Assembly: GCA_013792135.1 (NCBI GenBank)
Contig: VMSP01000016.1
Span: 1 to 45,464 of the forward strand
Direction: 5' to 3'
DNA: 45,464 nt
Origin: Desulfocapsa sp.
Lineage (GTDB): Bacteria > Desulfobacterota > Desulfobulbia > Desulfobulbales > Desulfocapsaceae
The first letter of the stretch is position 1, and the number at the start of each line of letters is the position of its first letter. Below are positions 1 through 45,464 of this stretch, piece after piece. The notes under the pieces are model-generated. The model made no database searches, had not been told where the DNA came from, and saw nothing but the letters and a program-made list of their open reading frames with translations. Made by a program: the position numbers and the translations under genes.

Positions 1-51
1 CCCTTGTCGATGTAATGAAATAATGTCCATGAAAGCCTCCGTTGTGATCAT
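1..51 (-). CDS. istA: IS21-family transposase IstA, N-terminal fragment (runs off left edge)
   Basis: On the minus strand an ATG at 51 is preceded by a strong Shine-Dalgarno (aaaaggaggtggcatc) and opens a frame reading MITTEAFMDIISLHRQG to the window edge. This is the typical opening of IS21-family IstA transposases, which continue into an N-terminal helix-turn-helix. Only 17 codons are visible, so intactness and the partner istB cannot be judged. The identification rests on the recognisable N-terminus together with the adjacent terminal repeats at 91-135. Confidence 0.75.
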   Translation of the reverse strand, partial: MITTEAFMDIISLHRQG

Positions 52-90
52 GATGCCACCTCCTTTTAAGAAGGTAAACATCGATAGAGG

Positions 91-135
91 TGGTACACTT
101 TTCATTACCATTTTTGGTACACTTTTATATTACCA
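91..135. repeat. Tandem terminal repeats of the IS21-like element
   Basis: Two direct copies are seen: tggtacacttttcattacca (91-110) and tggtacacttttatattacca (115-135). They differ by a single inserted base and one or two substitutions. IS21-family ends carry such repeated sites, which bind the transposase. Confidence 0.7.
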
Positions 136-148
136 GTGACAGCAGGTT

Positions 149-1138
149 ATGGAAGATCTTCATCAAGCGGCAATCACTGCCAGCGCCGGCAATCTTTTCT
201 TTACCGCCAATCTCCATAAGATTATTGTCTTGTTCAACAGCAATAATATCCAGGCAATTTCGTTTAAAGGACCTGCCCTCTCTCAGGCAGCTTACGCTGA
301 TATCAACCTTCGATCGTTCAGCGATCTGGACGTACTGGTAGCAGAAGAAAACGCGTTTAAGGCTCGAAACCTGCTGATAGCCAACGGCTATAGCTGCGAA
401 ACGCAGATGGCAGACGATACGGAAGAGGATTTCCTCAGAAAGGAAAATTGTTTTGCAATGGTCAACAGCAGTAACAACATCAATATAGATCTGCACTGGG
501 AACTGACTGGCCGCTATTCTCTGGTGCCTCTCTACCTGGAGGATATTATTGAAAGAGCTACAACGATAAAACTTGTGGGCTGGCAATTCCCGACCCTGTC
601 AGTGGAAGACAATATCGTTTGCCTGTGCATTCATTCTTCCAAGCATTGCTGGCAACCTCTCGAAGGCATCAATAGTATCGCCGAGCTTATCCGGAACACG
701 GAAAAGATCAACTGGCTAAAAGTTATTGAACAAAGCAACTCTCTTCGAGCTCGTCGCATAGTCTTGCTCGGCCTTCTCTTGTGCCATCTTCTCTTTGACC
801 TCGAACTGCCATCACAGGTTATGGCCGAACTGAATGAAGATAAGAGATTAAGCAAACATGGAGAAAAAATCTTACGTAGGTTGACTCTTGATCCTGTTTT
901 GCAGGCACAGGATGATTATTCTTGCCAGTTCTCAACTCTCCATACCTGTATCAGAGATTCATTTCCGGACGGAATAACGCACCTTTGTCGTTTTCTTGGC
1001 CGAATTCTTTTCCGCCCCACTGCCAAGGACCGGCAGGCCTGGCCGCTGCCCTCGTCTCTGACGTTCCTCTATTACCTTTATCGGCCCCTGCGGCTGGGGT
1101 GGGAATGGGGACGAAGAAGACTGAGGATTGGAGATTGA
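149..1138 (+). CDS. Nucleotidyltransferase family protein, 5'-truncated by an IS element
   Basis: The protein has a nucleotidyltransferase fold of the NTP_transf_5 type. The FKGPAL motif at residues 39-44 leads into RSFSDLDVLV (residues 55-64), with the metal-binding Asp pair D59/D61, and a later acidic/aromatic motif IDLHW near residue 110. Family members usually carry a helical N-terminal region before the KGPA motif. Here only about 38 residues precede it, and the in-frame codons upstream reach a TGA at 137-139 inside the IS end, so the original start has been lost. Members of this family occur in some lasso-peptide clusters as tailoring enzymes, which fits the lasso genes 1.8 kb downstream. 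Whether the remnant is translated is unknown. The ATG at 149 has no good ribosome-binding site. Confidence 0.7.
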   Translation: MEDLHQAAITASAGNLFFTANLHKIIVLFNSNNIQAISFKGPALSQAAYADINLRSFSDLDVLVAEENAFKARNLLIANGYSCETQMADDTEEDFLRKENCFAMVNSSNNINIDLHWELTGRYSLVPLYLEDIIERATTIKLVGWQFPTLSVEDNIVCLCIHSSKHCWQPLEGINSIAELIRNTEKINWLKVIEQSNSLRARRIVLLGLLLCHLLFDLELPSQVMAELNEDKRLSKHGEKILRRLTLDPVLQAQDDYSCQFSTLHTCIRDSFPDGITHLCRFLGRILFRPTAKDRQAWPLPSSLTFLYYLYRPLRLGWEWGRRRLRIGD

Positions 1139-1475
1139 CGACTTTTTGCGAGGCCATCGATAATGGGTTGTTCAGCTCAATGGACCGATGTGGCAGTGGT
1201 CCGTGTGGAGGTGTAACAGGATACTTGTCACAAACGGTTCCTATTTATTGTGGCGCAGGAGGCAAAATCAAACGGGATACGTTTTAGCAGCCACCTTTTT
1301 CGAAATATTTTCAGGCACCTATGTTTGCCTTCCTCTTGCTGTCTATCTGAAGATTTGACTTTCTTTTATCTAAAACATTGATTATCGCTCTTTAAAGAGA
1401 TAGGCTTTTTAGTAAGTTTTATCAGTCTTTTTTGTGGAATATTTAAACGAGCATGAAAGAGGGAAAGAGGAGAAG
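1139..1475. other. Intergenic region; only a short palindrome seen
   Basis: No convincing gene is present. A perfect 12-bp palindrome, ctctttaaagag, lies at 1388-1399, upstream of the diguanylate cyclase, and could be an operator or a chance dyad. No clear -10/-35 pair or riboswitch was recognised. Confidence 0.3.
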
Positions 1476-2684
1476 ATGGGAATAGATATTCACAATACTG
1501 TCTGCAAATGTTTACATGATTATCCTAAAGTTGAAGAACTTATAGTTGAGCTTAACCGGCTGATAAGTATGGAGGGCGCAACTTGCTGTCAGGCCATTTT
1601 GCGGTTACTGGCCCATATTGAGATACCTCCCGAACAGGCCGAAAAATGCTGGCAGGATATTATGTTTCATCGAGGGGTAATGTCGTCGTCTATTGGCCGG
1701 CCTGTCAGTCTGCAGACTGCTATTTGCGATTTTTTCAGCTCCATCCAGAAAAACCTCACCCAGCCCACGGTTATCGAGATAAAAGATTTTGATGAGATAG
1801 TGCGCCAGTCTAATCTGGATTTTCTGACAGGGTTGAGCAACCGGGCCACATTGGACAATGTGTTTGAGAAGGAAATGGCTCGGACGCAACGCTACCATAG
1901 AGAATTGTCACTGTTATTTCTTGATATTGATGATTTTAAACAAATTAATGATACTTTTGGCCATCAGGCAGGGGATATTGTTTTACAGGAAATTGGAGCC
2001 ATCATCAATCGGGAGAAAAGACTGGAAGATACAGCCGGTAGATATGGTGGCGAAGAGTTTATGGTGATTTTACCTGATACCTCTAAATTAGACGCCTTGA
2101 TTTTTGCCGAAAGAGTCAGGGTGCAGATAGAACAACTGGCGTTGCCTTATGGTGACAAAGTAATTCGTACCACTATCAGTGGCGGACTGGCGTTCTGGCC
2201 CGGTGATGCCACGGACAAGGGCGCATTGATTTCCTGCGCTGATCAGGCACTTTATAAGGCAAAAAGTGATGGTAAGAATCTAATTTCTCTTTTTGGCTCT
2301 GAGAAACGGCGTTATATTCGTATTGATTTTGCCAGGCAACTCGATGTAAAGATTTTACAATTCGCACAAGACAATCTCGCCAACACTACAGGTATAAATA
2401 TATCCCTTGGTGGTGTTTTGTTTGAAAGCGACAAGCAGATTGCCATGGGTACTCACCTTGAAGTGACCGCCCATTTTGATGAAGATAACCTCCTAGTTTT
2501 TCAGGGTCAGGTCAGAAGGCTTGAATGTTTGGCCAATGATAAATATGAGATTGGTGTCTCTTTTTCACATCAGGACGATGCCTCTACCCATAACTTGGCA
2601 CGATATATCACCAGGTATCTCGATCATTGTGGTAAAAGTTGCCCTACAACAGATCATGTCATGCAAGCAGTTTTGCTATCCTAA
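1476..2684 (+). CDS. Diguanylate cyclase with C-terminal PilZ domain
   Basis: The protein makes cyclic di-GMP from two GTP. The GGDEF domain spans roughly residues 110-275, with the active-site loop GGEEF at 191-195. An inhibitory I-site, RLED, lies five residues before it (182-185), so feedback inhibition is expected. A PilZ domain follows, with RRYIR at 278-282 and NISLGG at 308-313, the c-di-GMP-binding RxxxR and (D/N)xSxxG motifs. One polypeptide should therefore both make and sense the messenger. The N-terminal 110 residues match no domain I recognise, and there are no membrane segments, so it is probably cytoplasmic. The ATG at 1476 is preferred over an in-frame GTG at 1434 because aaagaggag sits just upstream. 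It may regulate the exopolysaccharide genes nearby, but that is inference. Confidence 0.92.
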   Translation: MGIDIHNTVCKCLHDYPKVEELIVELNRLISMEGATCCQAILRLLAHIEIPPEQAEKCWQDIMFHRGVMSSSIGRPVSLQTAICDFFSSIQKNLTQPTVIEIKDFDEIVRQSNLDFLTGLSNRATLDNVFEKEMARTQRYHRELSLLFLDIDDFKQINDTFGHQAGDIVLQEIGAIINREKRLEDTAGRYGGEEFMVILPDTSKLDALIFAERVRVQIEQLALPYGDKVIRTTISGGLAFWPGDATDKGALISCADQALYKAKSDGKNLISLFGSEKRRYIRIDFARQLDVKILQFAQDNLANTTGINISLGGVLFESDKQIAMGTHLEVTAHFDEDNLLVFQGQVRRLECLANDKYEIGVSFSHQDDASTHNLARYITRYLDHCGKSCPTTDHVMQAVLLS

Positions 2685-2764
2685 CAGGTGACCAGACAAT
2701 AAGAGGATATGATCCAGTAGTGTCCGGTTTGATATTTGCATGATTTAAAAAAGTGATGAATTTA

Positions 2765-2890
2765 GCCCCCCTCCTTGTTAAGGAGGGGCCGGGGGTGGTT
2801 TTTTTTAGCTTTTAGTTGTGATTATGGACGTTATTTTTGACGAAAATCAAAGACAACCACCCCTGACCCCTCCTTAAAAACAAGGAGGGG
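2765..2890. repeat. Palindromic MITE-like repeat, copy A
   Basis: Two long inverted arms, about 2765-2800 and 2855-2890, each contain an internal cctcctt/aaggagg hairpin followed by gggggtggtt or its complement, separated by about 55 AT-rich bases. The same element occurs at 12605-12718. The motif tgtccggtt lies outside both copies (2721 here). No coding capacity is seen. Such elements are non-autonomous, hairpin-forming repeats, and this copy lies just before the lasso exporter genes. Confidence 0.7.
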
Positions 2891-2971
2891 AACTTATGCA
2901 CAAACTAAACCAGAGAATGGTGGGTATGATCCTTCTTTATTTTTCCTTTTGCGTTCTTGTGCCCATTTGTC

Positions 2972-3952
2972 ATGTTACCGGTTATCGAACTTTCTCAGAT
3001 CAGTAAATCCTTTACAGAGCGCAACTGGAAGACTTTCCTGTTCCGAAAATCTTACCCGGTACAGGCCTTGGAGGACGTTTCCCTTACTGTAAATAAGGGA
3101 GAGATTATGGGGTTGTTAGGTCCGAACGGGGCAGGAAAAACAACGCTTATCAAGATTCTTGCCACCTTGATCACCCCTGACCTGGGCAGCGGCACCATCT
3201 GCGGATTTGACATCTGTAGCCAATCGCATCGTGTCCGGGAGAAAATAGGGTTGGTCAGCACCAACGACCGGACCTTTTACTGGCGGCTCAGCGGTCGGGA
3301 CAACCTCAGTTTCTTCGCCAGCCTTTACAACCTCTGGGGCCAGGACAAAACACAGCAGATTGAGAAGGTCCTTGAGCTGACCGACATGACAGACAAGGCG
3401 GACTATCGCTTCATGTCCTATTCTGCAGGCCAGAAACAGCGGCTGGCCATTGCCAGGGCCATGCTCTCCGAGCCCGAGATCCTGCTGCTGGATGAGGCGA
3501 CTGCAAGTCTTGACCCCATTGCCGCTCGCAGCCTGCTTGATCTGACCCGAAACACCCTCGCCGCTAAAGAACAAAAAACCATCCTCTGGTGCACTCATAA
3601 TCTGACCGAGGCTGATGAGATCTGCGACCGGTTGACTATCCTCCATCAAGGCCGGATCTTGCAAAGTGGCACTCCAGCCGAGATTCATAACTGTCTGGGG
3701 TATAAGCAGAGTTATCGGCTAGTGGTGGATAGCCTGCACCCATCTCTGCAAAACCAGCAGGATTATCAACCTATTTTGGAGAAAGAGCAGGGAGCATATG
3801 CCTGCACCCTGACCATTGACCACGCCAGGGTTCCCGAGCTGCTTAAATCGCTTGCCGGGAGTGGAGTTGGGGTTTATGAATGCAGTCAGATTAAAAGACC
3901 GTTGGAAGCGGCCTTTACCGAACTTGTTTTACGAAAGCAGAAAGGTTCTTGA
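2972..3952 (+). CDS. ABC transporter ATP-binding protein, lasso-peptide export
   Basis: This is the nucleotide-binding subunit of an ABC-2 type exporter. Walker A GPNGAGKTT lies at residues 50-58, a slightly variant signature SAGQKQR at about 151-157, and Walker B ILLLDE at about 170-175, followed by the H-loop region (WCTHNL). About 100 residues follow the catalytic core, as is common in exporter ATPases of this type. The permease gene follows after 10 bp and the lasso maturation genes come next, so the likely role is export of, or immunity to, the lasso peptide. The ATG at 2972 is chosen over a TTG at 2957, since the usual family start lies just before the IELSQISKSF strand. No strong Shine-Dalgarno is seen for either. 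Confidence 0.88.
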   Translation: MLPVIELSQISKSFTERNWKTFLFRKSYPVQALEDVSLTVNKGEIMGLLGPNGAGKTTLIKILATLITPDLGSGTICGFDICSQSHRVREKIGLVSTNDRTFYWRLSGRDNLSFFASLYNLWGQDKTQQIEKVLELTDMTDKADYRFMSYSAGQKQRLAIARAMLSEPEILLLDEATASLDPIAARSLLDLTRNTLAAKEQKTILWCTHNLTEADEICDRLTILHQGRILQSGTPAEIHNCLGYKQSYRLVVDSLHPSLQNQQDYQPILEKEQGAYACTLTIDHARVPELLKSLAGSGVGVYECSQIKRPLEAAFTELVLRKQKGS

Positions 3953-3962
3953 GACAATTCTT

Positions 3963-4787
3963 ATGAGAGATATTCGTCCGCTCCTGGGAAAACCCCTGGC
4001 CTTTCTGGTCCGTGATTTTAAGATTGCGGCCAGCTATCGCCTTCAATTTGTCATGCAGGGCTTCGGTATCCTCCTGACCACCTTCAGTTTCTCATTGATT
4101 GACAAAATGTTGGGTGGCCAGAATCTGCCAGCGCTTTCGCCTTACGGTGGAGATTTTTTTGCCTTTGTTCTCATTGGAATAGCCTTTACCGATTATCTTA
4201 CCATCTCTACTACTACCTTTGCCAACGAGATCCGCAATGCCCAGATGGTAGGAACCTTGGAGGCCCTGCTGGTCACCCCCACCTCCATGACCACCATTCT
4301 TCTCTCATCCTATGGCTATAACCTCTTGGCTACCAGCCTGCGCGTTATTTTTTACCTGCTCTTCGGCACTCTGATTTTTGGGGTCCAATTGCAGTTACCC
4401 GGATTCGCCACTTTCCTGATCACCTTTTTTCTGACCCTGTTGCCCTTTTTTGGCCTGGGGCTGTTGTCGGCGGCATTTATCCTTGTCTTCAAACAGGGGA
4501 ATCCGATCAGTACCTTTCTGGCCATGAGTTCCGGACTTCTGGGCGGCATGCTCTATCCGGTAAGTGTGCTGCCGACCTGGCTTAAACCCTTTTCAGCTAT
4601 GTTGCCCATAACTCACGGACTTGAGGCCATGCGCCAGGTCCTGCTTAATGGGGCGGGGATAGTTGAAATCAGGAAACAACTGCTTATTCTTGCCCTGTTC
4701 TCAATTCTCTTGCTGGCAATTGGGATTTACGCCCTTTATGCCAGCCTTAAGGTTGCCAGGAAAGAGGGGTCGTTGTTACATTACTGA
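3963..4787 (+). CDS. ABC-2 type permease, lasso-peptide export
   Basis: This integral membrane protein of about 274 residues has around six hydrophobic segments and the ABC-2 permease layout: a first segment after RDFKIAASYRLQF, and GGMLYPVSVLPTWL near the centre of the second half. It pairs with the ATPase encoded immediately upstream. The frame is open back to 3816, overlapping the ATPase, but family members start close to the KPLAFLVRDFKIA segment, so the ATG at 3963 is preferred. Export is thus by a two-gene ABC-2 system, not the fused McjD-type exporter of microcin J25. Confidence 0.85.
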   Translation: MRDIRPLLGKPLAFLVRDFKIAASYRLQFVMQGFGILLTTFSFSLIDKMLGGQNLPALSPYGGDFFAFVLIGIAFTDYLTISTTTFANEIRNAQMVGTLEALLVTPTSMTTILLSSYGYNLLATSLRVIFYLLFGTLIFGVQLQLPGFATFLITFFLTLLPFFGLGLLSAAFILVFKQGNPISTFLAMSSGLLGGMLYPVSVLPTWLKPFSAMLPITHGLEAMRQVLLNGAGIVEIRKQLLILALFSILLLAIGIYALYASLKVARKEGSLLHY

Positions 4788-4867
4788 GGACTGAGAAGAA
4801 GGGTTAAGGTAAATTGCGGGTATCAAGTACAAGGGTTTTTAAAAAAAAAATTTAAAGGTGGATGCTG

Positions 4868-5191
4868 ATGTCATTTTCGGAAATTTTTACGTTAGAAAAC
4901 AAGGAGCTCGACAATCTTATTCTCTGTCGGGTAGAAGATAAGATCTCCACCGAGCTTGCTGGGGAGACGGTGATTCTCGATCTGGCGTCAGGGGTTTACA
5001 GTGGCCTGGATGAGGTGGGGACAACGATATGGAACCTGCTGGAACAGCCAAAGAGCTTTCGTGACGTTTGTCAGGGGGTCATGGTCGAGTATGCGGTGGA
5101 GGAGGAAGAGTGCCGTAGTGATCTTCTTACCTTTCTCAAAGATCTTGCCGATAACCAATTGATTACTGTGGAAAATGGGCCGGCTGCTTAA
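4868..5191 (+). CDS. PqqD-like leader-recognition protein (lasso B1)
   Basis: A small winged-helix protein of about 107 residues of the PqqD/RRE type. ILDLASGVYSGLDEVGTTIWNLL is the family core (strand, DxxSGxYxxLdxvGxxIWxLl), followed by helices ending in LADNQLI. In lasso biosynthesis the separate B1 protein binds the YxxP leader motif and presents the precursor to the B2 protease. It overlaps B2 by 17 bases, which implies translational coupling. The ATG at 4868 is preferred over 4862 because aaaggtgg is then correctly spaced. This split B1/B2 arrangement is typical of most lasso clusters. Confidence 0.9.
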   Translation: MSFSEIFTLENKELDNLILCRVEDKISTELAGETVILDLASGVYSGLDEVGTTIWNLLEQPKSFRDVCQGVMVEYAVEEEECRSDLLTFLKDLADNQLITVENGPAA

Positions 5192-5609
5192 ATTCTTTCG
5201 TTTACCGGGTAGAGAAAAGGCTCTCTTTTTTTATGCCTTGTATCTGTTGGCTGCATACCGGATTCGTCTGCAGGTGACATCCACGCAACAACTTTTCAAC
5301 CGTGTTCAGAAGTTGTCACGTGAACGATATGTCCCCGAGCCAAGCCCTGTCCCTCCGCAACGTATTGCCAGCTTGCTGAATGTTGCCGCATCGTTCATCC
5401 CTTATTCCACCTGTTTGTCCAAGGCCCTGGTCGGGCAGATTCTCTTTGCCGGCCATGGTCATAAGACCAGGCTCCATATCGGCGTGGCAAACGATGCCCA
5501 ACAGAAGTTCCATGCCCACGCCTGGCTGAGCCTGGACGACAAAATCCTGATTGGTCATCTTCCCGATCTAAAGCTGTACCGGGAGTTCCCGTCTCTTGAA
5601 AAAGAGTAG
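5175..5609 (+). CDS. Lasso leader peptidase, transglutaminase-like (lasso B2)
   Basis: A 144-residue cysteine protease of the lasso B2/transglutaminase-like family, which removes the leader peptide ATP-independently. The catalytic Cys is in STCLSKAL (C80), followed by the family pattern GHKTRLHIGV and the catalytic His in FHAHAWLS (H115), with Asp at 121-122 as probable third residue. The N-terminal hydrophobic helix (LFFYALYLLAAYRIRL) is also typical. It overlaps B1 and is followed by the precursor gene after an 80-bp AT-rich gap. All expected catalytic residues are present, so it should be active. Confidence 0.92.
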   Translation: MGRLLKFFRLPGREKALFFYALYLLAAYRIRLQVTSTQQLFNRVQKLSRERYVPEPSPVPPQRIASLLNVAASFIPYSTCLSKALVGQILFAGHGHKTRLHIGVANDAQQKFHAHAWLSLDDKILIGHLPDLKLYREFPSLEKE

Positions 5610-5640
5610 AAAAAAAAATAGACTTTTTTAGTGAAAAAGA

Positions 5641-5659
5641 ATATCATTAATAATGGTAT
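5641..5659 (+). promoter_or_regulatory. AT-rich dyad upstream of the lasso precursor gene
   Basis: atatcatt (5641-5648) and aatggtat (5652-5659) are inverted with one G-T wobble and a 3-base loop. The gap between B2 and the precursor (5610-5689) is very A/T-rich. It could be an operator or a weak RNA hairpin controlling precursor level. No clear promoter could be assigned. Confidence 0.25.
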
Positions 5660-5689
5660 CTTTCTCTTCTTCAAAAAAGGATGAAAAAA

Positions 5690-5854
5690 ATGAAACTAAA
5701 CGTGTCTGATACTAATTCGGCTCCTAGAAAACCATACTCTTCGCCACAACTCAAATTGTATGGAGACATCCATAAGGTTACGTTGGCCCTGGCTAATGGG
5801 AAACAAACTGATGCTGTGCATGGTTCAGGACATCCAGTATCCTGTTCTGGATAA
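5690..5854 (+). CDS. Lasso peptide precursor (54 aa)
   Basis: A short gene between B2 and the kinase. Residues 16-31 match the lasso leader motif YxxPxLxxxGxxxxxT exactly (Y16, P19, L21, G25, T31). T31 is then the conserved penultimate leader residue, giving cleavage after L32. The predicted core is 22 residues. It begins ALANGKQTD, so A1 could be linked to the D9 side chain in a nine-residue ring. The 13-residue tail has two His, no aromatic residue, a single Cys (core position 20) and ends VSCSG. The ATG at 5690 has aagga eight bases upstream. An in-frame ATG at 5681 would add three residues but has no spacing from that site. The leader and its neighbours make the lasso call strong. Ring size and tail threading are inference. 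Confidence 0.9.
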   Translation: MKLNVSDTNSAPRKPYSSPQLKLYGDIHKVTLALANGKQTDAVHGSGHPVSCSG

Positions 5855-6005
5855 CAAGGATACTGTAAATAACGTAGAATTCCTCATTGATGAAAATACC
5901 GAAATAAGTACAGACTGACTTGCAATTCTTACACCAAAGGACCATAAGGACTTCATGATTCTCTTAGAAGTCTTTTCCCTTTGTCCTGCTCAAGCATAGG
6001 ACATA
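5855..6005. other. Spacer between lasso precursor and kinase
   Basis: No second precursor is seen. A 14-codon frame (ATG at 5955, preceded by aagga, stop TAG at 5997) lies in frame just upstream of the kinase start but has no recognisable feature. No terminator hairpin was found. Confidence 0.3.
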
Positions 6006-6893
6006 GTGAGATATACCGCTTTTAAGCTCCAGCTTTCTTCTGAAATACCCTTGCCGCTCCCCAGTGGTTCCATAGATGACCTGGTAGACATCAGGATCAA
6101 CAAGGCTGTTCTGCCTCAACTCCCCAGAAACCAAACGCTCTATGGCACTTGGTTTGAACACGGAACTCGGGAAATTCTCATAGGCTGGGAAAATTACTGT
6201 TACCTGAGGATTCACCGCGGAATAGCAATTGATGTTCAGGCTGAGCGGGATGGAAACGCCGATTTTATCAAAGATCCTATTCTTGGCCTGGCCATGGCCA
6301 TGGCCCTCCAGCAGCGCCACCATTATGTCTTGCATGGAAGCGCTGTGGCCATTGGGGATCAAGCGGCTCTGTTTATTGGTGACAAAGGGCAGGGCAAATC
6401 TACCGTGGCTGCCGGATTTCGTTCCCATGGCTATTCAATCATGGCCGACGATGTCTCTGCCGTTGATTTTTCAGGCGGTATCCCCAGGGTGAGGCCGGGG
6501 TTTCCAAAGATGAAACTCTGGCCTGAGACCTTGGAGCAGATGGGTGAAGATCCTTCTCAGTATCCGGCCATTATGCCGGGATATGATAAGAAAGTGTGTT
6601 GCCTGGCCTCATGCTTTCACAATCAGTTGGCGCCGCTGGCTGCTATTTTTGTTCTGGCCACAGGTCCACGGCTCTCAATAACTAAAATCGGCTTTACTGA
6701 GTCTATCCTGGCCCTCAATAGTAACAGGATGGGAAGCTCCTTTACCAAAGGCATGCCCCGTCAGCTTTTTTCTCGAATTTTCGACCAGTGTGCAATAATT
6801 GCTAAAACGGTGCCTATTTACCAGCTCACCAGACCTCGTGATTTCCGTCTTCTTTCTGAAACGGTGAAAAAAATAGCGGCTATCCTCACCTGA
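6006..6893 (+). CDS. HPr-kinase-like protein of the lasso cluster
   Basis: A 295-residue protein related to HPr kinase/phosphorylase. The P-loop GDKGQGKST lies at residues 125-133, followed by MADDVSAV (147-153) with the Asp pair typical of the family. The LHGSAV motif before the P-loop is also characteristic. In several lasso clusters (the paeninodin type) such a kinase phosphorylates a Ser side chain at the C-terminus of the precursor. Here the core ends S-C-S-G, so Ser at core position 19 or 21 are candidate targets. The precursor lacks a terminal Ser, so the site is uncertain. The start is GTG at 6006 with agga four bases upstream. The cyclase gene follows after 200 bp. Confidence 0.85.
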   Translation: MRYTAFKLQLSSEIPLPLPSGSIDDLVDIRINKAVLPQLPRNQTLYGTWFEHGTREILIGWENYCYLRIHRGIAIDVQAERDGNADFIKDPILGLAMAMALQQRHHYVLHGSAVAIGDQAALFIGDKGQGKSTVAAGFRSHGYSIMADDVSAVDFSGGIPRVRPGFPKMKLWPETLEQMGEDPSQYPAIMPGYDKKVCCLASCFHNQLAPLAAIFVLATGPRLSITKIGFTESILALNSNRMGSSFTKGMPRQLFSRIFDQCAIIAKTVPIYQLTRPRDFRLLSETVKKIAAILT

Positions 6894-7093
6894 GTTATCT
6901 CTTCTTCATAAAATTGCTTCAGGCTGAGCAAAGAACTGCCACATTTCACCACATCCTCCAAGCCTATCTTTCTGGTAGCCTTCAATCTACAATTTTTTAT
7001 TGCCTTGCATGTCCATATAAGAGGATAACTCGTTGAGAGTAGTTGCCGATATTTCTGATAGACATTTATAAATAAGTGGAGCATCATGTTGCC

Positions 7094-9007
7094 ATGAGCG
7101 GAATTGCAGGTATCTTTTATTTGAATGACAGGCCGGTTGTAACGGAACAGCTTGAGCGCATGCGGCAGGCTCTCGCTCACCGGGGGCCAGATGGGTATCG
7201 TCTATGGAAATCCTGTCAAGTGGGTCTTCTCCACTGTCGGCTGAATACTACTCCTGAATCTATTAAAGAACAGCTCCCGGAAGAAGATATGCAGTCCGGC
7301 TTGGTTATTACTGCCGATGCCCGGCTGGATAACCGCCAAGAGCTTCTTGCTGTTTTTTCCCCCTCTCTTCATCAAGCTGGATCTGTCCCGGACAGTAAAT
7401 TGATCCTTGCTGCCTATCAAAAGTGGGGGGCAGACTGTGCGGCTCATCTTCTTGGTGACTTTGCCTTCGTAATCTGGGACAAAGCTCAAAACCGGCTCTT
7501 CTGCGCTCGAGATCATATGGGGGTAAAACCCTTTTATTATTATCGTTCCGATTCATTCGTTAGCTTTTCTACCGAGATCAAAGGACTGCTCTGCAACCAT
7601 GAAGTCAAACAGGACCTCAATGAAGACCGGATTGCAGACTTTATAGCCGTCATGGCCTTGGATAACAGTTCTACTTTTTTCAAACAGATCCTGCGTCTCC
7701 CCCCTGGCCATTCCCTCATAGTCCACCCTGGAAGAATTAGTCAGCCAATATCTTACTGGCAACCACGACCCGCGCAACTACCTGTATTAAACAGGGACGA
7801 ATACGCCGAAGCCTTCAGGGAGATTTTTACAGAGTCTGTCCGCTGTCGCCTTCGTTCTGCTTTTCCTGTAGGCACCTTTCTTAGTGGTGGACTTGACTCA
7901 TCCTCCATTACCTGCATGGCAGCAGGCCCCCTTAAACAGTGCCTATCCGGACCTCTCCACTCTTTTTCCGGTGTCTTTGACACAATGACCAGCTGTGACG
8001 AACGCCATTATTTTCAACCGGTGCTCGATCGTTACCAGATTACTCCTCATTTTCTTCTGGCGGATCAGCTGGATGGCCCTCAGGCCTTTGACAAGATGGT
8101 GGAGTGGGAGGACGAGCCTTTTTTTGCCCCCCACTTCTTCATGGGATTGAATCTGCTTCAACTCATGCAGGGCCTTGGTGTTCGGACCCTTCTCGATGGT
8201 CATGATGGCGACTCGGCAGTTTCCTATGGGTATACGCTACTCCCGGAGCTGGCCAGGAAGGGAAAGTGGCTGCAGTGGTTCACAGAGATGCGGGCACTCA
8301 ACTCTTCCTCCAGAAAAGCGTTGGCAAAGTACCCTGTCAGGATAATGAAAGATGTTCTTTACCGAAAAATCCCTCAGTGGCTGTTCACCCCCCAGTATCA
8401 AAAAGATTTCCTGAAAACGGTGGAAGAACTTAATCCGGATCTGGTAAAAAAAACGGACATAAAAGGCCGCCTTCTTCGTCACATTCTTCAATTGCCGAAT
8501 TATCAGCAAGATGAACAGACCTTTCATCTTCTTAATATCATCCAGCCCATTCATTCGACCGCATTGGAGTTTATGAATAAAACCGCGGCAAGATTCCATG
8601 TCGAGCAGCGGTTGCCTTTTTTTGACAAACGGCTTATTGAATTCTGCCTGGCTCTGCCTGCCGATCAAAAACTTTATCAGGGACTCAATCGCCATGTTTG
8701 CCGCCATGCCCTACGAGACATCTTGCCTGAGAGTATCAGGCAAAGGAAATCAAAAACCGATTTTAGTCCTAACCTGGTGAACACTTTTTCTGAACAAACT
8801 TCCAATTGGCTCGCATTGTCCTTTGCATCGCTTCCTGATTGTACGTTTAACTATATAGACAAAAGTAAGTTAGTTATGGCCTATAACCGGTTCAATGATC
8901 CAAAAAACACCATGCGACAGGTTGAATTGTTTTTTATTCTTCGGGCATTATCACTTGGAAAATGGCTGCATAAAATGGATGGAGGCAGGGAGCATGAAAC
9001 AGGGTAG
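7094..9007 (+). CDS. Lasso macrocyclase, asparagine-synthetase-like (lasso C)
   Basis: The protein resembles AsnB, with an N-terminal Ntn-amidotransferase domain (about residues 1-215) and a C-terminal ATP-pyrophosphatase domain with SGGLDSS at 264-270. In lasso biosynthesis it adenylates the ring Asp/Glu side chain and closes the isopeptide bond with the core N-terminus. The residue after the initiator Met is Ser (MSGIAGIF), where an active glutaminase needs Cys. The amidotransferase domain is therefore probably non-catalytic, as expected for a cyclase that does not use glutamine. The ATG at 7094 is chosen over GTG at 7076 because it restores the MSGIAG family start. It is 637 residues, normal for the family. 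Confidence 0.92.
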   Translation: MSGIAGIFYLNDRPVVTEQLERMRQALAHRGPDGYRLWKSCQVGLLHCRLNTTPESIKEQLPEEDMQSGLVITADARLDNRQELLAVFSPSLHQAGSVPDSKLILAAYQKWGADCAAHLLGDFAFVIWDKAQNRLFCARDHMGVKPFYYYRSDSFVSFSTEIKGLLCNHEVKQDLNEDRIADFIAVMALDNSSTFFKQILRLPPGHSLIVHPGRISQPISYWQPRPAQLPVLNRDEYAEAFREIFTESVRCRLRSAFPVGTFLSGGLDSSSITCMAAGPLKQCLSGPLHSFSGVFDTMTSCDERHYFQPVLDRYQITPHFLLADQLDGPQAFDKMVEWEDEPFFAPHFFMGLNLLQLMQGLGVRTLLDGHDGDSAVSYGYTLLPELARKGKWLQWFTEMRALNSSSRKALAKYPVRIMKDVLYRKIPQWLFTPQYQKDFLKTVEELNPDLVKKTDIKGRLLRHILQLPNYQQDEQTFHLLNIIQPIHSTALEFMNKTAARFHVEQRLPFFDKRLIEFCLALPADQKLYQGLNRHVCRHALRDILPESIRQRKSKTDFSPNLVNTFSEQTSNWLALSFASLPDCTFNYIDKSKLVMAYNRFNDPKNTMRQVELFFILRALSLGKWLHKMDGGREHETG

Positions 9008-9083
9008 TAACGCGAACATACTTCCTCAGTCCCGTGATTTTTTTCTGGAGGTCTATTTTTTACTAGAGATCTCCCCTCAATGA
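8994..9083 (+). CDS. Possible 29-residue coupled small ORF
   Basis: The ATG at 8994 is preceded by ggaggcaggg with good spacing. It overlaps the end of the cyclase gene by 14 bases, and its TGA overlaps the ATG of the next gene (ATGA at 9080-9083). The product (MKQGSNANIL...) has no recognised domain. It could be a real small protein, or merely a device coupling translation of the VanZ-like gene, which lacks its own ribosome-binding site. It may equally be chance. Confidence 0.3.
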   Translation: MKQGSNANILPQSRDFFLEVYFLLEISPQ

Positions 9084-10186
9084 AGTTTCCAACACTTCTC
9101 ACCCTGTTGCTCTTTGTTCTCGCTTCGCTTTTTACCATAGGTTGCAATACCCTGATTGAAAAATATCATAATATCAGTCAGCAGCTTCTGGAAAACCCGC
9201 TCTTTTCCTATGGGGTACGAGGATGGCAAACAAAGGAGTCTCCTTCCAGTGAAATTGTGCTTCAAGATGGCACAGTTACTCTGAAATCCTCGGACAAAGA
9301 GGGGCAGAAAGAAATATTCCAAGAAGTAAAAGGCCAGAATCAGGATGCCATATTTCGCCTTGAGGCCGAGCTGCAAACCACGGATGTGGCCGCCGGTGAA
9401 AAGAACTGGAACAAGGCCAGGTTGCTGCTTGTTCCGATTATTGACGGCAAGGCCAGTTATAAACTGAAACACGTTGCGGCCTCCCTTGTCGGAACCAAGG
9501 GCTGGAAAAGGGTTAGTGAAGTTTTCTATTTCCCCAAGGGGTGTCAAGCGATACGGGTTGTGGCGCAGATGAGTCGCTGCAGTGGGGAATTTTCGCTGCG
9601 GAATCCCACGCTCTACAGGGTAGTGGAAACCCCACTCTTCTCCTTCAGTAAATGGCTGGTTATCCCTCTCTGGGCCGTCTTTTTCTTTTCCATGTTTCAG
9701 CCCTGTCTGCGAGGTAAAGGTAACTTTTTTTCCAAGATGCTTTTGGTCCTGACCGTGGTTGCCATTGTCGCTGGAACCACCATCCCCGGTCGGTTTAAAA
9801 ACGACTTACGCGATGACCTGCTTGATGAAACAAGGAGCTATACCACATCGGTCCAAGAGACGGTAAAAGAGGTGCTGGTGGCTGAGCATGTTCGTCCCTT
9901 CGACCTACCGAAGGTGGATATCACCAAGCTGGCCCATTTCTTTCTTTTTGCCCTGTTAACCCTCCTTCTTCTGCTCACAAATCCGGAGATATCAGTCAAG
10001 TTGCTGTTGCTCAACCTTTTCCTGGTGGCCTGTTCTACCGAGCTGATTCAATTGTATGTGGAGGGCCGCTCGCCTCTGATCAGAGACGTGGTGATTGATA
10101 TGGCAGGAGGGGGAATGACCGTGGTCCTTTGGTACCTGACAATGGTCAGGAAGCGAACGGGGGAAGCCAAGAACGGGATGTGCTGA
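9080..10186 (+). CDS. VanZ-like membrane protein
   Basis: A 368-residue membrane protein. An N-terminal hydrophobic segment (residues 5-22) leads to an extracytoplasmic region of about 160 residues with beta-rich composition resembling a carbohydrate-binding fold. A membrane domain follows. Its C-terminal third has the VanZ pattern: KLAHFFLFALLT, then STELIQLYVEGRSP, then RDVVIDMAGGG. VanZ-like proteins occur near exopolysaccharide loci and in antibiotic-tolerance settings, but their biochemical role is poorly defined. It is the last + strand gene before the convergent exopolysaccharide operon and may belong to either region. The residue Cys22 is not in a good lipobox, so lipidation is doubtful. 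Confidence 0.7.
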   Translation: MKFPTLLTLLLFVLASLFTIGCNTLIEKYHNISQQLLENPLFSYGVRGWQTKESPSSEIVLQDGTVTLKSSDKEGQKEIFQEVKGQNQDAIFRLEAELQTTDVAAGEKNWNKARLLLVPIIDGKASYKLKHVAASLVGTKGWKRVSEVFYFPKGCQAIRVVAQMSRCSGEFSLRNPTLYRVVETPLFSFSKWLVIPLWAVFFFSMFQPCLRGKGNFFSKMLLVLTVVAIVAGTTIPGRFKNDLRDDLLDETRSYTTSVQETVKEVLVAEHVRPFDLPKVDITKLAHFFLFALLTLLLLLTNPEISVKLLLLNLFLVACSTELIQLYVEGRSPLIRDVVIDMAGGGMTVVLWYLTMVRKRTGEAKNGMC

Positions 10187-10222
10187 ATATTGTTTAGACA
10201 GAAAATTCTTCCCTGACCTGGG

Positions 10223-12559
10223 CTACCGTGATAACTTTTCCAGACGTTGACGGATCTTTTCATTTCCAGGCTCAAGCATCAGGGCCTGCTCATACTCTTC
10301 TTTTGCCCGGTAAACGATACCTTGTTTTACATAGTAATCACCTAGAATAAGGTGAAAGGGTGCGTGATCCGGATGGGCTTCGATTCCCCGTCTCAGGACA
10401 TCAAGTGCCTTCTCCTGTTCCCGCTGCTTCTGAAGGAATGAGTAGAGCTGAAGAAAATACCAGGGCTTGCTTTCCTCGTTTCGTTTGAGAAAATCCAGGG
10501 CATGGCTCCGGTAATAAAGGGCATCCTCCAGGTTTCCAAGATCCTCGGAGAGTTTACCAAATTGGATCCAGGCTTCAACCGTCTCCGGCAGGACGGCCGA
10601 GACCTCTTCTCTGCTGAAATGATAGCTGATAAGAAGAGGCGGCATATCCCGGGCAAGAGAGGGGGACTGGCTGGTTTTCTCTTTAAGGACTTTGACTGCC
10701 TCGGCCCTCTGGTTATTAAGCAGCAACCACTCCGCCCAGGTCAAAATGATGTTTTTCTTATCCTGTGCTCGTTTGTACCCCTCTGCCATCAAGATAGAAG
10801 CCTGATCCCTGGAATCGGGGCCCAGGGTCAACGCCAGGCGCTGAAGATAGACTCCTTCCAGGGGATCTTTCATGGCCGCATGGAGATAACTCGTCAATGT
10901 CTCTGGCCCCAAATTCTGGAAACGGGTAATATTCCCCTCGCTGTATGAGTAGCGTCCCTCCAGAGGATCCTGGCGAACAGCACGTCTGGCCGTGTTCATC
11001 ATCTCGTTCAATTTTTCCCGGGGAAGCTGGGGATTGAGGTAGATATCGGCGACCTCCTTATAATTTGAGGCAGCGAGGAGAACCCCCCCCTGGACCATCA
11101 CAGTCAGCGTCAGGAGAGGAAGAACTGTAATAAGGGTTACAACGGACCACCTGCTGTTGATAGGTGTCAGGAGGGTGGAACTGGTCCGGTAATGGTGTCG
11201 GGTATTAGCGGCCGCAACTACAAGGCCGCAGAGAAAATAGAAATAAAGGCCGTTGGCCCCGTTGTGCATATTGAAATCGGTTACACTGTGCAGCAAAATG
11301 GAAACGAGGCCGGTTAGAGCACCGACTGTGAGCAGGATGGTATAAAGGTCCCTTCTTTTGGTCAGCTGCTTGAACCCGTGCCAAAGGATGGCTATAACAA
11401 ACCAGGCTGCCAGAGAAAAGCCAATGACGCCGCCGTCGGTGAACAGCTCGATATAATCGTTATGGGCATGATCAAAGATAGCAGAACCAGGCATTGTGCT
11501 GTACTGGGGATAGGTGTGGATAAAAGTGCCGAACCCCGAACCGGTAAAGAAAAAATCACGGATGATCGCCCCGCAGTCCTGCCATACCAAGAGTCGTCCG
11601 TCGGCGATACCTCCGGTTTCTGTAAATGCCTTGTTGAATTTACCAATAATGGGATCCCAGCCAAACCAGGTGACGGCCAGAATTCCACAGGTGAAGATAA
11701 GGACCGGCAATAGACGAATGGTGCCTTTTTGCTTTTTCGTCATGAGCAGGGTAAAAAAAAGCAGTCCTAAGGTTATGGCTATCATTCCGCCCCGGGAAAG
11801 GGCGATGAAGACCGAAACCATGATCAAGATCACTCCAAAGCCCAGAAAAAAGTGTAGGTTGCTTCCGGGCATGGAGAAGAGAGAGACTACTTTTGCCCTC
11901 AACGATTCACGGTAATGAACATTGGGTCGATGGAAGAGAAATAGTGCCAGGGCCAGGGGGCAGAGCATCTCCATAAATCCGGCGTAATGGTTGTGATAGA
12001 TCCATGGTCCTACAGTTCCTGAATTTGCGGGAGTTGGGCGAAACCAGTAAATTGCATGGGGTGAGCTGAACTTTTGGATAATAGCCAGAAAGGCTATGCC
12101 GATCGCCAGCCAGACAACGACTTTTACTGTTTTACGAAGAGTCTCTCCTTCACGGAGCATCTGCACGGTCAGGATGTAGAAAAGGGAATAACAGGAGATC
12201 CGCAGAAATTCGAGCAGGGTCGCTTTTTGATTGACCGTGAGGGGAATCCAGTTGTTGCCGTGATCCAGCGAGAGTAATGGGGCATAGGCCTGGAAGATAT
12301 CCGGGGCCATAATCCGGACCAGAGAGGTCGGCAACGGTAAAAGCTGGAGCAGCATAAAGCCCAGGAGAAGGAGCAAAGGGAATATGCCGGGTACCTTTAA
12401 AAAAGAGCTGGAATTTATTCGTAGGTGAGAGAAGTAAAGCAGGGCAGTGATGCAAATCAGCAATTGGACAATTGCGATAGACCACGTCTCCACCGAGCCA
12501 AAAGCCAGGGGAGCAAAGATCAGAGTGGTGATAAAGAGAAAGAATGAGATTTTCTTCAT
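10223..12559 (-). CDS. O-antigen ligase/polymerase (Wzy_C family) with C-terminal TPR tail
   Basis: A 778-residue inner-membrane protein. The first 450 residues form about a dozen hydrophobic segments with the family landmarks YHNHYAGFMEMLCPLAL and, after a periplasmic loop, GSGFGTF then HAHNDYIELFTDGGVIGF. These are typical of WaaL/Wzy enzymes that transfer or polymerise lipid-linked glycan in the periplasm. After one more membrane segment (about 475-495) comes a soluble helical tail with TPR-like repeats (FHLILGDYYVKQGIVYRAKEEYEQALMLEPG near the end). It is the last gene of the exopolysaccharide run and is separated from cpsB by a 300-bp gap full of repeats. Confidence 0.88.
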   Translation of the reverse strand: MKKISFFLFITTLIFAPLAFGSVETWSIAIVQLLICITALLYFSHLRINSSSFLKVPGIFPLLLLLGFMLLQLLPLPTSLVRIMAPDIFQAYAPLLSLDHGNNWIPLTVNQKATLLEFLRISCYSLFYILTVQMLREGETLRKTVKVVVWLAIGIAFLAIIQKFSSPHAIYWFRPTPANSGTVGPWIYHNHYAGFMEMLCPLALALFLFHRPNVHYRESLRAKVVSLFSMPGSNLHFFLGFGVILIMVSVFIALSRGGMIAITLGLLFFTLLMTKKQKGTIRLLPVLIFTCGILAVTWFGWDPIIGKFNKAFTETGGIADGRLLVWQDCGAIIRDFFFTGSGFGTFIHTYPQYSTMPGSAIFDHAHNDYIELFTDGGVIGFSLAAWFVIAILWHGFKQLTKRRDLYTILLTVGALTGLVSILLHSVTDFNMHNGANGLYFYFLCGLVVAAANTRHHYRTSSTLLTPINSRWSVVTLITVLPLLTLTVMVQGGVLLAASNYKEVADIYLNPQLPREKLNEMMNTARRAVRQDPLEGRYSYSEGNITRFQNLGPETLTSYLHAAMKDPLEGVYLQRLALTLGPDSRDQASILMAEGYKRAQDKKNIILTWAEWLLLNNQRAEAVKVLKEKTSQSPSLARDMPPLLISYHFSREEVSAVLPETVEAWIQFGKLSEDLGNLEDALYYRSHALDFLKRNEESKPWYFLQLYSFLQKQREQEKALDVLRRGIEAHPDHAPFHLILGDYYVKQGIVYRAKEEYEQALMLEPGNEKIRQRLEKLSR

Positions 12560-12604
12560 GGGAGACTTAGATTTGCATCAATGTTGTCCGGTTAGGTTTT
12601 TAGT

Positions 12605-12718
12605 CCCCCTCCTTCGTTTCAAGGAGGGGTTAGGGGTGGGTTGCCGTTACTTTGTGGTTACTTTGGAATTTCACCAATCTTAACCACCCCCAGCCCCTCC
12701 TTAAAAGAAGGAGGGGGG
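12605..12718. repeat. Palindromic MITE-like repeat, copy B
   Basis: The inverted arms at about 12605-12643 and 12682-12718 have the same layout as the copy at 2765-2890: ccccctcctt...aaggagggg, then ggggtggg, a spacer of about 40 bases, and the complement. tgtccggtt lies outside it at 12586-12594. It sits between the cpsB-like and polymerase genes and might act as a hairpin affecting operon readthrough. Confidence 0.7.
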
Positions 12719-12806
12719 AAAAAGAGCATAGAATTTGGCAAACACAGAGTGCTGTCAAAAACGGTATTTTGGTATTTTCCAAATCCCCAATAACATCGAA
12801 CCAGTT

Positions 12807-12838
12807 CCTTCTCCCTGAGAGAGTTAGGGTGAGGGGGA
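12807..12838. repeat. REP-like fragment
   Basis: ccttctccctgagagagtta followed by gggtgaggggg resembles the widespread bacterial palindromic repeat with a ctccctnngagag hairpin and a gggtgagggg tail. Only one copy is visible, so it is called by resemblance only. It lies directly downstream of the cpsB-like gene. Confidence 0.45.
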
Positions 12839-12860
12839 ATAAACGGGAAATACGTATTCA

Positions 12861-13547
12861 TCAGGCTCTGATCAGGGCGGCGGGATGATCAGTTACTAAT
12901 TTTATCGCCTGCTCCTTGCCGATGATTTTGGCTGCTTGCTTGACTGCTTTGCTGAGTATGGGTTTTCTGAAACCGGGCGCGTGGGAATCGGTCGCCAGAT
13001 AATGGACTTGATTATGTTTTAATAGATATTCTGCACAGTTTTTGGCATTTACACCCAACTCTCCTATGAGGCTCGCAGCGGTTATCTGCGCTTGCGCGCC
13101 AATATTGATAAGTGGGGCAAGTTTGAGGGGGTTGGTATAAATTGCCGGATTGCGTTCAGGATGGGCAATGACCGGAGTGATTCCTCGTTCCAGCAATTTC
13201 TCGACAATGATAGCAGAATCGATGGGGAGATAGTTGTAAGGAAACTCCAGTAGAAGGAATACGCTGTCGGCAAGACAAAATGCTTCCCCTGCGGCAAGTG
13301 CCATATGCGATGGTACTTCCGCGCCGCTAAGAATTGTAATACTGATCCCTGCAGCCTTGAGGGCCTCTCGTAACTTGGCCACCGCGCTTAACAAGCTGTC
13401 CCTGGTAAGGTTGTCAGTAAGATGAGGGGTGGCAATAATGGTATGGATACCGTCTTCGAGCGCCATCTTGGCCATGGCCAGCGAGGTCTCCATATTCGGA
13501 GATCCGTCATCAATACCTGGAAGAATATGGCAGTGCAAGTCTATCAT
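12861..13547 (-). CDS. CpsB/CapC-type tyrosine-protein phosphatase (PHP fold)
   Basis: The 228-residue protein begins MIDLHCHILPGIDDG and has IIATPH at about residue 40, the PHP-type metal-binding motifs (HxH, later H), then IAHPERN and LATDSHAPG. Such phosphatases dephosphorylate the Tyr-rich tail of the cognate bacterial tyrosine kinase, setting polymer length and export. The kinase gene lies 45 bp upstream in the same operon, which strongly supports the assignment. All metal-ligand motifs look intact. Confidence 0.9.
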   Translation of the reverse strand: MIDLHCHILPGIDDGSPNMETSLAMAKMALEDGIHTIIATPHLTDNLTRDSLLSAVAKLREALKAAGISITILSGAEVPSHMALAAGEAFCLADSVFLLLEFPYNYLPIDSAIIVEKLLERGITPVIAHPERNPAIYTNPLKLAPLINIGAQAQITAASLIGELGVNAKNCAEYLLKHNQVHYLATDSHAPGFRKPILSKAVKQAAKIIGKEQAIKLVTDHPAALIRA

Positions 13548-13592
13548 CAGCTCAGTGAATCAACCAAATCGGCCGAAATGTCAGTTGAATGA

Positions 13593-15830
13593 TTACTCTG
13601 ATTCCTTACCATAATAATCATAATAACCGTAATATCCCTCACTGCCCTTGGTTATCGTTATTCCATTGACTATAGCCCCAAGGAGGGTGATCTTCATCCC
13701 CCGCATTTTACCAAGACCGGACTCGAGCATGTCGTAAGAGGTCTTGCCGGAACGGGTAACGAGCAGGGTACCATCAACCAGCTTGCCTAGGGTCAGGCTG
13801 TCGGTAACGCTCAACAGCGGTGGAGAGTCGAGGAGGATAAAATCAAAGTTCTTGCTCATCTCATTGAGTAATAATTTCATTCTATTGGAATTGAGTAATT
13901 CCGCCGGATTTGGGGGGGGAGGGCCAGCCGGAATCATGGTCAATCCATTGACCTCAACCTGACGGAGCATATTTTGCTCGATGCTGCCGGCCAGATAGTT
14001 GCTGAGGCCGGAGCTGTTTGACACAGCGAAGAGCGAGTGCATACGCGGCCTGCGCATGTCACAGTCTATGATCAGAACCTTTTTCTCGTTTTGGGCCAGA
14101 ATCAGAGCAAGATTGTAGGTGGTAGAGGTCTTGCCTTCCTTGGGTGCCATACTGGTTAAAAGCAAGGTGCGCGGAGGATGATCCGGGGTGGACAACAGCA
14201 GGCTGGAACGGATCATCCGGTAGCTCTCCGCTAGCGGTGAGAGAGGATTATCAACGATACAAGTCTCGATTTTGCTGTTTTTATCCCGCACCTCTTCAAT
14301 TGAACCAAGCACGGTCAAGCCAAAACGCTGTTCTATATCTTTGCCGTTCTTTACGGTGTTGTCCAGGTATTCGATAAAAAAGGCCAGGCCGATGCCGCCA
14401 AAAAGTCCAAGAATCAGTCCCAGGGCCAGATTGCGTTTTTTTCTCGGTTTGTCGGCAAAGCCAGGGAGCTCGGCACTCTTCACCACCCAAATTTTTATAT
14501 CCTGGGCCTGATCCGTAACATTGACTTCTTTGATACTGGAGGTCAAAGCATCATACAGGACCCGATTCATGTCGGCTTCTCGCTTCATGATGGAGTACTG
14601 TGTAAAACGCTCGTTGACGTTGAGCATCTCCTGCTTTGTATTGGTCAGTAATTGGGTAAGATTGGTCTCTTTCGACTTAGCAAGGTTATAGGAATTTTTG
14701 GTAGCTTCGATGATCCTGTCTATCTCAAAGCGTTTTTCTTTGAGTAACATCTCCTTTTCTGCTTTGGCATTGACCATCGAAGGATGTTTGTAGCCGAATT
14801 TTTTTGAGAGGTCCTTAATGTTTTGTTCTGCAAGATAAATTTTTTCCCGCAATCCTTGTAAAATTTTGTTATCAGAAAAAATAGAGATGGTTTCGATGTT
14901 TTGATAATTCTCTCCCAAATTTTTGATCTGGGCATAGAGCGCCTCGAACTCCTTCTGTTCGGTCTGGGCTTTGGAGAGTTGACTGCTGAACTCGGCAAGT
15001 TTTTGAGGATAGACAGCAAGTTTATCTTCAACCGTGACCAGGTCATTGTCGCGCATGTATTTCTGAAGGTTAAGTTCTGATCCTTCCAGCTTTTTACTCT
15101 CTTCTTCCGCTTTGGCCGTCATCCATTTCAGGGTGTAATTGCTCGAGGATAGTTTGATTTCAAGAGTCTCATCTATATAGGCCTGGACAACCGCATCGGC
15201 GATAACCTTGGCCATGGCAGGATCTTTATCGGAGTAAAGGATAAAAACAGTCTTAGTGTTTACCACTGGATTAATTGAAAGATTGCCCTGGATAATAGAA
15301 GCGATTGTTTCTGCGTCACTTATCGGTGCGGCAGCGACCAGGAGTGGATCGTTCTCCTCTGCCAGGTTTGTTTTTTCATCATCGCTTTTAGACGGCAGGA
15401 GACCGGAAAGAAACTTTTTAACCCCACTTGTTATTGTGGAGAGAAAGCTTGGAGAATCTGCAGATTTTTCGAAAAAATAGTTCCGGTATTTAGTGTCGAG
15501 TTGGAGCTGTTTTACAACCCTGCGGGCCACATTGGGGCTTCGGATCAGTTCAAATTGGGTGGTTTGGAAATCGGGATCATAAGGGATATAATTTCCACCC
15601 CCTGTCAGCTTGTTGGAGCCAATATTTTTCTCAATGAGTACCTGGGAAGAGGCGGTGTAATAAGGAGTAGCGGTAAAGGTGGCGATAACCACTGTAAGGA
15701 AGGTTATCGCCAGGAAGGTGATAACCGTAATTTTCCGTTTGATGATGACCCGCACGTAGTCGCGGAGGTGGATTTCCTGTTCCTGGAAATCCTTAGAACC
15801 TGGCTGGTTCAAAAGATCGGTGCTTTTCAT
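13593..15830 (-). CDS. Polysaccharide co-polymerase/tyrosine autokinase (Wzc-like)
   Basis: A 745-residue inner-membrane BY-kinase. A Wzz-type N-terminus with a membrane segment (about residues 35-53) is followed by a periplasmic coiled-coil region of about 400 residues and a second membrane segment (LALGLILGLFGGIGLAFF). The cytoplasmic kinase has Walker A (APKEGKTS at about 562-569), Walker A' (DCDMRRP near 590) and Walker B (LLDSPP near 668). A Tyr cluster, GYYGYYDYYG, at about 732-741 is the autophosphorylation tail. It works with the Wza-like outer-membrane exporter upstream and the CpsB-like phosphatase downstream. Confidence 0.93.
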   Translation of the reverse strand: MKSTDLLNQPGSKDFQEQEIHLRDYVRVIIKRKITVITFLAITFLTVVIATFTATPYYTASSQVLIEKNIGSNKLTGGGNYIPYDPDFQTTQFELIRSPNVARRVVKQLQLDTKYRNYFFEKSADSPSFLSTITSGVKKFLSGLLPSKSDDEKTNLAEENDPLLVAAAPISDAETIASIIQGNLSINPVVNTKTVFILYSDKDPAMAKVIADAVVQAYIDETLEIKLSSSNYTLKWMTAKAEEESKKLEGSELNLQKYMRDNDLVTVEDKLAVYPQKLAEFSSQLSKAQTEQKEFEALYAQIKNLGENYQNIETISIFSDNKILQGLREKIYLAEQNIKDLSKKFGYKHPSMVNAKAEKEMLLKEKRFEIDRIIEATKNSYNLAKSKETNLTQLLTNTKQEMLNVNERFTQYSIMKREADMNRVLYDALTSSIKEVNVTDQAQDIKIWVVKSAELPGFADKPRKKRNLALGLILGLFGGIGLAFFIEYLDNTVKNGKDIEQRFGLTVLGSIEEVRDKNSKIETCIVDNPLSPLAESYRMIRSSLLLSTPDHPPRTLLLTSMAPKEGKTSTTYNLALILAQNEKKVLIIDCDMRRPRMHSLFAVSNSSGLSNYLAGSIEQNMLRQVEVNGLTMIPAGPPPPNPAELLNSNRMKLLLNEMSKNFDFILLDSPPLLSVTDSLTLGKLVDGTLLVTRSGKTSYDMLESGLGKMRGMKITLLGAIVNGITITKGSEGYYGYYDYYGKESE

Positions 15831-15905
15831 GACAAGATTAGGGGGAAAAGAAAGACAGAGGAAGATATGGAGCCTGATAAAGGGGCAGTTGTTTTCCAGG
15901 GTGAG

Positions 15906-16718
15906 TTAAAAAAAACTTTCCGGCACCACGATAATATCATTGGCTAACACAGGAGTATCAAATTCTACATCTTTTAAAATTTTTTTTTGATTATCGACAA
16001 TTCTGACAATTTGTATCCCGGATTTAGAGGCCTTACCGGTGAAGCCACCTGCCAAGGTAATCAGCTTAAGAACTGTGGTCTGATTATCGCAGATATAGGC
16101 ATCCGGTTTGTCCACTTCCCCGGTCACGTAACACATGCCGCCTTTGGGTATATAAACGGTGTCTCCAGCCTGGATGGGTATATTTTGACTAAGATCACCA
16201 CTTTCAACGAGAGACTTGATGTTGATAACAATGACCTCCTGTTTTCCGCCCGTGATGCGTTTTATGGTTGCAGTGTCACCCGCCTCTTCCTTTAATCCTC
16301 CGGCTTGAGAGAGGAGTTCGAGAAAGGTTGTTGTGCCACGAAGCTCAATCAACCCAGGCTTGTTGACATGGCCCAGAGCAACCGCTTTTTTGCTGCGGAA
16401 TTCTTCAATGAAAATATTGACCTGGGGGTTGACGGTGTAGCCGTCTGCCAGCTGGCGCGACAGCTCCGCTGCGATATCGGAGGTTTTCATCCCGCCGACC
16501 TTGACCTGACCGAGAAGGGGCATAACGATAAAGCCGTCTTCTGTGATGCGAACGGTTGTCTTCAGGTCGTCATGATCGTAGACGGTTATGCGCAACACAT
16601 CCCCTGGACCGACAATATAGTCATCGGCCCAAAGGGTTTGATGGGAAGTGATGAGAATAAAAAGGCAGAACAGGCCGAGGAGGAATCTTGATCTTTTCTG
16701 AGGGATATTATTCATCAT
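15906..16718 (-). CDS. Polysaccharide export outer-membrane protein (Wza/GumB-like)
   Basis: A 270-residue secreted protein. The N-terminal signal sequence ends near SHQTLWA, followed by the polysaccharide-export domain (DDYIVGPGDVLRITVYDHDDL), then two SLBB-type beta-grasp regions (VALGHVNKPGLIEL and CYVTGEVDKPDAYI). No Cys follows the signal peptide, so it is not an obvious lipoprotein. It lacks the long C-terminal helix of E. coli Wza and is closer in size to the short periplasmic/outer-membrane exporters. The neighbouring barrel protein may therefore supply the pore. It lies 75 bp upstream of the kinase gene. Confidence 0.9.
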   Translation of the reverse strand: MMNNIPQKRSRFLLGLFCLFILITSHQTLWADDYIVGPGDVLRITVYDHDDLKTTVRITEDGFIVMPLLGQVKVGGMKTSDIAAELSRQLADGYTVNPQVNIFIEEFRSKKAVALGHVNKPGLIELRGTTTFLELLSQAGGLKEEAGDTATIKRITGGKQEVIVINIKSLVESGDLSQNIPIQAGDTVYIPKGGMCYVTGEVDKPDAYICDNQTTVLKLITLAGGFTGKASKSGIQIVRIVDNQKKILKDVEFDTPVLANDIIVVPESFF

Positions 16719-16783
16719 GAGTAATGTCTTCTTCTTTTCTTTTTCCCTGTAATCGTCACAACTTTCCTTAAAGTGGAATTTTT

Positions 16784-18208
16784 TTAGAAGCCAGAGTTTA
16801 AACTGAAGGAAATTGTATTGGCCGCGTAATCGAACAGATCATCTGTTGAATTCCTGGTGTCATACTGGTAAGCCATCTCGGCCATCAGCCAATCTTTGAA
16901 TACATATTGAAGAGCAGGCCTCAAGAGATAACGGTCGTCGTCACGCTCTCCAGTCTGAAGCTGGTTGTAGTTTGCATTTTCTACCGATAACTCACAGACT
17001 CCCAGTAACTTCTCAGTGAATTGTTGTTTGTAATGCAGGGTTCCGGAAGATACTTCTTTATCAAGGGCCACCGCACTGTCACTTTCTTCTATCTTATGAT
17101 TAAGTGCCAGGGAGATCTCCGTCTTAACAGTAATCTGGTACTTCAGGGCTAATTCAAGAGCCAAGCCGTTATTATCTTGGGTATTTGTTTGAATAAAATC
17201 TTCCTGGTAATCTTTATTCTGGTAGCCTGCCTTCATGCGCAAAGAAGTTTTTTCGGAGGAGGCCCAGTTAATACCGGCGTAATAAAGATCCTGGGTGTTA
17301 TCCCAGGCTGTATTTGTGTCATAGCTGAGGTCAACATATTGATACTGTACAAAGAAGCTGGTCTTTGGACTATACTTGTAAAATCCGTACCAGGAGGCAG
17401 TATTGTCACTACGGTCGAGAAAGTCATCTATGGCTTCTGAGTAATTAAGATAGAAGTTCGAGAACTCAGCTTTGGTTCTCAATTTTTCAGAGAAGTCCCA
17501 ATCTGCGACTGCCTGACCTAAATTTGATTTATATCTCCGCACAGGGTCTATTGAAGCATTGCCGATATCGAAGCGGTCCTGGCTGCTAGTATAACTGTCG
17601 AGCGCCTGAAAAGAAAGACCGCCACGAAGGTTATACTTGAAAAGTCCTTCAGCCTTGGCATCGGTATCATTGAGAGCTGAGTCAGCGGAATACATCTTGT
17701 AGTCAAGGGCGCCCAGCAGGTATGCGTTGAACCTTTCAAAACCTTCATAGTCGGGGAGAGCCATTTGCAGACCACCCGCTGATGTGTTGTTAGCTGCAAT
17801 GGTTACGGGCACCTCTTTGACCTTGGGTACGGACAGCCAAATTCCGGGAGAAATCCGGGTAAGGAAGTTGCTTGTCTTGTCCTGGTCCAGATCGTACAGG
17901 TTGTCTGTATATTCTTCGCCCACCGAGAGGAAAGGATGAAGATATCCACTGCCGGCGGTGCTGAACAATTCACTGTCTTTTTTTGCTCCGTCATCTTCAG
18001 GAAGCAGTGATTCTTTGCTGTCAGAACTGGACTGCCCCATAGGCATATCCTGCTCTTTGTTGAAAGGTGATTCCGCAGCAGGCTGGATATCATTGGAGGC
18101 AACCATTATCGTTTTACCAATCTGGATACCCTGGTGTTCCCCGGCAACCGCGAGTTGTGACTGAAGTAACAATGATGACAAGAGCAAAAGGCTGTATTGA
18201 CGTTTCAT
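16784..18208 (-). CDS. Outer-membrane beta-barrel protein of the exopolysaccharide locus
   Basis: A 474-residue protein with a signal peptide (MKRQYSLLLLSSLLLQSQLAVA) and an acidic, low-complexity linker to about residue 85. A long region of alternating aromatic/hydrophobic strands follows (for example FFVQYQYVDLSY, LRMKAGYQNKDY), ending in a terminal strand with Phe (TISFSLNSGF). That is typical of outer-membrane barrels of about 16 strands found beside Wza-like genes. Its probable role is polymer passage through the outer membrane, with the short Wza-like protein. The start has the ribosome site aaggaaaaaata. Confidence 0.75.
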   Translation of the reverse strand: MKRQYSLLLLSSLLLQSQLAVAGEHQGIQIGKTIMVASNDIQPAAESPFNKEQDMPMGQSSSDSKESLLPEDDGAKKDSELFSTAGSGYLHPFLSVGEEYTDNLYDLDQDKTSNFLTRISPGIWLSVPKVKEVPVTIAANNTSAGGLQMALPDYEGFERFNAYLLGALDYKMYSADSALNDTDAKAEGLFKYNLRGGLSFQALDSYTSSQDRFDIGNASIDPVRRYKSNLGQAVADWDFSEKLRTKAEFSNFYLNYSEAIDDFLDRSDNTASWYGFYKYSPKTSFFVQYQYVDLSYDTNTAWDNTQDLYYAGINWASSEKTSLRMKAGYQNKDYQEDFIQTNTQDNNGLALELALKYQITVKTEISLALNHKIEESDSAVALDKEVSSGTLHYKQQFTEKLLGVCELSVENANYNQLQTGERDDDRYLLRPALQYVFKDWLMAEMAYQYDTRNSTDDLFDYAANTISFSLNSGF

Positions 18209-18290
18209 TATTTTTTCCTTTTATGCTTACTTTAAGTGATTTTTTCTTCTCTTAGAGCAGAGTCGTACATTACCCCTTCCCAATAAACCA

Positions 18291-18328
18291 AAAAGGCCTT
18301 GCAGGAAATAGCAGGGCCTTTTGTTTTT
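18291..18328. terminator. Hairpin terminator, possibly bidirectional
   Basis: aaaaggccttgc (18291-18302) pairs with gcagggcctttt (18311-18322) with one G-U wobble and an 8-base loop. The + side is followed by gttttttac and the - side also carries a short T run. It lies just downstream of the small secreted-protein gene at 18363-18809 (minus strand) and upstream of the barrel gene. Confidence 0.6.
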
Positions 18329-18362
18329 TACTTTATACTAATTTTATTCTGTGGCTGAAATT

Positions 18363-18809
18363 TTAATGAAATGTTGATGGGCTGGCATATCCTGCTCTAT
18401 TCTGTGTTCTTGTCAGTGCCGGTAGGCCGGCAAAAGTTGGAGCGTTGGTTCCTGCCGGAGTATAGGCTTGGCTGTCGGACATCTGGTCACCACATTCGGC
18501 CACACTTTTTTCGTAGGCGTCAACTAACAACACATCGGATATTCCAGCATCTTCAGCAGCCTTATTAATGTCTTTGCCATCTGCTCCCGCACAGTAAAGA
18601 GCCATAAGCAGCTGTCGGGGATTAAGTTCTTTTATTTTGAGTCCTTCATCAATGATCAAAGCGGGAGTCTGTCCTTCCGTTAATGCCCCTTTAACCGCTA
18701 ACTCTATCCCTTTCTCCTGGTAGGTGGAAACAAAGGTTTCCGTCCAACCGGCCATAGCTGTTGTTGCGACAGAGAAAGTCAAAAAACATGCCAAGATTAT
18801 TTTTTTCAT
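18363..18809 (-). CDS. Small secreted protein of unknown function
   Basis: 148 residues with a clear signal peptide (MKKIILACFLTFSVATTAMA). The mature part is a helical domain (KGIELAVKGALTEGQTPALIIDEGL...) with two Cys (CAGADG and AECGDQ) that may form a disulfide in the periplasm. The C-terminal 35 residues are low-complexity, rich in Ala, Thr and Pro. I do not recognise a family. It sits between the priming transferase and the barrel gene of the exopolysaccharide locus and is followed by a hairpin terminator, so it may be its own transcript. Confidence 0.65.
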   Translation of the reverse strand: MKKIILACFLTFSVATTAMAGWTETFVSTYQEKGIELAVKGALTEGQTPALIIDEGLKIKELNPRQLLMALYCAGADGKDINKAAEDAGISDVLLVDAYEKSVAECGDQMSDSQAYTPAGTNAPTFAGLPALTRTQNRAGYASPSTFH

Positions 18810-18931
18810 TTTGCCTCCATGGAAGATCCAGAACTAACAAGAAAATAAAATAATTTAATGTATGATACATAAAAATATAGACTAAAGCAAGGGATGAAAA
18901 TAGATAAAACCACCTAAGATCAAATAAAAAT

Positions 18932-20359
18932 CTATCGTCCCTTGCCCAAAAGCATTTCTTTGACTGTTATGCTGATTAACTTCAGGTCAAAGAGTAATGA
19001 CCAGTTATCGATATAGTCTAAATCCATTTTCATCCAGTTATCAAAAGAAATGTCATTTCGGCCGCTTACCTGCCATATGCAGGTAAGCCCCGGTTTCATG
19101 GACAGACGCCGCCTTTGCCACAGCTGATATCGTTCCACCTCCTCGGGCAGGGGAGGGCGGGGACCTACCAGGCTCATCTCTCCTTTGAGGATGTTGAACA
19201 GTTGGGGAAGCTCATCTAAACTGCTTTTCCGCAGGAAACTGCCAAGACGGGTGACTCGAGGGTCTTTTTTCATCTTGAAAACAGGCCCGTCCATCTCGTT
19301 GTCTTGGGCCAGCTGGGATTTTAACTCTTCGGCGTTGTTCACCATGGTTCGAAATTTATAGAGGGAAAATTGTCTGCCATTGAGGCCGCTTCGTCGCTGG
19401 GTAAAGAGGACTGGCCCTTTTGAGGTTAGTTTAATTAACAGGGCAATAAGCAGCATCAATGGTGACAGCAAAATCAAACCTGCTCCTGCTCCTATATAAT
19501 CGATCATTGTTTTGATTTTTAATTCCGAATTCTTGAAAGAGGTTGAAGACAAACACATGGTGGGCATGCCGAGAAAACTATCAATAAAAATTTTAGCTGT
19601 TTGCGGATAATACATAATTTTCTGGATTTGGAAGTCAGGCATAATCCGTATATTTATCCCCAGGTTTTCGGCAAAAAATATATATTCGTGTATGTTGTCG
19701 ATTTTTTTTAAGGGAATGGCAAAAATGACTTCATCTATGGACTTTTGTAACAAAATATCACAAAAGTCTTCCATTGTACCGGTAACGGTAATATCTCTGG
19801 TAACGGTCGTGCCGACAAGTTTTATCTGATCCGAGGTCTCCAGGCAACCGTAAATTCGATATCCCGATTCAGGGTTCTTGAGTATTTCCTTGATCAGATC
19901 AATGCTCCTGCTCCTGCTCCCTACTATTAAGACTTGACGGGTATTGTAGTCACGTTGTCGGCTGTGCCTCAGGGTATAGTAGAGGATTGCTTTGGATGTT
20001 ATGAGAAAAATAGTGGAAAGAGCCAGAAAAAAGGTCATGAATAGCCGGCTGAGAGCTGGTATGTGTAGGAAATATATCAAAAAAATTACCCCAAGCATCC
20101 CTGTGATAGTGGCCTGGACGATCTTCAATACAACCTGGTGAAATTTTTGCCTTCGAAAAGAGTCATACACTGCGCAGAGGCGTAGACTGAGATAATAACA
20201 GATGAGAGTAAGAATCAGTACGAAGGCGTAAGGTGTTTTAGCAGGAAGGTGAAGCCCACGCAGCCAGAAAGCCAGCCAGAAGGCAATCGTGACAATAAAC
20301 AGGTCAAGTACTTGGTGCAGGGCCTGAAAAAACTCACTTTTTTCTTTTAATATTCCCAC
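18932..20359 (-). CDS. Exopolysaccharide priming sugar-phosphate transferase (WcaJ-like)
   Basis: A 475-residue polyprenyl glycosylphosphotransferase. Four to five N-terminal membrane segments come first (residues 15-140), then a CoA-binding-like cytoplasmic domain (VLIVGSRSRSIDLIKEIL). The C-terminal bacterial sugar transferase domain begins near KTMIDYIGAGAGLILLSPLML and has KFRTM, SLDELPQLFN, GEMSLVGPRPPLP and KPGLTCIWQVSGRN. It adds the first sugar-1-phosphate to undecaprenyl phosphate and starts repeat-unit synthesis. The start is GTG at 20359 with a weak ribosome site. It is the most upstream gene of the minus-strand exopolysaccharide region. Confidence 0.93.
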   Translation of the reverse strand: MGILKEKSEFFQALHQVLDLFIVTIAFWLAFWLRGLHLPAKTPYAFVLILTLICYYLSLRLCAVYDSFRRQKFHQVVLKIVQATITGMLGVIFLIYFLHIPALSRLFMTFFLALSTIFLITSKAILYYTLRHSRQRDYNTRQVLIVGSRSRSIDLIKEILKNPESGYRIYGCLETSDQIKLVGTTVTRDITVTGTMEDFCDILLQKSIDEVIFAIPLKKIDNIHEYIFFAENLGINIRIMPDFQIQKIMYYPQTAKIFIDSFLGMPTMCLSSTSFKNSELKIKTMIDYIGAGAGLILLSPLMLLIALLIKLTSKGPVLFTQRRSGLNGRQFSLYKFRTMVNNAEELKSQLAQDNEMDGPVFKMKKDPRVTRLGSFLRKSSLDELPQLFNILKGEMSLVGPRPPLPEEVERYQLWQRRRLSMKPGLTCIWQVSGRNDISFDNWMKMDLDYIDNWSLLFDLKLISITVKEMLLGKGR

Positions 20360-20550
20360 TTTTTTCTTAAGTCATTATCGTTAGTAATAATGGAGAAATG
20401 AGCATTTGTTTATTATGTTTTTTTATAGGATATCACACAATCTTTGAAAATGTCAAGACAAATGCCGTGGGTTGTTTTGGGTTGTGATCACGATAACGTT
20501 CCTTGTATGTGATGACTCGGAAGTGCGAAACCTGCCATTATATCAGCAAG

Positions 20551-21657
20551 TTAACTTTTTTGAAATTTTGTCATAAATTTTTTATCAATCCAGTCCTTGA
20601 TCCAAAAAGCCAGGGATCCTGCAAAGATCAGCCATTTTTTACGAAATACCCCTTGTCCATTCCCCAGATTGAAAATCAGAAGATAATCTTTGCCGGGATC
20701 AAAAGGGATGAGCTCCTCACCTTGGAGATAGGCCTTGAGGTTATGAAATAGGATGGGGTTTTCTCTCACCGCATAGACGCCCACCTTTTCCAGGGGTTGG
20801 GGCTCAAAAGATATGCAGTCACCGCCGCCAAAGATCTCGGGGTGTTCAGGGCTTTGCAGGTAGCGATTCACCAGCAGGCCGCCATCCGGGCCGGTGGCGA
20901 TCCCTGCCTGGCGAAAGAAGGAAGAGGGGTGAACCCCGGTTGCCAGGATAATAAAATCGGCATGCTCGTTGATCCCGCAATCAAAGATGAGGGTGTTGTC
21001 TTTGATGGTCTTCAAATAGCCATATTCATGGATGATGACCCCATTCTTCTCCAGCAGATCTTGACTTCTACGGCGTACATTTTCCTGAAACCTGGCCATG
21101 AAACTGCGACCGGCAAAAAGGGAGACCTTTACTTTGTGTCCGCTGGCGCTGACAAGCTGGCGGACGTTTCCGGCGACCTCTGCCCCGGCTGGACCGCCCC
21201 CAATAACAGCAATAGCCACTGATTGCTGCATTGCCTTTTCCAGGATCTGCTGGCGGGCCTCATACAGGCGTTCGATGGGCTTCACTGTATAGATGGTGGA
21301 GGCATCACCAATAATCTCCGGGAGATCGACGCTGCTGCCGGTATTGAAGGAGACCACGTCGTAGTCGACGATGCGACCGGATGCCAGATGCAGCCGCCGG
21401 GAGACAGGATCAACAGCTGTTATGGAGTCGCGGATAAAGGTGCCGCCCTGTTCTTCCACGGTCTGCCTGGTGGCAAAGCGAATATTGTCGGGTTCGTAGG
21501 TCGCGCCCAGCATACCTGGGCCCATGCCGGAATAGTAATGATAGTCTGAAGGGCCGATGACGGTTACTGTGTGTCCGAGATCACACAACAGTTTGATATT
21601 GGCCAAAGTAACCATGTGGGCATGTCCGCCGCCTGCCAGAACCAGATGCTTTCCCAT
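20551..21657 (-). CDS. FAD-dependent pyridine-nucleotide oxidoreductase
   Basis: About 368 residues, related to type II NADH dehydrogenases and to the oxidoreductase domain found N-terminal to SelD in fusions. The FAD-binding LVLAGGGHAH is at the N-terminus. A second nucleotide site, AVIGGGPAGAEVA, follows in the middle, and a GGDCISF motif and a C-terminal amphipathic helix (FWIKDWIDKKFM) may sit on the membrane. The ATG at 21657 is chosen because gaggaggc lies seven bases before it. The frame is open to 21684. It starts 39 bp downstream of the FabI-like gene, so the two are probably co-transcribed. The substrate is unknown, possibly a quinone. Confidence 0.8.
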   Translation of the reverse strand: MGKHLVLAGGGHAHMVTLANIKLLCDLGHTVTVIGPSDYHYYSGMGPGMLGATYEPDNIRFATRQTVEEQGGTFIRDSITAVDPVSRRLHLASGRIVDYDVVSFNTGSSVDLPEIIGDASTIYTVKPIERLYEARQQILEKAMQQSVAIAVIGGGPAGAEVAGNVRQLVSASGHKVKVSLFAGRSFMARFQENVRRRSQDLLEKNGVIIHEYGYLKTIKDNTLIFDCGINEHADFIILATGVHPSSFFRQAGIATGPDGGLLVNRYLQSPEHPEIFGGGDCISFEPQPLEKVGVYAVRENPILFHNLKAYLQGEELIPFDPGKDYLLIFNLGNGQGVFRKKWLIFAGSLAFWIKDWIDKKFMTKFQKS

Positions 21658-21696
21658 TTTGGTGCCTCCTCTGTGCTTTATCATTGAACAGTTGTC

Positions 21697-22509
21697 TCAG
21701 CTGATTGCTCTGGTGACAATGTCCCGGTCAAAATAGTTTATTGCCATGCCGGCATCGACCACCAAGGTCTGGGCGGTAATGCCGGAGGAGCGTTCCGAGA
21801 GAAGAAAGACTGCGGTATCTGCAGCCTCTTGGGTAGTCAGCGCTTTTTTCCTCAGAGTTGCTTTCTCTGCATAGAGATAACTGTCCACATAGCCGGGAAT
21901 CCCTGCCGAGGCCGAGGTCTTCAGCAGACCCGGGGCAATGGCGTTGAAGCGGATGTTGGAAAATGCGGAGAAGCTCTTGGCCAGAAAGCAGATGGATGAG
22001 TCCAGGGCTGCCTTGATCGGCGCCATATACCCATAGTTTTCTGCCGCCATCCTGGTGGTTGAGATGGAGACGGTGACCACTGAAGCATTGCTATCCAGAA
22101 GTCCCTGAAAATGGTTGCAGATGGAAATCAGGGAAAAACAGGAGATGTCCATGGCCTGGAGAAAATCCTTTTTCAAGGTGGCATGAAAGGGTTGCAGGCC
22201 CTCAGAGTAATTGGCAAAGGCAATGGAGTGAACCATGCCGTGAATGCGTCCGCCGCTCTCCGCCTGAATCTCGGCGGCAATCTCATCGCAGACCCGGGCA
22301 ATATTGGCCTCATCTTCGACGTCGCAGATAAATACCGGGCATCCGGGAAAGAGGCTGCGCGCTGTTTCCTGACGGGCCTGGGACCGGACCACATGGATTA
22401 CCCGTGCTCCTTGGGCAATCAAAGTCTTGCCAATGGCACAGGCAAGGGATTTTTTATTGGCCAGCCCGAAAAGAACAAAAGTTTTATCAGTGATATTAAG
22501 AAAATCCAT
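21697..22509 (-). CDS. FabI-like enoyl-[ACP] reductase
   Basis: A 270-residue short-chain dehydrogenase of the FabI group. The N-terminal [13 protein letters not shown] is the divergent dinucleotide motif, and [10 protein letters not shown] is also FabI-specific. The catalytic YxxxxxxK is present (Y-GYMAPI-K). The Tyr found ten residues earlier in E. coli FabI is Ile here, and its surrounding segment reads [12 protein letters not shown]. It may be a paralogue with altered substrate, not the housekeeping reductase. The ATG at 22509 has aggacttg upstream and is preferred to TTG at 22515. It is transcribed with the flavoprotein downstream. Confidence 0.8.
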
Positions 22510-22758
22510 GGTCAAGTCCTGTGGAAGCGGTTATTTTTGCGAGACTATGAAAGATGGTCTCTTGCTTGAAAGCTTCTTAACCAGTGTCTGTCCATAAATA
22601 AGGATTTTTGTTCGATATCAAGGACTGCGAAAAAAATAAGCGCAGGCATATAAATGATATTCCGAGCATTATTTTTTGAGTATGACGCAGAGATTGGACA
22701 AAAAGACCACTTATAGACAGACGCTAACCAGAATACCCTTTTTTACATCGTTATTTCA

Positions 22759-23472
22759 ATGATTGAATTTCCTTCGCCTATCATATCCCCCATTGGCATC
22801 ATTCATTCCTGTTATCCGGAAAAATTCGGTATTCCCCGGCAGCCTGGTCTGGTCAAAAGCAGCAGCGGTCGTCTTGAGTTGTTGCCGCCTTGTAACCGGG
22901 AAGAGATGGTCAGGGGACTGGATGCCTTTTCGCATATCTGGATCCAGTTTCTGTTCCATGAGGCGGTGGTGGAGGGGTGGCGTCCGACGGTACGGCCTCC
23001 TTGGCTGGGGGGACAGAAGCGGGTAGGGGTTTTTGCCAGCCGCAGCCCCCATCGGCCGAATTATCTGGGGCTTTCGGTGGTCCGGCTCACGGGGATATGT
23101 CAAGATAACCATGGCTTGTTTCTGGAGATTGCGGAGCTCGATCTGCTCGATCAGACGCCTGTTGTTGATATCAAGCCTTATGTTCCCTACAGTGACAGTA
23201 TTGTTGGCGCCAGTGGCGGGTTCATTCCGCCTCCTGAATCTGTGGAACGGGAGGTAGTGTTTTCTGAGGCGGCAACGATATTTTGCCGCGAGTATGAACA
23301 GCGTACAGGCCGCCGGCTCAGGTCCTTGATTAGTGAGACTCTCGAGCAGGATCCCAGGCCGGCAAGTCAGCGCCGGCAGATACGCGAATACGGGATGGCG
23401 CTTTGGGATGTGAATGTCCGCTGGCAGGCCCAAGGGGAGCGTTTTCTGGTGCTGATGATCACGGAAAAATGA
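22759..23472 (+). CDS. trmO: tRNA (t6A37) N6-methyltransferase TrmO
   Basis: A 237-residue protein of the TsaA/TrmO (VirR-like) family, which methylates N6-threonylcarbamoyl-A37 of tRNA. The family motifs appear in order: SPIGIIHS at the N-terminus, KFGIPRQPGL, then LDAFSHIWIQFLFH, VGVFASRSPHRPNYLGLSVV and QTPVVDIKPYVPYSD. Its start, 243 bp from the divergent FabI-like gene, is consistent with a shared promoter region. It converges on lptC with 21 bp between the stops. Confidence 0.92.
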   Translation: MIEFPSPIISPIGIIHSCYPEKFGIPRQPGLVKSSSGRLELLPPCNREEMVRGLDAFSHIWIQFLFHEAVVEGWRPTVRPPWLGGQKRVGVFASRSPHRPNYLGLSVVRLTGICQDNHGLFLEIAELDLLDQTPVVDIKPYVPYSDSIVGASGGFIPPPESVEREVVFSEAATIFCREYEQRTGRRLRSLISETLEQDPRPASQRRQIREYGMALWDVNVRWQAQGERFLVLMITEK

Positions 23473-23493
23473 GAGAGGGAAAGGAAAGAGGTC

Positions 23494-24081
23494 CTATGGG
23501 CGGACAAATTCATTGAGCTTGCAATAGACCCTGCCCCCAATGTCGTAGCTCTTGGTGAGCATGTTGTACTCGAGGCTGCCGCCTTTAATGGATACATCCT
23601 TGCCGATGAGTCTGGTGGGGCCGGGGCAGTTGGCTATTTTGCTCTTGTCATTATAGTGGAGGAGTTCGGTGTAGATCTCGTATTTATCCTTGGGCTTTTT
23701 GATTATCACTTTCTCAGTGAGAGTAAGCAGGCTGGATGTCTTGTCAAAGACACCCTGTCGGGCGGTGATGTGAGTTTGTTCTCCCTGCTCGCTGGTGATG
23801 GTAGCATTGATATCCTCCATCTTGAATTCATCGGTTGTCTTGCCGGTCATGGCCCGTTTGGCAACGATATCAAGGGTAGTCAGTCCATTATGGCTCTGGA
23901 TGATATGAACGGTGTTCATGGTAAAGTCATGGGCATTTTGCCGATTCTCGGCCAGGGCAGGGTTGTATCCGCCACGGGGAGCGAGAAAGGCGGTCAGTGG
24001 TATCCGCCACAAAGGGAATGTGAGCAGCAGGGCAAAGGGAACCAGCCAGATGAAGTTTCTGCTGTTAATGTTCATACTCAT
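23494..24081 (-). CDS. lptC: LPS export protein LptC
   Basis: 195 residues with an N-terminal membrane anchor (FIWLVPFALLLTFPLW). The periplasmic beta-jellyroll region contains FTMNTVHIIQSHNGLTTLDIVAKRA and ITARQGVFDKTSSLLTLTEKVII, matching the LptC pattern. It bridges the inner-membrane LptBFG complex to LptA. It overlaps kdsC by four bases (ATGA), as in many Gram-negative operons. lptA and lptB do not follow in this window, since the convergent trmO comes next. Confidence 0.85.
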   Translation of the reverse strand: MSMNINSRNFIWLVPFALLLTFPLWRIPLTAFLAPRGGYNPALAENRQNAHDFTMNTVHIIQSHNGLTTLDIVAKRAMTGKTTDEFKMEDINATITSEQGEQTHITARQGVFDKTSSLLTLTEKVIIKKPKDKYEIYTELLHYNDKSKIANCPGPTRLIGKDVSIKGGSLEYNMLTKSYDIGGRVYCKLNEFVRP

Positions 24082-24725
24082 CGACTCATATAGCTTTGCA
24101 GAAGTTGCTGATACTGTCCTTTGGCTTCAAGAATCAGATTGCAGATTTCCCGGACTGCGCCATGGCCGCCTGATTGTTCGGTAGTATAGTGTGCGGCTTC
24201 CTGGGCTTCTCGTACCGCATTGGCCGGGGCAGCGCTGAATCCTGCCCGGTTAAGAAGAACAAGATCCAGCCAGTCATCTCCCATGTAGGCAATTTCAAAG
24301 GGCTTGCAGCCTGATTGTTTAAGGATTTCTTTGTAGGCCTCCACTTTGTTTCCGACCCCTTGATAGACATAGTGTATCTTCAGGTTGGCGCAGCGTCGGG
24401 CCACGGCCTCGGAGCTGCGGGCCGTAATTACGCCTAGCTCCAGGCCTGCCTCCTGCAGGAGGCGCAGACCAAAACCATCCTGGGTATTGAAGGCCTTTGA
24501 TTCCTGCCCCTCATGAGAATAGATGAGACTGCCATCGGTGAGCACGCCGTCCACATCGAGAAGCAGAATACGGATGGGCTTGGCCTTGGAAAGCGCTGCC
24601 AGCCAGGCCGCACTGCGAATGGGGCTGGCTGGCTGATTTCTGGCCATGGCACGGTAGCCTTCGAGGACCTCGCAGTCTGAGGGGTACTGGCCGGGCTTTG
24701 TGGGGATGCAGGAGTCAGGGCACAT
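24078..24725 (-). CDS. kdsC: 3-deoxy-D-manno-octulosonate 8-phosphate phosphatase KdsC
   Basis: A HAD-superfamily phosphatase that makes Kdo from Kdo-8-phosphate. ILLLDVDGVLTDGSLIY carries the nucleophile Asp and second Asp, followed by FNTQDGFGLRLLQEAGLELGVITARSSEAV and YMGDDWLDLVLL. The core matches the roughly 180-residue family. About 45 extra N-terminal residues exist if the ATG at 24725 is used, and the ATG at 24647 gives a more usual 189 residues. No strong ribosome site decides between them. It overlaps lptC and lies downstream of kdsA, with a protease gene in between. Confidence 0.9.
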   Translation of the reverse strand: MCPDSCIPTKPGQYPSDCEVLEGYRAMARNQPASPIRSAAWLAALSKAKPIRILLLDVDGVLTDGSLIYSHEGQESKAFNTQDGFGLRLLQEAGLELGVITARSSEAVARRCANLKIHYVYQGVGNKVEAYKEILKQSGCKPFEIAYMGDDWLDLVLLNRAGFSAAPANAVREAQEAAHYTTEQSGGHGAVREICNLILEAKGQYQQLLQSYMSR

Positions 24726-24785
24726 GGGCTTCAGGGGGTTGGTTGATAAAATTATCTAGCTTTAAGTTTCTGATATTGTATGGAT

Positions 24786-26843
24786 CTATTGTGGTTTGCT
24801 CAGGATCGCAGGCATAAAGAAGAGCCAGGGGGAGCCGAATTTTGCCTTAAGGCTGACTCCGGAAAAGGCAGCCCAGCCATTGAATGAGATATACCAGTTG
24901 CCCGCCTGTGGATTATTGATGATAATACTTTCTGTAGTAGAGTCGGACCAAGATCTGTAGTCCCAGGTATCCGTAGTGGGTTGGGAACCGTAGCGGGCAT
25001 AGAGATCGGCATCACCGGTGCCGCCCCAGGTTTGAACAGTTAGAGAGCGTGTACCAGTGGGGACAGCGATATAATAATCGAGCATTTCATCTTGTGCGCC
25101 TGAGAGATTGCTTACGGTAACACCATTTTGTAATTCAATAACATCTGGCGTGTAATTTGCGATAACCGTCTTGCCTTCAGTCATTGAGACGGTGCATTCT
25201 GTGCTGGCTGTGGAGTCACATCCACTCCAGTTATTAAAGGTTGCAATGCCGGAGGTAGATGGTGCAGTCAGTGTGATGTCTGTGTCTGGCGTAATACCGC
25301 TTTCACTGTAATTAGTCGTTCCTGAGTAGATTACGGGATTGCCGGTAATGGCAACACTGGACGCACCGGAGGAGTTTACATTGAGGGTGTAGGATGGCGC
25401 TGTCATGAAATTTGCAGCCTCTAATACATTAATCCTCTTTTTTGTTACAGGACAGTTACCGTCCGTAATAGATAATCCTGTAGCCTGGAAGGCGCTAAGG
25501 ATATCTGCCACACTGGCATCTGGCCGTTGTTGTTTGAGCAATGCCCATGTGCCAGTTACATGGGGCGTTGCCATTGAGGTACCATTCCAGCTTGTATAAG
25601 CACTATCAGGAATTGACGAATTGATAGTTGAGCCAGGGGCAAAAAGACTCATAAAGGTTGCGCTGTTTGAATACCCGGCAACGTTATCTACGTCATCAGT
25701 GGCTCCGACGCTTATTGCGGATGATATGCAGGCGGGAGCACTGATTGAGCCACAATAGCCATCGTTGCCTGAGGCAATGATAGTAGCAATACCTGCGGCT
25801 CGTAAATTATCAATACTTGCTTTAAGTGAGTTCGTGTCACAATAACTGCTATATTTACCGTCGCCAAGGCTCATATTTACAGATGCAATAGTATAGGTGT
25901 CTCTTAATTCATAAATTCGTTCAAGGCCCTTCATCTGATCACTGGTATAGGATAATGCACAAGGTGATTTCCCAACACCACACAGATCCTCGTTGTCGAA
26001 TCGTGAAAAAACCTGCACTGCTATGATATCAGCTTCCGGAGCAACTCCAGGGCCGGGAGACCCGCTGATAGATTGCCTGCCTCCAGCAATGCCTGCCACA
26101 TGGGTGCCGTGATCACACTTCCCTGCTGGACAAATCCCGCTGATATATGGTATGGCAGAGTCATTCACGGTTGATTCCGTCACGCCCCCAGGACATATTG
26201 TTGTACTGCTATATGCTAAATAATTCGTTGAATAACAGGCCTCTGAGACCACACTTCCGGAGAGGAACGGATGAAGCTTGTCAACTCCTGTATCCAGGAC
26301 AGCGATGGTGATCCCGGTGCCTTTAATATTGGAAGAATGTAAATTGGAGGCCCCTATGCGGGGAATACTCAGATCAAGAGTAGGGGCACTCAGCGTATCC
26401 TCTTGCACTTGTAGAATATCTGGAGATGCAAGAAGAGCATCTAAGGTTGCGCTGTCAACTGTCATTGAGAGATAAGGCGTATATCTAAACTTGTAACTAT
26501 TCAGTACTCTATGTCCTGCCAAACCCCTTAGCACAGACTCTTGCGCAGAATCTATTTGACCCATCTGCTTAATCGCCGGAGCAGATAATGTATCTGCCAT
26601 GGGCTGAAATGCCTGCGTTGTTTTAACCCTGACAATAATCCTGACAGATCCATCCTTGTTAGCCTTTGCCGCAAGGGTTTTATTTTCAGGGCTATTTTTT
26701 TCCTCAACAAGAGTATTGCTGACGGCATAAACATCAGACGATACGATTGGCGACAAAGAAGCTGTTAACAACAACAGGCCCAATATCGCAGACAGCATAC
26801 CGTTCCGCTTTATTTTTTGGAGGAAGGTTTGTGAGAACTTCAT
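24786..26843 (-). CDS. Secreted subtilisin-like (S8) serine protease with PPC domain
   Basis: A 685-residue exported protease. The signal peptide (residues 1-40) is followed by an inhibitor-I9-like propeptide. The catalytic triad is in order: Asp in GITIAVLDTGVDKLHPFL, His in CDHGTHVAGIAGG and Ser in WNGTSMATPHVTG. C-terminal to it are a bacterial beta-repeat (NWSGCDSTASTECTVSMTEGKTVIANY) and a pre-peptidase C-terminal (PPC) domain (DLYARYG...WYISFNGW), common in secreted proteases. It is inserted between kdsA and kdsC, breaking the usual Kdo gene order, and its coding sequence reads as more AT-rich than its neighbours. It was probably acquired separately. Confidence 0.93.
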   Translation of the reverse strand: MKFSQTFLQKIKRNGMLSAILGLLLLTASLSPIVSSDVYAVSNTLVEEKNSPENKTLAAKANKDGSVRIIVRVKTTQAFQPMADTLSAPAIKQMGQIDSAQESVLRGLAGHRVLNSYKFRYTPYLSMTVDSATLDALLASPDILQVQEDTLSAPTLDLSIPRIGASNLHSSNIKGTGITIAVLDTGVDKLHPFLSGSVVSEACYSTNYLAYSSTTICPGGVTESTVNDSAIPYISGICPAGKCDHGTHVAGIAGGRQSISGSPGPGVAPEADIIAVQVFSRFDNEDLCGVGKSPCALSYTSDQMKGLERIYELRDTYTIASVNMSLGDGKYSSYCDTNSLKASIDNLRAAGIATIIASGNDGYCGSISAPACISSAISVGATDDVDNVAGYSNSATFMSLFAPGSTINSSIPDSAYTSWNGTSMATPHVTGTWALLKQQRPDASVADILSAFQATGLSITDGNCPVTKKRINVLEAANFMTAPSYTLNVNSSGASSVAITGNPVIYSGTTNYSESGITPDTDITLTAPSTSGIATFNNWSGCDSTASTECTVSMTEGKTVIANYTPDVIELQNGVTVSNLSGAQDEMLDYYIAVPTGTRSLTVQTWGGTGDADLYARYGSQPTTDTWDYRSWSDSTTESIIINNPQAGNWYISFNGWAAFSGVSLKAKFGSPWLFFMPAILSKPQ

Positions 26844-26932
26844 GGCGTAATCTCGAGTTTTTCTGTGACTCTGCCTGGTTCTATTTTTTACGCAGAATTT
26901 GCTGGGAGATTAAAAAGTAAAAGGACTGAAAA

Positions 26933-27784
26933 TTAAAATCCCTGGCATACCTGTCGAATCTGCACCAGTTGGGTCAGGATTTCTTCAATCTGATCAAGGG
27001 CTATGGAATTGGGTCCGTCACAGAGGGCTTTGTCCGGATCTGGATGGACTTCCATGAAGAGACCGTCAATACCGGCAGCAACTGCGGCCCGGCTGAGCGG
27101 GGCGATGAACTCTCTCTGGCCTCCGGAAGATGTGCCGGCACCTCCTGGTAGCTGTACAGAGTGGGTGGCGTCGTAGATCACCGGGCAGTTAAAGGAGCGC
27201 ATGATGGGCAGGGCGCGCATATCGACCACCAGATTATTGTAGCCAAAGCTTGCGCCCCGCTCGACCAGCATGATTTTTTTGCCGCCTGCCGCCCGGATCT
27301 TGTTCACACCATGTTCCATGTCCCAGGGAGAAACAAACTGTCCCTTTTTCAGGTTAATGGGTCGGCCTGTTCGGGCCACGGCGGTGAGGAGATCGGTCTG
27401 TCGGCAGAGAAAGGCGGGAATCTGGATGATGTCCAGAACCTCGGCCGCTGCCTCTACCTGGGATGTTTCGTGGACATCGGAGATTACCGGTACCTGCAGC
27501 TCTTCTTTGATGCGGGAAAGAATGGCCAGACCTTCTGTCAGGCCAGGACCCCGGTAGGAGGAAAGGGAGGTGCGGTTGGCCTTGTCAAAGGAGGCCTTGA
27601 AGACATAGGAGAGTCCGAGGCGGGCACAAATTTCCTGCATGGTGCCTGCCACTCTGCGGGCCATCTCTTCCGATTCGAGGGCGCAGGGCCCGGCGATGAG
27701 CAGCAGGGGTTGGCCGGAGCCGACCTGAATCAGGCCGCCACCCGGGGTGGCAATGGCAACCGGAGAGACGTTTTGGGCTGTCAT
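26933..27784 (-). CDS. kdsA: 3-deoxy-8-phosphooctulonate synthase KdsA
   Basis: A 283-residue aldolase that condenses arabinose-5-phosphate with phosphoenolpyruvate to Kdo-8-phosphate, the first committed step for the LPS core sugar. The family motifs LLIAGPCALESEEMA, FKASFDKANRTSLSSYRGPG, PVISDVHE, QIPAFLCRQTDLL and FIAPLSRAAVAAGIDGLFMEVHPDPDKALCDGPN are all present. It lies directly downstream of pyrG, a common arrangement. The inverted repeats at 27795-27887 lie between them, and no good ribosome site precedes the ATG. Confidence 0.95.
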   Translation of the reverse strand: MTAQNVSPVAIATPGGGLIQVGSGQPLLLIAGPCALESEEMARRVAGTMQEICARLGLSYVFKASFDKANRTSLSSYRGPGLTEGLAILSRIKEELQVPVISDVHETSQVEAAAEVLDIIQIPAFLCRQTDLLTAVARTGRPINLKKGQFVSPWDMEHGVNKIRAAGGKKIMLVERGASFGYNNLVVDMRALPIMRSFNCPVIYDATHSVQLPGGAGTSSGGQREFIAPLSRAAVAAGIDGLFMEVHPDPDKALCDGPNSIALDQIEEILTQLVQIRQVCQGF

Positions 27785-27794
27785 TGGCCGCTGT

Positions 27795-29605
<1,811 letters not shown>

Positions 29606-29686
29606 TTACTTGTTTTTCAACCTTGCCGTAACTATTTTGTCCCTTGTCGAGAATGATTCTTATAAATTGATTCCCTGGAGGATGTC

Positions 29687-30736
29687 ATGACTTTAATTTT
29701 AGCTTTTTTGGCTGTGTCGTTGATGAGTGTGGTTTGTGTTACGCCGATGATAGCAGAAGAACAGCGGGAGGTGGCCATCTTTGGCGGCGGTTGTTTCTGG
29801 TGCATGGAGCCGCCTTTTGAGGAACTGGAAGGGGTCCTTGAGGTTACGGCCGGCTATGCCGGCGGCAGCAGGGAGACCGCGGATTATCAGCAGGTGAGCA
29901 GTGGTCGGACCGATCATTATGAGGCGGTGATGGTGATTTATGATCCTGCGAAGGTTTCTTATGGGCAGTTGCTGGAGGTATTCTGGCATCAGATTGATCC
30001 TACCGATGGTGGCGGCCAGTTTGCCGATCGTGGCTCTCAGTATAAGACGGCCATCTTCTATCAGGATGAGGACCAGAGGGATTTGGCTGAGAAATCCAAG
30101 GCAGATCTTGCGGCCTCCGGTCTTTTCTCAGGACCTATTGCCACCCGGATCCTGCCGGCAGCCCCTTTTTATGAGGCTGAGGAGCATCATCAGGATTATT
30201 ACCGCAAGAATTACAGCCATTATGCGGCCTACAAGGAAGGCTCCGGTAGAAAAGCTTTTCTAGAAAAGGCATGGCCGCCAAAAGGGCAGCAGCTGAAAAA
30301 AGAGTATGTGAAGCCAGCCGACGAAGAATTGCGCCGCCGCCTCACCCCACTGCAGTATGAAGTGACCCGGAAAGAGGGTACTGAGCCGGCTTTTCATAAT
30401 GAATACTGGGATAATAAAGAGCAGGGGATCTATGTGGATGTGGTCTCCGGTGAGCCGCTTTTCAGCTCCAGGGACAAGTTTGATTCAGGGACAGGCTGGC
30501 CCAGTTTTACCAAGCCCCTTGAGGCAAAAAACGTGGTGGAGAAAAAGGATCGCAGTTTTTTCACGGTGCGGACCGAGATCCGCAGTGTCCATGGTGACTC
30601 GCATCTGGGGCATGTCTTTGACGATGGGCCACCTCCAACGGGCCTGCGGTATTGTATGAATTCCGCCGCCCTGCGTTTTGTTCCGCAGGCAAAACTGGAA
30701 GAAGAGGGGTATGCCGAGTATCGGGACAGTTTGTAG
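29687..30736 (+). CDS. msrAB: Bifunctional methionine sulfoxide reductase MsrA/MsrB
   Basis: A fused enzyme that repairs both S- and R-methionine sulfoxides. A hydrophobic N-terminal segment (residues 1-22) suggests export or membrane attachment, so it probably acts in the periplasm. The MsrA domain has the catalytic Cys in [12 protein letters not shown] (C36), and the MsrB domain has [11 protein letters not shown] with catalytic Cys. The structural zinc CxxC pairs seen in many MsrB proteins were not seen. The start has ggagg six bases upstream. A hairpin terminator follows at 30755. Confidence 0.95.
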
Positions 30737-30754
30737 CGACGCGAATGTAAGATG

Positions 30755-30797
30755 GCTTGATGATCTCGTAATGATTGCGGGACATCAAGCATTTTTT
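30755..30797 (+). terminator. Intrinsic terminator after msrAB
   Basis: gcttgatg (30755-30762) and catcaagc (30783-30790) form an 8-bp stem with a 20-base loop, followed by attttttg. It lies 19 bp after the msrAB stop and would separate it from the downstream dehydratase-like gene. Confidence 0.6.
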
Positions 30798-30981
30798 GTT
30801 TTGTAGCATCTTCTTCAGAATATCCGGAAAATCCATGAATGCGCCAATTGCTATCGGAATTTCCTATTTGACTAATAGCTACTTGTCGGCAATATTTCGC
30901 CCTTTGATCTTGCTTGTTCACAGTTTAATAAACAATGTCGGAAGAACTTTTTCTGACAAAAATTGAGAAGAGGGGCCAATA

Positions 30982-32277
30982 ATGAATGCTGAGTCTTTTG
31001 AGATAAAAGCCTATCCTGAGATGTGGAAGGATCTGGGGATGGATGTGGAGCGCTTTGACAAGATGCGGTTGATGCTGGGCGAGATCTATCGTAAGACCTA
31101 TCTGACCCAGAAAAACCGTCCAGTAAAGATGGCTTATTTTGATGACATGGTTGCAGAGATTCACGGTGGGCGGATTAAGGAGATTCTTGCAGCTAGGGCG
31201 GAAGGGCATCCTGTTATTGGCACTTTTTGTGTCTACATCCCGGAAGAGGTGGTTCTGGCGGCAGGTGGGATCTGTGTCGGGTTATGTGGTGGTTCTCAAG
31301 GCTCAGTCCCTGATGCCGAAAAGATCCTGCCCCGTAATATCTGCCCCATGGTAAAGTCTGCCTTTGGCTTCAAGGCCGGCCGAATCTGTCCCTATTTTCA
31401 GGCGGTTGATTTTGTCTATGGGGAGACCACCTGTGATGCCAAGAAGAAGACCTGGGAGATCCTTGACACCATGGTTCCCACCTATGTCATGGAGATTCCG
31501 CAGATGAAAAAACAGTCTGACCGGGATATGTGGCTTAGTGAGGTGAAGGAGTTCAAGGCCAAAGTGGAGGAGGTAGCAGGCAAGGAGGTGACGGTCGAGG
31601 GGTTAAAGAAGGCGGTCAAGGTGATGAACGGCAAACGGCGAGCCCTGCAACGGCTCAACACCCTGCGTCATACCAAGCCGACTCCGATCTCCGGCAAGGA
31701 TGTGCTGCTGGTGGAACAGATCGCCTTTTATGATGAGCCGGTGCGTTTTGCTTCTCAAGTCAATGAGTTATGCGATGAACTTGAACTGCGGATCGCGGCC
31801 GGTGAGGCGGTACCGAGTAAAGAAGCGGTCAGGGTTATGGTGGCCGGAGTACCGATGGCCCTGCCCAACTGGAAGCTGCATCATCTGGTGGAAGGGGCCG
31901 GGGCAGTCATTGTCAATGAAGAGAGCTGCATCGGTACCCGCTATTACAAGGATCTGATGGCGGAGGATGGCAAGGACATGGAGACCATCCTCTCCGATCT
32001 GACTAAGCGATACATGAACATTGACTGTTCCTGTTTCACCCCTAATAACGAACGGATTGAGCAGGTGCTCAAGGAGTTCCGTGAATCCGGAGCCGATGGC
32101 ATCATCCATTATTCGTTGCAGTTCTGTCATACCTATAACATTGAGGAGATCCGCATCCGTGAGGCCTGTGTCAGGGAGGGGATTCCCTACATGTTCATCG
32201 AGTCGGACTACTCGCCCGAAGATGTGGGGCAGATTCAGACCCGTGTTGAGGCTTTTCTTGAGCAGATCCGTGGATAA
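30982..32277 (+). CDS. 2-hydroxyacyl-CoA dehydratase-family / double-cubane cluster protein
   Basis: A 431-residue protein related to HgdB/FldB-type subunits. GHPVIGTFCVYIPEEVVLAAGGICVGLCGG, CPMVKSAFGFKAGRICPYFQAVDFVYGETTCDAKKK and the C-terminal QFCHTYNIEEIRIREAC are the family's Cys-rich regions, consistent with iron-sulfur clusters. A single subunit next to an ATPase activator, and not the two-subunit dehydratase, is the arrangement of double-cubane cluster proteins, which reduce small molecules in ATP-dependent steps. The true substrate cannot be assigned. It has a ribosome site, gaggggcc. The activator gene starts 22 bp downstream. Confidence 0.85.
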   Translation: MNAESFEIKAYPEMWKDLGMDVERFDKMRLMLGEIYRKTYLTQKNRPVKMAYFDDMVAEIHGGRIKEILAARAEGHPVIGTFCVYIPEEVVLAAGGICVGLCGGSQGSVPDAEKILPRNICPMVKSAFGFKAGRICPYFQAVDFVYGETTCDAKKKTWEILDTMVPTYVMEIPQMKKQSDRDMWLSEVKEFKAKVEEVAGKEVTVEGLKKAVKVMNGKRRALQRLNTLRHTKPTPISGKDVLLVEQIAFYDEPVRFASQVNELCDELELRIAAGEAVPSKEAVRVMVAGVPMALPNWKLHHLVEGAGAVIVNEESCIGTRYYKDLMAEDGKDMETILSDLTKRYMNIDCSCFTPNNERIEQVLKEFRESGADGIIHYSLQFCHTYNIEEIRIREACVREGIPYMFIESDYSPEDVGQIQTRVEAFLEQIRG

Positions 32278-32299
32278 AACCCAAGTAGCAGAGGGGAAA

Positions 32300-33061
32300 A
32301 TGTTTGTCGGAATTGATCTGGGGTCGCGGGCCATCAAGGTTGCCGCCTGGCAAGGAGGCAATTTGGTTGATTTCAAGATCAGGGAAAGTGGTTTTGAACC
32401 GCATCGGCAGGTAGAGGAGATGATCCTGGAGTATCAACCTTGCTCTGTTCTGGCAACCGGTTATGGCCGTCATCTGGTGAAAGAGTATTTTGCCTATGAG
32501 GTGATTACCGAGATCAAGGCCCATGCCCTTGGGATTCATGCCCTCTTGCCTGAGGCAACAACCGTTGTTGATATCGGCGGCCAGGATTCCAAGGTGATTT
32601 CTCTGAACGCCAAAGGACAGGTGGTAAATTTTCAGATGAACGATAAGTGTGCCGCCGGCACCGGCCGTTTCCTTGAGATCATGGCTGTCTCTCTGGCCTA
32701 TCCTCTGGGGGAGTTCGGCCCGGCGGCACTCGATTCAGATAAGGAGGTGCAGATCAACTCCATGTGTACGGTATTTGCTGAATCAGAGGTCATCTCTATG
32801 AAAAACAGAGGGGTACCCCGGCAGCATATTGCCAGAGCCGTACATGCCTCGGTTGCCGACCGGATTGTCTCCATGCTCAACCGGGTTGGCTACGGTGAGA
32901 CTATTGCCTTTTCCGGTGGCGTGGCCAATAACCCCTGCATCGTGGAGATGGTGCGCCGGAGGTTGGAGAATGTGCAGGTTATCGTTCCGGAAAATCCCAG
33001 TATCATAGGTGCTCTCGGCGCCTCGCTTCATGCTCAAAGTCAGGGGCGGGCAACAGAGTAA
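32300..33061 (+). CDS. Acyl-CoA dehydratase activase (BadF/BcrA/HgdC-type ATPase)
   Basis: A 253-residue ASKHA-fold ATPase. MFVGIDLGSRAIKVA forms phosphate loop 1 and TVVDIGGQDSKVI loop 2. The [4Fe-4S]-bridging Cys are in NDKCAAGTGRF (C117) and NSMCTVFAES (C156), one per subunit of the dimer. It couples ATP hydrolysis to low-potential electron transfer into the partner protein encoded just upstream. The ATG at 32300 has agagggg upstream. The frame is open further upstream, but that region lies within the partner gene. Confidence 0.92.
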   Translation: MFVGIDLGSRAIKVAAWQGGNLVDFKIRESGFEPHRQVEEMILEYQPCSVLATGYGRHLVKEYFAYEVITEIKAHALGIHALLPEATTVVDIGGQDSKVISLNAKGQVVNFQMNDKCAAGTGRFLEIMAVSLAYPLGEFGPAALDSDKEVQINSMCTVFAESEVISMKNRGVPRQHIARAVHASVADRIVSMLNRVGYGETIAFSGGVANNPCIVEMVRRRLENVQVIVPENPSIIGALGASLHAQSQGRATE

Positions 33062-33169
33062 AGGTCTTTTGGATCAATGAAAGCGCAACCTCTTCAAGTT
33101 TGCACCTTGTTCGACGGCATGTAATCTCTCATTCTCATGACACTCTTTTGAGAGAGGTCTGAAGTTTTG

Positions 33170-34000
33170 CTAAAGCCCTTTGTTTTTTTGGTAAATCATT
33201 ACCGGCTGGCCAATCAGTCTTTCCAGGGGCTGGACATCGTAGCTGCCTTTTCGGAGAGAGGAAAAAAGGGTGTTCAGTTCATTCTTCCAGTAGGTTGCCA
33301 TTGCTTCTTTTTTCGGAGCAATGTCATGGAGGAGAAGAATGTCTCTTGCTTTGAGTTTTTGCAGGACGCGCTGGGCCAGGTTTGTGATCTTCTTGTTTCC
33401 CTGATCAAAAATCCGACAGCTGAAGGTGACGGTTACCAGATCTTCATCGAGCAGTACCTGTCTCAGACGTGAATTGCTTATCCCGGCCGGTGGGCGGAAG
33501 GCAAGGGATTGAATTCCTGATTGTTTTAACACTTCCTGGGTTTGATGAATATCCTGCTGTAATCTCTTTCGACTTCTCAACATCAGCAGATTGTCATGCT
33601 GCCAGGAATGATTGCCGATGGTGTGCCCTTGGGCAAGAATGTCGGCAATGAGATCTGGATGTCGTGCTGCTTTTTCACCGACCACAAAGAAGGTGGCTTT
33701 GAGTTGATAGCGGGCCAACAGTTCGAGCACTATTGGTGTGGAAGAGGGAGAGGGGCCGTCATCAAAGGTGAGGGCTACTCCTTTGCTGCCGGTGACGCTT
33801 CTGCTGATTATGGGGAGGAAAAAGCCGACCTGTGGGAAAAACGGTGCCGCAAGGCAGAGTATCAGAAAGAGAAACAGGGGGAGTGTGGCGAGCCAGGGAT
33901 CGAAAAACAAGAGCAGGACGGCAAGCAGAAAGGCAGTAAATCCGATTTTTTCTGCTGGAGAAAGAGAGCCTTTCTGTTCTCTATTTGTTGGTCGTGTCAT
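33170..34000 (-). CDS. Polysaccharide deacetylase (NodB-type)
   Basis: 276 residues with a membrane-anchoring N-terminal pair of hydrophobic segments (residues 15-70). The NodB homology domain follows: ALTFDDGPS (catalytic Asp and metal Asp), TFFVVGEKA, IGNHSWQHDNL (metal His) and FRPPAG. All motifs needed for a metal-dependent N- or O-deacetylase are present. It is the last gene of the lipid-like cluster and overlaps the exporter by 20 bases. It may deacetylate a sugar on the exported product, alongside the glycosyltransferase. Confidence 0.88.
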   Translation of the reverse strand: MTRPTNREQKGSLSPAEKIGFTAFLLAVLLLFFDPWLATLPLFLFLILCLAAPFFPQVGFFLPIISRSVTGSKGVALTFDDGPSPSSTPIVLELLARYQLKATFFVVGEKAARHPDLIADILAQGHTIGNHSWQHDNLLMLRSRKRLQQDIHQTQEVLKQSGIQSLAFRPPAGISNSRLRQVLLDEDLVTVTFSCRIFDQGNKKITNLAQRVLQKLKARDILLLHDIAPKKEAMATYWKNELNTLFSSLRKGSYDVQPLERLIGQPVMIYQKNKGL

Positions 34001-37000
34001 CTTTTTCAGCTCGCCCGATCATCCAGACCAGTTCACTATTTCCTGGTGACACCATGTTGGTTTCAACAACTAAACCGGCCTCGGTCATGAGTCCAGCCAT
34101 TCTTTCTGAAGAACGGTACCAGGGCTTGCTTCCTGAAAACTTGATCCTGTAATCTTCAAGCAGCCAGGAGCTGGACCGAGAAGTCTCCGGCTGAATGGCA
34201 TAACGTATCACCACTATGCCGCCTGGCGCAAGGGCCTGGAAGCAGTTAGTGAAAAGAGTCATCATTGTTTCGTCGTCCAGATAATGGAGCATATCCAGCA
34301 GCAGCACAAGATCAGCTGGCCTGGCAAGAGCAGGCAGGTTGGGCGCGCCATCCTGAAGGATTGTTCCTCTTTCTCCCATGGCAAGGGCTGCCACTCTTAC
34401 TCGTTCCGGATCGGGATCCATGGCAATGATTTTCGCCTGCGGAAAATATTCCAGACACCAACAGCCGGGAACTCCATAGCCGCAGCCGATATCAAGGATT
34501 ATCTTGATATCGGCTTTATATTCTGCCAGAAGTGCTGCCAGATCATCAAATATGGGGTCGAATTTCAGCTTGAAACGGGCAAACATCTTTGGATATGCTT
34601 CCATGAGACGATAGCGGGCCAGAATGAGCTGGGAAAGGGATTGTTCTGTAACTGTCCGTTTTTCTTCGAAAAAAAAGGCCTGCAACATGGGAGGTAGAAG
34701 GAGAAAAGCGCCGAGCAGTGAATAACCGATGCCCAGCAAGGAAGTGATCCCAATACTGCGCAACAGGGAATGTTCGGCAAAACAGAGCACACCAAAGCCG
34801 ATGAGAGTAGATGTTGCTGCCATAAAAACTGCCATGCGTACCAGTTGGAATGCAGGGTGGTCGGGATTGCGGTATCGCTGGTGAGCCTTGACAAAGAAAA
34901 TGGAATAGTCGATGCCCATCCCCAGGATAATAATTGAGAGCATCAGACTGGGGATGTCCAGCGGATGGCCAATCAGTTTCATGGTTCCCAGGGTGCAGAT
35001 ATAGGAAAAGAGTGGGGGGAGCAGGGTAATGAGTGTCAGCTGCCAGCTCAGAAAAAAGACAAAGAGCAAGACGGCAATGCTTACGGCAATGATCCCTAAT
35101 ATTGTGGTAAAGGTGGTAAAGAGAATATTTGCCAGCTGTGCAGAAAAGAATGGGCTGTCAAAAATCTTGGCATCTTGACCATAACGATCAATAAAGTTTT
35201 GGCTGTTATATTTTTCCCCTGGAGAAAGAGTGATAAATTGGACCAGGCTGCCCTTCTTTTCCGATATTCCCATAAGCTGATAATAACGGGAAGGAATAAG
35301 AGAGGCGGTGGCTTGTAATGGTGACTGCAACACCCCCAGAAACTGATCAAAGGCATGCGGTGCAAAGCCCAGGGCAGCTCCGCTTGTCTCCAGTTCTTTT
35401 TGCAGTTTTGCTATTTTGTCCCTGCTCCAGAACTGCTTCCAGGCAGTCAGGTTGTCCCTGGTCCTCAGGGTGCCTGGAAATATCATTGATGGAACAAAGG
35501 CGGACTGGAGAATATCAGCCTTTCTATCGGCGTTGATTTTTTGGAGGATGATATCATTCTTCTGTTGGATCTCATCCATTGAATCCCCCCTAACCATCAA
35601 GAAAATTCTCTTACCCATATTTCCCCAGACGCTTGAAAACATTTGGTCGGCTGCCAGGGTCTCGCTACTCACCGTATTCATACTTTCCAGGCTGACATTA
35701 AATTGGGGATGAGCGAAAAAGAGCAAGACACATGCCAGGGCTACTGCGGATCCGGCGCCGATAGGTCCAGTACGATAGAGCCTGTCCACCAAGCCTTGCA
35801 GAGGGAGGCTCCGTTTTTGGGCCGGGGGTAAGGAAGGAGTGAGACGGGGAAAGATGGAGTGGACAAAAAGAAAGGAAAAAAGGACCCCCAAGGCCGTGAA
35901 CTGGCCTAATTGAACAAAAATGGGAAAGCCGCTGAAACAAAGAATGAGAAAAGCACCTATGGTGGTGAGGACAGTCAGTATGCCGACCGCATAGACTTCC
36001 CGTGATGCCTCTTTACCCTTTGTCTCTTGTGGACGATCAAGAAAGAGCAGGTAGGCGATACCGTGGTCGACGGTGATGGAGATAATGGCGCCGCCAAAGC
36101 CTAAGACCATGATGGAGATGGAATGATGAAACAGAGAAAAGACAAACAGGGCAGCCGCAGTACCGGCAAAGGCGGGCAGCAGAGCAAAGATACCGAGCAG
36201 AGGCCTGGGAAAGGCAAAGAACAGAAGCAGTCCAATACCCGCGGTTGAGAGCAGGAGGGCCAATTGGACGTCGTGGCGGATGATGCGTTCATTGTCCAGT
36301 GCGGCCCGATAGGCCCCCACTGGTGTGAGGGTGACGTTGATCTCACCGGGAGTATATTTATGGTCGAGATCTTTTGCGATCGTGGCCAGTAATGCTGAGA
36401 TCTGTTGAGCTGAAGCCGTGTCCGTGCCGGCAGTTCTGGGCCGTGCGGTTACCAGGAGGTGGCGGTTATCAGCCGAAAGAAGCTGGCCTTTATAGATCCT
36501 TGATTCCGTAGAGGGCGCCAGCAGTGCCATTTTTGCCATGACCGGTTCCATGAGGCCAAGGGGGTCTGCTGCCATAAATGTGGACTGGCCGATGCCTTCA
36601 AGGCTGCTCAGCTTCAGTAGGAGTTCATTCAGGCGTTGTTGGATGAACTCTTTTCCCAATCTGGGTGTGACCTCTTGCTCGAGTTCCTCTTGGGAGAACA
36701 TGATCGGCAGGTTGGTGACAATATGGAGGGCAAGATCAGGGAGCAGTTTACTGACTTCATTAATTCCCACTTCTGCAAAAAGGCCGCTTGCCCGGAGCTT
36801 CTGTTCAACGAGCTCTCCACATTCTATCAGAATGTTTGGATCATCCTTGTCAAGCGTGATGTCCACTGCAATCTGGTCGTGAATGGGATGGTTGGTAAAT
36901 ATTTCCAGGGCATCGCTGATCACGCTTTGATCAGACGGCAGAGAACGGACGACATCGGTATCGATATCCAGGCGAAGGATACCTATGGCAGCCGTGCCGA

Positions 37001-37052
37001 TGATCAGGATGAAAACAACGGCAATCAGAGGATAGTTGAATGATTTAAGCAT
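33981..37052 (-). CDS. MMPL/RND-type exporter fused to a SAM methyltransferase
   Basis: The 1023-residue protein has two parts. Residues 1 to about 790 form an RND/MMPL lipid exporter with two sets of membrane segments, each preceded by a periplasmic domain (VRSLPSDQSVISDALEIF is the first). Residues from about 850 form a class I methyltransferase, with ILDIGCGYG (854-860) and LLDMLHYLDD followed by PGGIVVIRY. Both domains seem complete in one frame. Aryl-polyene loci include separate MMPL exporter and methyltransferase genes, so the fusion suggests methylation of the product at or near export. It lies 14 bp downstream of the glycosyltransferase and overlaps the deacetylase gene. Confidence 0.85.
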   Translation of the reverse strand: MLKSFNYPLIAVVFILIIGTAAIGILRLDIDTDVVRSLPSDQSVISDALEIFTNHPIHDQIAVDITLDKDDPNILIECGELVEQKLRASGLFAEVGINEVSKLLPDLALHIVTNLPIMFSQEELEQEVTPRLGKEFIQQRLNELLLKLSSLEGIGQSTFMAADPLGLMEPVMAKMALLAPSTESRIYKGQLLSADNRHLLVTARPRTAGTDTASAQQISALLATIAKDLDHKYTPGEINVTLTPVGAYRAALDNERIIRHDVQLALLLSTAGIGLLLFFAFPRPLLGIFALLPAFAGTAAALFVFSLFHHSISIMVLGFGGAIISITVDHGIAYLLFLDRPQETKGKEASREVYAVGILTVLTTIGAFLILCFSGFPIFVQLGQFTALGVLFSFLFVHSIFPRLTPSLPPAQKRSLPLQGLVDRLYRTGPIGAGSAVALACVLLFFAHPQFNVSLESMNTVSSETLAADQMFSSVWGNMGKRIFLMVRGDSMDEIQQKNDIILQKINADRKADILQSAFVPSMIFPGTLRTRDNLTAWKQFWSRDKIAKLQKELETSGAALGFAPHAFDQFLGVLQSPLQATASLIPSRYYQLMGISEKKGSLVQFITLSPGEKYNSQNFIDRYGQDAKIFDSPFFSAQLANILFTTFTTILGIIAVSIAVLLFVFFLSWQLTLITLLPPLFSYICTLGTMKLIGHPLDIPSLMLSIIILGMGIDYSIFFVKAHQRYRNPDHPAFQLVRMAVFMAATSTLIGFGVLCFAEHSLLRSIGITSLLGIGYSLLGAFLLLPPMLQAFFFEEKRTVTEQSLSQLILARYRLMEAYPKMFARFKLKFDPIFDDLAALLAEYKADIKIILDIGCGYGVPGCWCLEYFPQAKIIAMDPDPERVRVAALAMGERGTILQDGAPNLPALARPADLVLLLDMLHYLDDETMMTLFTNCFQALAPGGIVVIRYAIQPETSRSSSWLLEDYRIKFSGSKPWYRSSERMAGLMTEAGLVVETNMVSPGNSELVWMIGRAEKDDTTNK

Positions 37053-37065
37053 CTTTACAGGTCTG

Positions 37066-37788
37066 TTATCCTGCCCATGATATCATGATGAACAGCGTCA
37101 GGGCCGCGAGAAAAAGGAGGTGAAGAGAGACAATCAGTTGTTTGTGGCGTTGAAAAGTTTCATTTGTTTTCTGGATAAATGGCAGGCCACCGAAAAATCT
37201 CCGCATCTTGTCAAGAACAATAGTCTGGTTATCAGTGCTGGCCCGGCCTTGAAACGCAATCATGGGATAGAGGGCAAAAAAATCCTGACAGTGGCTGCGC
37301 AGGAGGTTATCAAATGGAATACCATTCCATGGCTCCTGAACGAGAGCCTCAGCAAAGGGACGGTTGAGCGCATAGGCATGGGCAAGGCAGCGGTACTCTA
37401 TTTTCACCACCGATTGTTCTTCCGTCCTGGTCATCTTGTTGCTGAGGCCTCCCAGGAAAAAACCATTCCAGGCAGGCAGATTTTGCAGGAAGATATTTGC
37501 CTGCAATAAGGATTGAGCGTTGAAATCTTGAAAAAAAATGTCATCTTCAAAGATCAGGATATGGCGTGCCCCGGCTTGTAAACCTTTGTGCAGACAATGC
37601 ATATGGGATTGGAAAATCCCTTTTTCCTGATTGTCAGGATGTTTTGTGACCAGCTCAAACTCTACCCGTTCCCTCAGACCAACAGCTGCAAATTGTTTTT
37701 TCGCCTCCGTTCGTCTATCCAGGCGTTTGTCTATTGAGATACAATAGATTTTGTCAAAAAAAAGCCAAGGATCAGCAAGCGGTGCCAT
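37066..37788 (-). CDS. Glycosyltransferase family 25-like protein
   Basis: 240 residues. FFDKIYCISIDKRLDRRTE, then GIFQSHMHCLHKGLQAG and LIFEDDIFF form the family-25 (LPS/collagen galactosyltransferase) signature, with the DD pair as the metal-binding site. A C-terminal hydrophobic segment (LLFLAALTLFIMISW) anchors it to the membrane. It is upstream of the exporter in the same direction and could glycosylate the cluster's lipid product. Confidence 0.7.
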   Translation of the reverse strand: MAPLADPWLFFDKIYCISIDKRLDRRTEAKKQFAAVGLRERVEFELVTKHPDNQEKGIFQSHMHCLHKGLQAGARHILIFEDDIFFQDFNAQSLLQANIFLQNLPAWNGFFLGGLSNKMTRTEEQSVVKIEYRCLAHAYALNRPFAEALVQEPWNGIPFDNLLRSHCQDFFALYPMIAFQGRASTDNQTIVLDKMRRFFGGLPFIQKTNETFQRHKQLIVSLHLLFLAALTLFIMISWAG

Positions 37789-37891
37789 GTCTTACCTGTG
37801 TAAAAGAGTTGGCGGAGGAAAGCTTTGTGGTGTAAAAAGATACACGGAGACAGTCTCAGTTGATGGTAGACGAAAGTAATGTAAGGGATCC

Positions 37892-38275
37892 ATGGATAAA
37901 ATGATATCTTTTTTCAGAAAACTTGTGATAACGATTGCCGGTACCGATTTTGTCCGTGCTGCCATCGAAGAACAGGCAGATTTGTCGGACTTTAAGGAAA
38001 AGCCATCTTTGAAACTCATTGCCGGAGTTTTTTTAATCTGCATAAGTTTCCCCCTTGGTTGGCCAGCGGTTGCCGCATGCGGCATTGCCGCTGCGAAACT
38101 GAACGAACCCTTGATTGCTGTGATTGGAGGGCCTTTGGTCTATGGCTTTTCGCACCTGGTGTTTCTTCTGGGGATGTATTTTTCCGGTGCAAAGTACACG
38201 GTAATTTTCTTTCGCTGGTTCAGCAGAGTCACTGTCGAAAAATTGCTTTCCCTGCTTGCTCCCGAATTATCCTGA
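37892..38275 (+). CDS. Small membrane protein, transporter-suffix-like, opposite strand
   Basis: 127 residues on the + strand, inside the minus-strand cluster. After a charged N-terminus come hydrophobic segments (LKLIAGVFLICISFPLGWPAV, and ALIAVIGG... to FLLGMYFSG) and an amphipathic tail, SGAKYTVIFFRWFSR. The pattern resembles the small 'transporter suffix' domains found beside or fused to RND exporters, and an MMPL exporter lies 0.8 kb away. A ribosome site, aaggga, precedes the ATG. It overlaps the stop of the dehydratase gene by 9 bp. Composition and site support a real gene, but the family call is tentative. Confidence 0.5.
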   Translation: MDKMISFFRKLVITIAGTDFVRAAIEEQADLSDFKEKPSLKLIAGVFLICISFPLGWPAVAACGIAAAKLNEPLIAVIGGPLVYGFSHLVFLLGMYFSGAKYTVIFFRWFSRVTVEKLLSLLAPELS

Positions 38276-39127
38276 GACCAGAAATTGGTATTTTTTGATC
38301 CAATCCGGGGGCTTGATCTGACCGCCGCTGACATCACGCATCTGTAGTCCTTTCACTGTTTCACAGGGCTTTCCTGCTGTATCAAAAATAGAAAGGTCAA
38401 AAATGAGTTCATCGCTGTTTTGGGTCACAAGAACCACTGTGGTGCTGTATTGTGCTCCTGATCTGGTCGGCTTGTGGATTATCCGTCTGGCAAAACCCAC
38501 CGGAAAGGGAATGAAATCGGCAAGGCTCTGGCCTAAAACGCAGGCGGCATGCATGGCCCCATCAAGGGGAAAGGGCGAACCAAGCTCTTTTGCCATATCC
38601 AGTCCCTTCGGGAGATTGGGTGCCTGCAGGGTTCCCCAGGCAGCAAGATTTGAGAGGTGGAGATGCCCCGTCAAGGTGTGGTAGCATGGGCCAAAAGGGA
38701 CGAGTTTCTCATAAATGCGCTTTGCTTCCACGGAGCCGGTTGGTTGTGTGGGTAAAGGCTGGTCAACGGGTGTCGTCTCTCCACTGTTTTGCGGAGGCGT
38801 CGAAAATTTTATCCGGGCATGTTCCTTGACCCTGGTGATCTTTTTAAAACATGTTCGGCTGAGCAGTTTGACCCCTATCTCTCCCTCATCTCCGTCATCA
38901 TACTCCACCAGGGCTGACAACTCTGTTGCCCCTTCGGGAATCTCCAGAAATTTTGAAAATCTGGCATCGCTCATTCCCCTGAGAAGAGCATCCGCTCCGC
39001 TCTTTTTGACGGCAGCGGCCATGATCTCCATTGTCTCCACTGCCGGCAGAATCACTTTCCCATTAAAGCAATGATCCCTGAACCAGGGCTGGACAGTTAT
39101 GGTCACAGGCTTTTGGCGGACCATCAT
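38267..39127 (-). CDS. PKS-type double-hotdog dehydratase
   Basis: A 286-residue protein that would dehydrate a beta-hydroxyacyl-ACP. The first hotdog has DHCFNGKVILP (H19, G23, P28), the PKS-DH HxxxGxxxxP motif. The second has LDGAMHAACVLGQ, with Asp at about residue 189 and His at 193, the DxxxH/Q motif. Both catalytic residues are kept. The gene begins at ATGATG overlapping the TGA of the thioesterase gene (ATGA), so I prefer the ATG at 39127 to a TTG at 39148. It should remove water during chain elongation and help build a conjugated or unsaturated chain. Confidence 0.85.
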   Translation of the reverse strand: MMVRQKPVTITVQPWFRDHCFNGKVILPAVETMEIMAAAVKKSGADALLRGMSDARFSKFLEIPEGATELSALVEYDDGDEGEIGVKLLSRTCFKKITRVKEHARIKFSTPPQNSGETTPVDQPLPTQPTGSVEAKRIYEKLVPFGPCYHTLTGHLHLSNLAAWGTLQAPNLPKGLDMAKELGSPFPLDGAMHAACVLGQSLADFIPFPVGFARRIIHKPTRSGAQYSTTVVLVTQNSDELIFDLSIFDTAGKPCETVKGLQMRDVSGGQIKPPDWIKKYQFLVSG

Positions 39128-39606
39128 TCTCGGGGGAATTGCTGCCAAAGCTTGATTGTCTGGTCATCGATCTTCACGGGAATACCGTCACTGTTCACCG
39201 CGCAATGTTTGGTAAAGCCGGTGCAGATAATTTCGCCGTCCTCGGCTCTGGTGATGCAATAATCAAATTGCAGCTTCACAAGTTCCAGCTGTGCGGGCCG
39301 GGTGTGAATAAGCATCAGATCATCATAGTAGAGGGGAGTATAATAATTAAGTTCGGTCTTGATGATGGGATAGATGTAGCCGCTTTCTTCTATCTTTTTG
39401 TACGGATAGTTTGCCTCCCGCATGAGTGAGGCCCTGCCGAATTCAAAATATCTGAGATAATTGGCATGATAAACAACCTGGGAACGATCCGTGTCAACAT
39501 AGAGGGTTCGCATCTCGCAGCGATGCCAGATTTTGTTACTATTTTTATCTCGGACATGGGATGGGTGCTCTGGGAGCAACTCAGGGATAAACGGTTTTGG
39601 TCGCAT
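39124..39606 (-). CDS. Hotdog thioesterase (4HBT/YbgC-like)
   Basis: 160 residues. RTLYVDTDRSQVVYHANYLRYFEFGRA is the YbgC-type active region, with the catalytic Asp at about residue 40. The C-terminal half matches the hotdog strands (LELVKLQFDYCITRAEDGE). A roughly 30-residue N-terminal extension is present if the ATG at 39606 is used. It would release or edit acyl chains from ACP, as ApeK-type enzymes are expected to do in aryl-polyene loci. It overlaps the next gene by 4 bases and follows a ketosynthase by 47 bp. Confidence 0.85.
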   Translation of the reverse strand: MRPKPFIPELLPEHPSHVRDKNSNKIWHRCEMRTLYVDTDRSQVVYHANYLRYFEFGRASLMREANYPYKKIEESGYIYPIIKTELNYYTPLYYDDLMLIHTRPAQLELVKLQFDYCITRAEDGEIICTGFTKHCAVNSDGIPVKIDDQTIKLWQQFPRE

Positions 39607-39653
39607 CGTCTTCTCTTATCGCTTTGTTCTGTTAACTATTTTCAGGTACATGA

Positions 39654-40919
39654 TTATACCCCTTTAAAGACAATACAGCAGTTGGTGCCGCCAAAACCGA
39701 AGGAGTTGGACAGGACATGTTCGTACCCATGTTTGCGGGCCTGATTGGGCACAAGATCGAGGTCATCAAAGGCCGGGTCTGGAATGTGGTTCACCGTGGG
39801 CAGGAGCAGAGATCTGGACATGGCCTCAATGGAAAGGGCTGCTTCGATGGCCGCTGAGGCACCTAAGCTGTGACCTAGCTGTGATTTATTGGCAGTGATG
39901 GGGATGCGTCCAATTCCCTTGCCGAAGACCTCCCGCAGACATTCCACTTCCGTTGCATCGCCGGTTGGGGTTGAGGTGCCGTGGGCATTGATACTGCCAA
40001 TATCCTGCGGGCTTAATTCTGCATCATCAATGGCGTTCCGAATGGCCCGGATAATGGTTTCCGCATTTGGCCGGGTGAAATGCTTGGCGTCAGAGGTCCA
40101 GCCGATACCTGCAATCTCCGCCTTTGGCTGCAGGCCCAGGGTCCTCATCTTCTCTTCTGCGGCCAGAACCAGTACTCCTGCTCCCTCGGAAAGGACAAAA
40201 CCTTTACGGTCAAGGCTGAAGGGCCGCGAGGCTTGGCTTGGATCGTCATAGGCTCGATCCTTGGGGCCTACTTTGATCGTCGCCAGCATATTGGAAAATC
40301 CCTGGATGATTTCCGGTACCAGGCAGGTCTCGACGCCTCCGACCAGGGCGAAATCGCAGTCGCCGTCGCGAATCATGCGGGAGCCGATGGCAATGGCATG
40401 GTTGGCCGAGGCGCAGGCTCCCTGGGGAGAAAAGATCGGCCCGGTGAATCCCAGCAGCATCCCGGCCTTGCCGGCCGGTAGATTGGCACAGACATTAGGC
40501 AGCAGATAGGGGCTGACCTTTAACGGACCTTGATTGACATAATGATCCATGGCAATCCGGTAAGAGTCCGTACCGTTCAAGGCCGAACCGATCAAGCAGG
40601 CGGTTCTTGGCCCTGTCTGATTGTCCATTTCCAGACCTGCGTGGGCAAGTGCCTCTCGGCAGACTTCCATGGTAAGAAAGACATAGGATGCGTCCCAGAT
40701 AGAGGCCTCTTTTCTGGTCACATAGGAAAACTGCGACGGATCCCAGTCGGGAATTTCTCCCACAACATTACTGCGGCTGTTTGTCTCGCACCTGCTGACC
40801 CTCCGAAATCCGGCCTGTCCGGCAGCAGCTGCCTGCCAAGTCTTGCTGAAGGTGTTGCCAAGGGCGGTGGCTGCGCCATAGCCGACAACGAAAACTCTTC
40901 TGTTGAGCGGTGCTTTCAT
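39654..40919 (-). CDS. Beta-ketoacyl-ACP synthase (FabF-type), second ketosynthase
   Basis: A 421-residue condensing enzyme with all three catalytic residues: Cys169 (SPQGACASANHA), His313 (NAHGTSTPTGD) and His350 (NKSQLGHSLGAS). It is therefore a functional ketosynthase and not a chain-length factor. The sequence differs from the other ketosynthase in this cluster at the active-site flank (GACASA against TACATG). It has ribosome site aagg. The gene lies 26 bp from the adjacent ketosynthase and forms a likely heterodimer or parallel elongation pair. Confidence 0.92.
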   Translation of the reverse strand: MKAPLNRRVFVVGYGAATALGNTFSKTWQAAAAGQAGFRRVSRCETNSRSNVVGEIPDWDPSQFSYVTRKEASIWDASYVFLTMEVCREALAHAGLEMDNQTGPRTACLIGSALNGTDSYRIAMDHYVNQGPLKVSPYLLPNVCANLPAGKAGMLLGFTGPIFSPQGACASANHAIAIGSRMIRDGDCDFALVGGVETCLVPEIIQGFSNMLATIKVGPKDRAYDDPSQASRPFSLDRKGFVLSEGAGVLVLAAEEKMRTLGLQPKAEIAGIGWTSDAKHFTRPNAETIIRAIRNAIDDAELSPQDIGSINAHGTSTPTGDATEVECLREVFGKGIGRIPITANKSQLGHSLGASAAIEAALSIEAMSRSLLLPTVNHIPDPAFDDLDLVPNQARKHGYEHVLSNSFGFGGTNCCIVFKGV

Positions 40920-40945
40920 AAAACCTTATACCAGAGGCCTTCCTT

Positions 40946-42196
40946 TCAATTGACTCGCTTAAATACGGCGCAGCTGTTACAGCCGCCAAAGCCGAACGAG
41001 TTTTTCAAAACATACTCCTGGGGGAGTTGTCTTTTTGTATCCGCCACACAGTCGATGTCAATCTCCGGGTCGGGTTGGTGGTTGATGGTAGGGGGGAGTA
41101 CATCCTCCTGCATACCCTGGAGGGCAAAGATGGATTCAATCACGCTGGATGCGCCCATGGCATGACCGATAAGAGATTTATTGGCAGAGACAGGTGGCAT
41201 CTTGCTGCCGAAAAGTTCCCGCAGGGCGTCATATTCGACCTTGTCTCCCACCCGGGTTGAGGCGGCATGACCATTGACTGCGGCAATATCCCCAGGAGCA
41301 ATTCCCGCATTATGAATGGCATCCTGCATGCACTTCTTGATGGTTTTACCATAGGGCGCCACAAAATGGTGCGCATCGGAGGTCATGCCCCAGCCGGCCA
41401 GTTCGGTAGTGAAAGGCAGGCCATGGCTGAGGGCAAATTTCCTGCTGGCCAGGATCACAGCCCCGGCTCCCTCCGAGAGGACAAAACCTCGTCGATTCAG
41501 GGAAAATGGGCGGCTTGCTGATTGCGGGGGTCCATCGTCCTGTCCCTCTTTAGGGTTATAGACGCCGTTCATGGTATAAAAACCGGCTACGATTGGTTCC
41601 ACCAGGGCAAAATCAACTGCCCCGCAGATAACCACATCGGCTCGGTCCTGGGCCAGGAACATGGCTCCGATAAGCATGGAAGTAAGTCCGGTGGCACAGG
41701 CCGTGATAGTCGAGACTATTGGGCCCTGAGCCCCTGTCTGGATGGCAATTTTACCGCCCACCATGTTGATACAGGAGTTGGGATTTGCGTATGGGGTTGG
41801 GAGTTTGTTCTCTGACTGCAGGCGGCGGTCGGCATTCAGGACTGCATCCAGCCCGCCAATGGCTGAGCTGTAGGTTACTGCCACCCTGGGTGCGAGTTCG
41901 GGGCTTATCTCAAGTCCGCTTCGTTTCAGGGCGCGGGCAACAGAGAGCATACCGTACTTGAATACAGGAGAGCTCCAGCTGGCCTGATGTCGGGCAGAAA
42001 GAAAGGGATAGGGGAGTCCGTCAATGTCGGGGACCTGCCCGGCAATGCGAACTGGAAAATCAGGGCTGAGGGGAAAACGGGTCAGTGGACCGATACCGCT
42101 TTCCCCTCGAAGAGCACGCTGCCATTGATCCTTGAGATCACTTCCCAGAGCTGAAATGGCGTCATAGCCGATGATGACCGGCTTATTGTCCTTCAT
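40946..42196 (-). CDS. Beta-ketoacyl-ACP synthase (FabF-type), first ketosynthase
   Basis: A 416-residue ketosynthase with Cys167 in TACATGLTS, His310 in NGHAASTRVGD and His345 in NKSLIGHAMGAS. The usual NAHGTST motif reads NGHAAST, a departure next to the catalytic His. It starts at ATG 42196, since the upstream codon in frame is TTG and would overlap the radical SAM gene by 7 bases. It is upstream of the second ketosynthase and belongs to the same transcription unit. Two active condensing enzymes together suggest sequential or iterative chain building. Confidence 0.92.
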   Translation of the reverse strand: MKDNKPVIIGYDAISALGSDLKDQWQRALRGESGIGPLTRFPLSPDFPVRIAGQVPDIDGLPYPFLSARHQASWSSPVFKYGMLSVARALKRSGLEISPELAPRVAVTYSSAIGGLDAVLNADRRLQSENKLPTPYANPNSCINMVGGKIAIQTGAQGPIVSTITACATGLTSMLIGAMFLAQDRADVVICGAVDFALVEPIVAGFYTMNGVYNPKEGQDDGPPQSASRPFSLNRRGFVLSEGAGAVILASRKFALSHGLPFTTELAGWGMTSDAHHFVAPYGKTIKKCMQDAIHNAGIAPGDIAAVNGHAASTRVGDKVEYDALRELFGSKMPPVSANKSLIGHAMGASSVIESIFALQGMQEDVLPPTINHQPDPEIDIDCVADTKRQLPQEYVLKNSFGFGGCNSCAVFKRVN

Positions 42197-42204
42197 GGAT
42201 GACA

Positions 42205-43203
42205 CTACCAAGGGATAAACTGATAGAGCTTGGCAAACATCTCATACACCTCAATCCAATTTTGCAGATCCTCTGTGCTTCTCATATGGGCCCGCTTGTT
42301 GACCATGACCCAGCTCATGTGGGCAGCGCCATCTTTACAGGTCGAACAATCGCGGGTTTCCGAGGTACAGCAGCGGTGCACGGTTTTCAGGTCTGACGCC
42401 CAACGGATAAAATTAGTGAGACGTTTGGGACGGGGATCACGTTTGTCTATGAGTTCCGTGACTGAGGGGCACTCCATCCAGCCGAATGTCCTGTCGAGCA
42501 TCTGGCCGGTGGTGATAATCTTGTGGTAATATTTGGAGGAGATAACCGTCTTCGGGTAGGCATCAAGCATTGCATCCATCTCTGCCCGCACGTCCATCAG
42601 CTCTTCCGGCTTCCAGGAAAAACCGGCAACGCCCTCATCATTGGAGAGCAACTGCATGTGCACCTTCAGGCCGATGTCCTCAATTTTTTGAATGATCTTG
42701 CCTGTCTTTCCCAGTTGTTTCGGGGTGATGGTATAGAGGTAATAGGCATGGGGATCTCCAGCATAATTGGCGCTGGTGATCTTAAAGGTGTCTTTTCCCC
42801 GCAGGGCTTTCTCATCCTCTTCATCTCCCCACAGGGACAGGCCGACCATCATGTCGGGAAAACGATCCCTGGGCACTTTGATCAGACCGTTGGTGGCACA
42901 GAAGGTCGGTAGGCGTTTGTAAAAGGCCTCTATGCGGTCAAGGCATAAAGTGGGCTCGCCGCCGATGAGAATAGCCAGATTCACCCCGCGATCCATCTCC
43001 TTGTCCACGAAGGCATGCCATTTGTTTACATCATTTTCTTCCGAGGCCCGTTCATGCTCACCGGAGGAGAAGAAGAAGCAGCCCTTGCAGCGGAGATTGC
43101 AGCGGTCTGTTACGTCATATATGGAACTACGGATATTGAGCTTTGATATCTGTTTATAACGCTCATACCAGTGATCATCGAGGAGGGAGCTGACTGTTTT
43201 CAT
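42205..43203 (-). CDS. Radical SAM enzyme with auxiliary Cys cluster (second of pair)
   Basis: 332 residues. The [4Fe-4S] radical SAM motif CNLRCKGC (C35, C39, C42) is followed by GGEP (about 81) and a TIM-barrel core. Near the C-terminus C245, the pair C278/C279, C286 and C289 form a C...CC-x6-C-x2-C arrangement expected to bind an auxiliary cluster, as in SPASM/twitch-type enzymes. The other radical SAM protein of the cluster has the same layout, so the two are paralogues. In a fatty-acid/polyketide setting they might methylate, cyclise or form C-C bonds on the chain. The substrate is unknown. Confidence 0.9.
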   Translation of the reverse strand: MKTVSSLLDDHWYERYKQISKLNIRSSIYDVTDRCNLRCKGCFFFSSGEHERASEENDVNKWHAFVDKEMDRGVNLAILIGGEPTLCLDRIEAFYKRLPTFCATNGLIKVPRDRFPDMMVGLSLWGDEEDEKALRGKDTFKITSANYAGDPHAYYLYTITPKQLGKTGKIIQKIEDIGLKVHMQLLSNDEGVAGFSWKPEELMDVRAEMDAMLDAYPKTVISSKYYHKIITTGQMLDRTFGWMECPSVTELIDKRDPRPKRLTNFIRWASDLKTVHRCCTSETRDCSTCKDGAAHMSWVMVNKRAHMRSTEDLQNWIEVYEMFAKLYQFIPW

Positions 43204-43357
43204 AGCAGGAAAGAAGATTAGGGTTCCTAAATTAATGAGTAGGTTGCGATTTGGCTTGCTGTCTTATTGGTTCTTTTTCTCCAGCTAAGCGAGATTTCGG
43301 CCCTGAAGCGAGTGATACTCTGGCGTCCATGTCCGTTGTTTGCCAGAGAAAAACGAT

Positions 43358-44419
43358 TTAGGCCTTTGGCGGTTCGATCATCTCTTGGCAAAGGTTGGTA
43401 CTTTTTTCATACCCTCTGACCCAGACCGCCAGATAGGTGTCGACGTAGTCCAGCCAGGCGGAAAAGGTGAGCGGATTGGTTGCATGGCGATACATCCTGG
43501 CGGTGACCACGGCACTGCCGGCGGCATAATGCCGGCAGTCATCACAATCGGTATCGGGAACGCAGCAGGCGGCCGCCCGATCCCACTGGAGGTCGGTGCG
43601 ATATTGGCGAAAGGATCTGCCCAGGCCGATATCGGTCGAAGGGTTCATCCGCGGGTAGGAGCAGGAGAACAGATCGTGCAGCCCCCGCTCATGGGTATGG
43701 GCCATTATATTATAAGGCGAAAAGAGAACGGTCTGTGGAAAATCGGTCAGCAGTGCGCTCATGGTGGCACGGGTATGGGCCAAGGTCTGCGGTGTGTGCC
43801 GCAGATGGCCGTTGTATCCAACGGGAGCGGAAAACATATTAAAGGTGATCTGGTGGCCGTTGGCGGCAAGGAGCTCAGTTACTTCCCGGGCCTGGTCAAT
43901 ATTGACCGGGGTGAAGGTGTAGACCCAGACGGCTCTCGGATCATTGCGGTAATTTTCTATCTGCCGCGCCAGCATATCTTTGGCCTTGCGGATTTTAAGG
44001 CTGGTCTGATCATTTCCCCAGACCGAGATATGGATACGGTAATCAATTTCCTTAGGTAGCACTTTCAGGCCATTACTGGCAATGCAGCCTAAGGGGATGA
44101 CATCATGGCAGGTTTGACATAATTGCGGCACCAGGGATGGTTCAGCGCCGGCCAGGACGACAAAGGTTACACCCCGTTCCTTTTCGGTCTCCATGAGCTG
44201 TTTCCAGTCAGCAACATGAAGATTCTCTTCGGCAAACTGTTTTTCGCCATTGAAGTAATAGCAGCCTTCGCAGCGGATGTTGCAGCGATTGCTCATGTCA
44301 TAGGTGGATTCGCGCAGGAAAAAATATTTGCGCACCTTTTCCCAACGCGCACGGATGGCCGGGTCGGCTATGATCTCCGAAAATTTGTATTCTCTGTTTT
44401 CTGCGCCTTGTGCTGCCAC
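43358..44419 (-). CDS. Radical SAM enzyme with auxiliary Cys cluster (first of pair)
   Basis: 353 residues with CNIRCEGC (C46, C50, C53), GAEP at about residue 91, and C-terminal Cys at 253, 285, 286, 292 and 295. This gives the C...CC-x5-C-x2-C layout shared with the other radical SAM protein here. It starts with GTG directly after the ACP stop codon (44420), so translation is probably coupled. A 154-bp gap separates it from the second radical SAM gene. Domain content suggests two related but distinct radical steps on an ACP-bound chain, which is inference. Confidence 0.9.
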   Translation of the reverse strand: MAAQGAENREYKFSEIIADPAIRARWEKVRKYFFLRESTYDMSNRCNIRCEGCYYFNGEKQFAEENLHVADWKQLMETEKERGVTFVVLAGAEPSLVPQLCQTCHDVIPLGCIASNGLKVLPKEIDYRIHISVWGNDQTSLKIRKAKDMLARQIENYRNDPRAVWVYTFTPVNIDQAREVTELLAANGHQITFNMFSAPVGYNGHLRHTPQTLAHTRATMSALLTDFPQTVLFSPYNIMAHTHERGLHDLFSCSYPRMNPSTDIGLGRSFRQYRTDLQWDRAAACCVPDTDCDDCRHYAAGSAVVTARMYRHATNPLTFSAWLDYVDTYLAVWVRGYEKSTNLCQEMIEPPKA

Positions 44420-44686
44420 TTATTCGTCGTCCGCTAATTTGGTGTTGATATACTCGGCAATAATGCGCACGGTTGTCAACTTGGGGTAGTCATCTTCGTC
44501 GATCCTGATCCCGTATTCATCTCGCAGGACCAGGGCAATGGTTGCCAGATCCATGGAGTCAACACCGACCTCGTCAACCAGATCCAGGTCAGGGTCAAAG
44601 GTCTGGGGGGTAACATCTTCGAGTTTGAGTTCGTTAATGATAATTTCGGCAATACGGATAATTGTCTGACTAATATCTACGTTCAT
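44420..44686 (-). CDS. Acyl carrier protein
   Basis: 88 residues, acidic. The phosphopantetheine Ser is in VGVDSMDLATIAL, with flanking acidic helices, as in type II ACPs. It overlaps the FabZ-like gene by four bases (ATGA) and is followed at once by a radical SAM gene. The chain carried on it is probably the substrate of the radical SAM, ketosynthase and dehydratase enzymes. Confidence 0.95.
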   Translation of the reverse strand: MNVDISQTIIRIAEIIINELKLEDVTPQTFDPDLDLVDEVGVDSMDLATIALVLRDEYGIRIDEDDYPKLTTVRIIAEYINTKLADDE

Positions 44687-45048
44687 GAATTTTTTTCAAT
44701 CTCCTCTTTAGGGGCCAGGGTCAGGGTGCCGGAACAGACGGCTTCCTGATCACTGGTAATGCGGAAAGCAAATTGGTTTTTTTTCTTATCGGGAACAGCA
44801 TGGATGTCTAACACATCTCCCGGCCGTATGAGTTTTTTAAATTTAATTCTCGTAAGGTTTTGTAAAATAAGGTCCTTCTTCAGGACTTTTGCAATAGTTG
44901 CGCTTACCATATGCAGCTGGGCAATACCCGGCAATATGGGGTCCTCAGGGAAATGCCCGCAATACCAGGACGATTGCTGATCAGTGGTCACCTGTGCTAC
45001 CACGGCATCGTTGTCATCGAGTTCTGCTGAAAGATATGAATACCACAT
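44683..45048 (-). CDS. FabZ-like hotdog dehydratase
   Basis: 121 residues, a single hotdog. GHFPEDPILPGIAQLHMV matches the FabZ/ApeP signature, including the catalytic His and the HFPxxPxxPG stretch. The later residues (RIKFKKLIRPGDVLDI) also fit. It would dehydrate 3-hydroxyacyl-ACP or act as a related tailoring enzyme on the ACP encoded next. It overlaps the ACP gene by four bases. It is the first gene of this run visible, and the locus may extend upstream. Confidence 0.85.
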   Translation of the reverse strand: MWYSYLSAELDDNDAVVAQVTTDQQSSWYCGHFPEDPILPGIAQLHMVSATIAKVLKKDLILQNLTRIKFKKLIRPGDVLDIHAVPDKKKNQFAFRITSDQEAVCSGTLTLAPKEEIEKNS

Positions 45049-45464
45049 GGATCATGTGCCGATAGGTTCGTTTGCAGAAGCACGATTTTTAGAGGAATTG
45101 ATCCACCTGTTGCAGCTTATTCCAGCTCTGGTCACAATCGATGTCGTCTCCAGTAAAATTTCTCAATTGCTTGTAACAGGAAAAGCAAAAAAGTTCAAAT
45201 ATTCTACTCTTATTTCATCTATCTCTTAAGATGTAGTAATTCAGATCGGATCTGGCAATTAGGGCGAAATATTTCTTACCCAATCCGACATTCACACAGC
45301 TTCACATCCTGTGTCAGAGATATACAGTAGTTATGGTGCGAGATTGGTTATGTTGTGTGTTTTCTTCTCTGTTTGCTTTTCTTCCCTCCTTTTGTAGTTC
45401 TTAATTTTTGTCTCTTCTTCCTCCTTTTTCTTTGGATTTTGTTCTTTTTCTTCCTGTTTGGCCG
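45049..45464. other. Right edge: region upstream of the FabZ-like gene
   Basis: No full gene is seen. From 45359 the + strand is a long pyrimidine-rich tract. On the minus strand one frame is open from the edge to a TAA at 45331-45333 and would encode a Lys/Glu-rich tail (AKQEEKEQNPKKKEEEE...). This may be the end of a coiled-coil protein continuing beyond the window or just a low-complexity tract. The interval 45049-45330 could hold the promoter of the cluster. Confidence 0.3.

Follow-up and report, generated by a model that had tools for sequence, protein, structure and literature searches.

In the stretch of Desulfocapsa DNA analysed here (45,464 nucleotides, hereafter the window), a short reading frame lies between the gene of a leader peptidase and that of a putative peptide kinase, which raises the question as to whether it encodes the precursor of a lasso peptide and, if so, what kind of product would result from it. 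On the evidence set out below, the window very probably carries a lasso-peptide gene cluster, for which a maturation pathway can be proposed, and the lasso product is probably phosphorylated as well. The features concerned are collected in Table 1.

Table 1. Position and characteristics of the genes and precursor elements considered in the window.
Feature	Coordinates	Strand	Characteristics
NTP_transf_5 nucleotidyltransferase	149..1138	+	PF14907, 162.6 bits
GGDEF/PilZ gene	1434-2684		between nucleotidyltransferase and cluster
ABC-2 exporter ATPase	2957..3952	+	
ABC-2 exporter permease	3963..4787	+	PF01061, 53.6 bits
B1, PqqD-like RiPP recognition element	4862..5191	+	PF05402, 63.3 bits (cut-off 23.4)
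B2 leader peptidase	5175..5609	+	NF033537, 68.3 bits (cut-off 33); PF13471
Lasso precursor A	5690..5854	+	54 aa; leader residues 1-32, core 33-54 ALANGKQTDAVHGSGHPVSCSG
Leader motif YSSPQLKLYGDIHKVT, Thr at -2	5735..5782	+	
Predicted nine-residue ring ALANGKQTD	5786..5812	+	predicted bond from Ala1 amine to Asp9 side chain
HprK-fold peptide kinase (predicted fold)	6006..6893	+	motif H110-G125-G128-G130-K131-S132-D148-D149
Lasso cyclase, asparagine-synthetase-like	7076..9007	+	NF033535, 674 bits (cut-off 525); PF00733

The earlier note on this DNA had placed a gene of 54 codons plus stop at the precursor position, and translation bears out both the frame and the coordinates, with the leader MKLNVSDTNSAPRKPYSSPQLKLYGDIHKVTL followed, after the predicted cut, by the core ALANGKQTDAVHGSGHPVSCSG. 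As translation start, ATG 5690 is preferred over the in-frame ATG 5681 owing to a GGA at -11 to -9, i.e., a spacing of 8 nt, the competing codon being immediately preceded by GG. The complete YxxPxLxxxG leader with Thr at -2, expected of a lasso precursor, is present as claimed, and the pattern Y..P.L...G.....T.[GASC].{6,7}[DE], joining leader and ring, has a single occurrence across the six frames of the window, as against none in 60 Markov-simulated windows; similar leaders are found in the relatives. The core itself opens with a small residue, Ala1, and possesses an acidic residue within positions 7-9, namely Asp9. Against NF033528 (lasso_cyano), the precursor aligns with the model at 23.6 bits, below the cut-off of 33, and a second NCBIfam score is likewise below cut-off (12.4 versus 19); as Pfam gave no match at all, such a precursor could escape automatic annotation. 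Searching the precursor against its own genome returned one real copy, two further matches (E 0.386 and 0.478) being taken as noise, and searching it against 395 genomes of the phylum returned seven at E<=0.05, its own included, some of which are lasso-like leaders.

Regarding the surrounding genes, B1, B2, the cyclase and the exporter had been described as complete around the precursor, which is indeed the case, the exporter being a pair of the ABC-2 type (DrrA/DrrB-like). As a PqqD-like protein, B1 is above the PF05402 cut-off but below the cut-off of 80 of the lasso-specific NF033536 (70.7 bits), and it is similar to solved lasso B1 proteins (TbiB1 5v1u, E=2.4e-12). In B2, Cys80 and His115, which we take to be the catalytic residues, are present in all 24 aligned sequences, as befits a leader peptidase; its comparison with solved structures gave no relevant match. 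The cyclase probably starts at ATG 7094, a Met shared by 37 of 40 aligned sequences, and its asparagine-synthetase-like character is reflected in S270 (40/40 aligned) as well as G271 and G272 (40/41). In related loci, L038-L041 among them, permease homologues adjoin an ATPase homologue (labels in L designate loci, those in G genomes). At E<=1e-100, the exporter ATPase was found in three of 17 genomes of the genus (its own, G477 and G474), and since all three also have a cyclase match, the exporter is probably part of the cluster. For a lasso cluster speak the scores of B2 and of the cyclase above curated lasso cut-offs, and against it those of the precursor and B1 below lasso-specific NCBIfam cut-offs, together with a kinase below the HprK models.

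The earlier note had further read Ala1 and Asp9 as the two ends of a nine-residue ring and proposed a comparison of homologous precursors. Cyclase homologues, own genome included in each case, were found at E<=1e-60 within the family (24 of 93 genomes), at E<=1e-110 within the order (15 of 257) and at E<=1e-100 within the phylum (four of 395 genomes drawn from it). Leaders were selected by a regular expression and by an HMM for which its matches served as seed; counting the window, 27 of 38 loci yielded 32 recognisable precursors, and none was recognised in the remaining 11 (L044, L048, L053, L061, L064-L068, L070 and L081), some of which end at contig ends. The precursors of L054 and L082, with low HMM scores of 8.7 and 6.1, were retained by eye, while duplicate loci from the same place, the truncated precursor of L049 and a doubtful one in L066 were excluded from the counts; all precursor rows are mutually related, L047b and L049b being nearly identical. 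Core position 1 is Gly in 15 precursors, Ala in 12, Asn in two, Tyr in two and Gln in one, i.e., Gly or Ala in 27/32. Asp or Glu at core position 8 or 9 is likewise found in 27 of the 32 (shuffle mean 5.6; reached by 0 of 20000 shuffles), and four cores, including one from the sister cluster, lack an acidic residue at positions 7-9. Within the cyclase clade to which the window belongs, 11 of 13 precursors have Asp9, the exceptions being L038A2 (Asp10) and L043 (Asp7/Asp10). These gene-level results agree with a nine-residue ring and, as far as sequences can tell, support the reading as a lasso precursor.

As a whole, the cores differ strongly from one another. Among the 24 of the 31 other cores taken into the comparison, the best match to the window core is in L038A2 (GKQTDAVHGSGH against GRVYDATHKGH; 0.001 of shuffles, as the best of 24 comparisons), and those to L045 and L039 (ending -SCS and -PCSP) are weaker, at 0.026 and 0.033 of shuffles; even the best of these matches is short and weak. 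In L051:9879-10043, L052:9796-9960 and L038:6835-7050, the first Asp is at core position 10, with no Asp or Glu at 7-9, and the cyclases of L051 and L052 are sisters in the cyclase tree. As lasso rings range from 7 to 9 residues (PMC8498205; here and below, PMC numbers stand for excerpts of the papers), these cores would form a ten-residue ring beyond that range, unless their cleavage site is shifted. The cyclase frame of L024, at the same place as L043, contains two TGA codons.

The tail had been presented as odd for a lasso peptide. While His12, His16, Cys20, the VSCSG ending and the lack of an aromatic residue stand, the oddness was overstated, such tails being shared by relatives. Beyond residue 9, Phe, Trp and Tyr are missing from 12 of the 32 cores, so the absence of an aromatic plug is nothing special to the window, and nine of the 32 have none anywhere in the core. 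Because the tail possesses neither a bulky plug nor a disulfide partner, the product might nonetheless be cyclised without being a stable lasso, i.e., a branched-cyclic or easily unthreading peptide. A core devoid of Phe, Trp and Tyr and its lone Cys would fit with this, but such an outcome is unlikely given a full-length cyclase above the curated lasso cut-off, the occurrence of aromatic-free cores in L039, L042 and L045 among others (these three with two Cys each) and the existence of non-aromatic plugs, such as Arg in capistruin.

With a threaded lasso as the preferred reading, the fate of Cys20 has to be considered in the light of the family. Of the 32 cores, 12 have a Cys among their last five residues (shuffle mean 5.0; 2 of 20000 shuffles), as do six of the 13 precursors from the window's clade, its own among them. 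A second Cys exists in 10 of these 12 cores, which makes internal pairs the likelier meaning of the enrichment. Overall, 11/32 cores have at least two Cys and only three have exactly one (window, L058b and L047a). In L039:7605-7721, L041:5826-5936 and L045:7733-7846, Cys8 beside Asp9 is combined with a tail Cys, which suggests ring-tail disulfides; two tail Cys each are found in L042, L050 and L082, and the core of L040:11160-11279, ANEDCTNTDCAFPGATGCDDVCS, has four, possibly forming two disulfides. Lacking a ring Cys in addition to Cys20, the window core does not have the class III arrangement; as in class II, its single Cys makes an internal disulfide impossible, whereas an intermolecular one might form. 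That Cys20 is functional, either in a disulfide dimer or in a metal complex via His12-x3-His16-x3-Cys20, is distinctly improbable: although it is the sole Cys, spaced by four from H16 as H16 is from H12, in a family enriched in tail Cys, the H-x3-H-x3-C arrangement is limited to the window (1/32) and was spotted post hoc, the second Cys of most tail-Cys cores favours internal pairs, and none of the three cores of the nearest relative L038 contains a Cys. The lone C20 may rather be a remnant, or a variant form, in a family where Cys pairs are frequent, although the sister L038, itself without Cys, lends no support to this view.

By sequence, the kinase is remote from its presumed kin, with 20.0 bits against the Pfam HPr-type model (cut-off 33.3), 33.7 bits against TIGR04352 (cut-off 200) and no significant match among PDB sequences (1jb1, E 0.53). 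Its AlphaFold2 model (pLDDT 92.3) retrieved PEP carboxykinases (PEPCK) and HprK/P with Foldseek, the TM-scores to HprK/P being modest (0.3-0.6). Across 23 aligned kinases, H110, G130, K131, S132, D148 and D149 never vary, and G125 and G128 hardly do. The motif H-G-G-G-K-S-D-D is the one given for lasso-peptide kinases (PMC10368454), and its presence on a predicted HprK fold points to a kinase of the PadeK/ThcoK/BsfK type.

As to its target, kinases of the PadeK type are reported to be specific for a C-terminal Ser (PMC8498205), which speaks against a phosphorylation step in a core ending in Ser21-Gly22, and BsfK phosphorylates Ser3 of the core (PMC10368454). A terminal Ser is present in 17/32 precursors (shuffle mean 3.7; 0 of 20000 shuffles reach this), and the cores of L039 and L051 end in Ser-Pro, comparable to the Ser21-Gly22 of the window. 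Ser within the last two residues is found in 17 of 20 cores associated with the window's kinase tree group versus two of eight associated with the other (Fisher p 0.0048, uncorrected for relatedness and leaving out L047a, L047b, L080a and L080b, whose kinases are outside the tree). Since a Ser near the end thus tracks the window's kinase group, Ser21 appears the likeliest phosphosite, a best guess with about even chances of being right. It is very unlikely that the window product kept only its tail Cys, close to a penultimate phosphoserine and to H-x3-H-x3-C, for use as a thiol, a metal ligand or the covalent link of a two-lasso dimer, along with a kinase tolerant of a residue behind its target Ser. 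The possibility that the precursor-kinase block stems from a different kinase lineage was considered as well. In the kinase tree, the window groups with L043/L046/L051/L052/L083 (87/93, unstarred), while AU tests reject neither a grouping with L038 (p 0.344) nor one with the kinases of the cyclase clade (p 0.264).

Comparison with the sister cluster reveals how differently the parts of the locus have been conserved. In a cyclase tree of 41 rows, the window pairs with L038, a locus of its own genus (100/100), and both belong to a clade of 11 rows (99/97). Between window and L038, DNA identity is 85.8% over the exporter, B1 and B2 (window 3005-5603), with 86-89% identity for the proteins, and 70.2% over the cyclase (window 7094-8973), whereas the stretch of precursor and kinase gave a single blastn match of 38 bases, outside the cluster. 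The B2 stretch of L038 is followed after 33 bases by the cyclase stretch, behind which three precursors and a kinase are found; this kinase is 37% identical to that of the window, and none closer was found at E<=1e-40 among 395 genomes of the phylum or 257 of the order. The three tandem precursors of L038:6481-7247 (also L084:13481-14247; genome G477), served by one cyclase, have leaders that are alike and cores that are very different. As precursor and kinase are also behind the cyclase in the clade members L039, L040, L041, L042, L045 and L058, the displaced precursor-kinase block is probably, judging from gene order, a derived feature of the window.

The same displacement could be taken as a sign of decay, i.e., of a productless cluster having lost the Cys partner and the terminal Ser. 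The single precursor versus three in the sister, and a kinase so dissimilar to the sister's, would go along with it; intact reading frames with conserved catalytic residues, a complete leader motif and the high protein identity of exporter, B1 and B2 to their sister counterparts make it highly improbable.

In the vicinity of the cluster, homologues of the NTP5 nucleotidyltransferase are located downstream of the kinase in L043, L046 and L083, and this protein is a possible tailoring enzyme. A VanZ-family protein is encoded immediately behind the cyclase (window 9080-10186), with homologues near the cyclases of L047 and L049 and adjoining the exporter in L058. Its consideration as an immunity gene was abandoned as too loose a link, as VanZ was present in three of the 17 genomes of the genus, counting its own, but was not found in the sister genome G477 at E<=1e-20. 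Beside the lasso cluster, an exopolysaccharide locus occupies window 10223-20359 on the minus strand, with genes for a Wzy_C ligase, CpsB/CapC, a Wzz/AAA protein, an export protein, a putative beta-barrel porin and a sugar transferase. Further away, window 39654-44419, also on the minus strand, contains two ketoacyl-synthase-like and two radical-SAM-like frames (CxxxCxxC), as judged by eye from translations.

For the functional lasso cluster favoured here, the following maturation pathway can be envisaged. B1 would bind the YxxPxLxxxG leader and hand the precursor over to the kinase and to B2; the kinase would probably phosphorylate Ser21, the penultimate residue, and B2 would cut after Leu(-1), one residue past the conserved Thr(-2). 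Using ATP, the cyclase would activate Asp9 and couple it to the amine of Ala1, whereby the nine-residue ring would close round the threaded tail, which may be held by His12/His16 and a C-terminal phosphate. As the core has no second Cys, Cys20 would be either a free thiol or engaged in an intermolecular pair. The computed masses are 2091.976 Da for the linear core, 2073.965 Da for the macrolactam ([M+2H]2+ 1037.990), 2153.931 Da for its phosphorylated form and 4145.914 Da for a disulfide dimer. The product would be exported by the ABC-2 pair, its biological role being probably antagonism or signalling.

With respect to the literature, no published report of this cluster was found among titles and abstract starts, in a search mostly covering literature outside subscription, nor was a lasso product from Desulfobacterota in titles and abstract starts on the lineage, where predicted clusters may be mentioned in the texts; the excerpt of PMC13321764 gave no Desulfobacterota lasso peptides. 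The window adds a candidate phosphorylated lasso peptide from a lineage with few studied ones in the literature searched. The comparison set bears on the acceptance of a penultimate Ser by lasso kinases, the relatives on ring-tail disulfide formation between Cys8 and a tail Cys, and the window versus its relatives on the movement of a precursor-kinase block in an otherwise conserved lasso chassis. A search of plasmids for the cyclase (E<=1e-80) returned one archaeal plasmid, from the haloarchaeon Halopiger xanaduensis, where L099 (NC_015658.1 17657-31462) is an archaeal lasso-like cluster with a PqqD family protein, a B2 protein, a nucleotidyltransferase family protein and a cyclase-like asnB 36.7% identical to the window cyclase.

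Among known systems, a deltaproteobacterial lasso cluster with a kinase has already been published, namely bsf of Bradymonas sediminis, which the window resembles in its split B1/B2, cyclase, ABC transporter, HprK-like kinase, nucleotidyltransferase and kinase motif (PMC10368454). In bsf, position -2 is Ile, the ring runs from Gly1 to Asp8, core Ser3 is the phosphorylated residue and the C-terminus is Asp (PMC10368454), while the window has Thr at -2, Ala1/Asp9 and a likely C-terminal phosphosite. It is also comparable to paeninodin, ThcoK/SyanK and pseudomycoidin, where an HPr-kinase homologue acts on a C-terminal Ser that is the last residue (PMC9266682, PMC8498205), except that the window core ends in Ser-Gly. 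Pseudomycoidin also involves a nucleotidyltransferase (PMC9266682, PMC8498205); in the window, the nucleotidyltransferase gene is not adjacent to the cluster, and the likeness of the PF14907 protein to the nucleotidyltransferases of pseudomycoidin and bsf is by name only. The layout of ring Cys8 and tail Cys in L039, L041 and L045 is shared with class III lasso peptides of the BI-32169 type (PMC9266682, PMC13352647), unlike the window with its one Cys. Caulosegnins I-III, i.e., several lasso products from one enzyme set (PMC13352647), offer a parallel to what the three tandem precursors of L038 suggest, in contrast to the single precursor of the window. The cluster is thus a further example of a type already known, distinguished by its unusual single-Cys tail and its displaced precursor-kinase block.
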